A stretch of 64,000 nucleotides of DNA, taken from Hydractinia symbiolongicarpus. Taxonomy: Eukaryota; Cnidaria; Hydrozoa; Anthoathecata; Hydractiniidae. Positions 1 through 64,000 of this stretch are shown here, in pieces. Within the stretch, counting starts at the first letter, position 1. Each line of letters starts with the position of its first letter. A program made the position numbers and the translations under genes. The stretch is taken from positions 11,594,001 through 11,658,000 of the forward strand of contig NC_079884.1 in NCBI RefSeq assembly GCF_029227915.1, given 5' to 3'. Below the pieces are notes generated by a model. It was not told the origin of the DNA. It saw only the letters and a program-made list of their open reading frames with translations, and did no database searches.

Positions 1-847
1 CTCTGTCCACCCTAATTAATTTTTTCTGTATACAATAAATTTTAAAATTTTTGCTGTGAAAAAACCCGAACCAATTGGAAACGTGCACAAATGTTTCGAA
101 ATAGACATACCAGGTTATTTACTAAACGTTACGTGTACATTATATTAACTATTCATTAAAGACTACAGTATCAGTCCATTCAACTTTTGTTTTGGTGTGC
201 TTTTCGAAATCAATTTACATCGACTTTTACACATTAAAATCAATAGTATAGTTAATAAATAATCTCTAGAACCAGCTAGAGGTAAAAAAAAAGTATTCCG
301 ATAAAAAAAATTGCAATTTAAAAAACTCATTAGGGAGCATAAGAACCATGAAGTTTCACCAGTAATAACCATTAACTCTATGTACTGTCGATATAAACAA
401 AATTATATGCAAAATTTAATATATTAAGTATATGCGCTTAATTTTACACAATTCTAGTGGATACAATGCAATGTGTACAGTTCCAATATGACCAAAAAAT
501 TACAATATATACATTTTGTTTTGTTATAAACACACGTGAGTAATTGTATGATCCATATGCTAAAAAGATAGATCCGAATTTCTGTAGTGGTTGATTTCGA
601 ATTCCATCAAGTCGAATTCATACCACATTTATTAATATTATTATAGTTAATGTTCCACGTTGCGAAAAAAAATAATTTGAATCCCAATGAAACAAGTCAG
701 TAAATAAAGTAATGCATCACAAGCTGATATCTCTGCTGGTATTCCTGTGACATGAAGACAAACACTATTTCAATGACTTCAAAGAATCCTCATATAACAT
801 AGCGTTTTTCGTGCAGTCAAGGTATGTTCTCCTTCTAAAGACATTTT
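1..847. other. 3' flank of ELMOD3, no gene seen
   Basis: AT-rich sequence downstream of the ELMOD3 stop codon. It contains TTTATT (AATAAA on the minus strand) around 628, which could serve as a polyadenylation signal. The short reading frames here have no recognisable similarity and no splice context, so I call nothing else. Confidence 0.5.
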
Positions 848-3841
848 TCATTCCTCGAGATCTTCGACTCCAACAAAACTCTGAATTTTTTCTGTTTCTT
901 TTAAATGAGTATCTTTTGAAGTCAACTTAACAAAATTCTTCATTAAATCAAGTGGTTTCTTTTTTGCATAATCTTCAACGTTTTTCACCACGAATCCAGA
1001 CTCTGTCATAGTTTTTCCTTCTGTTTTCCAAATATAGTAAATCTTGTGAAATATAGCCACGTAAAGTTCGAGAAACACTTCGAAAACTACTAGATCGAAG
1101 TCATTTCGATATTTACCGCTTTTCTCTTTCATTCTCGCATTACATGTCCTAAAACCAGAATGAAAAAAAAAGACTGAATACGTAGTTGTAGTGTAGCTCT
1201 GTCAAATGTAGTGATGTGGTAGTTGTCTCGACAATTTTGTTTGTCGAGTGCCATATTACTTTTTTCCGAGACAGCAATGCATTGACTTCTCCCACTTCTT
1301 ACTACAGAAACAGCGAATTAGAGGCTGGCCAGCCAATTTTTATTTTTATTTTTCCGGCTAAAATAAAAAGTTTCAAAATTGCATATTACAAAACATTCTC
1401 AAAGCCTTATTCAAGTTGTACTCAGATAACTGAGATTTGTACAACAAAAATTCCTGACTTTTCCTCGACTTTATTTTTTCTTGATTTTTTTTCTAGGATC
1501 TCCAGGTTTTCGAGATTGTTTGCGACCTTGAATTTCCAACGCAAAACCCTGAGCTCTTTAGAGTTTCTTTTAAAAAAATTGCATAAAATTTTCATACATT
1601 TTCCTCAATATTTCTTTTCAAAAAACTGACTCACTTGTTCAGCTTCCCTTCTCTAAGTATCTGTAACGCAATCCTGGTCACGTTAATCGACATGACAGAA
1701 AATGGAAAATTTTGAATCTCATCTTGTGACAGGTGATATACAGTAGCTGCCAGTTGGGATGTATCTTTAGATGTGATGAAATACAGAGTGGTGAGAAGTC
1801 CAAGCATGCCACAACCACGAAGGTCTGTCGACGGGTCATTCCCTGAAAGAAATAAACAACACATGAAAAGGATATCGTTTTTTTTTTAGTTAAGAGGTTT
1901 ACATCATTTCGTTGTATCGGGTTGTGAGCCAAAACTTTTCCTAATTATTTTCCCTAACCAACTTACCTGATGTTTCCTGCTATATACCAGCAGAATAAAA
2001 ACAGCTATGTTTCACATGCAAAGGTTTGGTTGGAAAAAGAAAAGGAAAATCAGCCTAATTTCCATTTATTGAATTTCTTCCTGCGATCGATTTTTTGAGA
2101 TGGATTTTATGGTCTGAACATGCGCATCGTAAATATTTTCATAGCTGGAAATTGTCAGCAACCGTAAAGGAAAGTGAAACTATGTGTTTGTTGGGAATGA
2201 AACAGGAGTAACAGAATATATGGTACTTCTGAGCACAAAAACGATGAGAAGTAAACATCCAAGTTTAATACACAAATCTTTATTCACCCTTCTTTTCTCT
2301 TTTTCTTTAAAACAATCTTCAGGTCGAAATTCGCTCCTGTCGTTTTCTGAAGCACAATAATAATAAAATGCTAGGTTGTGCCATGTTTGTTTATCATTTT
2401 CCATCGATCGCACGCTGTAGTGGAAGTCAATATTCAAGAAATCCGATCGCTAGTGCAATTTCGATAAATGGTAAATTTAGCGAGTCCGCAGAAAACCTCT
2501 AGCTTTGATGAGGATATTAAAGCAAGTTAGCAAGGAAAAATTATTTTAAGCATATGCACCACAATTTTGAGACATGAAAATGGCTCCCTTTAACCAAAAT
2601 TTGAATAACAACTATACACGGGCTTAATTAAAGGATTACCTTGAAATCCAATATTCTCCCAATGTTGTCCAAACCGGGGGCAGTCGATTTTCGTTTTCGT
2701 TAATTTTCTGTAAACCGTTTGTAAAATTCTAATATGCGTCTCGTTGGAATTATCAAATGTAACTGCAGCTAAAACAAATATTAAGTCTCTTTCTTGTGTT
2801 AAGTTTTTCGATAACTTCGGTGGTCCTGAGATGATGTGCCATAAAGATGAAACACCAGTGTGACGAATGTATGGACGAATTTTGTTGTTGTAGTCGGCTA
2901 ATTTGAGTGTCTCAAAATGCTCCAAAGCTTCCGTAAATGTAATACAATCAGAAGAACTTTTCGATTTTGTGGAGGGTTCTAGATTAAAAAACCCTGACTA
3001 TAAGCAAAGATTAATAGACTGGTTTACTGTTAAAGTAACCATGAGCAAACTGAGCAAAAAAAAAAAAAATACTTTAGCACAAACCTATTAAATTGGTATG
3101 GGGCGTTCACTGAATATTTGTCTATTAATTCATTCGAAATATGTTCGAATAATAAATGAATGTTCGAATTAGCAGCTTTACACATAATTTCACCATGAAA
3201 AGGACCAAGAAATTTGTTCAATAGAGCAATAATCACCTGAAGACGTGTACATGTTTAACACAAGAACAAAAATAAAGCTAATTTCAAATGCTAATTGTAC
3301 AAACATGTGAAGTCACAGTTAAAAATTAAATCTTACTACAGCTTAATTTTTCATAGTCACACAAACCGGCCAATGAACAGTCTTGTCAATCTCCAACATC
3401 GACATTACCTGTGGATATTGCAATTTCTTGAACATTATTCCATTCGTCTTTCGCTTGCATATACTCCAGAGATATCTGTTCACTTGACGTAGTTCTAATG
3501 TCATTGTCCTGATTGTCAATACATGCAACAATCTCATTCATAGGTTCTTCTATCCCTTCTTCTGCATTTACAGTTGGTATTGTGACATTTTCAGAATCAG
3601 ACTGATGTATTATTTCAGGTTGGTTAGGTTCATTTACGGAATTGTTATTTTTAGTTTCTTCAGTTGCACTGTTGCTTGGAACCTTGTCACCCTCTTTGCT
3701 TGTGTAACGCAGTTCGTGTTCATCATAATCAAACTCATCATCACCTATGTCTTCAACTTTTTGTTCTTGTGTTAAATTTCTGAAGGCTTCCTCACCAGCA
3801 GCATCTAACCCAGTGATGACTTCGTCATCTTCTGTTCCCAT
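848..3841 (-). CDS. ELMOD3: ELMO domain-containing protein 3 (ARF/ARL-family GAP), four exons, 431 aa
   Basis: ELMOD proteins are GTPase-activating proteins for ARF-family GTPases, notably ARL2. Coding exons, in transcript order, are 3409-3841, 2640-2993, 1635-1842 and 848-1148. All introns are GT-AG (donors GTAATG, GTAATC, GTGAGT) and the total of 1296 nt stays in one frame. The first exon encodes an acidic, probably disordered N-terminus ending in an AKDEWNNVQ stretch that resembles the human AQEEWEAV segment. The ELMO domain starts near FTEALEHFE in exon 2. The diagnostic WENIGFQG and DPSTDLRG motifs, with the Arg needed for GAP activity in ELMOD proteins, span the exon 2/3 junction. Exons 3-4 carry FPFSVMSINVTRIALQ and IWKTEGKTMTESGFV, which are ELMOD3-type rather than ELMOD1/2-type. 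The protein is about 50 residues longer than human ELMOD3, mostly at the N-terminus. An acceptor-like TTTTTAG lies 6 nt before the ATG, so the 5' UTR is probably cis- or trans-spliced. Confidence 0.9.
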
Positions 3842-4849
3842 TACTGTCTAAAAACAAAGATATTAAAAAAATTTAGATTGAAGATTGAATTTATACTAAG
3901 ACACCACTTTGAAAACTTCTTTAAAAACTTCACATCCTGAAATCAAACTAAAAATAATAATATCAGTAGAGCCAAAACACCTAGTTTCAATTTTTATTTC
4001 TGTGAAAGGCTGTACATTTCAATGAAATGAATTAACACTTTAAAAAATGAAATTAGGAAAGCCATAAAAAGCCATTATAACAATTTCGCATACAACAATA
4101 TTTCATTTGGTATTTATTTCCCCCTATCAGCTAAAAGCGCCTATGCATATACTGGCTGCTCATCGAACTACAAAAGAAAATTCAAGGACTAAAAACGAGA
4201 AATTTAGTTATCAACATGAATTACAATTTGAAAATTGAAAAACAATTCGTGGAAATTAATACATAATACAATCAGAAACATCATAATTTTAATACTATTG
4301 TCTTTTTCGATTGCCCTTAAATTTCTGTAGATACCCACACTTAATGCTTGGAAATTTTAGTGCCCCATCACCTACTTGTTTATAGAATGTAAGAGCACTG
4401 AGTGTCCACTCAATATTAACTTCTTATTTGCCTGACAATTTTGGACTGAAATTCTCAACACTTTTCTCATTTTTCCATTAGATGTTAAGAAATTACATAG
4501 TTATTGGAACCTTGGATTACCCTAAAAACATAAATTTGAAACAAGCATATTGATAAGAACTGTAAAAAAAGGGTATATTTTTTAAAATTTTATCTCAAAC
4601 AGACCTGATTGACCGCTTCAACCTAAAATTACCGACATTTCCCTGGCATATTAAAAATTGATGATACTCTTGCTTTTTCCTGACTTTTTGAGAATATTTT
4701 TAAATTCTTGACACTTTCTACATTTTCTATTTATTTATTTTTATTTATTTCCTTATTTAAAGTCAATTGTGCAGTAGTTAAAAAAAAACTAATTTAAATC
4801 GACTAAAAAACAAAACAAATAATGCTCAACAAAATCTTAGCACTGGGTT
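3842..4849. other. Intergenic, no gene seen
   Basis: AT-rich sequence upstream of ELMOD3. It should hold the promoter and any 5' UTR exon, but neither can be placed from sequence alone. Confidence 0.4.
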
Positions 4850-5135
4850 ACATATTTTGCATGAGCAATCAGTACCCTTCCAAGACCGTATGGAACGACG
4901 AAAACTCCAAAGCGAAGGAGAGTTTTTGACGGAAGATGGGACAGATAACCATAAAATTCCTGTACGATTAGCAAGACTATTTAAACCCTACGATAGTGTG
5001 CGGTAAGTCGAGCGCTCTACCAGATTAAAATTACGTAAGTTATAATTATTTTCCCTAATGCAAAAAATTTCAGACATATAACGAGGCGATAATCCGTTTA
5101 AAAATTTATATAATTCTTTCATAAGACTTCTTAAG
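4850..5135 (-). mobile_element. LINE reverse-transcriptase 3' fragment (degenerate)
   Basis: Read on the minus strand, this stretch encodes a decayed piece of the C-terminal part of a non-LTR retrotransposon polyprotein. It includes LMKELYKFLNGLSPRYMSE followed by NNYNLRNF, then an in-frame stop, then GLNSLANRTGILW and SPSLWSFRRSIRSWKGTDC with C-x2-C at the end. This order is typical of the post-thumb region of CR1/L2/jockey-like elements in invertebrates. There are no other domains nearby, so it is a 5'-truncated, inactive relic. Confidence 0.7.
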
Positions 5136-7206
5136 TTAATAACGTGGATGGAACTACTATTTGATAAACTAAGAAAACCCTCAAAACTAGATATGTTATC
5201 ATTATTAATTTTTTACAGTCAGTTTTCTTCAGCAACAATAAGTCCAAACATACTGACTGTAACATTAAAAGCTGATTGCTGTAGTGTCTGCTTTTTCCTG
5301 AACTGTCACATGTTCTATATCAGAAATAGCTCCAGGTTTACTAGGATAAAGGCTGTTTGTAAAATTAAAGCCATGACTTAAGGCAAGTGCAATCACTTAC
5401 CTGTCTGGTGCACCAATTACATATATATCATGGTTTTTAATATTAGTATTCTAAAAACAACAACAAATATTACAGTATTCGCTTGATAATTAAATGTAAA
5501 GTAAATTTGTTTATATTGATATTTTAGATACGGATTGAAAAACATTAAAGTTTTAAACTTTCAAACAAGGCGAAATTAAAATTAGCTGATGCAGAGAAGT
5601 ACACCAAAACTTGTTTTTTCAGCCCTTACATACAAATTGGTATTTGCCGCTTAACAACACGAAACACTAACAATAATTTTTAGCTCCTTATTACCAGCTG
5701 CTGATATAATAATTTTTACGCACAGTATTTGGTTTACTTGAATGAGCACTCCTTTTCAAATATAAGTAAAAAAGTGTCCCCTAAAAACCTCTTAATTGTA
5801 GAGTGCCTCACTTCGAAGTGCTAAAAATAAATTAGCATGTGTCTAATAAAGCTATATGTAGAATCCAATATTGTTGTGGTTGGGAAATATGAAAGAAAAA
5901 CGAATCATACATGTAAATTTTTACACTTTTTTGGTGGCACAGCCATTATAATATACAAGACTTTTTTCTTTCTTGAAACCTTGAATGACAAAACAGCATA
6001 ACATATGTAACGTTAAAACAACAACTGTTCAGTAACGCTGCCAAGAAAGTATATATCCTAATTCTTTCACAATATAGAAAGATTAAGCGCAGCAAATACA
6101 CTTTACAAATTATAATATTAATGAAAAGAATAACATAATATATATATAATAGATAACACGTTTAAGTAACAAGAAAAACTGACAACAGGTTAAAGAAAAA
6201 ACACTCTGACATTCGGAATGTTAGGGAATATAAGCAGGCTAAATAAAAATTGGGTTCTACAGGATTTAGGTTCTTGTAACACACTGGGTTGTCTTTAATT
6301 AGTTCATAATAGACTACGACAAATAAGCAAAATAAATGGTATCAATACGGAATACCATAACGGCATTAGTCGTCCTCATAATTATAGAGGCATTTAATTT
6401 AAGCAACAGCATATATTGATATATATAAAAATATAAAAATTATCTTTTGCATTCATCAACATAATATCACAATTCTAAATTTTTTATACATATTCATTGT
6501 ATTATGTCAAACTAACGTGAAAAAAAATTGAAATTAATAATATACAACAAATTAAACGTTTGAACTAACCAGACGTGGAAAATAAATAAATAAAGAAGTA
6601 GTCTTTTAGTCCAGACCTTGTGGTTAATCAGCCACATAGGTTGTTAGTTAGTAAGTTCTTTAGTGAGCAGATCAGATCAATACATGGCTTGCTTTGTATT
6701 GTTTAGCAGAATTATAAGCATTACCATGTTTTGAAGTGGTGTCTATACTAAGAAGTGCAGCCAAGGAAAAGTAATTTTTAAGGCTAGTGTGGTCACACCT
6801 GAAAAGTATATTTTGTCAAGTATGGTCAGCGTTTTTTTTAAAATTCAAGTTCTTTTTTCATTTCTTAGTTGTTGGAAATGTGATACTATTTTTTGTCATG
6901 TAAATCTATACAGAATACGACTGGAAAAAAATATGTTAATTCAAATAAAAAAGAAGTTGTTGTGTGGGAAGCTGGTAGGTAAGATAGGTGTGTTTTAACA
7001 CATTAACCAGTGATTGAACTTTTATTGGCCTTATGATATTGAAATTGGTGAGACAAAAAATCATATCTAAATTTAATAAGTTAACTAAAACACTTCAGAA
7101 CCGCAAATATAAATATACACATACAGCCCTTACAAAAAAGTTTTTTTTTTCTTTTTTAAAAGAAGAAATATAAACTTGAAACCAAGTTACTGCTTCAAAC
7201 AAACAA
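5136..7206. other. Intergenic, AT-rich, no gene seen
   Basis: Very AT-rich, with short TA-dinucleotide runs (about 6135-6150). Short frames at 5148-5381 and 6789-6998 lack similarity and splice support. The last part is the 3' flank of FBXW7. Confidence 0.4.
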
Positions 7207-10200
7207 TTATTTATAAACATCAAAATCTAACACAAGTAGTTTTGTTTCTTCAGTCCCATTCCTACTTCCAACGGCACAGACAAGTTTTCTCTCATTACAT
7301 TTCACCCTCCACACAACACCTCCGCTACCACCGCTGTCTAATTCTACTAAATCCCTAATGAATTCACCAGTTTTCATATCCCACAGTTTCACAGAGCCAT
7401 CATCCGAACTAGTCACAACAAATTTAGAGTTAAATTGCAAGGAAGTGACAGCACTTTGGTGTTTGTTAGGTCCTGACAGGGTATGCAAACATTTCCCTGT
7501 AACTATGTTCCAAATTTTCACTGTCGAGTCAGCATTTCCTGAGACTAAATAGTTATTTTTTAAAACCATTCCACTTGTCAATGACTGATGACCAAGTAAA
7601 GTGTGTAGCAATTGACCATTTTTTGCATCCCATACACGAATTGATGTGTCCAATGAGCCTGATACAATGTATTTCCCATCAAACTGTAATGAATAAACTC
7701 GATTAGAATGTCCAGATAATGTATGAAGACATGTCTCAGATTCTACATCCCATACTTTTACCAAATAGTCATATGCACCGCTGACTACATGCTTTCCATC
7801 AAACTGAACACTAAAAAACAAATTGTCTCCATTATTTAAACTGCTTCTGATTTTGTTAGATACAAAAATGGAAAGGAAAACACATGAACTTTTTAATTCA
7901 TCTACCTGGACTAATAACAGAGTGATAACATTCAAAATAAAATCCAGAAGTTGCTTCATTTGTTTCAAAGAAGCTATGAAACCTACTTAAAAGTTTTGGA
8001 AAAAGGATCTGCATAAAAATTCAAAAAATTAAATACAACTGATAATACATAATACAACATTCTCTAACTGCTTATCGGTCACTAGAAGATAAAGTAACAC
8101 AATCAAACGCATCTTATTTATATTCTACAAACACAGAAATTTAAGATTACCATCTGACAGCTGCAGCATGACCAATTAACACATGCAAACATTTGCCTTC
8201 TATAACGTCCCACACACGGAGTGTTCCATCTCTTGAACCACTAACAACAGAGTTTCCATGCATTGCCAAACAACGAACAGTGGAAGTGTGGCCTTGTAAT
8301 ACATGTATACACTCGCCAGAATCTGCATTCCAAACACGCAGAGTTCTGTCAGTGGAACCGCTAACAACTATGTTGTCCATCAGTTGAGAAGACCAAACAC
8401 CACCTTAAAATATGAAAAAAAATTAAGGGACATCCATTTGGCAGGTACTATATTCACTCTATTATTCTCGTTGCGGGATTAGCATGTCAATCCTACACAT
8501 GAAATATTAAAGAGGCAGGATTATTTTTTCAAAGCATAAAAATTGAGTCATGGTTTGTAAAAAGCATAGATACCACAAATAAATTTAGGGCAAATCTGTT
8601 CCGTTTAATTAAAAAAGCAACTTTGAACACTTATATGAAATTCTAACTTGCATGTATTAGTAATTGTTGTAAAATGCTACTTACACTGCTATGCTGTGAA
8701 AATATTTGAAAACATAGATACGGTAGACTCAATAAAAATTACAGCAATCGGCATGCAAGATTGTTGAATAGGAGGTTTTATTTTTTTGCCAAAAATGATT
8801 TTCTACCAAGTTGTGTTTTTGTAATGTTAATAAAAACTAAGTCAATTTCCCCTTATAATTAAATTAAAGGTGATTTCAAAACTACTTACAAGAAAAAATA
8901 AATGCTATTCTCAATAGGTGTAATGTGAAACGAGAATATAACACACGACGAAACATTAACTGAACTCTTAATATCAAAAAAATATAAAAAAAAACAAATT
9001 TTGGAGATAAATGGAAGAGGTGTGAATGGACTACAAACACAAACTAGCCTACATAAAGAGGAATGCAATAACATAATGTAGGCTGAATTAGTTTGGGTTC
9101 ACCTTACATTAGGCTAAAATTTCATGACCAGGATCACAGAGAAAATTATCCAATTAACTTATTATTGGAAATTCATATCACGGAACATCACCAGGTTTGA
9201 TTTCTTCTTACTTTGACATCTTTAAACAGGCCTGCTTGTTTAGAAAGTATTCTTAAATCTAGCTTATTTACTAATAAGAAATAAAGTTTTTAGTCTGTAT
9301 GCTTTTTTTAACAAAAACATTAAAAACAAAAAAAATGTTAATCCCTCCTGAAAAATCTTCACATAAATTTAGACTTAGTAACGAAAAATGAAGTGTCAGT
9401 TTGTATGCTTTTTTGATAAAAACAGTAAAACAAAAGATGTTAAACCCTTCCAAAAAATCCTTACATAAGCTACTTTAATACTTCAAGCATTTAAGATGTA
9501 TTTAAATTTTCCTTCTTACCTGTGTGGCCAACCAGTGTTCTAATAAGATTTCCAGTCACAGCTGACCAAACTTTAAGCGTATTGTCATCAGAAGCACTAA
9601 CAATTTTGACACCGTCAAACTGCAGGCATGTCACAACGTGGTCATCATGTCCCTTTAAGTATTTTGCCGACCTTAATGGCTGACAACGCCAGTTCATTTC
9701 TAGCTTGTGACAGTAAAGAAATGACTGCTTGTAAGGTATTTCTTTGTTTTTTTTGGTAGAAGTTGAATTTAAATTTTTTAGACTGTCACTGATTGAACAA
9801 AACATGTCATATTCATCACATTTTTCCTTCCACAACCTTAAAAAAACAAATCAAAAACATGTCAACATCTACATCTTTGGCAGTTATAAACCACTGTTCT
9901 TTATTTGATAAACAATTTTGAATTAAATCTGTTTAGTTTTAGGTTAACATAGTTTTTAACTTAAAGATGCAGTCAATGTATGCATACAAAATGTCAAGCT
10001 TACTTACAAATTATCTTCAGCTAATATTCTCCAGTAGCGACATGTCTTAGCAGCGAAACACAAATCCTTGGGCTCCAAAAATGACAGGACATACAAAGCT
10101 AATTCTTTAGGCAACAAAGATATAAAGTCCCTTTGAAAGTGTGGCTCAATTTTTGCCATCATATGCCTTACTACAGACATGTCACACAGACCTATAAGAT

Positions 10201-10726
10201 CATTTAAAGCAATAAGTCTTTCTTCACGACCCCAATCCTGAAACTGATCAAGCCATGGCTGCAAGCGAGCTGGCGGGCTTGAAGCTTCAGAATGAAGTCT
10301 CTTGCGTACAGCGTACCCAGGACTGGCACATGAAGGTAAGACATGAGAAATTGAACTTCCTATACTGCTACAGGGCGATACAATATCAGAGTTTTTTAGC
10401 TTTTTCTCCGGTGTGGGAGATTCGTCATCTGAACACGAACATGTTTGTGATGTACTCCTTCTAAATTGCCTTTTTAAATAAACGCTTTTGCGACGAACAG
10501 GATCTGCATTTTCATTATTGCCAAATTCGATAGTATATTCATCTTGTAATTTTGTTATCAGAGTTTTCGTGATTCCTTCCACGGCTATGAGGTCATTAAT
10601 AGAGTTATATTTCGAATAAAGTTTGCGGTGCTCTACGATGATAGCTGCTTTTGCTTTTCCAATTCCTGGCAGTTGTTCAAGTTCTTGTATGCTTATTGTA
10701 TTAAAATCTATTACAGGTCTGTCCAT
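7207..10726 (-). CDS. FBXW7: F-box/WD40 protein 7 orthologue (SCF ubiquitin-ligase substrate receptor), four exons, 630 aa
   Basis: FBXW7/archipelago/CDC4 is the substrate receptor of an SCF ubiquitin ligase that recognises phosphodegrons in cyclin E, Myc, Notch and others. Coding exons in transcript order are 10008-10726, 9520-9836, 8151-8403 and 7207-7810. All are GT-AG, and 1893 nt in one frame gives 630 aa, close to human isoforms. Residues about 166-202 match the FBXW7 dimerisation segment ([30 protein letters not shown]). The F-box runs to about 245 ([14 protein letters not shown]). Eight WD40 blades follow from about 290. The three phosphate-binding arginines mutated in cancer in human (R465, R479, R505) are present at about 389, 403 and 429 with identical 14 and 26 residue spacing. 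Unlike the human isoforms I know, residues 8-69 form a clear double helix-hairpin-helix domain ([20 protein letters not shown], then [18 protein letters not shown]). A TTTTTAG acceptor lies 7 nt before the ATG. Confidence 0.93.
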
Positions 10727-12109
10727 ATTTTCACTAAAAAATCATTAGAAAATGCACTGATTTTCATAAAAGTTAACAACAAACCATACATTGAAAACAA
10801 AGTTACATCAGGTTAAATTTTTAGGCAAATAATATGGAATATCATTCCTTAAAAAAATGAGGGGAGAAGAGGGAAAAAGAAAAAAACTGTCATATTATTC
10901 TTTCTCAAATTTCAAAAAACCTGGAAGAAAGAGAACAAAAGAATTTATTTTTTATTCATTGATACAAATTATTTCATTCTGCTTCTTATTTTAACATGAT
11001 TTTCCAAAAAGCATTCTCAATTTTTTTATTATTATTATAGGCCTAAACCCTACAAATTTGCCCAAATAATTCTTCAATAGTAGGAAAACAAAATTACATT
11101 AAATCGCAACAATTTTGGCCAAGGGTTATAAAAACAAGAAAATTTCAGGTCTTATGACTTGTAGCGAATAAAGCTTTGCATATTCAAAAACTGTGACGTA
11201 CATGTCCTAAACATATATTTTTTTACTTATTAATTTCCCAGTTCTGTTGACCTGGCTTGTATATACACTCAAGAGGACTAACAGTTAGATATTATTAAAA
11301 GAAACCATATGAACTAATATGTAAATAAACTATGCAATTAAATGCCTAAGTTGAAAGCTAAGTCCTAGAGTGTTTGTTAGTTTGTTTACACGAAAAGAGT
11401 TTTAAACCCGTTAAGCCTCTGTACTACACATAGTATGAATATTGCAGTTTAGAGCGGTTGTAGCTGTCTAAGTTGCAATCTTGTTTAGTATGATTTTTAA
11501 GCACCTAGTGCTTAAGTGAACGGAAAAAGAAAAAAAAATTGGACCATGTATGTACATGACAATAACTGACAGCATTTAAAAACACAGACAATACAAATAA
11601 AGAACATTTTTTAAAAAATAATTTTTTTTATTAACAGATATAAATGTTTTTTAAAATGTTGGAACATTATAAAAAAACAAAACAGAAAACACAATAAGTA
11701 AAATATGAATTATAAAAAATATTTATAAATCATCAGCAAATTGTGACATGTAATTTCATGTTAATTGTCTAAATTAATTCTACATAAACTTTTAACCTGT
11801 CCAATATTGCACAAACTGAAAATTTTAATTTAGTTATTGGCTGCCTAATGTTGTTAATTTCAGCAGAATTTGCATAACTGGTAAAATTTTATACACAGGA
11901 AAAAGTTTATCTTCTTAAAATATATATGCAAACACTAGTCGATAGTTATTTAAAAAAAGTTGAGTTTAAAACACAATATAGATTAGATTGGAAGAATATG
12001 TATTATGCATATGTTATACTTACATCAGTAAAAAAACACAAATTGTAAAAATAAAAAAAAATGTAGCGAAATACTTCAGATGTATTGCTTAAAACCACTC
12101 CCCTTTCAT
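10727..12109. other. Intergenic, no gene seen
   Basis: AT-rich spacer holding the upstream region of FBXW7 and the 3' flank of the first sulfotransferase. No similarity or exon structure was recognised. Confidence 0.4.
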
Positions 12110-12982
12110 TTATTTTGAAAGCTCAGGAACAATTTCTTGGCATCTATCATTTAAAAACTTGATTTTTTCTTCATCCAAGTAATTCTTATGATCACCGATG
12201 ACTCCTTTACGAACAAAATTTTCTATCAATGAACAAACCGATTCTTCTTTCATTCGTTTAAAGTCAGCTGCTTTTTTTAATGTAGACATTAATTCAGATG
12301 TCATTTGTACATCAACAAATTCTGCAAGCTTTTTAACTGTCTCCTCAAAATTTCTAATTAAATCCTCATAATGTAACAAAAGAGTATTTTGATCAGAAGC
12401 ATCTAACCAACCTCTATACCATTGATACCAATCTCCCCAAAGAGTAGAACCTGACAGAAACATTTTGTAAAACGTTTCAAATTCGAGTGTGTTGTATATC
12501 TCTTTTGGGTTGGACGTATCATTCCTATAAAAGTGATAGCAAGATATCAATGTATCTTTTACATCACGTGCGACAATGATTTTTTTCGCCTTTGTTAAAT
12601 TAGGTGCTAGCCAAATTGGTAAATGTGTTTTTAATAGCCTCAAAGGATCATCTTGTAACGCCATTGCAAGATCATAGCCAACATATCCGCCTAAGTGAAG
12701 TTCCAAAAAAGGAAACATTTCGTCCATTTTATCATCATTAATGTTGAGCACTGAATCAGCTCCATACATCATTACCAACAACAATCTCCTTGTTATTGTT
12801 GTTCCTGATCTTGGATATGTTGCCAGTAAGATGTCTGTTTTTTTTAATTCCATATTATGTATTAGCTCCAAAGAGGTGGAAGGAAAATAATTACCAACCG
12901 TTATAGAGTTTACTCCATCTGTTACAATTTTTTGGTCTTTCACCTTTGGAAACTCGTCAGTGCAAGGCTGTACTGAAATCAT
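12110..12982 (-). CDS. Cytosolic-type sulfotransferase, single exon, 290 aa (SULT copy 1)
   Basis: PAPS-dependent sulfotransferase (Sulfotransfer_1 family) that would move a sulfonate group from PAPS to a hydroxyl or amine of a small acceptor; the substrate cannot be read from sequence. The 5'-phosphosulfate loop TYPRSGTT is at about 55-62, the catalytic-histidine region is KTHLPIWLAPN, and the 3'-phosphate site is IIVARDVKDTLISCYHF. The C-terminal signature is RKGVIGDHKNYL, where the usual RKGxxGDWK Trp is His. The usual KNHFTV dimer motif is replaced by a KNYLDEEK-type segment. Length is normal for SULTs. An in-frame ATG 28 codons upstream exists, but I chose this start because it aligns with the other copies (MISxxxC.DxFPK) and because TTTTAG, an acceptor-like site, sits 5 nt before it. 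Closest relatives in the window are the copies at 36.1 and 30.4 kb. Confidence 0.88.
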   Translation of the reverse strand: MISVQPCTDEFPKVKDQKIVTDGVNSITVGNYFPSTSLELIHNMELKKTDILLATYPRSGTTITRRLLLVMMYGADSVLNINDDKMDEMFPFLELHLGGYVGYDLAMALQDDPLRLLKTHLPIWLAPNLTKAKKIIVARDVKDTLISCYHFYRNDTSNPKEIYNTLEFETFYKMFLSGSTLWGDWYQWYRGWLDASDQNTLLLHYEDLIRNFEETVKKLAEFVDVQMTSELMSTLKKAADFKRMKEESVCSLIENFVRKGVIGDHKNYLDEEKIKFLNDRCQEIVPELSK

Positions 12983-14334
12983 TATGACTAAAACCAAAAT
13001 ATCAGGTAAAAAATTCGATAATACAAGATGTTCATGAAAATCAACACTAGTCAAAAACAAAATCATGATATTTTTGAAGAAAAAAAGTAAAAAAAAAGGG
13101 AAAGTAGCTAATTACGTTTATTTAATTTTTAAGGGTGAAGGATTGGTGCTTATTCAAGGATGTATTTTTATAAGGAATGGGGTTATTATTTATAAAAGAA
13201 GATTTAGATCCAATTCAAAATACTCAAAATAAATTAAACACAGCAAAATCCATGGGAAAATCCATTTGCGGTGGTTTAAAACATAAAAGTTCTCTCTTAA
13301 AAAATTAAGGCTGTGAAAAAGAGTTTTAAAGTTTCTTGAAGAAATCTTTTATACACTTCTGCATAAATAATTGGTCACTATGGTAATAGCCATTAGTTAA
13401 CAGGTTTCTTTACATCTTCTTATCCTGCATGTAGATAATTATAAGAAATAAAACTTGGTACCCAAGATGATTGTGTACAAATATTTGATCTTTATTACAT
13501 AGCAAAAAAAATTTTTTTTATTTTTTTTTTATTTTTGGAAATAATTTAGCTTATTACTTTTTTAAACAATATTTTTGCACCCTTAGACAGCTCAGGTTTC
13601 TTTCTATCCAATCACTAAATTTTTTTTGAAAATACAGCTCTTTTTTTCTAATCTCACACCTTAAGGAAATCATAGGTAAAAATATAGGTTTTCCTATTTA
13701 AAGTAATTACAAATTTTTATTAATTTAAAGTAATTACAAAAAAAAAATTCATTCTTTCCAACATGCTAGTTGTAACATCCAATAGCTATTTTTTGCACTC
13801 TTTCTTTCTTTGTGTCAGTTTCTTTAAAACATTTTTAATACTTTCGAAAACCGTTTGGAGATTATTTGTTAGATAACTCAGTTTGAAGCATTCTTTGCTT
13901 AACTTTCAAAATCAGAAACTTAGTTGCTTATGAAACAAGTTTACATCTAATTGTCTCACACGAATATCGGACATGAGCATAAATAATAAAACAATGAAAG
14001 ATAAACATGAAAACCTAGCACAATCATTTTTCTTAAACATGAGATCAAGTAAAATTTGTAAATAATTATCTTTTCTCTGGTTATAGTTCATCTATAAAAA
14101 AAGAAACAAATAAATTTAAAGGAAATCATATTTTAAGCAAATAGTGAAACCTAAGTTTTAAGGCATGTGGAAAAATTTGTGGATAATGATTTAGTTTCAC
14201 ATTTAACTTTAGTTGTAGAAAATTGTAATGGTACTTTTTCAGGAAACACTGAACACTAAAACCCACTTTGTTAAATTTGCCAAAAGCCACCTTCTAACAT
14301 TTACTGGCATATTACTTTGTGCAAACAATCAGAG
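12983..14334. other. Spacer between sulfotransferase copies 1 and 2
   Basis: AT-rich, with poly-A/poly-T runs (for example 13500-13540). No coding exon was recognised. Confidence 0.4.
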
Positions 14335-14375
14335 AAAACTAATGAGTGAGTCCTGAGGACTCACTCATTAGTTTT
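14335..14375. repeat. Perfect 41-bp palindrome
   Basis: Two 20-bp arms flank a single central base at 14355. The left arm 14335-14354 (AAAACTAATGAGTGAGTCCT) is the exact reverse complement of 14356-14375. It lies in the spacer downstream of sulfotransferase copy 2. Confidence 0.95.
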
Positions 14376-14497
14376 TAGGTCACTTCACTATTGCCTTTGA
14401 CCAAAAATGTGTAATAATAGAGACAAAATTTCAAAATAAACAGTAAAACAGTATTGTACAGTTTGCATGGATTACTTAAACTACTACCTTTTACTTC

Positions 14498-14538
14498 ATT
14501 TTAAAAGCTCAGAAACAATTTTTTGGCATCTATCATTT
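14498..14538 (-). pseudogene. Vestigial 3' end of a lost sulfotransferase copy
   Basis: About 40 bp that reproduce the last codons and stop of a SULT gene (AAAAGCTCAGAAACAATTTT then TTGGCATCTATCATTT on the plus strand). It sits immediately 3' of the complete copy 2, which has its own stop at 14547. It is best explained as debris of unequal crossing-over or an older deleted tandem copy. Confidence 0.75.
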
Positions 14539-14546
14539 TTAACAGA

Positions 14547-15443
14547 TTATTTTAATAGTTCTGGAACAATTTCTTGGCATCTACGATTTAAAAACTTGAT
14601 TTTTTCTTCATCCAAGTAATTCTCATGATCACCAATGACTCCTTTACGAACAAAATCTTTTATTGATGGAACAGTCAAATATTTTTTCATGCGTTTAAAA
14701 TCAGCGGCTTCTTTTAATGTAGACATCAATTCGGATGTCATTTTTACACCAACAAATTCTGCAAGCTTTGTAACTGTCTCCTCGAAATTTCTAATTAAAT
14801 CCTCGTAATGTAACAAAAGAGTATTTTGATCAGAAGCATCTAACCAACCTCTATACCATTGATACCAATCTCCACAAAGGGTGGAACCTGATATAAACAT
14901 TTTGTAAAACGTTTCAAATTCGAGTGTGTTGTATATCTCTTTTGGATTAGTGCTATCGTTCTTGTACAAAAAATAATTAGAAATCAAGGTATCTTTCACA
15001 TCTCGCACCACAATAATTTTCTTTGCACTTGCTGAATTAGGTGCAAGCCAAATTGGCAAATGTGTTTTTAACAAGCGATGTGGAGCATCTTGCGAATTCA
15101 TAGTAATATTATAGCCGACATAGGTATTGTCATTATTTACTGACTGACCTGCAGATTCAAACTCAATAAATGGAAACAAAATATCAATGTTGAAGGTGGG
15201 ATTGTTAAGCACTTTATTACCTCCATATTTAATCGCCAATAACAATGTTCTTGTCAATGTTGTTCCTGATCTTGCAAACCCAGTTAATAAAACATCTGTT
15301 TCTTTTAACTCTATTTTGTGTATTCTTTCAAGGTATGTGGTAGATAAGTAATTACCTGTAACTATAGAGTGAACTCCATTTGTCACTTGCTGTTGATTAT
15401 TCAATTTTGGAAAGTTGTCAAGACAGTCTGTTATTGAAATCAT
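14547..15443 (-). CDS. Cytosolic-type sulfotransferase, single exon, 298 aa (SULT copy 2)
   Basis: Same family and layout as copy 1. The PAPS 5'-phosphosulfate loop is altered to GFARSGTT, against TYPRSGTT in copies 1 and 4. KTHLPIWLAPN, IIVVRDVKDTLISNYFLYK and RKGVIGDHENYLDEEK are present. Copies 2 and 3 share the insertion carrying an (N)xxAYVGY-type stretch (here NTYVGYNITM) and an identical 3' flanking sequence TTTTTAACAGATTATTTTA, so they form a sister pair. TTTAG lies 4 nt before the ATG. The reading frame is fully open, and I see no reason to call it a pseudogene. Substrate unknown. Confidence 0.88.
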   Translation of the reverse strand: MISITDCLDNFPKLNNQQQVTNGVHSIVTGNYLSTTYLERIHKIELKETDVLLTGFARSGTTLTRTLLLAIKYGGNKVLNNPTFNIDILFPFIEFESAGQSVNNDNTYVGYNITMNSQDAPHRLLKTHLPIWLAPNSASAKKIIVVRDVKDTLISNYFLYKNDSTNPKEIYNTLEFETFYKMFISGSTLCGDWYQWYRGWLDASDQNTLLLHYEDLIRNFEETVTKLAEFVGVKMTSELMSTLKEAADFKRMKKYLTVPSIKDFVRKGVIGDHENYLDEEKIKFLNRRCQEIVPELLK

Positions 15444-16437
15444 TATACTAAATGGTAAAATAATAACTAGTACACATGCATGTTATAAATACCCCCATCC
15501 CCAACCACAAATGAACTGAGATATCTGAAAAATATACTATGACACGTCTTGACCTATCTGATCTTGGCTAAGCAACACTCTGACAAAGTCTTTGCTAGTG
15601 TGGCCTCATAAAGAGAATGCCTGAAAACAATTAGCTTCAAACTATTCGATTTTTTGCTAGAGCAGCCTGATGCCCTAAAAAGATATGGCTGGCTGATAAT
15701 ATCAAAGAGGACCCCCTACCTTAGTTTTGTTTAGTCTAATGAATGTAACATAATTTTAAAGCCTGTGTTTGCACTAAGGAAAACTATTATATGTGGGAGA
15801 TCAAGTTAAAAAGCTATTACCAAGGCAAATAGAACATGTTTTGATCCTTCCATGTATGATGGTAAGAAAACACATTTTTGCAAAATATCTGCACATCCAC
15901 CGTGTGCTGAATTTTTGTTTAAAAGCTATGTAATGACAATGAAAAAACTTATGAATATAGAAGGTCTTACATTAAATAGAAATGCATTGCATGAATTTAG
16001 TCTTTATACAATTATGTGAGTCTGAAAAACAGTTGCAATCTGTTTTTTAAAATCAAAAACACTTTTAACCAATTTCTATTTTAAAAGTATTCTTTGCTAA
16101 AGCTTCAGTTTGATTGGAAAACTGAAAAAACACAGAACATACAATATGCAAGTTAAAATAAAAAGTATATATAAAACTATAAAAAAAGGTTTCCATAATA
16201 CCCCAAAATATTTAATAGGTTTTTTAATAGGTAAAAAAAACTAAAAACAATAAATGGTTCATTTGATAAAATTATGTTTTTTTAAAAAAATTACGCTGAA
16301 TTGACATATTGACTACAGAAGAAACTGTTCATATCAGAAATGAAATACAATTTGAGATCTCCATTTTCATATAGCCGAAATATTATTATGGTTTTTTAAG
16401 AAAATATTTTCTATATGAATAACCCCTTTTTAACAGA
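15444..16437. other. Spacer between sulfotransferase copies 2 and 3
   Basis: AT-rich, no exon recognised. The 3' part shares the copy 2/copy 3 downstream motif, pointing to tandem duplication. Confidence 0.4.
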
Positions 16438-17331
16438 TTATTTTATTAGTTCCGGGACAATTTCTTGGCATCTATGATTTAAAAACTTGATTTTTTCTTC
16501 ATCTAAGTAATTCTGATAATCACCAATGATGCCTTTACGAAAAAAATCTTTGATTTCTGGAACATCCAGGGCTTTTTTCATGCGCTTAAAATCAGCTGCA
16601 TCTTTTAATGTGGACATCAATTCAGATGTCATTTCTACCCTAACAAATTTTGCAAGCTTTGTAACTGTCCCCTCAAAATTTCTAATTAAATCTTCATAAT
16701 GTAACACAAGAGTATTTTCATCAGATGCATCTAACCAACCTCTGTACCATTGATACCAATCTCCACAAAGGGTAGAACCTGACACAAACATTTTGTAAAA
16801 TGTCTCGAACTCTAGGGTGTTGTAGATCTCTTTTGGGTTTGTTTTATCATTCTTGTACAAAAAATAATTAGATATCAATGTATCTTTCACATCACGTGCT
16901 ACAATGACTTTTCTAGCCCTTCCTGATTTAGGTGCTAGCCAAATTGGTAAGTGTGTTTTTAATAACCGCTGAGGAGCATCTTCCAGTGCCATGGTAGCAT
17001 CATAACCTACATATGCATTTTCATCATTCATTTGTGAAACAGATTCACATTCAATGAATGGAGAAATGCGATCCATGTCAAAATCAGGGTTGTTGATTAC
17101 CTTGTCAGCTCCATACAACATTACCAACAGCAGTGTTCTTGTTATTGTGGTCCCTGACCTTGCAAATGTGGCTAACAAGATGTCTGTCTCCTTTAACTCC
17201 ATCTGGCATATTTTTTCGAGATATGTTGTTGTCAAGTAGTTACCAGTAACTATAGAATTAACTCCATTTGTTATCTTTTGTTGGTTCTTTAATTTCGGAA
17301 AGTCATCGCTGCATGATTCTATTGTAATCAT
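16438..17331 (-). CDS. Cytosolic-type sulfotransferase, single exon, 297 aa (SULT copy 3)
   Basis: PAPS-dependent sulfotransferase, sister of copy 2. Motifs are TFARSGTT (5'-phosphosulfate loop), KTHLPIWLAPK, KVIVARDVKDTLISNYFLY (3'-phosphate site) and RKGIIGDYQNYLDEEK (C-terminal PAPS signature with Trp replaced by Tyr). The frame is open from an ATG preceded by TTTTAG at 5 nt. All intact copies lack introns within the coding region. This could mean an old retroposed founder, or an ancestral intronless state. Substrate unknown. Confidence 0.88.
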   Translation of the reverse strand: MITIESCSDDFPKLKNQQKITNGVNSIVTGNYLTTTYLEKICQMELKETDILLATFARSGTTITRTLLLVMLYGADKVINNPDFDMDRISPFIECESVSQMNDENAYVGYDATMALEDAPQRLLKTHLPIWLAPKSGRARKVIVARDVKDTLISNYFLYKNDKTNPKEIYNTLEFETFYKMFVSGSTLCGDWYQWYRGWLDASDENTLVLHYEDLIRNFEGTVTKLAKFVRVEMTSELMSTLKDAADFKRMKKALDVPEIKDFFRKGIIGDYQNYLDEEKIKFLNHRCQEIVPELIK

Positions 17332-18180
17332 TTTTACTAAAATTTAAAAAACTGATACAAGCTGAATAAACCAGACACGACCAGCGAGAAATAAAAATAA
17401 GATAATTAAATATTGCAATTTGGGCTGGAAGATTGGTCACATTCTCTGAACTTAAAAACATACTTTCACGCAAATCTTTTTAGACTTGGCAGATGCACAT
17501 AACATAATTGATGCAAGTCTGAGAAGACTTTGCAAAAGCCTGGGAGCACCCCTTTTTTCTTAGAAGTTACCTACACTGGTAATTTATCATCTTGAGTGTG
17601 GGCAAATTACTGAACTTATTACAACACTGAGGTAGGTTTTTAATTCTTGTTGGTGTGTAGTTTTTTAACTAAAAGGAAACCAGATGTATAAGAGGGCTAT
17701 TATAAAAAATCTAAGAGGCCTTGGACGAGCAAACTAGTGTCATTTTAACAAAAAAAAATTATGTTAATCAATTTAGCTTCATAACATCTAGTACGCATTG
17801 ATAAAGTTTGAATGCACATTCCTTAACAGTTTTAAAATTACTAATGACAGAAAAAAATTTGCTATTACTTAAATATGACATCATAATTTATACAGCATAA
17901 TTAAATCTATGTAAATTCTTTAAATGTGAATATCTTGAGAACGAAAGAGTTTTTAAGGAAGACTTGCTAACCAACTTTTTAAAGGGTTGAGAATCACTTA
18001 AACCTCGGGTTCCTTCCTATTAACAAAACACATTGCAAAAATCACTACTTACATTAGCAATTTATGCTTTTACACATTTTATAGCAATATGAGGAAAGCA
18101 TTGTCAGTTATATAATGTCTTGTTCTCAATGTGGTCTCTCGATTTTAGTTAAAGTTTAGGTTGCCTTCTATTTAGCTACC
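17332..18180. other. Intergenic, no gene seen
   Basis: AT-rich upstream flank of sulfotransferase copy 3 with no recognisable coding sequence. Confidence 0.4.
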
Positions 18181-18225
18181 CCCTAAATTTTAAACAAACA
18201 AACACAAAAAATGTTCTTAAAGGTT

Positions 18226-18650
18226 CCCTCCCACTAAAAATCAAGTTGAGCTCATATTAAAGATGAAAGTTGTCTAGAAATCTTTTTATTTTTTTGAAAA
18301 ATCTTTATCCGTTCTCGAGATATTTGTCTTAAAAGTATCGTTAATTATGCGAAATTGTGACGTCATGAGTATGCATTGAGCATAATTATGGTAACTAAAT
18401 AAAAAAATTATGTAAAATATTCAAAACACGCCAAAGTGAATGGCCAGAAAACATTTTTAACTCTATATGGCTTTTGAAAAATGTTAAATAACTCCCTTGC
18501 AGATCATACTCGTGACATCATGCATAATTAGTGAATCTTCTTAGTCCAAATTCTAAAGAACCAATCAAGAATTTTAAAAAAAATATTCAAATTCCTAGAC
18601 AACCTTTCAAGCTCTTTCATATGAGCTCAACTTGATTTTTCACGGGAGGT
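18226..18650. mobile_element. MITE-like element with about 60-bp terminal inverted repeats
   Basis: The left end CTCCCACTAAAAATCAAGTT (continuing GAGCTCATATTAAAGATGAA) is mirrored at the right end, where the reverse complement reads CTCCCGTGAAAAATCAAGTT then GAGCTCATATGAAAGAG. Similarity continues through the GTTGTCTAG(A/G)AAT motif about 60 bp in. The interior also pairs loosely around TGCGAAATTGTGACGTCATG and GTGACATCATGCATAATTAG. There is no coding capacity, as expected for a non-autonomous DNA transposon. Family unassigned. Confidence 0.8.
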
Positions 18651-18660
18651 AAGCTACCCA

Positions 18661-19351
18661 TCATCATCATCATCATTCTCGGCTTAACGTCCGTTTTCCA
18701 TGCTAGCATGGGTTGGACGGGGTATATTAATGACCCTCTTCCAATCTGATCTAGACTGTGTTAGATCTAATCTCAACTTCCTCTGTACCAAGTCTGTCCT
18801 TATAACCTCCTGCCAAGTCTTTCTCGGTCTGCCTCTGGGCTTTGCCCCAGGAACTATCAAGTCTCTACACTTTCTTACCCAATTATCCTCCTCCATTCTT
18901 TCCAAGTGCCCCATCCAATTCAATCTTCTTATCTGGTTCTTATATGGATAACATCTTTAATTCTATGGAGACTTAGCCTGCTTCTTAGCTCATCTGAACT
19001 CTTTCTGTCTCTCAGACTGGGGTTACACATCCACCTAACCATTCTCATATCATTCCTTTCTAAACGGTCAAGATCTTCCTGCTTCACTGCCCATGTCTCA
19101 CTACCGTACAACATAACACTTCTTACACAGGCCTCATACAACCTACCTTGACAGGACTCTGCTAGTCAACAAAGGAAGTAACTCTCTGAACTTTTTCCAA
19201 GCAGAACCTATCCTGCAAGTAACACTTCTTCCAACACCCCCTTCACTGCCCAACATCTCACCTAAGTAACAGAAGTTCTCAACTATCTCTAACGAGCCAC
19301 TGTTGTACATTATTAAAGCTGGAAATACTTCATTCTCTATAATCTCACTAA
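18661..19351 (-). mobile_element. 5'-truncated LINE (same family as at 41-42.5 kb)
   Basis: The minus strand encodes the C-terminal part of the reverse-transcriptase polyprotein: ENEVFPALIMYNSGSLEIVE, then RLYEACVRSVMLYGSETWAV after a small deletion at 19152 that breaks the frame, then NWMGHLERMEEDNWVRKCRD to the end. The 3' end is a (ATG)n tail on the minus strand (plus strand ATCATCATCATCATC at 18660). It has multiple lesions and is inactive. Confidence 0.88.
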
Positions 19352-21866
19352 GTTTTAAACAAACACACATAAAGAATGTTCTTAATAGCAGAGAAAACTC
19401 ATTATATTTATAAATCACAACACTCAATTTATAAAAACTCTGTGGAAAGTGTGTTTTGGCAACTTGGCAGAACATGAAACACAGGACACAACATTTTTAT
19501 GCGCATTACAACTTTTTTAATATAATAAAACTAAACACATCAACAACTAAAGCCGCAAGAACGATGTTATTTTCCACACAAACTTAATGGGGTCACGCTA
19601 TATGTCCAGAATTTGTTCATAAACAATTTAAACATATGCTATTTTCAGGTAATCTACACAATAAACACATCCTGTAACCAAAAGATACACAGACTTAGCG
19701 TATTATAAAAATAGAAAATCATCCATGCATTTCAGGCCAGAGATTTTGTTGTTTAAGGGGAACAAAGCTTTGTTCACTCCAATTTGGCCAGAGGTATTGG
19801 TAAACGTTTTTTGTTCCCCCGTTTCATTTTTAGGGAGAGTAATGAATAATAAAAAAACTGATAACAGAAGAATTCTAAAAATGTATTCATAAATTATTAC
19901 TATTAGTTAACAAATGTAATTTAAAACTTAGGGTAACAACAGCTTAACGAAATAATAGTTACCCCCAAAATTGTGGCCCACCTCTACCCATGATTCCCTG
20001 AATAAAGACACAAGAAATTAAAAACCACTGACATCGCATATTGCAAATTCAGTGCTAGTACCGTGGTTTCTATGAAGGATTCCAAGGATTTTGTGTGCAT
20101 CAAATCAACATTTACAAGACAAATAATCAAATATCATAAATTTTGTTTCATTTTCGTAAAATATGTACCTAATCATCAAACTCCAAAAGTTTTTCATTTT
20201 TGATTTTTGTTTTAATTTTAATACTCTTCCTGATAAATTTCTTTAAAATCAAGTTTTTTAAAAAAACTCTTCTGTGCAATACATAAAAATGAAAAGTGAT
20301 ATGGGATGAATAAAGGTAGTGTGGGTTATTAAATAAATCCTTTCACACATTAATTTTTGCAAGAGCGTGTTTGTAGCAACGTGGGTACTACGTTAGGATA
20401 TACAAAGGCATACATTTTAACAGGACTACTATCAGCATTGGGTTTTGTGTTAGAGATTTCCTGATTAGCCAGATTTCTCTCTTATTTGCATAAAAGCTTT
20501 GTTTCCAGTTTACAAGAGCAATAAAATAACAAAAAAGTCTCGGAAAACTGCCTAAGATTATGCATTGAGTGTCAGGGTGTACATTATACAAACACATGCC
20601 AATAATATCACTTTCTTTAGGCCAGTGCATGGTCAGTGAATTGTTTTTTTCTCTTTGAAAAAGTTATTTTCAATTGGTGGAAAAACCAAAAAATGGATAA
20701 GTCTATGGGTTTATTTTTCTTACGGCACAGTCCATTTTGACAGTTTTCGAGCAAACTGACAGTTTAAGTGAACCAAGAAGACTTTAGTCTTGATCATCTG
20801 TGCAATAGAAGACTATACTCTTGGTTTCCACACAGCAGTAGTTCCTAGTACTCCTATTCCACAATTTTTTATTAAATTCTTTTATCAATTGCAAAATCAA
20901 ATTTGTGTTGCCTTGCCCTCTGGTCGATTTTCGTACTAGCAAATTGTCAACCTCACACTAAGCACAGGTTATTTTCTTCTGGTGAGACTGAAAGTTTGAC
21001 TCACTGTTTTCATTCCAAAAATAGCCAAATAATCCTTAAATTAAGGATAAAAAATCACGGCAGATGTGTTCTTAGCAACCAATTTATGCTTTTGCAAAAT
21101 ACATGTTTCAGAGGAAATGAACATTTCCAAATAATAGTACGAAAAAGACAGAAAAGTAGCGAGTATATAGTTAGGGTAGTTAGAGCATGATACAAGTATT
21201 TTCTTAGGTAAGTCAAAACTTCAGCAGGATAAAGGGCGTTGTTTTGTATCAAATGGCGCTGGTGCCTACGCCACAGCTTTAAGAGCGTTTATTTATAGAA
21301 GTATTTTTTGTGTAATAATGTTTAGGTGAACTTTAAGTTTGCCCTCAATGATTATTGTTTGTTTTGTTGTTATTTAAGAAGAAGTTCCCTTATGAAAAAT
21401 ACATGTATGAAATTAAGTTAAAACTTGCTGCATGCTTCCATATTTTTGAGTATTTTAAGCTCTCAGAAAACATCTATTTTTGACACTTGTCTTCCTCAAT
21501 AATGAGCTAACCCTGCATTAGAGAGTACATGTCAAAACCTTAAATATACTGAAGTATATACAGTATGTGTTGAATATGAAGAAAAAAAATAAACTGAATT
21601 AAAAAGTTGTGAATTGATTTTTTAAAATTTGACACATGGATTTTAAAAACAACAAACATTTATTTAGCTATAGGTTTTTTTCTAAAAACAACAAATTTTA
21701 TAAGCAAGCTTTAAAAAGTTTTGCCAAAGAGCATGCATACTTCAATTGCGCACCAAAAACACTTTAGTCACTTCAATAATGCGCACCTGAAATGTCTTTT
21801 GTATAAAGTAATTATTTACTATATATACTAATAATCAAAGAAAAAAATGACTTAAAGTTTATTAGG
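19352..21866. other. Intergenic, no supported gene
   Basis: Frames at 20388-20630 (-) and 20903-21190 (+) are open but show no family similarity, and I found no convincing exon structure around them. Confidence 0.4.
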
Positions 21867-22343
21867 TTAGGGCATCATTAGGTTGTATATCGCAGAAGTC
21901 GCTGGTGGAATGCTTCGAAAATGCTTGTCACTGGCACAGCTTATCATGAAGCAAAACTGTACAGGAGACTCAATTGTTAGAGTCTTTGCAGAACATCTCT
22001 TCTCACAAAACCGAGGGCAGAGCTGACTTATTGCCTGCTGTATCGTGTGGGAGACAGAACTTCTGGACTTCTTTTTAATACTATATACAATTTTTTCGAT
22101 TATTATTACTAAACATATTTGATTTCTCTTTCCCCTTTTAAAAAGATTTTTAACTGTATTCAACATGTTATTTTTTGGTATTACATCACGAGAACATTCG
22201 TCTGAAAGCTGTATTAAGGTACGGGACACCTCTCCCATGTTCTGGTTATATTTAACTTTCATGGGTGAGCACTCTTCTAGCAGTATTTTCTGTGACGATG
22301 AAGGTCTGACTGACTTGTGGCATGGTTCCAAATGGTCTTCCAT
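21867..22343 (-). CDS. Orphan single-exon reading frame, 158 aa
   Basis: I do not recognise this protein. It starts MEDHLEPCHKSVRPSSSQK; the frame is open 13 codons further upstream to another ATG. The N-terminus is Ser-rich. A basic patch (LFKRGKRN) is followed by a short hydrophobic stretch (ICLVIIIEKIVYSI), then a Cys-rich segment (QLCPRFCEKRC). Shortly after the stop codon the minus-strand flank offers little. On the other side, a TGACGTAA CRE-like box lies about 150 bp upstream (near 22490), and a short upstream reading frame lies between. The open length in AT-rich DNA is above chance, but there is no homology evidence. It could be an exon of a longer gene, or spurious. Confidence 0.35.
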   Translation of the reverse strand: MEDHLEPCHKSVRPSSSQKILLEECSPMKVKYNQNMGEVSRTLIQLSDECSRDVIPKNNMLNTVKNLFKRGKRNQICLVIIIEKIVYSIKKKSRSSVSHTIQQAISQLCPRFCEKRCSAKTLTIESPVQFCFMISCASDKHFRSIPPATSAIYNLMMP

Positions 22344-22382
22344 CTTTCGTTTGAGTCTCAGTGTAATGCACCAGCTGAGCAT

Positions 22383-25300
22383 AAGAGTGTCAGCATGAAG
22401 GAAAGGGGCAGACTTTAATGTTCTCTATACCCTACGTTCTTCATAACAACGCCGACCATTTTTGCAGACGCAACTACAGTATCTTCGTATTTTACGTCAG
22501 CAATTACGTTGGCAGTGCCGAATGCCAACGCTAATTTAAAGGGCTGATCATTGATACGAAGTTTTGAAACGAATTACGTACGGAAATTTTGAGACTTTAA
22601 TAAAGATGCAAATACATTCAATTACTCAGTAGGCCTACCAGATGACCACACTTTTCATATGTGTTATCACGCACCTCAAATTATGAAAACTGAATAATCA
22701 CTCTCCTCAATTAAGGCGAGACGCGTGAAATTCATCACGCACCTACAACAATCGAGGCGAGTGAAGTATCACTTGGCTGCTAAAATTCATATGACCAGGA
22801 CTGCGTTACGTGTATACATATATCATGGAACTTTGTAAAAATTTACAACACCTCATTTATGTGGTTCGACAGTTTACCCTGACATTTTATGACTACCAGG
22901 CATACAGGTTTTAATTGTTAGGGTGTTCTACTGCTTGGTATTGGACACTGCATATTTTAATTTGGGTGTGAACCGAGATCTAAGAGTGTCCTGGATTCTT
23001 ACCTGACTAATTGATAAACAACAAACACAAAATTCTTCAATAAGAACATTATTGTTAAGAGTTCACAAGTTTTATTTTGATCAGAGTTTTAAAATCAGCA
23101 AGGTTTATATGTTAAGCTAGCCAGCTATGCTAGAGCTATGTGGTGTCTATACTATTCCCAACTATCCTTCTAAAAATGTTAAAACATATCTTTTAAAACT
23201 ATTTCGAAAAGGAAATACCAGCCAAAGTAATTAAAATGTACAAAATTACTTAGCATCAAACTAGAAATGCTTTGATTTCTCGCGGTACATCTGGCTAAAG
23301 CTTACGAGATCAATCACTCAATACCTTGTTACAATATATAATAAAAAAAATTTCTATACCCAAACCCAGCCATATGTAGAAACAGATTATTATTTTACTT
23401 ATTATAAATATATTTTTAATCACCTTCTTATCAGTGTGCCATCGACATTATTACGAGCATGGATTGTCAAGTCCAAGTTGTTCTGCAAAAATTTTCTTTC
23501 AAAGTAACAACAACAGCAAGGTACATAACTGCCCGCGTGTTAAGCGCGGGCAAGCGGTGATTAAAAATGAAAATTAATCGCGCGATATATGTGTGCGGTG
23601 AGTTGCTTTGGATTTATACCCAGAAAAGATTAATTTGATGATAAAAAATCAGCTCTTGATTTTTATATTTATTTCTAGAGATAAATATGATCTCCTTGTT
23701 ATTACCGACACGTTTTTATAGCAACCAGGCTGAGGGTAGTTTAAGTTTCTAAACTTGTTCATGATCTTTAGTCGTTTTCTTAAAAACGTGATTTTTTTCT
23801 TCCAAAAAAAAAACGTAAACAGTAGCGGATACATTGGAAAGGATACCTGTCTCTCTTCCTTGATTTTGCTAATGCCCTGTATTTTTTCTACTCTATCGCA
23901 GATATCATTCTCGTCCCCAGGGTTTGTTGCCTGTATGTGTCAAAGGCAAAAACTCCTGCAGACGAGGTTATAACGAGGATATTATATAAAATATATGAAA
24001 TCAAATTAAAATTCACTAAGTAGAATATTTTTATCGTATAATTTTGAGCATATTTTGATTGGCGCTGGTGGAAATTTTTATCTTTCAGGGACGATTTATG
24101 CCAACTAATCAGAATTTTTAATGATTCTTCTCCGCCTGGAATCCACTTCCTGTGGTGGATAAAACCTAATTTAAGAAATGTACTTTGAAAAGGGGGTTCC
24201 ATAAAAATTCTTTGGTATTAAACACAACTTCGTTTCCAGGGCATTTTCCCGCTTCGCGACTCAGGGGCTAGGAGACCCTAGGGAGGAGAATATTCAAAGA
24301 AGATAAAGTTTACTATTCAAGACATTACGATACAAAGAATTTTTATTGCTTATGTGACGTCATACAAGGTCAAAAGGCGAAAGAGCTGGGCCCCAATTAC
24401 TTGTTGTAAATGCATTTATTGCGTAAACATTGCAGTGTGCAGTCCTCAAGAAAAACATGTATTACTTTGTCTTAGCTTATTACTTTACACAACCGTTTTA
24501 TTCTTCTGTACATGGTCTGAAGGATGTGTTTGTTAGATTCTAGGTTTATTACTTTTGGTTCATATGGGTTTGTATATTGTTTTACAAAAGTTTAAAGTTA
24601 CAGGAGATTAACTTTTTTCAGCCGAATTTTGGTGGGGAAATGTTAACCGATTTACGGCGCTATTAATTATCAATGTTGTAACATCCCGTGGAGTAAAATG
24701 GCACGTACTAGTATTGGATCGGTCTCAAAAAACGTCAGTTTCTTCAGAGTCGCTATTACGTCTTTAATCTCGTATTGCGATGGTGGCGTTTTAAAGAGAA
24801 ATTTCGATTATTAACTAATTAAATAACTTCGATTATTTTCTCCTTATTTTTCTTCCAGGTTACTAGTGTGCTAGTGTCCCATTTCCAGATTCTTTAAAGC
24901 ATTGTACTTTGCTTTCGAAGTCACCTCATTGCGTCTCATCATGGATGCCATTGTTGGGAATGATGTACTCTTGAGTGCCGAATAAACGGCCCCCACCCGC
25001 TTTTTAATTTTCAACTTTTCATTAGAACCCTTCCTCACCCCCTCACCCCGGTTATTAATTTTTGATGAACATTGTCACTCATTTATATACCAAAGTCCAT
25101 CATTCATAAAATGGTATACTGATTTGCGAAAATTTATATACATACCGTAGCTACATTGAATCAATATGGGAAGTCATGTAATGAAACATGACTTAAAAAA
25201 TGGTTTTTCTGTTTTGTTTTAACATTTTACATGTGAGTGTAATGCTGGAGGTTAAATTTACCCCTACCCCTAACTATAAAGATGCCACCGTTTTTTTGGC

Positions 25301-26860
25301 ACTTGAGAATAAAATATTAACAGACAAACAAAAATACTCAAAAGCTTTTTCAAAACATTCTATTCCAATGAAATGTTTGATTGTAAAAAAATCGAATATT
25401 ATAGAAACGTTCTATTGTTAAAAACTTCGAATTTCATGAGAAAGTTCGATTATTGGAAAAGTTCGAACTTCATTGAAACGTTCGACTGTTGAAAAATTTG
25501 AATTATAAAACTTTAAACGGACAAAATTTCCAAAATTCGAATTACATGATCAAAATTTGCTCACGGGACCTAGAAAACTGTTCGATTTTCAAAATTTATC
25601 AAATTACATGAGTTCGAATTATAGGAGTTTTCTTTTAACGATTTTAGAGTAAATTCGGACGGGACCGGAGAATTCGTTTGAATTATATGACTATTCGAAT
25701 TATAGGAGTTCGAATTACATGACTTCAACTGTATTTGTTTTACCCGTTGACGTTTATGGCTTTTTTGTAACAGAATACGACGCCAAATAATCGCTTTTAT
25801 CTGGCCGACTTATTTTATCCGTCATCAGGAAAATTGAAATATGTCCATTTTAATTATTAAAAACAGCTTGTGGTGAAATTTTAAGATTTCTCATTCCTTA
25901 ATGGAATAAAATTTCGCGAGAATTAAATTTCATAACCTTAATTACCACTGTCGGTAATTTCGTCATTCGTGAAAATAAATTCTTGCGAAATTTATTATTT
26001 CGGAACCTTTAGTCAAATGTGGGCGCAAAAACTTATTGTGCTCTTGTAGATTTCCCAATTTCGACACTGCCTTCCCCTTTTTTTATATATATATTTTTAA
26101 TACCCGATTAATTTTTTATGGTAAGAGTGTATTGGAGACACTTCTTCGTAAATTGTGAAAGCAATTGGTTCCATAAAAAAAGATAAAAGACAAATTTTGT
26201 AAATGTCATTTTTTCTTGTATTTATATAGTACTGATAAATGTCCAGTGTTTTTTTGCTTATTCCTCTCTGGATACCCAATCCACTTTGGTTATATTTTTT
26301 ATGTTTAAGACTACTTAAAGTATGGTACATAAATTTCACAATTTCGCTTTTTAAAATCGTAACTGCACCTTTTCACGCCAACAGTGATAATTTCACGAAA
26401 ATTTTCCGGTGTGATTTCTAACTAATGTTTTTACTCCTTCGAAATATGGTCATAATACAACTTCGTCCTCAAGGTCTTGTGGCTTCTGGAGCCGTTATTA
26501 CGTAGTGGCCAACAATGACCCTGAAATAATGAGATAAAAGCATTCCATTTGCAAAACAATTTAAAATTGCATTATGAAATAAGCTGTTATGAAATAATTA
26601 CAAACGAGTCTTCTTCTGAAGCAACACTACGTGTGATAATTAAACGCTTTTTTTAACATAAAATTCAATATTTTTACTTTAAATTTTAATTGTCAATTTT
26701 TATTTGAGAGCTCTTTTAATGACGGATTTGAGGTTAAAGATAATAAGACTACATAGTTTTCTACTTATTCGTCAACCTCGAACCCAGTACCTGTAGTGTT
26801 TTTGATATGAAGATGAAACTCGTACGAGGCTCTGGTACAACAGACTTGAAATTCGCCCAA
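22383..26860. other. Gene-poor interval with short inverted and dispersed repeats
   Basis: No gene recognised. Items seen: a small GC-rich hairpin GCCCGCG-TGTTAAG-CGCGGGC at about 23530-23550; a GC-rich patch at 24240-24290 resembling the CCAGGGC ends of the foldback elements elsewhere in the window; and repeated TTCGAATTAT/TTCGAATTACATGA motifs at 25400-25730. Confidence 0.4.
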
Positions 26861-26863
26861 AAT

Positions 26864-27095
26864 TAAGCATGCCGCACGTAGTGTAGTGGGTTCGTCTGCG
26901 GCTCCCAGTTCTGGTGACCGCGGATCGAATCCCGCTCACTGCTTGGCAGTATGTTAGTGATGAACAAAGTAGTTCTTCTTCAATATGACTTACACGCATT
27001 ATACTCGCCCGTCATGATCAGAGGTCTGATCGGAGTGAAGCATTCTCTGTTGAGAATGAAATACGGATGTGCTATGATAAATATTCACCTATAAA
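26864..27095 (+). mobile_element. tRNA-derived SINE, family A copy 1
   Basis: The head is tRNA-like: an A-box-like GTAGTGTAGTGGGTTCG and a B-box GGATCGAATCC spaced as in a tRNA gene. A non-tRNA body follows, ending around TCATTCTC/TGTTGAGAATGAAATACGGATGTG. The same order recurs twice on the minus strand near 63.2-63.5 kb, which shows this is a dispersed family and not a tRNA gene. Confidence 0.85.
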
Positions 27096-30000
27096 CATCT
27101 GGCAAGTCTGTCACTGATAATCTCTCATTGGAGCTCCAGTGTTCACAGCAAATATACCCATTTTTCTAGTTAATACTATCTGTTTTTAAAATCTTCCGAT
27201 ATTGCGATTTTAAAGATTCTAATCTTGGTAAACGATAAAATCTTAAAGGCTTCCCATCAATACCCAAAGTTGTGTGGTTGTTGAAACACAAGGCTGATGC
27301 ACCAGACCACCTAACCATTTTTGTTGTAGTTTTTAGCTAGCTAACGTTTGTAATGACACCTTCCAGTATATTCGGAAAGGTCTTCACCAAGTGTTAAACT
27401 ATACGATTATGCAGCTAAATGTTTATAATAACGTTATAACATATTATAAAGCTGGACGTGTTGTGTTTAACTCCATTTGCTTCAATTTGCCCAACAACCC
27501 CCCCCCCCCCACTATGGATTTTTTCCCCACAAGAAAAACATTAGCGCCCATTCCTCCAGTCTATGAATTTAGCTAGTTACGGAAGTTTTTGTCAATTTTG
27601 GGAAAATTAGTTCCCCTGAAAATTATTTGGAAACTTGCTATTCGCGAAAAATTAATTACAGCGAAATTTTGAATTATTCCTTCATTTTTGATACTAAATA
27701 TAATAGAAATGTAAATTTCAGCTTTAGTAGTTTTTTATGTCTCCTACTTAAATACCTTTAAAAAACGGTATAAATTGGAAAACTAAATTTCATTATATTC
27801 TTTTTTCGCACAATTTGCGAATATTAGGACTTGGTAATTAGGTCTCGAAAAAAATAAATCTTATTTTAAAAACCTTTCTTGCAAAAATTAGTTCTCTCGA
27901 AAATACATTCCAAAAATGTGTCCACCAAATAAGATTTACGCGATGATCATTTTCAACAGTGCAGCCTCGTCTCCAGCACTTGTTAGGCTGTCCAAATATA
28001 AAAATCCTAACAAGCCCTGGGGATGAGGTTGGCCACAGTGCAAATTTTGTTAAGTGGGCACTTTACGTCGTGACTCTTACGTGTTGTTATATAAATACTG
28101 TGAATACTGTAATTACTATAAATACGTTGTTATAATCCTTTTAACAACAGAATGAAAATTTATCTCCTATGAGTCAGTTTTCTGTCGTTAAATTTGGCAA
28201 TACTTTAGCCAGGAGACTCAGCAATTTTTTTTACCACAAGGAAATCAAAATGGTTAAGGTTTGAAAAATTACGCTGGTTTGGAAACTAAATTTCTGCGGT
28301 GAGAATACCGTCCGCTCTTTTTGATTGGTTACGTCTATTGTTCTTTGCTCACGTGATCATTCTTGTTATTGATGGAGCGACGGAATTGAATAAATGTTCG
28401 AATTTCTTTCACTAATTTGGTTTAGTGTTGACGTCTTCTACGACGGTGAATATCCAACGACTGCAAATAGCAAAAGCCAACATACCATCGTTTGTTTTCA
28501 TATAAAAAATCTAAAATTTAACGATGAAACAATTTTTGGGGCATTGGATTGACGATTAATTTTTGTTCGGGCGATTTATAAATTTATCAGACAAAAAAAA
28601 GTCGTAGCAACAGTGTTAATTTCTATCGCTAAATGTATCGTCTGGTGGAAACCAAACGTTAATGACACCGTGAATGAGAATCATACGACATTAGTTTATT
28701 GTAGACATCCACAAATAATCGCCGTCTTCTGTAATGTTTTCGTCTACACACTATTGTATTATTAACAACTTAAAAATACGTCGTGGCTAAAAAACATTTT
28801 TTTTTGCTTTTTTGCTGGGTGACGAAAATTTTAACAGCGAAATTTTTTTCCCGACGAAATTAATAACCGACCAATATTTTTGGCCGACGAACATTTTTAT
28901 CCTACGAATTTTATCTGCGGAGATGGTTTTTTGTTTAATTCAAAGATTGTTTTTTTGCATGAAAGACGTCAAAAGGAAGAACAAATTTTAAAAATAAATT
29001 ATTTAAGCTTCAATGACATTGAAGTCATTGAAGAAGAAAATCTCTCAATTGACAAAAATGTTGATGAGGAACTAACTTCAAACACGGTAAGTGAAAACGC
29101 GGGTTGTATTGTAATTAATAAGTGATAACAAACAATAAGAAGATATGAAATATTAAAATAAAGTCTTTTTTTACATATATCCGGACGAATAATTTAGTTG
29201 GGTTTTTTCACCGATAAAGTAGCGTGTTAGAAAGGTTTCAATCCTATAAAAGAATTAAGTTTATGTTATTGCATCACTGGTGATCAGTTCATCAAATATG
29301 CGCACAATTACTAGCAACAATATTTAAGTTGTTTCCTGTGACGTCACAAACATGACTGGCAAGATATACTTTTGCTCATATGTCGTAGCTTATACCATTT
29401 GATATATAAGTTCTAGATAGGTTCGGAGTTAAATAAACTGTTGTACTGTCAGGAATGATCATAATTTAAAGATAGAAAATTTAATAATAAAACATAATTT
29501 TAGTTTCGCACGCCGCGTAATTAAAACAATTAACAAAAATTCCGATATTTTCTAAAAATTGCGAATCCAGATTTTCTTTTTACTAAATTAACTGACAATT
29601 ATGCATCCTTTGCAACAGGGTCTATATCACAATTTTTTGGTCTTCTTCCAAATAGATAGCAGAAACTTGCATTAGTTTTGTCGAAAAAAGTAATTCCTCA
29701 CCTAGACTTTCTCTTTCTTTCTAAAGCAACAACAAAAAAAAAATCTGCAAAAGAGAAAAAAAAAGGGTGTTTTTAGCTTTTCCAAATTAATATTCACCTA
29801 CAATCTAAATATGTACAAATTGATTAACTACCTAAGAGGAAGAAACGTTTGTGTATAATTATTCTTAGAGGCTTCCTTCGCAATGCATAGAGTTGTTTTG
29901 GCGGCTTCGGAAATTTATGGAAAAGCAGATGTGGTATACCGCTATCATTTCTCAACTTTTTAAAACAAAAATAAATGCAATTTTTTGAATCCTCACCTGA

Positions 30001-30420
30001 AACTTAATAAAATGTGAAATCTTTAAAATTCGTACTGTAAACAAACAACCTGTTCAGGGGCGGATACAGGAATTTAAACAAGTTAGTCCATTATTTTACA
30101 AAGTCACCAAGAAATGGGCGTTAAAAGAACGCAAGGCGTTTAGGGGTGTTTTTTACTTAGTGCATAAAATCCCATTTTGAAAATACAGTAAACCAATATG
30201 AGGAAAACCAAGAGGGACAGGTCTATATATTAGCCACTTTTATACTGAGATTTAAGCCGGTTTACTTAAAATGACATGTTTTGTAAAGTGACCGGTTTTC
30301 ACACCGTGTTTAGGTTAAAAATTTTGCACGCTTTGAAAAAAATCTTGATTATTTTAACCCTCTATCCAGGAGGCACTTTTTTAACAACAACAAATTTTTG
30401 TATACCGCATTTTTACTCTA
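27096..30420. other. Gene-poor interval
   Basis: Holds a run of 13 C at about 27499-27511, a mini foldback element (separate entry), and an open frame at 28880-29125 (+). That frame has an acidic end and a good donor (ACACG|GTAAGTG), so it may be an isolated exon, but no partner exon was found. Confidence 0.35.
27962..28032. mobile_element. Mini foldback element (about 70 bp)
   Basis: Arms 27965-27987 (CCTCGTCTCCAGCACTTGTT, AGG) and 28006-28028 pair over 23 bp with about four mismatches around an 18-bp loop. The ends resemble the CAACCTCGTCCCCAGGGC termini of the 8.9-kb element at 44.3-53.2 kb. It is probably a deletion derivative of a related DNA transposon. Confidence 0.65.
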
Positions 30421-31144
30421 CTTATTGATGGACTAGTCAAATCTTTTTTCATGCGTTTAAAATCAGCTGCTTCTTTTAATGTGGACATCAACTCAGATGT
30501 CATTTTTACACCAACAAATTCTGCAAGCTTTGTAACTGTCTCCTCGAAATTTCTAATTAAATCCTCGCAATGTAGCAAAAGAGTATTTTCATTAGAAGCA
30601 TTCAGCCAACATCTATACCACTGATACCAATCTCCCCAAAGAGTAGAATCCGATACAAACATTCTGTAAAACGTCTCAAACTCGAGCGTGTTGTATATCT
30701 CTTGGGTTTTTGTTTCGCATCTCGTGCAACAATAATCTTTTTTGCCTTTGTCGACTTAGGTGCCACCCAAAATGGTAAATGCGTTTTTAATAGGCGGCGA
30801 GGAGCATCTTCCAATGCTTTTGCAGCGTGGTAGCCAAAGTATCCTGTTTCATCTTTTTTCAGTTCTATAAAAGGAGACATTTCCTCCATTTCTTTAATAT
30901 TAATTTTAAGCACTGAATCAGCTCCATACATCATTACCAACAACAATCTCCTTGTTATTGTTGTTCCTGATCTTGGATATGTTGCCAGTAAGATGTCTGT
31001 TTCTTTCAATTCCATATTATGTATTAGCTCCAAATAGGTGGGAGGAAAATAATTACCAACTGTTATAGAGTTTACTCCATCTGTTGCAATTTTTTGGTCC
31101 CTCACCTTTGGGAAATCGTCAGTACAAGGCTCTATTGAAATCAT
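30381..31144 (-). pseudogene. Broken sulfotransferase (duplicate of SULT copy 4)
   Basis: This is nearly identical to the copy at 36.1-37.0 kb. About 40 bp around 30700-30720 are missing, removing the middle of the 3'-phosphate-binding DTLISMYYFYKND segment and shifting the frame. The 3' end stops at the duplication border (about 30422), so the RKGVIGEY region and the stop codon are gone and replaced by unrelated sequence. The PAPS loop TYPRSGTT is still present. It cannot make a normal enzyme. Confidence 0.92.
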
Positions 31145-32272
31145 AGTAACAGAAATCAAAACAACAGGTGCTATATTTCATAAAGATTAGGTGCTTGCAA
31201 AAATGAAATAATGAGAGGTAGTAGTCGAACTTGTCAAAGTTCACCTTTCATTGTTCACAACGAACTAAGACATTGGACCTAAGATTACTTTATTAGATCC
31301 AATATCTTAAGCTTAGTTTAGTTTAGTAAAGTTTTTAAATTTACGGCTTTATTTGATGACATTATTGTCAACAAAAATCTAATTTGTCGGCAAATAATTG
31401 CGACCTCAAAACATTCTCTTAGCAAATGTCACAGACAGACACGGAAGTACCCAATTGTTATAACAGACTAGTTGTTGGACCTCGAGGGGAGATCCCCTCA
31501 AGCAGAAGAAAACTCTCTTTAATTCATAAAACAATATTTACAGAAATAGAATTTTTGATGACGGAATTAATCCCATCCTTAGCAAGGGAAATCTTTAGAA
31601 TTTGTCAACCAGTTGTCATAATTTCATACACTTAAATCGCAGAACAAAATAATATATATCGTATACGTATAATCTTGTTGACCAGTTATCCGATGTCAGC
31701 AATGATTCACAAATAAAACATTCTCTTTCGGAAATTTCTTTACGCTTTACCTCCATTGTTTAGAGCCTGGAATACTGATTTAAATAATGCATGAAATCAT
31801 GTGCTTTTGACAGAGAAACTGGACTTTAAATGTTTTTAATGACGTCATCAGCCTGTCCATTCTGAAACAGTTTGGTCCGTTTTCTTCCTACTTACACGCG
31901 CGGTGAGAAATAATTGACGTCACAAACCCGTTTCAAAGTTATTTAGCGTAAGTTATAAGTGCACTGCAATGACTTCATAAATTGAAAATAAGATGTTAAT
32001 GTTTAATAATTAATGTTTAATTACTAGCCGAAGTCCCGTGGAAGAATCCACTGAATCTCTCATCGAGTCCATATGATGGGTGCCAAATAAAAACATAGAA
32101 CACAGTAATAACAACTTGCATTATTCTATATCTATAACCGCTGAAACATAAGCATGTGCAGCAAAAAAAAATAATAATAAAAGAGAAAAAACGCCCTGGG
32201 ATTAGGGTTGTTCACAATCTGCATTGTACAGAACGTTCAAAAATATAAGCAGGTCAACAACAAAATAAAAAT
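30422..32272. repeat. Segmental duplication, copy A (partner 36216-38126)
   Basis: About 1.85 kb is shared in the same orientation with 36216-38126. It begins at TTATTGATGGACTAGTC inside the SULT gene, covers its upstream region, and ends near GCAGGTCAACAACAAAATAA. Differences are few (single bases, the roughly 40-bp deletion, small poly-A changes), so the duplication is recent. Confidence 0.9.
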
Positions 32273-33293
32273 AAAATAAAATAAAAATGCACAAGGTCTA
32301 ACACAATCGAAGGTGTCTAACAACGCTTATGTAAAAAGTTAAATCTGCTAAAACTATATACTTGCTTTGCCATGCCAGATGTACATCAAGGAAAATGGTA
32401 TAGCAGACATTAGAAAAATCGTTAAAAAAGGTTATTGCAAAATTTCCACAACGTACAGTTTCTAATGCATCGTACCAAGTTAGCTATTTAGTCTATTGTA
32501 TACAGCAACTCCCCCAATGCGCAAACGTGCCGTGCATGATAACAATGCAGTGCTTTCGAATTTAAGAATCGAATATATTTTAGACGGTAACGTAACAGAT
32601 GTAACCATTAATTTAACTTTGTTTACATAAAGGTTCATTATAACGACATCAACCACTTCGTAGCGTTAAAAGCAGTATACACGCTGTATTTTATAAGAAT
32701 AGTTTTTTTTTTGTTTAAGCCTTCATGTTCTTAATTTTCCCTGGTGTACTAGCCCATTGCTTTGCAGAGAAAAAGGTTCAGTTTGGAGATATATACGCAA
32801 TAAAAAAGTAAACTTCTAAAAAAATTTGTGCATCATACAAATTTGTATATTAAACAAACAATCCAGCTCAGACATATTCTTAGGATATTCTGACCCATTG
32901 ATAAGAGAATATTCTTACAAAAAAATGTTAAATATGTTCAGGCTGAAGACAAAACATATTTAACTTCATATTTAAGGGAAAGTTTAGCTGGAAGCGTGTA
33001 AACGGCTTAAAAACGTTATTACCTAAATTAATTTCTCTACCAGATACTCTAAACAACACACCTGGTTTTCTTTCGCTTTCTCAGTAGTAGCTAGGGTTTT
33101 CTGGATAAAAGTCCAATCATTAATAAACTTCGCTTCATCCAAAAGAAAACAAATTGAAAATGTATGGATGGATTGCGTGTTTACGAAACCGAACGCATAC
33201 GCACTAGGTGGCAGGATAGTAGCGCCAGTTTGGTGGAGGCGACAAAGTGAAAACAAGAGGCTCTGGTTGTGATTTGTACTTATATTTGAAGAA
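32273..33293. other. Intergenic, no gene seen
   Basis: AT-rich. Frames at 33023-33446 on the minus strand are antisense to the THAP exon and have no support of their own. Confidence 0.4.
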
Positions 33294-33790
33294 ATGCCTG
33301 ATTCTTGTTGTGCAGAAGGCTGCTCCAAGTTGGAAAATTAAAATTTTATCGCATACCGTTCGGTCACAACGAAGAAAGCAAGAAACTTTTTTGGGTACAA
33401 GCAATAAAGAGAGAAAAATGGACAGAAAAACAAATAGATAACTCAAGAATTTGCAGTGAACATTTTATATCTGGTAAATAAAAATACTTTTTTATATAAA
33501 ACATATTTTCTAAACAACAAAAGTAATGTTATCCATATAGCTAGCTAGTTATTTAGATGTAGCTGCTAGATATATAAAATTAAACTCTTTCCTTCTAATG
33601 CTAGCTAACCTAGCTAGCTATTTAGTAGCTATATTATATAACTAAATGATCCACAAAAAAGTCTCAGCAAATTTTTTTGTATATTTCAGGAGAAAAATCT
33701 AAAGGCCCACACCATCCCAGATTACGTGCCATCAAAGTTCGCGCGCAAAAAGGAAGTGTTTCAGCAACACAAGCTACACAGATTTGAGTG
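33294..33790 (+). pseudogene. Decayed THAP-type zinc-finger gene (N-terminal part)
   Basis: THAP domains are C2CH DNA-binding fingers shared with P-element-type transposases. Exon 1 (33294-33473) begins MPDSCCAEGCSK, supplying the first Cys pair. A 1-nt deletion near 33341 is followed by FYRIPFGHNEESKKLFW and REKWTEKQI, then ICSEHFISG with the C-x2-H pair. The donor is CTG|GTAAAT and the acceptor is at 33689. Exon 2 gives EKSKGPHHP and, after a second 1-nt shift near 33718, the DYVPSKF motif that closes THAP domains. Two frameshifts and an in-frame TGA at about 33787 mean it is inactive. Downstream it runs directly into the inverted YqaJ relic. Confidence 0.8.
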
Positions 33791-34055
33791 AGTACAAAAA
33801 AGAAGGATGTCTTCTACATCTAGTCACACTGACACTGATGCTGACCTTGATACAGGTGTAGACAATGTTGAAAATGATGCAGAGCTGTGTGTTTGTAACA
33901 ATCATTTGCTGCTGGATTTGGAAATAATACTGATGATTTGTTTTTATGTTGCCATCCGAATCAATAGGGAATGTTTTATCACACTCAACATCATCCAAAC
34001 CTGAGCTGTATTTATAAGGACATTTCATTTCTAAAACGCCTAAGCCGTGAGCATC

Positions 34056-34107
34056 AGAATACCCATTTATGGGAGCATCAGGTAATGCTCTCATAAATGG
34101 GTATTCT
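34056..34107. repeat. Hairpin with 23-bp arms and 6-nt loop
   Basis: Arms are 34056-34078 (AGAATACCCATTTATGGGAG, CAT) and 34085-34107, with a single mismatch. The loop is CAGGTA. It lies inside the YqaJ reading frame, which stays open across it. Confidence 0.93.
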
Positions 34108-34258
34108 TCTGACACATGTAAACCAGTTTCTTTTACAATAAAGTTTTCATGATCTTTTGTGAACACCTCAACAAATGTTTTCCTAGCAGTTGCTTCCATG
34201 TCAATACCGTATTGTTGTTCTCTTACAGTTAAATTTGTAGAATATTGCATGATTGTTT

Positions 34259-34310
34259 CTGTAAAATTATTTTTAACTCTAACCCTAACCCTAACCCTAA
34301 AGGTTTAAAC
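34259..34310 (-). repeat. 52-nt intron built largely of telomere repeats
   Basis: On the minus strand a GTTTAAAC...TTTTACAG intron contains three perfect TTAGGG units and one TTAGAG. It joins two YqaJ coding segments in frame (phase 1). (TTAGGG)n is the usual metazoan telomere repeat, so this is a short interstitial telomeric sequence. Confidence 0.8.
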
Positions 34311-34676
34311 TATATGCTCTTTTTAAGACAGATGCTGTGATTCTACCTGCTCTATGAATTTGCCATGCTGTTGACAAGCGCTCTTCTCTTGTAACTTTCG
34401 TTAAAATTTTGTACTGACTGTCACAGTAGCCGTTTTTGTATTTGTAATAAAGCTCTCTGCACTCTGACTGAATTTCTTCAGGATTATTATTAATTGTGGC
34501 ATAATGTTTTGCGCCTCACTCAATTTATGACATAGCTACTATAGTAAAGCGCTTCACCTAAATGTGTGGCACAGTTTACACTTCTTATTAATCGCTCTTT
34601 CAAGTGTTCAACGCCAGGTAACACAGTTACTTGCGGCTTAACCGGGCGTTTGGACTCTGGGTTCCCTTGCTAGTCA

Positions 34677-35565
34677 TCATCATCATAATCATTATCGGCT
34701 TATTGTCCGTTTTCATGCCAGTATGGGTTGGACGGGGTATATTAAAGACCCTCTTCCAATCTGATCTAGACTGTGTTAGATCTAAACTCAACTTCCTCTG
34801 TATCGAGTCTGTCCTTATAACCTCCTGCCAAGTCTTTTTCGGTTTCCCACTGGGCTTTGCCCCAGGAACTATCAAGTCTCTACACTTTCTTACCCAATTA
34901 TCCCCCTCCATTCTTTCCAAGTGCCCCAGCCAATTCAATCTTCTTATCTGGATAACATCTTTAATTCTACGGATACTTAGCCTGCTTCTTAGCTCATCTG
35001 AACTCTTTCTGTCTCTCAGACTAGCGTTACACATCCACCTAACCATTCTCAATTCATTCCTTTCTAAACGGTCAAGATCTTCCTGCTTCACTGCCCATGT
35101 CTCACTACCGTACAACATAACACTTCTTACACATGCCTCATACAACCTACCTATTAACTCAATTGAGAAGACTCTGCTAGTCAACAAAGGAAGTAACTCT
35201 CTGAACGTTTTCCAAGCAGAACCTATCCTGCAAGTAACACTTCTTCCCCCTTCACTGCCCAACATATCACCTATGTAACAGAAGTTCTCAACTATCTCTA
35301 ACGAGCCACTGTTGTACATCATTGAAGCTGGAAATACTTCATTCTCTGTAATCTCACCTTTGCAACGCTTGTATACAAACTGAATGTCAGCTCTTAACCT
35401 TCCCCCAATACTACTGCACTTATGTACCCAATGCTTGCAAGTCAGACAAAAAATTGAATTAGTACCAACCTCTTTCCTGCAAACTCCACTAGGCCACTTT
35501 CCAACTACAAGGTGACACTTGGCTGCAATGCTACTAATCATGACTTCAGACTTTTGCTGTGTTCA
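34677..35565 (-). mobile_element. 5'-truncated LINE copy 2, with 304-aa open frame
   Basis: Minus-strand reading runs from the PHD-like finger (GVCRKEVGTNSIFCLTC; the first Cys is changed to Ser and one later Cys to Tyr) through RLYEACVRSVMLYGSETWAV and LNWLGHLERMEGDNWVRKCR to an (ATG)n tail. The catalytic reverse-transcriptase core is absent. It has about 90 percent identity by eye to the copy at 41-42.5 kb. It is inserted beside the YqaJ relic and inactive. Confidence 0.9.
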
Positions 35566-36099
35566 CCCTAGTCTAAATATTAATACCACGGAATCGCATT
35601 TTGGATTTAGTCACTATTGTTAATTCTAAACCGATGAACGTATTCTTAACCTTTTTATTTCTTTCGCCTACTTCTATTTCTTTGTTTGCTTTTAAAATTG
35701 TAGGATCCAACTTTATGGTCAAATCTTAGATTTCTCAAACTTGATAAAGATTTTAGTCATGTCACAGGTATAATAAAACATTTCCAAAATATCGCTACAC
35801 CACAAGCAATGATACTTAATAAATGGATATGCTAAAACGTGTTCGTTTCTTAAGAATTTAACTGTAGTGCTGTATTGTTAAAGTATTAATTTTCACAAAT
35901 CACGTTTTGGACATTTGTACTACATGAAACATTTTGCAAGTTCAAGATAATACCACGGGATAATACCTATTTATTTCAAATAACGGAACAACACTGTAGA
36001 AGTTCTGTACAAAACAGGCTACTGGCGACCTTAGGTATAGGGAACAAAATTACACATGAACAAGAATCTGAAATCTTTTAGCCTGCAAGGGCTTTTCAT
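35566..36099. other. Intergenic, no gene seen
   Basis: AT-rich 3' flank of sulfotransferase copy 4 with no recognised feature. Confidence 0.4.
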
Positions 36100-36981
36100 T
36101 TAAATTTTTAAAAGCTCAGGAACAATTTGCTGGCACCTGTTATTTAAAAACTTGACTTTTTCTTCATCCAAGTAATTCCAATATTCACCAATGACTCCTT
36201 TACGAACAAAATCTTTTATTGATGGACTAGTCAAATCTTTTTTCATGCGCTTAAAATCAGCTGCTTCTTTTAATGTGGACATCAATTCAGATGTCATTTT
36301 TACACCAACAAATTCTGCAAGCTTTGTAACTGTCTCCTCGAAATTTCTAATTAAATCCTCGTAATGTAGCAAAAGAGTATTTTCATCAGAAGCATTCAGC
36401 CAACCTCTATACCATTGATACCAATCCCCCCAAAGAGTAGAATCCGATACAAACATTTTGTAAAACGTCTCAAACTCGAGCGTGTTGTATATCTCTTTTG
36501 GGTTTCTGTTATCATTCTTATAAAAGTAATACATAGATATCAATGTATCTTTCACATCTCGTGCAACAATAATCTTTTTTGCCTTTGTCGACTTAGGTGC
36601 CACCCAAAATGGTAAATGCGTTTTTAATAGGCGGCGAGGAGCATCTTCCAATGCTTTTGCAGCGTGGTAGCCAAAGTATCCTGTTTCATCTTTTTTCAGT
36701 TCTATAAAAGGAGACATTTCCTCCATTTCTTTAATATTAATTTTAAGCACTGAATCAGCTCCATACATCATTACCAACAACAATCTCCTTGTTATTGTTG
36801 TTCCTGATCTTGGATATGTTGCCAGTAAGATGTCTGTTTCTTTCAATTCCATATTATGTATTAGCTCCAAATAGGTGGGAGGAAAATAATTACCAACTGT
36901 TATAGAGTTTACTCCATCTGTTGCAATTTTTTGGTCCCTCACCTTTGGGAAATCGTCAGTACAAGGCTCTATTGAAATCAT
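36100..36981 (-). CDS. Cytosolic-type sulfotransferase, single exon, 293 aa (SULT copy 4)
   Basis: Intact PAPS-dependent sulfotransferase, closest to copy 1 (shared GNYFPxTxLELIHNMELK and TYPRSGTTITRRLLLVMMYG). Motifs: KTHLPFWVAPK, IIVARDVKDTLISMYYFY and RKGVIGEYWNYLDEEK. Here the Asp of the RKGxxGD signature is Glu, and the following residue is Tyr. The start is the ATG at 36981; five upstream in-frame codons begin with TTG and are not used. Unlike copies 1-3, no AG lies within a few nt of the ATG; the nearest acceptor-like AG is about 29 nt away. Most of the gene and its upstream 1.1 kb belong to the duplicated block, but this copy retains its 3' end, so it is the parent of the broken copy at 30.4 kb. 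Confidence 0.88.
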   Translation of the reverse strand: MISIEPCTDDFPKVRDQKIATDGVNSITVGNYFPPTYLELIHNMELKETDILLATYPRSGTTITRRLLLVMMYGADSVLKINIKEMEEMSPFIELKKDETGYFGYHAAKALEDAPRRLLKTHLPFWVAPKSTKAKKIIVARDVKDTLISMYYFYKNDNRNPKEIYNTLEFETFYKMFVSDSTLWGDWYQWYRGWLNASDENTLLLHYEDLIRNFEETVTKLAEFVGVKMTSELMSTLKEAADFKRMKKDLTSPSIKDFVRKGVIGEYWNYLDEEKVKFLNNRCQQIVPELLKI

Positions 36982-38126
36982 AGTAACAGAAATCAAAACA
37001 ACAGGTGCTATATTTCATAAAGATTAGGTGCTTGCAAAAATGAAATAATGAGAGGTAGTAGTCGAACTTGTCAAAGTTCACCTTTCATTGTTCACAACGA
37101 ACTAAGACATTGGACCTAAGATTACTTTATTAGATCCAATATCTTAAGCTTAGTTTAGTTTAGTAAAGTTTTTAAATTTACGGCTTTATTTGATGACATT
37201 ATTGTCAACAAAAATCTAATTTGTCGGCAAATAATTGCGACCTCAAAACATTCTCTTAGCAAATGTCACAGACAGACACGGAAGTACCCAATTGTTATAA
37301 CAGACTAGTTGTTGGACCTCGAGGGGAGATCCCCTCAAGCAGAAGAAAACTCTCTTTAATTCATAAAACAATATTTACAGAAATAGAATTTTTGATGACG
37401 GAATTAATCCCATCCTTATGCAAGGGAAATCTTTAGAATTTGTCAACCAGTTGTCATAATTTCATACACTTAAATCGCAGATCAAAATAATATATATCGT
37501 ATACGTATAATCTTGTTGACCAGTTATCCGATGTCAGCAATGATTCACAAATAAAACATTTTCTTTCGGAAATTTCTTTACGCTTTACCTCCATTGTTTA
37601 GAGCCTGGAATACTGATTTAAATAACGCATGAAATCATGTGCTTTTGACAGAGAAACTGGGCTTTAAATGTTTTTAATGACGTCATCAGCCTGTCCATTC
37701 TGAAACAGTTTAGTCCGTTTTCTTCCTAGTTACACGCGCGGTAAAAAATAATTGACGTCAAAAACCCGTTTCAAAGTTTTTTATCTTAAGTTATAAGTGC
37801 ACTGCAATGACTTCATTTCATAAATTTAAAATAAGATCTTAATGTTTAATAATTAGTGTTTAATTACTAGCCGAAGTCCCGTGGAAGAATCCACTGAATC
37901 TCTCATCGAGTCCATATGATGGGTGCCAAATAAAAACATAGAACACAGTAATAACAACTTGCATTATTCTATATCTATAACCGCTGAAGCATAAGCATGT
38001 GCAGCAAAAAAATAAAAAAATAAATAATAATAAAAAAGAAAAAACGCCCTGGGATTAAGGTTGTTCACAATCTGCATTATACAGAACGTTTAAAAATATA
38101 AGCAGGTCAACAACAAAATAAAAATA
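36216..38126. repeat. Segmental duplication, copy B (partner 30422-32272)
   Basis: Partner of copy A. It ends in AGCAGGTCAACAACAAAATA followed by unrelated sequence. Because the SULT gene is complete only here, B is more likely the donor. Confidence 0.9.
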
Positions 38127-38783
38127 TAACAAGATAGCTGTACAGCTATGAAGCTGTGGAACCAATGTTAAAACGGAGCTGGTTTTTTTTGTTACTCTAG
38201 GATACACAAAGCCTATTTCTAATCATCGACGTATCGCAAGCCAATAACTAGACTAATTACTAAATATCGTTTTTTAAACCTTCTCACAAACGCAAGACTG
38301 AAGTATAATGAAATAAAGTTACATCATTTTTTGAGTAAATAAGATTTCTAATAAAAGTTGTACCAGTAAGGGCATGTTTTAATAAAACAAAATCCCTGCA
38401 TAGGAGCTAGTTAATGTCAATAAAGTATATGCAGCACCAAGAAAACATTAAGCATGGAAGATGAGAAATTTATTAAAGCAACAAAAGGTTAGCATTGCAA
38501 TTTAGGTTGACCACATAGTCCAGTTAAACCATTTCGCACAACCAGTGTGGAGTGCTTCCAGTAAAACATTTACGGAGGTCTGCTATAGCAAAAACTGTCA
38601 GACGACATATTTTATTGAATTTCCGCGCCGAAGGCGTAGGAAATTCTTTAAAACCGTCGTTTTTTTTCTTTCGGAGCATTTTTTGAGAAAAAATCAACCC
38701 GGGGATTTCACGTTCCTCCGTAGCAGATGTAAACTTCGTACCCAAGCTCCTTAACTACTGGGAAGTCTCGTATTGACGTTTCA
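38127..38783. other. Intergenic, no supported gene
   Basis: A minus-strand open frame at 38524-38745 (Lys-rich, no similarity recognised) abuts the satellite array and may be the unique flank of a repeat unit. Not called as a gene. Confidence 0.35.
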
Positions 38784-39540
38784 GGCCAAAATTGGTATTT
38801 GTTTTCGACAAAATTTAGCACAGTTAACAAAAAAAGTATGCTGAACATAATGGTGACATAATTTTGATTTTTGTCAACTAAATGTCATTTTAGGACAAAA
38901 TTGGTCCAACAATTAGAACTACTTTATTTTCAACAAAATTTGGCACGGTTAACAAATAAAGTATGCTGAAGATGATGGTGACATCAAAATTTTGATTTCT
39001 TCTTACCTAAATGTCATTTCAGGCCAAAATTGGTCCAAAAATTAAAACTACTTTATTTTTGACAAATTTTGGCGCAATTAACAAAAAACGTATGGTGAAC
39101 ATGATGGTGACATCAAAATTTTGGTTTTTTCCACCTTAAATGTCATTTTAGGCCAAAATTGGTCCAAAAATTAAAACTACTTCATTTTCAACAAAAATTG
39201 GCAAAGTCAACAAAAAAAGTATGCTGAACATAATTGTGACATCAAAATTTTGATTTTTGTCACCAAATGCCATTTTAGGCCAAAATTGGTCCAAAAATTA
39301 AAACCACTTCATTTTCGGCTAAATCTGGCACAGTTAACAAATAAAGTATGCTGAAAATGATGATGGTACAAAAGTTTGATTTTTTTGTCACCTAAATGTC
39401 ATTTCAGGCCAAAATTTATCCAAAAATTAAAACTGCTTTATTTTCTACAAAAATTGACACAGTTAATAAAAAAAGTATGCTGAAAATGATGGTCACATCA
39501 AAATTTTGATTTTTTATCAACTAATGCCGTTTAAGACCAT
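38784..39540. repeat. Tandem satellite, unit about 127 bp, six copies
   Basis: The phase marker GTATG(C/G)TGAA occurs at 38836, 38961, 39090, 39219, 39346 and 39475 (spacings 125, 129, 129, 127, 129). Each unit contains GGCCAAAATTGGTCCAAAAA, AAACTACTTTATTTTC and GACATCAAAATTTTGATTTT. Copies are diverged, so the array is not young. Confidence 0.93.
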
Positions 39541-40537
39541 GAACGTTTCAATCGCAAGACTTTCAACCATGAATGATAGGCTGTATTTTTTGTTAGCAAT
39601 TTCTTTTAAAATGTGAGTTTATTATGACATGTTTCGTTTTGTTTGCGTTTGTTGTAAGATAAAATGTCACTGGTGTGCTTTATCTTCAGAGGTTCATGCA
39701 CCAAAGCCCTTCGAATGTTTGGCACAATAACACAACAAATTAGCAGGTTCTCATCAAATATTTTGGTAGAGCGCGGAAAATCTTAGAGCCCCCAGGGCTT
39801 CTTGTTTCACTTAATCTGTTTCCCTATAAAGGTTGCAAAACTATTGTTAAACAATGACCGGTCAAGCAGTCAATACAATAAACCACATTGACCATCAGGG
39901 TACAGGTATATGTGTTACACATCCAATGAGAAGCCCTTTTAGAAATGCTGTTTCAAAAAAAAACACCCATGTAACTTCAGATCAAATAAAATAATAAACA
40001 GGCTACAGTCTCTCGTATACCATGCCAATTAATTACCTCTCACAAACAAGATTGAATATATATACTGTACACGCTGTTTTTTGATAAGAAACAAGTTTTG
40101 GCTACTGAGGCTCAAGTTCCTTATTTTTTTCTGATTTTGAGGCTAAAAGTTTCTTAACAGTTCTTAATTTTGACGACATGGAAGTAGTTGAGCTTACCAA
40201 CGATGGAAACATTTTTGACCTATTTCTTTACAGTTCAAATGATTTTGTTTGTACATAAGTGATATATACTAGTGCTGTGTTAGTAGTATGAGTATTGCTT
40301 TCTGATAATTCATATTGTTTTTGGAAATGAAGGGTTGTTTCTTTCTTAAAATATAGTTCTAGTTTTGTCTGCTATTTGACCAATTAAAAAAGTGCTAAGA
40401 GCTCACTGTAATATTTTCTATAATAGTTTATGGTCTGGAGGAGCTTGAGGTACTGAGCCAAGCTAAGAGATGCGCATATTTTACATGGCTAGCCTCACAA
40501 ATATCGAGGGATATACCCTGTCTATTATTTCCAGGAG
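39541..40537. other. Intergenic, no gene seen
   Basis: AT-rich, with no coding similarity or splice-supported exon recognised. Confidence 0.4.
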
Positions 40538-40806
40538 GGGCCATGGCGTAGATGGAGAGTCCTAGAGTATTTAATGCTCATTTTGAGCTACGCAGACCCA
40601 ATTAAAGCCCGCGCTCTACTAGACAACTCCCGGCAACATCCAACGGCCCACACAGTGTGCCATCTTCCCAATTTCCCTCACATGGCTTGGGTTAACCCGG
40701 GGCTATGGTAACATTCACTCGCCCATGTTGAATCGCCGTCAAGAGGAATCGAACCCCGGTCTCCCGCAGAGAGTACGAGAGCTATAACCACTAATCTACG
40801 GGGCCA
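40538..40806 (-). mobile_element. tRNA-derived SINE, family B
   Basis: On the minus strand it starts GGCCCCGTAGATTAGTGGTT (A-box) and has GGGTTCGATTCC (B-box) about 45 nt on. A GC-rich body of roughly 190 bp without tRNA character follows. GC content contrasts strongly with the surroundings. The head is different from family A, so it is a second SINE family. Confidence 0.8.
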
Positions 40807-40956
40807 CTAAGTTTCTTAATATTTTCAAATTTTGAGCCTCGGGTTTCTTATAAAAAAAATGTGTATAAAAAAAAACAGGCTCTATTCGAGCTTACATTGA
40901 AACTACTTTATTCATAGCATAACTAATAAAAAATGAGCTTTTGGTGTTTGTTTTCA

Positions 40957-42510
40957 TCATCATCATCATCATTCTCGGCTTAACGTCCGTTTTCCATGCT
41001 AGCATGGGTTGGACGGGGTATATTAATGACCCTCTTCCAATCTGATCTAGACTGTGTTAGATCTAAACTCAACTTCCTCTCTATCAAGTCTGTCCTTATA
41101 ACCTCCTGCCAAGTCTTTCTCGGTCTGCCTCTGGGCTTTGCCCCAGGAACTATCAAGTCTCTACACTTTCTTACCCAATTATCCTCCTCCATTCTTTCCA
41201 AGTGCCCCAGCCAATTCAATCTTCTTATCTGGATAACATCTTTAATTCTACAGAGACTTAGCCTGCTTCTTAGCTCATCTGAACTCTTTCTGTCTCTCAG
41301 ACTGGCATTACACATCCACCTAACCATTCTCATATCATTCCTTTCTAAACGGTCAAGATCTTCCTGCTTCACTGCCCATGTCTCACTACCGTACAACATA
41401 ACACTTCTTACACAGGCCTCATACAACCTACCTTCTACCTCAATTGACAGGACTCTGCTAGTCAATAAAGGAAGTAACTCTCTAAACTTTTTCCAAGCAG
41501 AACCTATCCTGCAAGTAACACTTCTTCCAACACCCCCTTCACTGCCCAACATATCACCTAAGTAACAGAAGTTCTTAACTATCTCTAACGAGCCACTGTT
41601 GTACATCATTAAAGCTGGAAATACTTCATTCTCTATAATCTCACCTTTGCAACGCTTGCATACAAACTGTATGCCAGCTCTTAACCTTCCACTAATACTA
41701 CTGCACTTCTTATGTACCCAATGCTTGCAAGTCTGACAAAAAATTGAGTTACTACCAACCCCTTTCCTGCAAACTCCACAAGGCCACTTTCCAACTACAA
41801 GGTCACACTTGGCTGCAATGCTACTTATCATGACTTTAGACTTTGCTGTGTTTACCTTCAGCCCTTTCTCTTCTAGTCCTTTCTTCCACTTCTCAAACTT
41901 TTCAACTAATTCTTCCATCGACTCTGCTATGAGAACCAAATCATCTGCATACAATAACTCCCATGGGCAACCTGTTCTGAACTCCATCGACAGCGCTTCT
42001 AAGACTAGAATAAACAAGAAAGGACTAAGTACAGAACCCTGATGTACACCAACATTTATACTAAATTCATCACTAAGTGAATCGTTAATCCTGACACGAA
42101 TTTTAGCATTGCTGTACATAGACTGAACCATCGTAACTAGCCACTCATCCACACCTAATTTTCTCATAGCCCACCAAATAACTTTACGTGGCACTCTATC
42201 AAAAGCTTTCTCTAAATCTACAAAGGCAAAATAGAGATTCTTTCTCTTTCCTAAATACTTTTCCTGAAGCTGTCTGAGTAAAAATATTGCATCTGTAGTG
42301 CCACGCCCTGGAACAAAACCAAATTGCATCTTATCTATATCAATTCTTTCTCTAAGTAACTTATCAATCACTCTTTCAATAACTTTCATTACTTGATCAA
42401 CCAACTTCAAACCTCTATAGTTACCCCTTTCTAATGCATCACCCTTGCCCTTGAAACAATTCACTATTACACTCGACTGCCACTCACTCGTTTTACAGAA
42501 GAAAAATTAA
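40957..42510 (-). mobile_element. LINE (RTE/RTEX-like), 5'-truncated, with open reverse-transcriptase frame
   Basis: The minus strand is open from about 42507 to 40980 (about 509 codons). It carries WQSSVIVNCFKGKGD, GFVPGRGTTDAIFLLRQLQ, FVDLEKAFDRVPRKV (catalytic Asp), HQGSVLSPFLF and LLYADDLVLIAES (catalytic DD). Next comes a C4HC3 PHD-like finger (CGVC, FCQTC, HWVHKKC, FVCKRC) and a conserved C-terminal region. The 3' end is (ATG)n on the minus strand. The endonuclease and ORF1 are missing, so this copy cannot move by itself, but its frame is unbroken and thus young. The RTE-like assignment is by the microsatellite tail and general motif style; a jockey/CR1 relation is possible. Confidence 0.9.
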
Positions 42511-43653
42511 ACAGGCTGGCAAAATTGTAGAACCCCTCCTGTTTAGTCACTGAGCAGCAAGCTCAATAATATACGTATTTTATTCAAACTGGTATAGCCA
42601 AAATAGAACGCCCTTTCAGACATGGTCTTCAGAAAATTTCTACAAATCTGAGCAATTTCAGAGTAGTTTCATATATTCCCAAGATCTTTTGTGCAAATCG
42701 ACAGGCAAAATAAACATGCAATAATCCATAGACCAACCAGCCTATTAAAAACTTTAATTTTGAGTGGAGGCATTTTTTGATCTTGAAATTAAAATCTAGT
42801 TTTTGTATGCAGATTAATTTACAACATACATAAGTGAAAAAATGCTACTAGCCTAACAATTTTTGTTATCATAACTAAACAGTCAGGAAGAATTGATAAT
42901 TAGCCTTTAAAGGACAGTTCGCCAATACAGGAAATTATACGGTACACAGTAAAATTAGCTGCTTATGTGGCTAATTATACGGTAGAGATCTTAATTCTTT
43001 AATTTCTACACTTTTCTTCGATATCGATCTTCTAATAGTCATCTACCTAGTTTCATAACATGTTATGCTCCAATAAAAAGGAAAATAAGAACAAGAAACG
43101 GCTGCGCATGAAAGATATATCTTTTTAAAATAATACTGGCTAATTAACCTTATAAATACGAACTTTCCTGGTACTGCATGGCCTCAGTTTCATATTTATA
43201 GTGTATATATAATTAGCTGATTCAATTTATGAATGCTCTTGAAACGAAAACGCTGAGTTTATGGAAAACATTGAAAAGACATAGTCAGGTGTGAAAAATC
43301 TGGGGAAGGCATACCCTACAATATCGACATATTGAAGAAAATTGTGGAAATTTAGGCAAAAAAGATCCACACCGTATTATAGCCGTATAAGCATCGACTA
43401 ACTATCCTGTTACAAGCTAATTATCAGTTCTCCCGACTGTTAATTTTCTTCTTCTATATAGTCATTTTATTATCCCGTCAAAACGTAAACATTGAAACTC
43501 TATTGAAACTTTATACCACTGGGATAAAATATTTTATTATGTTGCTGTGAAGCTAACACTATAAACTATGATGCATGGAAAGATACTTTGTTAAGCAGAG
43601 TATTTCAGCTAAAATTTGCAGGGTATTACTACAAGATTTATAGCTGACCTGAG
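42511..43653. other. Intergenic, no gene seen
   Basis: AT-rich, no coding similarity recognised. It may contain the unmapped 5' part of the DIRS-like element that follows. Confidence 0.35.
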
Positions 43654-43708
43654 CTGAAGCTAGCCACAAAAGTAAGGAGGCATTCCTTACTTTTGTGGCT
43701 AGCTTCAG
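43654..43708. repeat. Perfect hairpin: 25-bp arms, 5-nt loop
   Basis: 43654-43678 (CTGAAGCTAGCCACAAAAGT, AAGGA) is the exact reverse complement of 43684-43708. The loop GGCAT is 43679-43683. A short open frame starting at 43741 encodes one hydrophobic segment but has no other support. Confidence 0.95.
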
Positions 43709-44029
43709 GTTGGTAAAAGATAACACAAGAAGTAATAACGATGGATAGCACAAAATGCACTTATACCAAACTAAATGAAAAACTTTGGGAAAAGCACAAA
43801 ATAGCTATAGCTAGCTGTCTGTATTGCTATCTACTGACACTGACCACGTTAGCTGGCCTGCTATATATATACGCAAGTTATAGCCAAGATAATAATATGA
43901 TTTTACTAAGATTTCCATGGATGTGATGGTATATAATATTATCTTGAGACTTGCTCTAAAGATAATTATTTTCTTGACGGTTAGACAATGAGTGTCTTCG
44001 TTGTCCGTAACATTAGGTTGCATGCGCAG

Positions 44030-44078
44030 TTTTGTTTGTTTTGATTTTGCATCGAACTGCGCATGCTCAAATAGAATT
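44030..44078. repeat. Short inverted repeat upstream of the DIRS-like gag
   Basis: GCATGCGCAGTT and AACTGCGCATGC flank about 25 bp just before the gag start. It is possibly part of the element's terminal or control region. Confidence 0.6.
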
Positions 44079-44134
44079 CGCCGTCGAATTCGCCGCTCAA
44101 TTCGCTTCGTGAAAATCCCCCTTAAAAATTCAGC

Positions 44135-44302
44135 ATGGCTTCATCTGACGATCAACTCACGCAGAAGATTGTGGAGACTATCCGATCGTGTTTAAATCGT
44201 GAAGCACTAGTGAAGGAGACAGCGATCCAGGTCAAAAATATGTTGAACAAGGATCTAAAACGACAAATGGAAACAGTTACATCTAAAGCAGTTGGAGAAT
44301 CG
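44135..44302 (+). pseudogene. DIRS-like retrotransposon gag, 5' piece
   Basis: Begins MASSDDQLTQKIVETIRSC and stays open to the border of the inserted 8.9-kb element at 44303. The continuation of the same reading frame is found at 53206, immediately beyond the insertion, where a GAATCG-containing stretch is repeated. It is a helical, charged N-terminal gag segment. The element is disrupted and inactive. Confidence 0.7.
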
Positions 44303-44376
44303 CAACCTCGTCCCCAGGGCATCTTGTATCTTTTCTGACCCCGGGACGGCGATACGAACATGGCCCTGGAGGAGGC

Positions 44377-45577
44377 CTCGTCACGTGACACTCCAATACA
44401 CAGTTTTTCTGTGTGTAATATTTAATGAGATTTGTCTCAATGTACCAAAGCTTTATATTTAACCTTGCAGAGCTAAGCGAGATCGGCGTTTTACGTCACA
44501 GATACGTGCAGCGAGTTTGTTTTGATTTCTCTCATCGCAACACACAAACTTCTCGCATATTGCCCTTGATTGTTTTGTGTAAATGTATAAATATACAATA
44601 ATGTTATTTAGGCTGCTGTTTACTTGAAGAAATTCAAGCAATTTAGTTATGTGTATTTCACTGAATTGTTTGACTAGCAAGCACTGGGTTGCAAAACTTG
44701 TAGCTAGGGGAAACTTGGAAATTAGTAAATGATTTGCCAATCTGAACATAGCACTTCGTTGGTTCTCTAAGGTGCAAATATGGCTACATATTTTTTCAAA
44801 TGTTCGTATCATTCTAGGTGCCTGACTAAAAGTAGCGCTAGGCAGAAATTTAACCTCATATTAACATTTAAATTTTTTATTCATTTTGGCTGAACTTTAG
44901 AATTCTCATTTACCGTAGTTCATATCTGTGTCTGCATTACTGCTTTTATATGATGACAAAGATTTTGCTGTATTTAAACAATATTTAACTGAAACTGAAT
45001 TCATATATGGTGGACTCACTGCTTGCAGTTATATTGGGTGAGAAAGGCTTCAGAAAAGTATTTATATACTTCAGAAGTATTTTTTTCGTTTACATTTGTG
45101 GCCTTAATATTTCCAAAAAGCCAACCATTATATACTGATAAATTCTGCTTTTTCTTTTCTTAATGACATGTTTTTAAAACGCCTTGCAGCTTTTTCATTT
45201 TTTACTCAACAAGCTAACATTTAATTTGCACACACAGATATACAAAAACAAGGTTTTTTCTGTTTAAAACATAAATAATCCAAAAATTTTATCAAAAGCA
45301 TTATGCTAGTTTGAAAATTAAAATCGAAAAGTCTACGTGTGATCTGTTTTCTCGATTTAATGTATCACTGGCTTAATAGTTCATAAAGAATTGGTATACG
45401 ACTTTACCAACAGCAAAGTATTGCTACCTTGAGAAAAAAATGTTTCGGGAATAATTTTTTGAGGAAATTATTTTAGGGATTTTGGACCAAAATTAGTTTC
45501 ATAAATTTGCACTTTTTAGAGCTCATCAAAATTCTGCTGCTGTTCAAAAATCGATTTTTTATTGATATATACATCTA
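44377..45577. other. Left interior of the 8.9-kb element, no gene seen
   Basis: AT-rich. A minus-strand frame at 44459-44812 has no similarity. No transposase motifs. Confidence 0.4.
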
Positions 45578-45621
45578 TCCCAGTGGGCACTTCAACGTTG
45601 AATCAACGTTGAAAAGACGTT

Positions 45622-45923
45622 GCTTGCGACGTTGAAAAGACGTTGATTTTACGTTGCAAATGAAAGTTTTTTTGACGTCTTTTTCCGACGTCTATTCAAC
45701 GTCGGACATCAACGTCTTTTCAACGTTGAAACAACGTCTCGCAACGTCTTTCCAACGTTAAAACAACGTCTCGCAACGTCTTTTCAACGTTGAAACAACG
45801 TTGCAGGACGTTGTTTCAACGTTGAAAAGACGTTGATGTCCGACGTTGAATAGACGTCGGAAAAAGACGTCAAAAAAACTTTCATTTGCAACGTAAAATC
45901 AACGTCTTTTCAACGTCGCAAGC
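45622..45923. repeat. Perfect 117-bp inverted repeat within the left subterminal array
   Basis: 45622-45738 and 45807-45923 are exact reverse complements, separated by 68 bp. Each arm is itself composed of ACGTTGA/GACGTC motifs plus a unique GCAAATGAAAGTTTTTTTGA block. The perfection implies recent origin or gene conversion. Confidence 0.95.
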
Positions 45924-46489
45924 TACGTTGAAACAACGTCCTGCAACGTCTCTTCAACGTTGAAACAACGTCTCGCTACGTCTTTTAAACATTGAAATAA
46001 CTTCTCGCAACGTCTTTTCAACGTTGAAAAAACGTCTAACAACGTCTAATCAACGTCGTTTGGAAATGCTCTCGCAACCGTTATTCAGCGTCTTTTCAAC
46101 CTTAAGAAACAGACAAACTTGACCGAATCAAATCATAATCGCCATTGTGGCTTCAGTTTTATATGTCCATAGTTTACATGTCCATGTATCTATTCCCTAG
46201 CATGATTCCGACGCTTATATTTGTGTTACGTTATTTGTACATGGTTATTGCGAAAAAGAAATAAAATCATTTCTACGATATGTCATTTTTTTATTATAAA
46301 CATCGGCAGTATATACAACTTCTCCGCTGAAAACTTCCTAAATGAAACTTAACGGAGTTTTATAATACAAAATATAAAAACGATATTTCAAGTATTCACA
46401 ACTGGTACTATGTGAGAATCTCCAGCGTTCCAACCCAATGCAAAAAATGTAACGCAGCAATGACGAGGTTGTTAAACGTGCAGTATTTG

Positions 46490-46600
46490 CAAATTTATAG
46501 CTGCGATTTCATGTGCCAGGCACGCCTCCTGATAAGGCAGCCTGTTAGTATGCTCAAATCACCTAAAGTGTCAAGCAAAACTGTTGCACCGAAGTCTTTA
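46490..46600 (+). repeat. Diverged single copy of the 162-bp repeat
   Basis: CATGTGCCAGGCACGCCTCC, then TGATAAGGCAGCCTGTTAGT, then a TGTCAAGCAAAACTG-type stretch match the array at 49.7-50.2 kb in the same orientation. It lies on the other side of the DUF4806 gene. The open frame overlapping it (46412-46690) is therefore probably not a gene. Confidence 0.8.
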
Positions 46601-47050
46601 ATCAAGCATTGGTTAGAGAAAAAGTATGTTTTCTTAATGAAGTCAGAGTTGAATACAAGGGTGTTTGTTAAGGATACCAGATGCGAATAAATACGATCAT
46701 GATGCTATACTTTATAAAAAGTGTGAAAAGCCACCGTCCTCACCAGGTGCAAGAAGTCCAGGAATCGAGGTTGAAAATTACAATAAAAATATAATGAATA
46801 TTATATTAGCACTGTATTTCCTTAAAAAAAGCACCCACTCATGCATATTCCATACTTTTACTAGTCACAAGTCCGATCTCTAGTAGAAACACTAAAAATT
46901 GTTGAGCTAAAATCACTTTAACATTTTGCCATTCTAATTTTCTGCCACCCAATCAAAATTAATATAAGCTAGAAGAATTTATTACGGCGCTTGAAAAATT
47001 TATAATCCTCTCTGATATAAAAGTTGTAAATTATTTAAAAATTAATCGAT

Positions 47051-48968
47051 TTAATTTTCTTCGGCATTAGTTCTTCCCGCTCCTCCACATCTATCAGGTG
47101 CATATTTAAGGATTGATGCCGTACACGCACGAACTTCTCCTTCTGTCGCATTCTTTTGATGTTTGATAACAGTTTCTACAACGTAACAAAATTCTTATCA
47201 CATATTGATGGAGGTAGTTTACAGTACAACAGCTGGACAAATAGATTTCCTCAGATTAATGTGTATTTTTCCCCCTGAACGTCGACCCCTCGAAATGGCG
47301 GGAAAAACTTAATACAAACTTGTCGGTTTGGATTAGCACTTTAATAAGAGCTATTGTATTTATTTGTACATATTTTAACCGACAATAAATAAATTAACAA
47401 CAACAAACTAAAACGCTTACAAGCACATATATAAATTGAATATTAGGAATAGGATTTTTTTACTAACCGACAACAGCTTTATATAAGTTCATCCTTGCAA
47501 ACCCAACCTTTTCACTTTTTCCCTTCCCTTTCATGTTGAGTGCCGACATTACTTCATTATTCATGATTCTATAATGAAAGTGGAATAAAAGTAAAACAAT
47601 CGACATCGTAAGCGCATTTAATATATAGTTGCGAGTCCATTAGGCTGCGGGGCCGCATTCCGTAAACTATTCATTCAATTAAATAATTCTTGGACCTCGT
47701 GCACGATTTTTTTATGGAGAAGATGAAACGAAGCATGTGGGCACAACAAAGTGATTTTCCACTACCACTGTAAACTACACAACAAAGGTTAGTACATTTT
47801 AAATTCTCTAAGGGGTACTTATGCTTTGACTCACTTTAACAGAACATTTTTCACATTTTCGCGAATTTTTGAGCCACCAACTCTTGATAACTGGGATAGC
47901 TGTAAAATGAAACATATATCAATAAATATATTTCTAGCTACAGGTGCACACAAACACAAAAGTAGAAAAGTAGTATTTAGCTAGCTATAGTTGTTTCCAG
48001 GAGGGACAACAAAGGCAGTTCTTTAAGCTGTGTTCACACTTCATTAGAAGTGTAAGAATTCTCAGATCCAGGTTAACATTATCAAATTTTGAAAAAGAAA
48101 ACAAGGAACTTTTGAGAAAAATGAGTGGCATATTTGGATTTATCAGCAAAAATTATATAACATAGGAAATTTAGAATACCAAGAGATTATTAGAACAGGA
48201 TTTATTGTAATTTAAAGTTTTTAAATTTTATAAGAGTTAAAAAATTTCACTGCAGTTAATTTGTGTGGTCATTTCTTCATACAACATCAAAAGTTTGGCA
48301 GTTGTACTTAGTGTATAAACTTGAAAATTTGCATGTTTCCATAAATTTTGATGCTGAATTTAAATATGTTGGTCATTTTTGTTAAAAATGATCAGAAAAT
48401 TCCAAGCATGTTAACCCGGATCCGAGAATAAGTGAACATGCTGTCAGGCTAAATAGTGTGTTTCATGTATCCTTTGGGAAAAAATGAATGTAAATGTTTA
48501 ACTGACCAATCTATCATAGTTTGACTTGTCTTTTAATGTCTCCTCAAACTCTATTAGCTCTTGAACACTCTTTAGCAGTTCAAATGGCTCCTGTGGTTGA
48601 GCTGTGTCCGGCTCTGCTGCTTTTTCATTTTGTCTTCCCAACAAATTCCTGATATCGGTTAGGAGATACAATACCCTCTTCTGAAACTCTAAATCATAAT
48701 TGGATTTTTTATTTACTAAATATATATATACCATGTATTTCAGTGGGATATTTTAAACATATCTATTTTATTGAATCCTGCTTTGTAATTACAACTTACT
48801 TCCTGTCGACATAGGAAAGGGATCGTTTCCAGAACTTCCACCTGCATTCTGTGATCCAGATGGTGTTTGTCTTACTGGACTGACATGCTTCCTCTTTAAA
48901 CTATTTGGTGGTGTATGTGTTGGTGTTGTGTTTTGATGTTGTATCAATGGTCTGACTTCTGGTGACAT
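47051..48968 (-). CDS. DUF4806-domain protein, five exons, 222 aa
   Basis: Exons in transcript order: 48800-48968, 48507-48715, 47835-47899, 47468-47568, 47051-47175. All are GT-AG and 669 nt stay in frame. The N-terminal exon is Pro/Ser/Thr-rich and probably disordered. DUF4806 follows: EFQKRVLYLLTDIRNLLG, then SVQELIEFEETLKDK, LSRVGGSKIRENVKN, NNEVMSALNMKGKGKSEKVG, and the end segment SILKYAPDRCGGAGR. The biochemical role of DUF4806 is unknown to me; such genes occur in many copies in invertebrate genomes, often near mobile elements. Here it is the only gene found inside a 6.1-kb TIR-bounded element, which makes it a cargo or accessory gene. The first ATG is 11 nt after a CTTACAG acceptor, so an upstream exon (coding or leader) is likely. 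Confidence 0.82.
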
Positions 48969-49705
48969 GATGGAGGAGTCTGTAAGCACATAAAAAAGGT
49001 ATTTAATATCAATGTTGTATTAAGGGTATAAAAAAGTGCGAGAATAAAAGCGTGCAAAATAAAAAAGTGTGAAACTTGTTATCCCATGAAAACACTAAAA
49101 TCGCACTTCCTAAAAATGTTGCCGATTAACACTAATTAATTCCGCCCTAATCTAAAAAAATTGAGGGACTAAAATTAATCCCACACTTTTTTTATTTTCA
49201 CACTTATTCAATACTAGTGGTGTGTGCAGGTCTCTGGTATAAAGCAAGTAGTGATCACCAAGTTAATTTTCTTATTTTTGTTATAATTTTAGTGTAAGAA
49301 TTGTAATTTATCAAGCAAGCAAGCACTCTATTTTTTAATAGAATTCCACAGGTGCACAAAATGTATTGAAGGAACCTTCAAGCAGACAATACAATCATAA
49401 GTTTTCAATCCTCTACGTTTATTTATCAGCATTTTCACTTCTGCATAGTTATGAATGTCTTTCAAGTACTTAAATGTCACAATTTTTTGCGAATCGATCG
49501 AGTTCAGATATTTCGCGGGATTAAATTTTAGTCAATATGCCTTTTTCATGAAAAGTTGGATTTTTTAAGTCAAAACAAATTAAAAGAATTTACATGGGCT
49601 TTGGAACAAAACATGCAGCTTTTTAAATATGATGATTTATAACTAAGAATTACTAAATACTTGATATTTAGCTTCAGCTATATATTTTTTTGTCACAATG
49701 TTTTC

Positions 49706-50232
49706 GAATAGATTGCTATAAATGCTTGCATATGCCAGGCACGCCCTCTTATAAGGCAGCCTGTTAGCATGCTCCAACCACCTGTATGTGTCAAGCATAA
49801 CTGGGGCACATGAAAGCAAAATAGCAAAAATTTTAAATGGTTATTGAATCAAAAGTTATATCTTCAAATAGATTGCTATAAGTATGCTTGCATGTGCCAG
49901 GCACGCCCTCTTATAAGGCAGCCTGTCAGCATGCTCCAACCACCTGTATGTGTCAAGCATAACTGGTGCACATGAAAGCAAAATAGCAAAAATTTTAAAT
50001 GGTTATTGAATCAAAAGTTATATCTTCAAATAGATTGCTATAAGTATGCTTGCATGTGCCAGGCACGCCCTCTTATAAGGCAGCCTGTCAGCATGCTCCA
50101 ACCACCTGTATGTGTCAAGCATAACTGGTGCACATGAAAGCAAAATAGCAAAAAATTTAAATGGTTATTGAATCAAAAGTTATATCTTCAAATAAATTAG
50201 TAAACGTATGCTTGCATATGCCAGGCATGCAT
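49706..50232 (+). repeat. Tandem repeat, unit 162 bp, about 3.2 copies
   Basis: CCAGGCACGCCCTCTTATAA recurs at 49735, 49897 and 50059 and begins a fourth, partial unit at 50221, exactly 162 bp apart. Units are almost identical, so the array is young. It sits upstream of the DUF4806 gene within the 6.1-kb element. Confidence 0.95.
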
Positions 50233-51219
50233 TAAATCACTTCGGCAATTTTTTGCCGACATGGAAAAATTTGATTTAAAATAATTTAGGGTCAAACGAT
50301 TTATTTCTAGAATGTGTCAAATAAATATGCGTGAAAATTTTAGCTAACTTTTTCTTTCTTTAGATTCTGCTACGAATGCTACCGAAGCAAAGTTTACGAA
50401 TTAGCATATGCTGTACAGAAATACTTTACTCACGTCTGTGGTTCTTCGCCCTTTTCGCCTTGTGAGTTGATACGAACTTCTTAGGGGCTTAGGCGCGAAT
50501 TTCCTCATCGAAAGTTTCCCGCCAATGACTAGGAGGGATATTACATGCGACAAAGTAAAGGTTTAAATATGTGAAAGCGAAGTAAATAAACAGTTATTAT
50601 TGTATTATAAATTATAATTTGACAAAATGGATTGTATTTTAAATGTCTCACATCCATAATACAAGTTGAAATATTTGTTTCTCTCAAAATACGAGGACAA
50701 AAAACCCCCTGATAAATATTACAAAAAATAAATCGAACGTTTGGTACGCTCTGTTGAAAAAAAATCCATTGAATGTTTTGTGTACATTTCATGTTTGTGT
50801 TCATTCATTCTCTGATGTTATGTCACAAAAGTTTTAACATAGCATAAGAGAATGAATGCACATTCGGCTCTTATGTAAAAAAGTACATAGATGCGGCTGT
50901 AAAGTTGCAAACAAATGGTAATATTTTGAAGTAGTAAAACTGCAGTAAAATTAGCGATATATATGAAAAACAACATAACGTCGGCATTAATATATCCAAT
51001 CGCTGACAAATTACAAAAAAATTAAGTAAAACGTGCGTTCTTTATTTCTAGTTTATGACGATCTTTAACAAACACCGAGTACGCTTCGTTATTTTGTTGG
51101 ACAGTTTGGAACACTTCTATGAACGTCTGTTTGAGATATAACTTTGCAGGCCAGTGTGAGACGAACTAAAACAAATAAGATTTGAACGGAACAGATTCTC
51201 GGTAAAAAGTTAATTTGGT

Positions 51220-51440
51220 GCAACGTTGAATAAACGTCGATAAGACGTCGGTTGAATCAACGTTGCAGTGCAACGTTGAATAAACGTCGATAAGACGTCG
51301 GTTGAATCAACGTTGCGGGTGCGACGTTGAATAGACGTCGGTTGAATCAACGTTGCGGGAGTGACGTTGAATAAACGTCGATAAGACGTCGGTTGAATCA
51401 ACGTTGCAGTACGACGTTGAATAAACGTCGGTTTTACGAT
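51220..51440. repeat. Tandem array in right subterminal region (about 44-50 bp units)
   Basis: Units of the form ACGTTGAATAAACGTCGATA AGACGTCGGTTGAATCAACG recur about four times, some with an internal 11-bp loss. The long minus-strand open frame across them is a by-product of repetition. Confidence 0.9.
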
Positions 51441-51705
51441 CGTTGAAACAACGTCTTTTTTCGACGTTGTATCAACGTTGATATCACGTCGGTTGAAACA
51501 ACGTTGTGGAAACGACGTTGAAAAGACGTCGATGATGCGACGTTGTATTCATGTCGGAGGGCAACGTTGAAAAGACGTTGAATTTACGTCGGTTGCATCG
51601 ACGTTGCAGACCCAACGTTGATTAGACGTTGAATGTTGGTTGCGACGTCGCGACCAGAATTCAACGTCTAATCAACGTTGAAAAGACGTCGTGTGCCCAC
51701 TGGGA

Positions 51706-53131
51706 TTTATTGTTATCATTCTGCTTGGAAAATAATTAAAATGCCAAACTAGCTAGCCGTCAAGATTAATTCAGTATTCTCATAAGAGCATCCTATCACA
51801 AAAAGATATCAGCAAAGAGGTATTCCTTGCAACTAAATTTTTTGTTTACTGGCATAATTTTAGGTTGAATCTATCTGACCTATTTCTGAGGTTAGAATAG
51901 CTTTTAAAATTTTCTGAATCTGTATCTTAGTCAAAATTGATATGCTGTCAAAATGGCTTATCGGTGTCTCTGAAAAGGGCTAAATTCTGAAACTCGGAAA
52001 GTATGATGATAATAGAACTATTATTTGGCTCAATTTCATCAAACCAATCTAAAACCATATCATACCAAATCTCAAGTCAATATTTTAATTTTTACTAAAG
52101 TTATGGAACGCTATATAAACTTGGTTTAGACTTATTGTTATTTTTTTATGTTCACTGCTTTGTAATTTGTATTAAAACTCTTGAGATAAAATATTACAGT
52201 GGTGAGCTGTTAAATATCTACCACAATCTTCAGTACATCCTGGATTTAACCATATGCCTGATTGAGCGCTCGATCAAATTTGATTGAGTTCGATTTTTTG
52301 AAATTTCTTCATAGCGTGTTGAAATAGGCCTAGCAAGAATCAGTTTAAGAAAATCTTCCTACCTTTTTCTCTTTCTCAAAATGGCTTTGTAAATTTTTTA
52401 TGCCTCGTGTAAAATTATATTTTATCAGATTGGTTTAAAAGCACTCCTTAACAAGTTTCAAGTCAATAACTTTATTTTTTTTACTGAAGCCATTGCACTT
52501 TTTTTCTTGAATTAGGCGGGGTAAATATGCAGTCAATGATAAAATGGCTCCGACGGTTAACCTACTGCCTTTTTACATTTTTTATTGTAACCAAAGCATA
52601 TAAGGTAATAAAACATGCCCACTAATAACAACCTGGTATAATTTAAAACGTAATGTATATATATTTTGTAAAAAAAACATTTTCATTATTTTGTGCAAAA
52701 TTATTTTGTCTATAAAGGACATGGGCGGCAATTTTATGCAACGTCATTCTTTGCAAAAAGCTGCAAATTAAACCTGGCCACTTGGAAACAAGTTGAGTTT
52801 TTTTCTTTTGTTCTTATCTTAATAGTTTGCTAGGTATAGTGTGCTAGCTAGCTATTTTTCTAGTTTTAATAAACTTTACCAGCTATTGAAATATTGTCAT
52901 GTAAGCAGTATTACTTTATGATGTCTTATTTTATACTCTCATTGCTTAGTAATGCTTTTTATTAATTTTTTCACTTTGAAAAAAACTTGATACTGCTGAT
53001 ACACCTCCTCCGCCATTTTAATACGAACAGCTTCCTCCTGTTGGTCACAGACTCGCCGCCTCGCCAAAATGTTTTGCATGACGCAATAATTATTTAATAT
53101 ATACGCGCCAATCAGGTTTCATATCGGACCA
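51706..53131. other. Right interior of the 8.9-kb element, no gene seen
   Basis: AT-rich, with no reading frame of note and no transposase motif. Confidence 0.4.
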
Positions 53132-53205
53132 GCCTCCTCCAGGGCCATGTTCGTATCGCCGTCCCGGGGTCAGAAAAGATACAAGATGCCCTGGGGACGA
53201 GGTTG

Positions 53206-53765
53206 GAAGAATCGGTTAAACGAATAAAAATAGAAAAGCCAAATTTCCGGAGCGAAGGCAATAAAGCGCAATACGAAAGGAATATTGCTTAGAAAAATGC
53301 ATTAATAAAGCAGATAAGCAGCTTGAAAACCAACAACTCAATGCATCTAGTGAATCTCTTAAAGAAGGTAAGGAACTTCTTAAAAAGTATCAGAAACTTA
53401 TTCGTATGGCTGATAGAGAGGAAACCGGTTGGCATTTTGTTAAGGAGTATTTGTCTGATGACTTAGCATCTGATTCAGCCGATGAAAAACAAATTAAGAT
53501 GGCAAGGTCGAAAGCATCAGCAAAGCGAAAAACATTCGAACAATCTAAAAGAAATAAGTACGCTAATAAGAAATATTTCAATCAGTACGAGTCCAAGAAC
53601 TTTTACTCTAAAAACTTTGCTCCAAGATCTTATCGTGATGAACCTACTGATTTAATGAAAAAAGGTTTCGATTTTAGAAAGAACAAGTTCGATAGAAACT
53701 GTTATGTCTGCGGAAAAGCTGGACACTTACTCTACAACTGCCCCGACAAAAACAAATTCAGTTAA
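53206..53765 (+). pseudogene. DIRS-like retrotransposon gag, 3' piece with CCHC knuckle
   Basis: Resumes the frame interrupted at 44302, with KPNFRSEGNKAQYE, then an in-frame TAG near 53293. An open 119-codon stretch from 53406 follows: REETGWHFVKEYLSDDLASD, a Lys/Arg-rich linker, and the zinc knuckle CYVCGKAGHLLYNC (C-x2-C-x4-H-x4-C). It ends at TAA 53763-53765. Typical of cnidarian DIRS-like gag proteins. Confidence 0.75.
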
Positions 53766-53879
53766 AGGTCGTTTAAGAAAACATATACAGTTTTGGGAAA
53801 AGGAACTTGAATGCTCTACCTTTGTATTGAACATATAGCACATGGATATATCTTCCTTTTACTGCACATCCACCATCTT

Positions 53880-54480
53880 TTTTCGCAAAACACAATTAGT
53901 CGAGCCTTAAACACAGTGAATTTGTTGAAACAGCTATTATAGAACTTTTAGATAAGGGTTTAATACAAGAACTTACAGAACAACCTTACTGTTGCAATCC
54001 TCTCACAGTCGTCGAGGGTAAAAAACTTAGAATGGTACTCGATCTAAGACACGTCAACAATTATTTGCAACAAATTAAATTTAAATTCGAAGATCTGAAA
54101 ACGTTGGCCGATAATTGGGGAAAAAGACTTTTTTACCACTTTTGACTTAGTATCTGGCTACCATCACGTAAAAATACACCCCAGCCATAAAAAATATCTT
54201 GGTTTTAGGTGGGTATTTAAAAATGGCATAACAAGATATTTCCAGTTTCTAGTACTTGCATTTGGTTTAGCTACTGCATTTTACGTTTTTACGAAATTGC
54301 TACGACCGTTAATAAAAAAGTGGAGAAAAATAGAAATTAAGTCGGTAGTCTATCTTGATGACGGAATAAATGCTTCATCTTCTTTTCTCGCATGTAAGGA
54401 AGCCATCAAATTAGTTACTCAAGATTTAACAAAAGCCGGTTTTGTGATTAATTACGAAAAAAGGCAAGCTAGAGCCTAGA
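53880..54480 (+). pseudogene. DIRS-like reverse transcriptase (frameshifted)
   Basis: SEFVETAIIELLDKGLIQEL, then GKKLRMVLDLRHVNNYL, followed by a frameshift near 54120. Then TFDLVSGYHHVKIHP (catalytic Asp), YFQFLVLAFGLATAFYVFTK, and VVYLDDGI (the catalytic DD pair). Further stops follow at 54478. The motif order and wording are DIRS-type rather than Gypsy-type. Confidence 0.8.
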
Positions 54481-54559
54481 CAAAAAGGTGAGTGGTTGGG
54501 AACAGTCGTCGATACCACTGCTATGAAATTTTACGTCCTAGAAAGAAAATTAAGTAAGC

Positions 54560-55405
54560 TTTTTACCTTGATAAACATACAACATCGCAAATTCTTTTTA
54601 CTGACGTAAGCGAGAACTTTTACGGGAGCTTTATGTTAAAAAGGCTAGGAAAGATGTTATGTCATGGCAAGTTCAACAACACTGAGATAAGAACAAGTTC
54701 AACCGAACGCGAACTATTAGCTATAAAATATTCTATGGAATCTTTCGCACATCCCTTGAAAAACGAGTCCGTAAATATCAGAACCGATAACTTCTCTGCC
54801 TCAAGAATTCTAGAAATTGGAAGTACAAAACCACATTTACATTCTATAGCTGTAGATAATTTTAAAATTTGTGTACAAAACGACATCCAAATTTCACCAA
54901 CGTGGATACACAGGGAACAAAATCATACGGCTGACAAATTAAGCAAGTTGATCGACACAGATGATTGGTCCATTGATAATTCTTCATTCACAAGCATTAT
55001 TAAGGTCTTTGGTGAAGTTCAATTCGATCGTTTTGCGGACAATTTTAACAGCAAAGTTATCGATTTTAATTCGAAGTTTTAATGTCCCGGTTCATTAGGC
55101 GTTGATGCTTTTACACAAGACTGGTCAGATTGCGATAATAATTGGCTTTGCTCACCAATCAAATTAATAAACACGACTATTAAACATTTAAAAGTGTGCA
55201 AAGCAAAAGGCATATTAATAATCCCAGAATGGTATTCAAGCTCCTTTTAGCCATATCTATCTCATAATGGAAAATTTTATGACTTTGTTAAACGAATTTA
55301 CTATTTCAATCCGTTTTATAGAAGTACTTGTGATAATTCCGTTTTTAAAGGGCACGCAAACTTTAGAACATTAGCGTTATATATAGATTTTTGTAATTTG
55401 TAGGT
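54560..55405 (+). pseudogene. DIRS-like RNase H and C-terminal domain
   Basis: RNase H motifs: SSTERELLAIKYSMESF, NIRTDNFSASRI and WIHREQNHTADKLSKLIDTD. The frame is open 54633-55082, then TAA, after which the family's C-terminal stretch continues (CPGSLGVDAFTQDWSD, KAKGILIIPEWYSS, VFKGHANFRTLALYIDF) with another in-frame stop near 55250. No tyrosine recombinase domain was found downstream, so the copy is incomplete. Confidence 0.75.
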
Positions 55406-55563
55406 TAAATATAATTGTCAAAAAGTTAATGCAACGGCCAACAGCCAAAAGTCAGGAAAAGTGCCAAAAGTAAGAAAGAATCCCAACCGAGGAATTTTTT
55501 GAGTTGTAACCTATCGTAATTTAAGAACCTGCTTTAATAGACGTTTGTTAAACACCAGTGCAC

Positions 55564-55730
55564 AACCCGCAAGGGGTTTAAACTTATTCAGTGCACCAAC
55601 CGAGAGAAGTTTCCGCTTAACCCGAGAGGGTTTAAAAAACAAATTTTAGTGCTCCACCCGAGAAGGGGTGTGCACCACCCGAGAAGGGGTGTGCACCACC
55701 CGAGAGGGGTATTTAGCAAATTAAAAAGCA
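55564..55730 (+). repeat. Array of about six mini-hairpins downstream of the DIRS-like element
   Basis: Repeated short palindromes of the form CACCCGAGAAGGGGTG / AACCCGAGAGGGTTT occur about every 20-40 bp (near 55565, 55597, 55618, 55654, 55677 and 55697). Stems are 4-6 bp with GAGA or GAGAA loops; the last ones are tandem 22-bp units with GTG spacers. Confidence 0.8.
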
Positions 55731-56466
55731 CGACCTCAGAGGTTTTAACCAAGATATTTGCTTGGAAGTTGTGTTTTCATGTTAATATGTTGTGTTATAT
55801 GAAACCTTAGAAACTGATATTTCTTATTTTTAAAACTGTTTAGCAAATGATTGACGTATTACTTCCTGAATATAACGGAGATAACATATTTGAAGCCCCA
55901 TCTAACTTCCGTGCTAATGCAAATTTTACTAGGATAAAGATTGCTAAGTGTAGCATGGAACCTATTTCATTGTCTGTTTGTCTGTGACATCATTGTCTGT
56001 TGCAGAGTAGCAGGCTCTTCCTTTCCTTGTAGTTGAATGTAGTAGAGCGTTATTTTTCGTAGCGACGGTAAAATTCAAATTGCGTGTGTTTCCTTCACAA
56101 GTCGACAGCTTGATTTCTTCTTGGAGTGCATGGCTGTCCTTTTTTTAGATTATGGATGCGCGTAATTTGCGCACTTGCATGCAGTGCAGAATCCGAAAGC
56201 TCGAAATCTTCAAGGGAAATCGCTTCTATCAAATTAGCATTATTGGATGTCATTATAGTTTCTGCTGTTATTATGTTTGGAACCCTACATTGTACCTTTA
56301 TCACGAAAAAAAAAATACTATTTGGATAGATAAAAATGCCAGCGAGCCCCAGACAATGTTTTGGTTAACATTAAAAAAGAAATGGTGAGCGGTCCACTGA
56401 AAATATATGACTACATTGTTTTACTACGACAAACATGTATTTAAAAATTTAATAAATATTTCTCTT
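55731..56466. other. Short uncharacterised frames, no supported gene
   Basis: At 55846-55985 (+) a 46-codon frame starts MIDVLLPEYNGDNIFEA, 3 nt after a CTGTTTAG acceptor-like site. On the minus strand 56095-56300 is open and acidic. Neither has a recognised homologue or partner exon, so I leave both uncalled. Confidence 0.35.
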
Positions 56467-59400
56467 TTATAATAAACTATACATCAATCTTAAGTGCATT
56501 CTAACCAACGTGATCTCCACTTCTTCCAAAACGGCAAACATTTGTAAATCATTTGATAACGGTGCTGTGGTTGGGCATGTGTCAGTGATGGGAAATTTGT
56601 GGAACACGTCACGTGTTGTATCTAGTTTGGATTGCAGGAATATCATTGGCGTTCTTTCTTCTGCTTTTTCTTGAAAAAACTAAAATAAAAAAGTAATCTT
56701 GTAATTAGAGAATAAGTTTTCCCTGATATTATTTTGACTTTTTTATTTGTTAATTAATAATAATAATAATCCATATTTCCCCAAATTGTAATTTATATTG
56801 CCCGATTTTGAATCTATATTGCCCGATTTTGAATCTATATTGCCCGATTTGGAATCTATATCGCCCGATTTTTAATCTATATTGCCCGATTTTTAATCTA
56901 AATTGCCCCGATTTTTAATCTATATTGCCCCGATTTGTAGTCTATATTGCCCCAATTTGTAATCTATATTGCCCCGATTTGCAATCTATAATGCCCGATT
57001 TTTAATCTATATTAATTTGATTTGTATCCATATTGTCCCGATTTATAATTTACATTGCCCGATTTTTAATCTATATTGCCCGATTTTTAATCTAAATTGC
57101 CCCGATTTTTAATCTATATTGCCCCGATTTGTAGTCTATATTGCCCCAATTTGTAATCTATATTGCCCCGATTTGCAATCTATAATGCCCGATTTTTAAT
57201 CTATATTAATTTGATTTGTAATCCATATTGTCCCGATTTGTAATTTACATTGCCCGATTTTTAATCTATATTGCCCGATTTTTAATCTAAATTGCCCCGA
57301 TTTTTAATCTAAATTGCCCCGATTTGTAGTCTATATTGCCCCGATTTGCAACTTCAAGATAGACTATTTTTTAGTATCATCCGGCATACCTTCACACTAC
57401 TTTGAAGGACAACTGCTAGCCGTTTGAAACACAATAGGAGACGTTTCAATCTTTTGAATAAGCCTTGTCGTTTTGCACCATTATATTTCTCTTCTGTGAA
57501 AATAGCTTTTACTGTTGGGATTGTATTTTTGGTGATTGCAAAGAATTCTAACATAATATCTTGATCCTAAAAAAATAAGCAATTAAAAATCATAAAGTGC
57601 AGAAAATATCTGAATACCCTTTCCATACCTATAAAATGTGAAATTTTTACACACTGTTAAAAACCATATTATTATTAATTTTGTTCTTGTCTTTATGTTA
57701 TGTTTTACAAGATTTTGTTTATCATTTTGTAAGTTCATTATACTTAAAATTGTAATTTGGTTTCCTGCTAAAATAACATATTTTGAGAATGTTGGCAGTG
57801 TACCTAATTACTGAATAAATTTTCCGTTTTATTGACACTAGTGAGTATTACCCGCTAAACCTGCCACTAATATGGCTCAATAGTAAATTTATTTAAAAAT
57901 GTAGCTATGTACGTTTGGTAGAAAAATAGTTAGATGTATCATTGAGACAGAGCAAGATTTGAAAAATAATTAGATTTCTACTTACTTTCCTTCCATCCAA
58001 TGGCACCATAAATGTTGGGCAAAAATTGGTTTGATTGCATCCTCGCTCGCTGATAAAGTTACCCTAATCAATAAGTGATAAAAAAGTGTACATAAATTGT
58101 TACAACCATAGCAGATAGACTTCTTTATTTCTAAGCTCATTCTTTTTGGTTTATTTTTAGAATTTCGTATAAACTTTAAAGTTTGTTAACTTTTAGCCCT
58201 TGGTCTGCTTTGTCGGTCTTAACCCATGGCTTTTTGTTTATGTTTTGCAAAATATTTATCATCCATATTAAGTTGTCTCTCCTTAAAAAATCAAAAATTT
58301 ATTGTTGTAGGAGCATGGTGTATATTTTTTATAATGAATTTGATGCTCTTAGTTTTGTTGAATTCGAATTCTAAAATGTTCTTAGATATAGAATATTAAC
58401 TCATCCATTCAGTTACAGTTTATTTTCAATTTTCTTCTTAATAATGGGTCTACCCTTTATTGTTTTCAGAAAATCTGATACCCTAAATTTTTGTTTATAA
58501 ATGTACAATTATGGACAACCAATGATGGAGATATTTCAAATGCAACGTGGTAAGTACAATAGAGTATTGTGGGTAATTGTAAATAAAAATATGTGCAAAA
58601 AAATTGGCACGCGATATACTATCTTCGAAATACTGAAATTTTAAACAACTACTTTAAAGGTTTTTGCACGAGCTTTTTTACATATCTCTGACAAGTCGAG
58701 CTAGTCAATCACAACATATTTTGCCAGAGTTTATGTATTTATTTTAAAACATATTACGCTAAATTATTTAAAATAAGAAATAACATTCGAGACTTCACAT
58801 GAGACTATACATATAGCGAAAGAATTTTCCATAAATACAAGAATGTTAATATATTGATATACTGACATTACACTAGTTCCAACGGAAACCCAAAGCACGT
58901 ATTTTTTTTTCAATACATAAAATAAAGATAATGCATCTACTTACTAAATCACATCTTGCAAGACGAGATTGTCTGTGACATGAAATTATATTTCGTTTTA
59001 CAATTTCCTTTGCTTTTTTTGACGATGACAAATTTAGTTTTGTAGATTTAGCGAATAGATCTTGCCAGCTATCTAGTAAAGCTGCAATAGACAACAAATT
59101 AAAAAACTTTTATTCTTTAAACAATTATTTTTTATTTTTCATATTTAAAATAATTTAACAAATGCATTAATACAGATGCATTTCAGTTAAAATTCCTTTA
59201 AATATTGTTTAGGACAAAAAACCAACACATTTCAAAGATAAAAGCCTTCATTCTCACATTTTCTGGTAGTAAACCAGCCTCAAAATTTCAAATGAAAATG
59301 AAAAAGTAAAATCACAAACTCCTAGCTCCTCAGAAAACTTACTGAAGTTATCTGTTGCTAGTATTCTTTTAACACCTCTTTCAACTGGCTGTCACTTGAC

Positions 59401-59514
59401 ACGGGTCATGATAACTCAAGAAGCATACGACTTTAATTTATAGGTATATACCTCAACTTAATTCATTTTAAAATAAGTCTTACCTATACAAAAAATAATT
59501 CCATATAACTTCAT
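56467..59514 (-). CDS. Secreted helical-cytokine-like protein, five exons, 211 aa (novel candidate)
   Basis: Assembled by hand. Exons in transcript order are 59484-59514 (31 nt), 58945-59081 (137), 57986-58063 (78), 57390-57566 (177) and 56467-56679 (213 with TAA). All introns are GT-AG (donors GTAAGA, GTAAGT, GTAAGT, GTATGC), with phases 1, 0, 0, 0 and one unbroken frame of 636 nt. The N-terminus MKLYGIIFCIALLDSWQDLF looks like a signal peptide with its cleavage site near 21-23. The mature part has helix-forming stretches at about 30-55, 83-109, 114-150 and 185-209, a Cys-bearing loop (C65, C71) encoded by the small exon 3, cysteines at 45, 54, 65, 71, 128 and 176, and N-glycosylation sites N27 and N66. 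There is no transmembrane segment. The four-helix layout and gene architecture resemble vertebrate EPO/TPO/IL-6-type class I cytokines, but I recognise no sequence homologue. A short upstream ATG frame overlaps the start (ATGA). It could instead be another secreted helical protein. Confidence 0.72.
56770..57355. repeat. Minisatellite (about 21-22 bp unit, about 26 copies) in intron 4 of the cytokine-like gene
   Basis: The unit is approximately TATATTGCCCGATTTTTAATC with variants GCCCCGATTTGTAG and AATTTGATTTGTA. A higher-order period of about 194 bp is visible (the AATTTGATTTGTA variant recurs near 57011 and 57205). An (AAT)n run at about 56755-56770 precedes it. Confidence 0.92.
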
Positions 59515-60473
59515 CGTGAATCTTGGGAAAACATCTGATGTTCAACGCAGCTAGGGCCCTCCTAAAGAAGGAAGTGTAAAAATCTCTTCTTAGCCCAGTC
59601 TGAATCCTAATTCACTGTCGTTGTTTATTTCTAAATAAAATTTGCGTCATTATACTAGATAACAATTCGTGCTTTTAGCAAATGTTTTTATGTTTTAAAT
59701 ACATTACTAATCTCACAGTTGTTCTTTTAAAGTTAATAGAATTTATCGCATGTATGCATCTAAATTGGATTGGAAACGCTCTATTTGAGAGATTAACAGC
59801 ATTTCAGTTGTCTGCATAATTTTCCAGCTTAAGATTTTTTTATTTGGGATTATGCTGTAATTTTCCTTTAACAATTCCTCTTCAAAAATATCCAAATAAT
59901 AGTTTAGTAAAACAACTTGTAAAACAATTCGTCTACAAACAACGCGATGCTGAATGTTAGAGAATAGTAAAAACGTAAGCTAGAATAACACTATGCCTAG
60001 TTCTACCACATCATACAACATAGCTACAGTCAAGTGGGAAGAAGAATCAGAAGCTGAAAAACTGACACAATCCCGGAACATTTAAAAATTATGTAGAAAA
60101 AAAAGTTTTAACTTCTTGTAATATTGATTTTTTTTGTTTACTCAAAATAAATTATGACCCCCATCGCACTTTTCACCACTCTGTTCAACCGCACACGAAC
60201 CAAAATAGCATAAAATAGATTAATTATTTCATCAATCAGGCATTGTTAGTTGTGCAAAAGATGTCTAATTAAAAATAGATCTTATCACAGCAGTCAGTTC
60301 ATAAAGTACTTAAAAGAACAGATTGTCAATTTTAAAGCTTTGTTAACATGGATATTTAAAGAGATTTTTACTTTCAAGAAACGTAATGCCCTTTTTTCCA
60401 ACTTCAGCGTGAGATTATTATTAAAAAAAATTCTTATTGTGCTTTACATCATAAATTACTCTTTACTTTAAAA
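59515..60473. other. Upstream region of the cytokine-like gene, no other gene seen
   Basis: Immediately upstream on the minus strand lies a pyrimidine-rich CTTCCTTCTTTAG acceptor-like site about 60 nt before the ATG, and a TATA-like TTTTATTTA near 59640. No further coding exon recognised. Confidence 0.35.
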
Positions 60474-60590
60474 GGCGGACACCTCTGATTAGCGGACACT
60501 TTGTCCATGCACCGGCCGTTTTCTGGTCAAAGTCTCAAAACTTTCTAATTAGCGGACACTCATTTAGCGGACACTCCAATTATTTCTCTC
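60474..60590. repeat. Tigger/pogo-like terminal sequence, left
   Basis: GCGGACACCTCTGATTAGCG and TTAGCGGACACTC motifs, characteristic of Tc1/mariner-superfamily (Tigger-like) ends. The same motif order recurs at 61437-61507. Confidence 0.6.
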
Positions 60591-60757
60591 AAACAATTTC
60601 TCTCCAAACAGTCCAAAAAGTAGGGAGCAGCATACAAAAATAATAAAAAATTGAATAATTTTAAAATATTTATTTTGAACACTTTGAAACTATACAAGAA
60701 ATGTCAGCTTTTACAGCCTCAAATTTCTTCGCAAGACAGTCAATCAACTTTTGTTGT

Positions 60758-61057
60758 CTATAAAATTATATATAACTGGTAGTCCAGACCATATCCACCT
60801 CCACGATTAACCCTCTTTCCACAAACCTCAGCTGTAGTCGAAGTGTTCGAGACTTTCAAGAACATGAAACATATTTTTGATATGTTTTGTGGCATGTGTA
60901 CAACAATGCTTTCGTTTTGTAAAGAATCAGTTCTTATTATTGCTATTGCATTTCCGTCCACCTCGTTACATGGCTCATGCATGCATTGTGTTGAAACATG
61001 TAGTTGACTGTCTACAATCAAAAATGATGAAGTAGATTGGAGAGTGAGTTCAGTAGA
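60758..61057 (-). CDS. Possible terminal exon of an extracellular protein
   Basis: On the minus strand, after TTATTACACAG, 99 codons are open in phase 0 to TAG, beginning FSTELTLQSTSSFLIVDSQ. It contains four Cys (CMHEPC, KICF, EVCG) and three N-glycosylation sequons (NES, NIS, NTS), as expected of a secreted or ectodomain segment. No domain family recognised and no upstream exon found. It lies between two Tigger-like ends, so it may be captured or coincidental. Confidence 0.3.
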   Translation of the reverse strand, partial: STELTLQSTSSFLIVDSQLHVSTQCMHEPCNEVDGNAIAIIRTDSLQNESIVVHMPQNISKICFMFLKVSNTSTTAEVCGKRVNRGGGYGLDYQLYIIL

Positions 61058-61436
61058 AAACTGTGTAATAAAATATGCGTAAAGAATCTGGAGTTGGTAA
61101 AGAAGAGGTTTTCAATATAGAAGAAAGAACTTTTTTATCCCTACTTAAAGACAGACTTGAAATTATTCGAGTCAGGAACTTAAAACAACAATCTATTAAA
61201 AAAAAATTCTCCAAGTAAAGTTTTCTAAAATAATCTTTTCGTTAGTTTTAGTTGATATTACGATGTTGATATTTGTTTGCTATTTAAAAAAAGTTATATT
61301 ACGTTTAATTTAGTTGTTTTCTACTTTTTTCGTGTCTAAGTCCAGCACGTACCCGCTAATTTTTTAAGTTACACATTTCTTATACAAAATCCCATTTTCT
61401 TCAAATTTTGAGCTTACATTGCAAAATTTTCTAATA

Positions 61437-61507
61437 GGCGGACACCTCTAATTAGCGGACACTTTGTTCATGTACCAACAGGGCGCTAATTAGAGAGAAT
61501 ACTGTAT
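61437..61507. repeat. Tigger/pogo-like terminal sequence, right
   Basis: GGCGGACACCTCTAATTAGC then GGGCGCTAATTAGAGAGAAT and ACTGTA. The reverse complement, TACAGTATTCTCTCTAATTAG, is a typical Tigger-like inverted end. The matching outer end on the left was not seen. Confidence 0.65.
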
Positions 61508-63154
61508 ACGATCCTAACAGTTGAAGTATTAAATGTACTTAACCCACTTCCAAACACAACTTTAGCAACGCCGTGTTAACAAACTTAGCCAAAGTTTATT
61601 TGGAGCTTAATATCAGGACTAAATAAAAATTATACTTTCCGCTCGAAATGGGGAAAGTTTTATGTCCACAAAGCTACTGCGCATGAGCATTTTGCATAAG
61701 TCTGGTATTAAAAACTCCATGTAAACACGACGAAAGTTAATGGCGAGTTTTAATCTCCATTATTGGCATTATCTTTCGGTTTAAACTGTGTAATTAATGT
61801 TGTTATTTCACTGGGAAACAACAGACAAACCTTAATTATAGATCTAATTCTGATACGAAACTATACTTTGTTGTGGTCATATTTCTACGGTCATGGCTTT
61901 AACAGATGAAGAAAAAAACCAAGTAGCAATTTATTTGCATACTTCTAAATATGATTCCGTTTATTTTGGTACGCTACCTACTCAAGAGCATCTACTCCTA
62001 GATAAGAAAATAACTAGTATTACAATAATATACGTTACCACGTGTCGTACCTCACAAGGTCTATGTGTTAATTGAGCTTGCAAGGTTGGTAAGCTGATTG
62101 AGAAAGTACTCTTTTTGGAAATTCTTCGCAAAGAAAAAGAAGTTATTTCTTAGCATTTCGAAAATGTATCAGCTTCATCTAAGGCTAAATAGGAATAAAA
62201 GTCCGCGTAAAAAGTAAGTGATAAACTGGAGTGGTTAAAAGACGCGTTAGATTGTTCTTTTTTTTCAATGATGAGTTCAGGCACTGGGTTTTTGTAGGCA
62301 AATCCAACTGTGAATGAAAGTATGAGTAAAAACGCTATTGGCTGTAGACAGTAAGGAGCTTGATTATCATCTTAAGCTCACCAGGAAATTCACCAGAATA
62401 TGAGTTTGCATTAATATTTATTAAGGAGGATAGAAAAAGATAAAACTTCCTCCCTACCGAAATTAATTTATAGCCTGTTGATCCATCCAAATTGTAGCTT
62501 TATTGAAGATTCAGCTAATAGAACTGTAATGGTACTAGTTATCACATGGTACACACGAATATGAGGCATCTATTTATTAAGTTATGACATTTAATCTGGT
62601 TTGTATAAGTGAAGAAAATGAAAATAAAAATATTACAACAAAAAGTATATGTCATATTGTACGCGACTTCAGTTACATAATTAGTTTATCGTTAGTTCAA
62701 AACATACTTCCAAAATCGAACGGTACGGTCATTTCATGTTTCTTTCATCAAAAAGTTTATTGTGGATTTTAATCAAGCGCGGGAATAATTAAAACTTCTT
62801 AATGAAATAGACAACAATCGAATTATGTGTAGCATAAAACCCGTGACGGTAAATAGCGTGCCACAAATGAATAAATGACAAAACACAAACAATGAAACTT
62901 AATTTACCGTGACTATAACATAAGAATCTTGGCATGTGTAGAAGAGGATTTGTTTGAATATAGACCTTCTTCTGTATTCATTTTCGTTTCGCGAAATATA
63001 CATAACAAACTGCTAAGCATGAAAACGAGATTATAGTTTTGAGCAAAGTTTGAGATGCTAGTTGTTTATATGCAAGTTTGACGAACGTATCAAAAAATGT
63101 TTACTTTTATAACTTTTAAACGGCAGATTTACAGTTCGTAATGAACACAGTTAT
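61508..63154. other. Intergenic, no supported gene
   Basis: Small frames at 61893-62075 (+, MALTDEEKNQVAIYL) and 62584-62772 (+) have no recognised similarity. Confidence 0.35.
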
Positions 63155-63300
63155 AAAAGCAACCGTCATATTGAAAAAGAAGTACTTTGCGCATTACTAA
63201 AATGCTGCCTAGCATTGAGCGGGATTAGATCCGCGGTCTTCAGAATGGGAGCTACAGATAAACCCACTACAATACGTGCAGCAATATGTTAGTTATGCAC
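63155..63300 (-). mobile_element. tRNA-derived SINE, family A copy 2 (truncated)
   Basis: Reverse complement of the 26.9-kb SINE: head GTATTGTAGTGGGTTTATCT, B-box-like GGATCTAATCCC, then the body to TTCAATATGAC. Lies directly beside copy 3. Confidence 0.8.
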
Positions 63301-63309
63301 TTATTCGGA

Positions 63310-63545
63310 TGGTGTGTATATATAGGTGATTTTTTATAATTTCACATCCGTTTGTTCATTCCCAACAGAGAATGATTCACCCCGATCAGACCTCAAGTAG
63401 TAAAGGGCAAAAATAATCCGTATATTTCACGAGAAGCTACTTAGCGCATCACTAACATACTGCCTGGCAGTAAACGGAGTTCGATCCACGGCCCTGGGAG
63501 CCGCAGCCGAATCCATCTACACTACCTGCAACAATATGTTAAATA
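63310..63545 (-). mobile_element. tRNA-derived SINE, family A copy 3 (near full length)
   Basis: Minus-strand head GGTAGTGTAGATGGATTCGG, B-box GGATCGAACTCC, body with GGTCTGATCGGGGTGAATCA and TTCTCTGTTGGGAATGAA, ending in ACGGATGTG...TCACCTA like copy 1. Confidence 0.85.
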
Positions 63546-64000
63546 ATTGGCTAAAAAATGGTAAGGGTAGCAGTAAAACTTTTATAAAAGATTTTATTTG
63601 GCAGATTTTGTCATTGTTTACATTTTAAATGAAAATAAGGGTTCTTTTTAAAGCTTTGTAAAAAACATAAGTTTTAACAATTTAACTAAGTGAAAAAACC
63701 CGATAGTTAGCTATCTTGCTAACATATACAGAGAAACGTTAAATAAACCATTACTGCAAAAATAATCTTACTTTTTTAATCTTGTTTTTACTTAAAAAAA
63801 CAGTGAAAACCAGAAACCAGTAGAACGGCTATCTCGGAAAATCACATAAACCCTGCATAGCCAATTAAGCATATTTCTAATGTCCTCATATTGTAAATAT
63901 ATTTTCTTTGCAAATGTTTTGTGTGCAATAACTGTTCAATTGTAACAGGTTGTTTTCTATTTTTCTTGGATTGTAATAATTCGTTTAGAAGCCATAAGCA
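63546..64000. other. Intergenic, nothing recognised
   Basis: AT-rich sequence to the window edge with no coding or repeat signal that I can name. Confidence 0.4.

Follow-up and report, generated by a model that had tools for sequence, protein, structure and literature searches.

Structure of the gene

The question raised by the locus described here is whether a small five-exon gene of Hydractinia symbiolongicarpus, proposed in the initial annotation to encode a class I helical cytokine with an EPO/TPO-like gene architecture, is indeed a deeply diverged member of that class or a secreted protein of another kind. The gene lies on the minus strand of a 64,000-nt stretch of genomic DNA (hereafter referred to as the window), to which the positions given below refer unless indicated otherwise.

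Reconstruction from splice sites and open reading frames yielded five exons of 31, 137, 78, 177 and 213 nt with introns in phases 1-0-0-0, exactly at the positions proposed earlier, and all four introns are of the GT-AG type with T-rich acceptors. The first exon (59484..59514, minus strand, as are all the others; 31 nt of coding sequence) contains the start codon and the beginning of a putative signal peptide and is followed by the phase-1 intron. The second exon (58945..59081, 137 nt) encodes the end of the signal peptide, an N-terminal segment and putative helix A, together with Cys45, Cys54 and the motif NLS (Asn27), whereas the third (57986..58063, 78 nt, residues 57-82) encodes a loop with a CX5C pair (Cys65, Cys71) and the glycosylation motif NQT (Asn66). 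Putative helices B and C are located in the fourth exon (57390..57566, 177 nt, residues 83-141), which also carries a cationic amphipathic stretch (residues 115-135), Cys128, and Pro99 within putative helix B. The fifth exon (56467..56679, 213 nt including the stop codon, residues 142-211) comprises the end of helix C, a CD loop with Cys176, and putative helix D, which extends to the C-terminus. A pattern scan of the 3' flank revealed a candidate poly(A) signal, ATTAAA, 13 nt past the stop codon (56448..56453, minus strand). Intron 4 harbours, outside the coding part of the gene, a tandem repeat detected by Tandem Repeats Finder (56767..57348, minus strand) that consists of 27 copies of a 22-nt unit and also shows a higher-order unit of 194 nt in three copies.

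After splicing, the coding sequence amounts to 636 nt and specifies 211 amino acids. Because this protein is identical over 211 of 211 residues to "uncharacterized protein LOC130612685 [Hydractinia symbiolongicarpus]" of NCBI/UniRef, the five-exon chain is more than a product of chance, and the gene is genuine. The same identity bears out the initial impression of a cnidarian-like genome, the owner of the protein being a hydrozoan cnidarian.

Features of the deduced protein

The product of LOC130612685 is probably a small secreted protein, as judged from its sequence. The hydropathy of the N-terminus peaks at 3.1 (9-residue window) over residues 5-13. The lenient (-3,-1) rule admits four cleavage contexts, namely after residues 11, 15, 21 and 23; it is on these two measures that the signal peptide was assessed. 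Past residue 25, the mean hydropathy over 19 residues does not rise above 1.42. Six cysteines follow the N-terminal region (residues 45, 54, 65, 71, 128 and 176), two N-glycosylation motifs of the NxS/T type are present (Asn27 and Asn66), and the pI calculated for residues 12-211 is 9.55. Lys/Arg-rich 18-residue windows beginning at residues 115-118 display a helical moment of 0.50-0.56.

The description of the protein as helix-rich agrees with a simple propensity rule, under which the order of helix C, CD loop and helix D is also recovered, but the rule returns six stretches (residues 1-41, 47-59, 82-94, 104-147, 157-166 and 186-211) rather than four clean helices. When compared with shuffled sequences, none of the putative helices A, B, C and D proved amphipathic at p<0.05, the best value being 0.053 for helix C on one of the two scales. 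One must bear in mind that this test is weak, because in human IL-6, taken as a control, only helices A (p 0.02-0.03) and D (0.03-0.06) pass on at least one scale, while B (0.13-0.26) and C (0.08-0.12) fail as well. The amphipathic C-terminal helix proposed earlier is only weakly supported: no shuffle test reached p<0.05, and the beta-like moment of the last stretch (∼0.50 at 165 degrees) exceeds the alpha-like one (0.38 at 100 degrees).

Search for relatives

Protein searches with the whole protein, residues 40-141 and residues 108-211 each returned, at E<=10, a sole match, namely the protein itself (140, 8 and 22 candidates scored, respectively). No Pfam family and no PDB sequence was matched at E<=10 either. 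The genome of the species yielded no second copy of the gene at E<=0.001, all four matches among nine scored candidates being its own exons. Likewise, no relatives were found in the 264 kb around the gene (the window and 100 kb on each side, with low-complexity sequence masked), where non-self matches had E values of at least 1.6. A search of the window alone without such masking gave weak matches with E values of 0.054 (inside a sulfotransferase ORF), 0.071 (9772-9683) and 0.29, which are missing from the masked search. Since the protein search requires shared words of five residues, orthologs of about 30% identity may escape it, and the apparent restriction of the gene to its lineage may therefore reflect fast divergence. 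In the portion of the open-access literature retrieved by queries that did not use the locus name as a term, no description of the gene was met.

Comparison with class I cytokines

The five coding exons, the 1-0-0-0 phases and the order of the structural units are shared by the genes of IL-6, G-CSF and EPO. In LOC130612685, the introns separate the signal peptide, putative helix A, the cysteine loop, putative helices B and C, and putative helix D, with intron 2 placed after putative helix A. Both exon sizes and phases are similar to those of EPO/TPO, the coding exons of human EPO measuring 13, 146, 87, 180 and 156 nt, as the initial annotation also stated. With IL-6 and G-CSF the protein shares its length (∼180-210 residues) and a small CX5C loop in exon 3, for which the letters of human IL-6 and G-CSF were checked in PDB. 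The second pair of these two cytokines, CX9C, is absent from the LOC130612685 protein (CX8C and CX10C being the nearest spacings), and the other cysteines of the latter lie elsewhere, at positions 45, 54, 128 and 176. The likeness to EPO is limited in a similar way: EPO has a CX3C loop, and neither its first nor its last cysteine has a clear counterpart.

Taken singly, each of these parallels is unremarkable by chance. A 1-0-0-0 phase pattern is expected, from phase frequencies, in a few percent of five-exon genes; CX5C arises in 13.9% of shuffled sequences, and 15% of random placements bring the introns as close to the predicted helix ends. Moreover, intron 2 precedes the CX5C loop by 8 residues, whereas the corresponding distance in IL-6, G-CSF and EPO is 0-2 residues. 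The likeness of the gene layout to that of class I cytokines is suggestive, not diagnostic. Five exons are also typical of class II cytokine genes (IL-10/IFN-lambda), whose introns, according to PMC2654155, split no codon, IL3 and IL21 being listed there alike; affiliation with class II was ruled out by the phase-1 first intron of LOC130612685.

In agreement with the initial statement that sequence identity to known cytokines is not evident, and with the lack of any Pfam or PDB match at E<=10, global alignment of the protein gave Z scores of 0.66 with IL-6, 1.13 with G-CSF and -1.58 with EPO, none of them significant, while IL-6 and G-CSF reached 11.3 in the same test. The segment CNQTNFC resembles CNKSNMC of human IL-6, and CNxxNxC occurs in 0.02% of shuffles, a pattern that was picked post hoc. 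The first version of the global alignment to IL-6 was matched by 37 of 1000 shuffles; with another matrix and other gap costs, p rose to 0.234. In the local alignment, 460 of 1000 shuffles did as well and the score equalled the shuffled mean. This similarity was dismissed as evidence of homology to IL-6. It should be noted that accepted sister cytokines hardly match each other, with E values of 0.49 for EPO and TPO, and of 1.7 and 0.33 for IL-6 and G-CSF.

Receptor and JAK/STAT context

The initial annotation called for a search for a class I cytokine receptor in the same genome, and two domains were tried. A genome search with EpoR_lig-bind (PF09067) gave one match (E 9.3) and one with IL6Ra-bind (PF09240) likewise a single match (E 1.9, within a tandem repeat), both below the cut-off and both in searches in which introns split the domains and which had no animal positive control. 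The PF09067 search also responded in 2 of 14 control genomes, those of E. coli and M. jannaschii, and the sub-threshold matches to both domains are taken as spurious. Both receptor candidates below the cut-off, L025 and L026, were rejected: the six-frame reading of the former holds a long ORF that looks paraoxonase-like, and the latter reads as a tandem repeat.

A frame resembling FERM_F1 of the JAK type was located at L031:881-1228 (minus strand), corresponding to G000:C1:30290989-30291231, scoring 25.5 and 25.0 bits, just short of the cut-off of 26.1, with a Pfam E value of 2e-5. The genomic match contains one internal stop, its comparison with PDB gave no JAK match, and no other JAK domains were recognised by eye in the surrounding 40 kb. 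It is possible that the frame represents a cnidarian JAK exon, a relic, or a chance resemblance.

According to published work, CRLF3, a receptor-like protein with a WSXWS motif, ranges from cnidarians to mammals (PMC6797617, PMC12026705), and the latter review describes its native ligand as unidentified and places the assembly of a complete cytokine signalling pathway within Bilateria. In PMC8226699, no ligands of the IL-6 superfamily were located in invertebrates (BLASTP, E<=1e-10), and PMC13203501 confines IL-6-type ligands to vertebrates and contradicts itself as to JAK in Coelenterata. Insect Upd ligands are treated in PMC5385356 and PMC8226699 as four-helix candidates beyond the reach of BLAST; Drosophila Unpaired 2/3, ligands of Domeless, show that four-helix ligands of invertebrates can have precedents that such searches miss. 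A claim akin to the cytokine reading has been made before.

Genomic neighbourhood

Several other loci were noticed in the window. An array of sulfotransferase-like ORFs occupies the minus strand (12110-13111, 14547-15482, 16438-17343, 30381-31177 and 36100-37014; PF00685 was tested on two of them and the others were assigned by eye), in which 30381-31177, with its two overlapping frames, looks like a broken near-copy of 36100-37014. A single ORF at 10004-10741 (minus strand) has a helix-hairpin-helix motif and an F-box. Retrotransposon remains include a reverse transcriptase ORF with a PHD finger at 40980-42506 (minus strand), a region at 34627-35562 (minus strand) that is similar by eye, and, ∼1.4 kb past the 3' end of LOC130612685, a region at 53265-55082 (plus strand) with a zinc-knuckle (just below the cut-off), reverse transcriptase and RNase H. 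Beyond the window, four ORFs in L010, L011 and L014 (G000:C10, about 11713008-11750953, plus strand) begin with a common hydrophobic segment whose core reads FLGC/FLSC/FLAC, which suggests a putative membrane protein family about 60-100 kb from LOC130612685.

Nature of the LOC130612685 product

On balance, we favour the view that LOC130612685 encodes a secreted protein of unassigned family that is apparently confined to its lineage and probably evolves fast. Reading it instead as a highly divergent four-helix cytokine of the long-chain class I type, with a layout nearest to that of IL-6/G-CSF and EPO, seems rather unlikely. Such a protein would be secreted, would bind and dimerise a receptor with two fibronectin domains, and would signal in the JAK/STAT manner. 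The 1-0-0-0 introns set between structural units, the CX5C loop of exon 3 and, with the reservation that the pattern was chosen post hoc, CNQTNFC speak in favour of this reading, as do the near failure of accepted sisters such as EPO and TPO to detect each other, the JAK-like FERM_F1 exon just below the cut-off, and CRLF3, recorded for cnidarians in PMC6797617 and PMC12026705. They are opposed by the lack of any match to a Pfam cytokine family at a threshold as lenient as E<=10, by global Z scores far below that of IL-6 with G-CSF, by a local IL-6 alignment no better than shuffles, and by a helical pattern of six stretches that are not significantly amphipathic, with Pro99 in helix B and a beta-like periodicity at the C-terminus. 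The receptor domains gave nothing above the cut-off, the JAK-like frame is interrupted by a stop and has no JAK match in PDB, and the surveys located no ligand of the IL-6 family among invertebrates (PMC8226699, PMC13203501).

The displacement of intron 2 relative to the cysteine loop, 8 residues as opposed to 0-2, likewise sets the gene apart from IL-6, G-CSF and EPO. Because of a basic, amphipathic segment around residues 115-135, a secreted, membrane-active cationic host-defence protein has to be considered too, and we regard it as less probable still. The Lys/Arg-rich helical moment of that stretch, the high pI and the orphan status would suit such a role, but ∼190-200 mature residues with non-cationic segments are long for a peptide of this kind, no Pfam match supports it, the entire helix C segment does not exceed shuffles at p<0.05, and cytokines that bind receptors display a basic face, too. 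A product that is not secreted, or a functionless relic of gene prediction, is very improbable: the N-terminal hydrophobic core is indeed short (about ten residues), yet the five-exon frame is intact, its splice sites are proper and the NCBI model is identical.

As the preferred reading has it, the N-terminal hydrophobic stretch of this orphan secreted protein would direct it into the secretory pathway, leaving a mature protein of some 188-200 residues, basic and helix-leaning, whose six cysteines could form up to three disulfides. It would presumably fold as a small disulfide-stabilised domain and may function extracellularly as a diffusible factor. Several antimicrobial peptides of Hydra are taxon-restricted, and LOC130612685 resembles these orphans and other taxon-restricted cnidarian secreted proteins in being an orphan, small and secreted-looking and in having a basic stretch. 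It differs from them in its greater length, its cysteines and its division into five exons.

Should LOC130612685 nevertheless be an IL-6/G-CSF-like class I four-helix cytokine of a hydrozoan, which we hold to be doubtful, the ligand, its exon layout and its cysteine loop would predate the split between cnidarians and bilaterians, and its receptor would be CRLF3-like or of an unrecognised type. Even one such four-helix ligand from outside Bilateria would push back the origin of this class of cytokine signalling and would provide a candidate ligand for CRLF3. If the gene encodes simply an orphan secreted protein, exon layout alone would prove a weak guide to cytokines.
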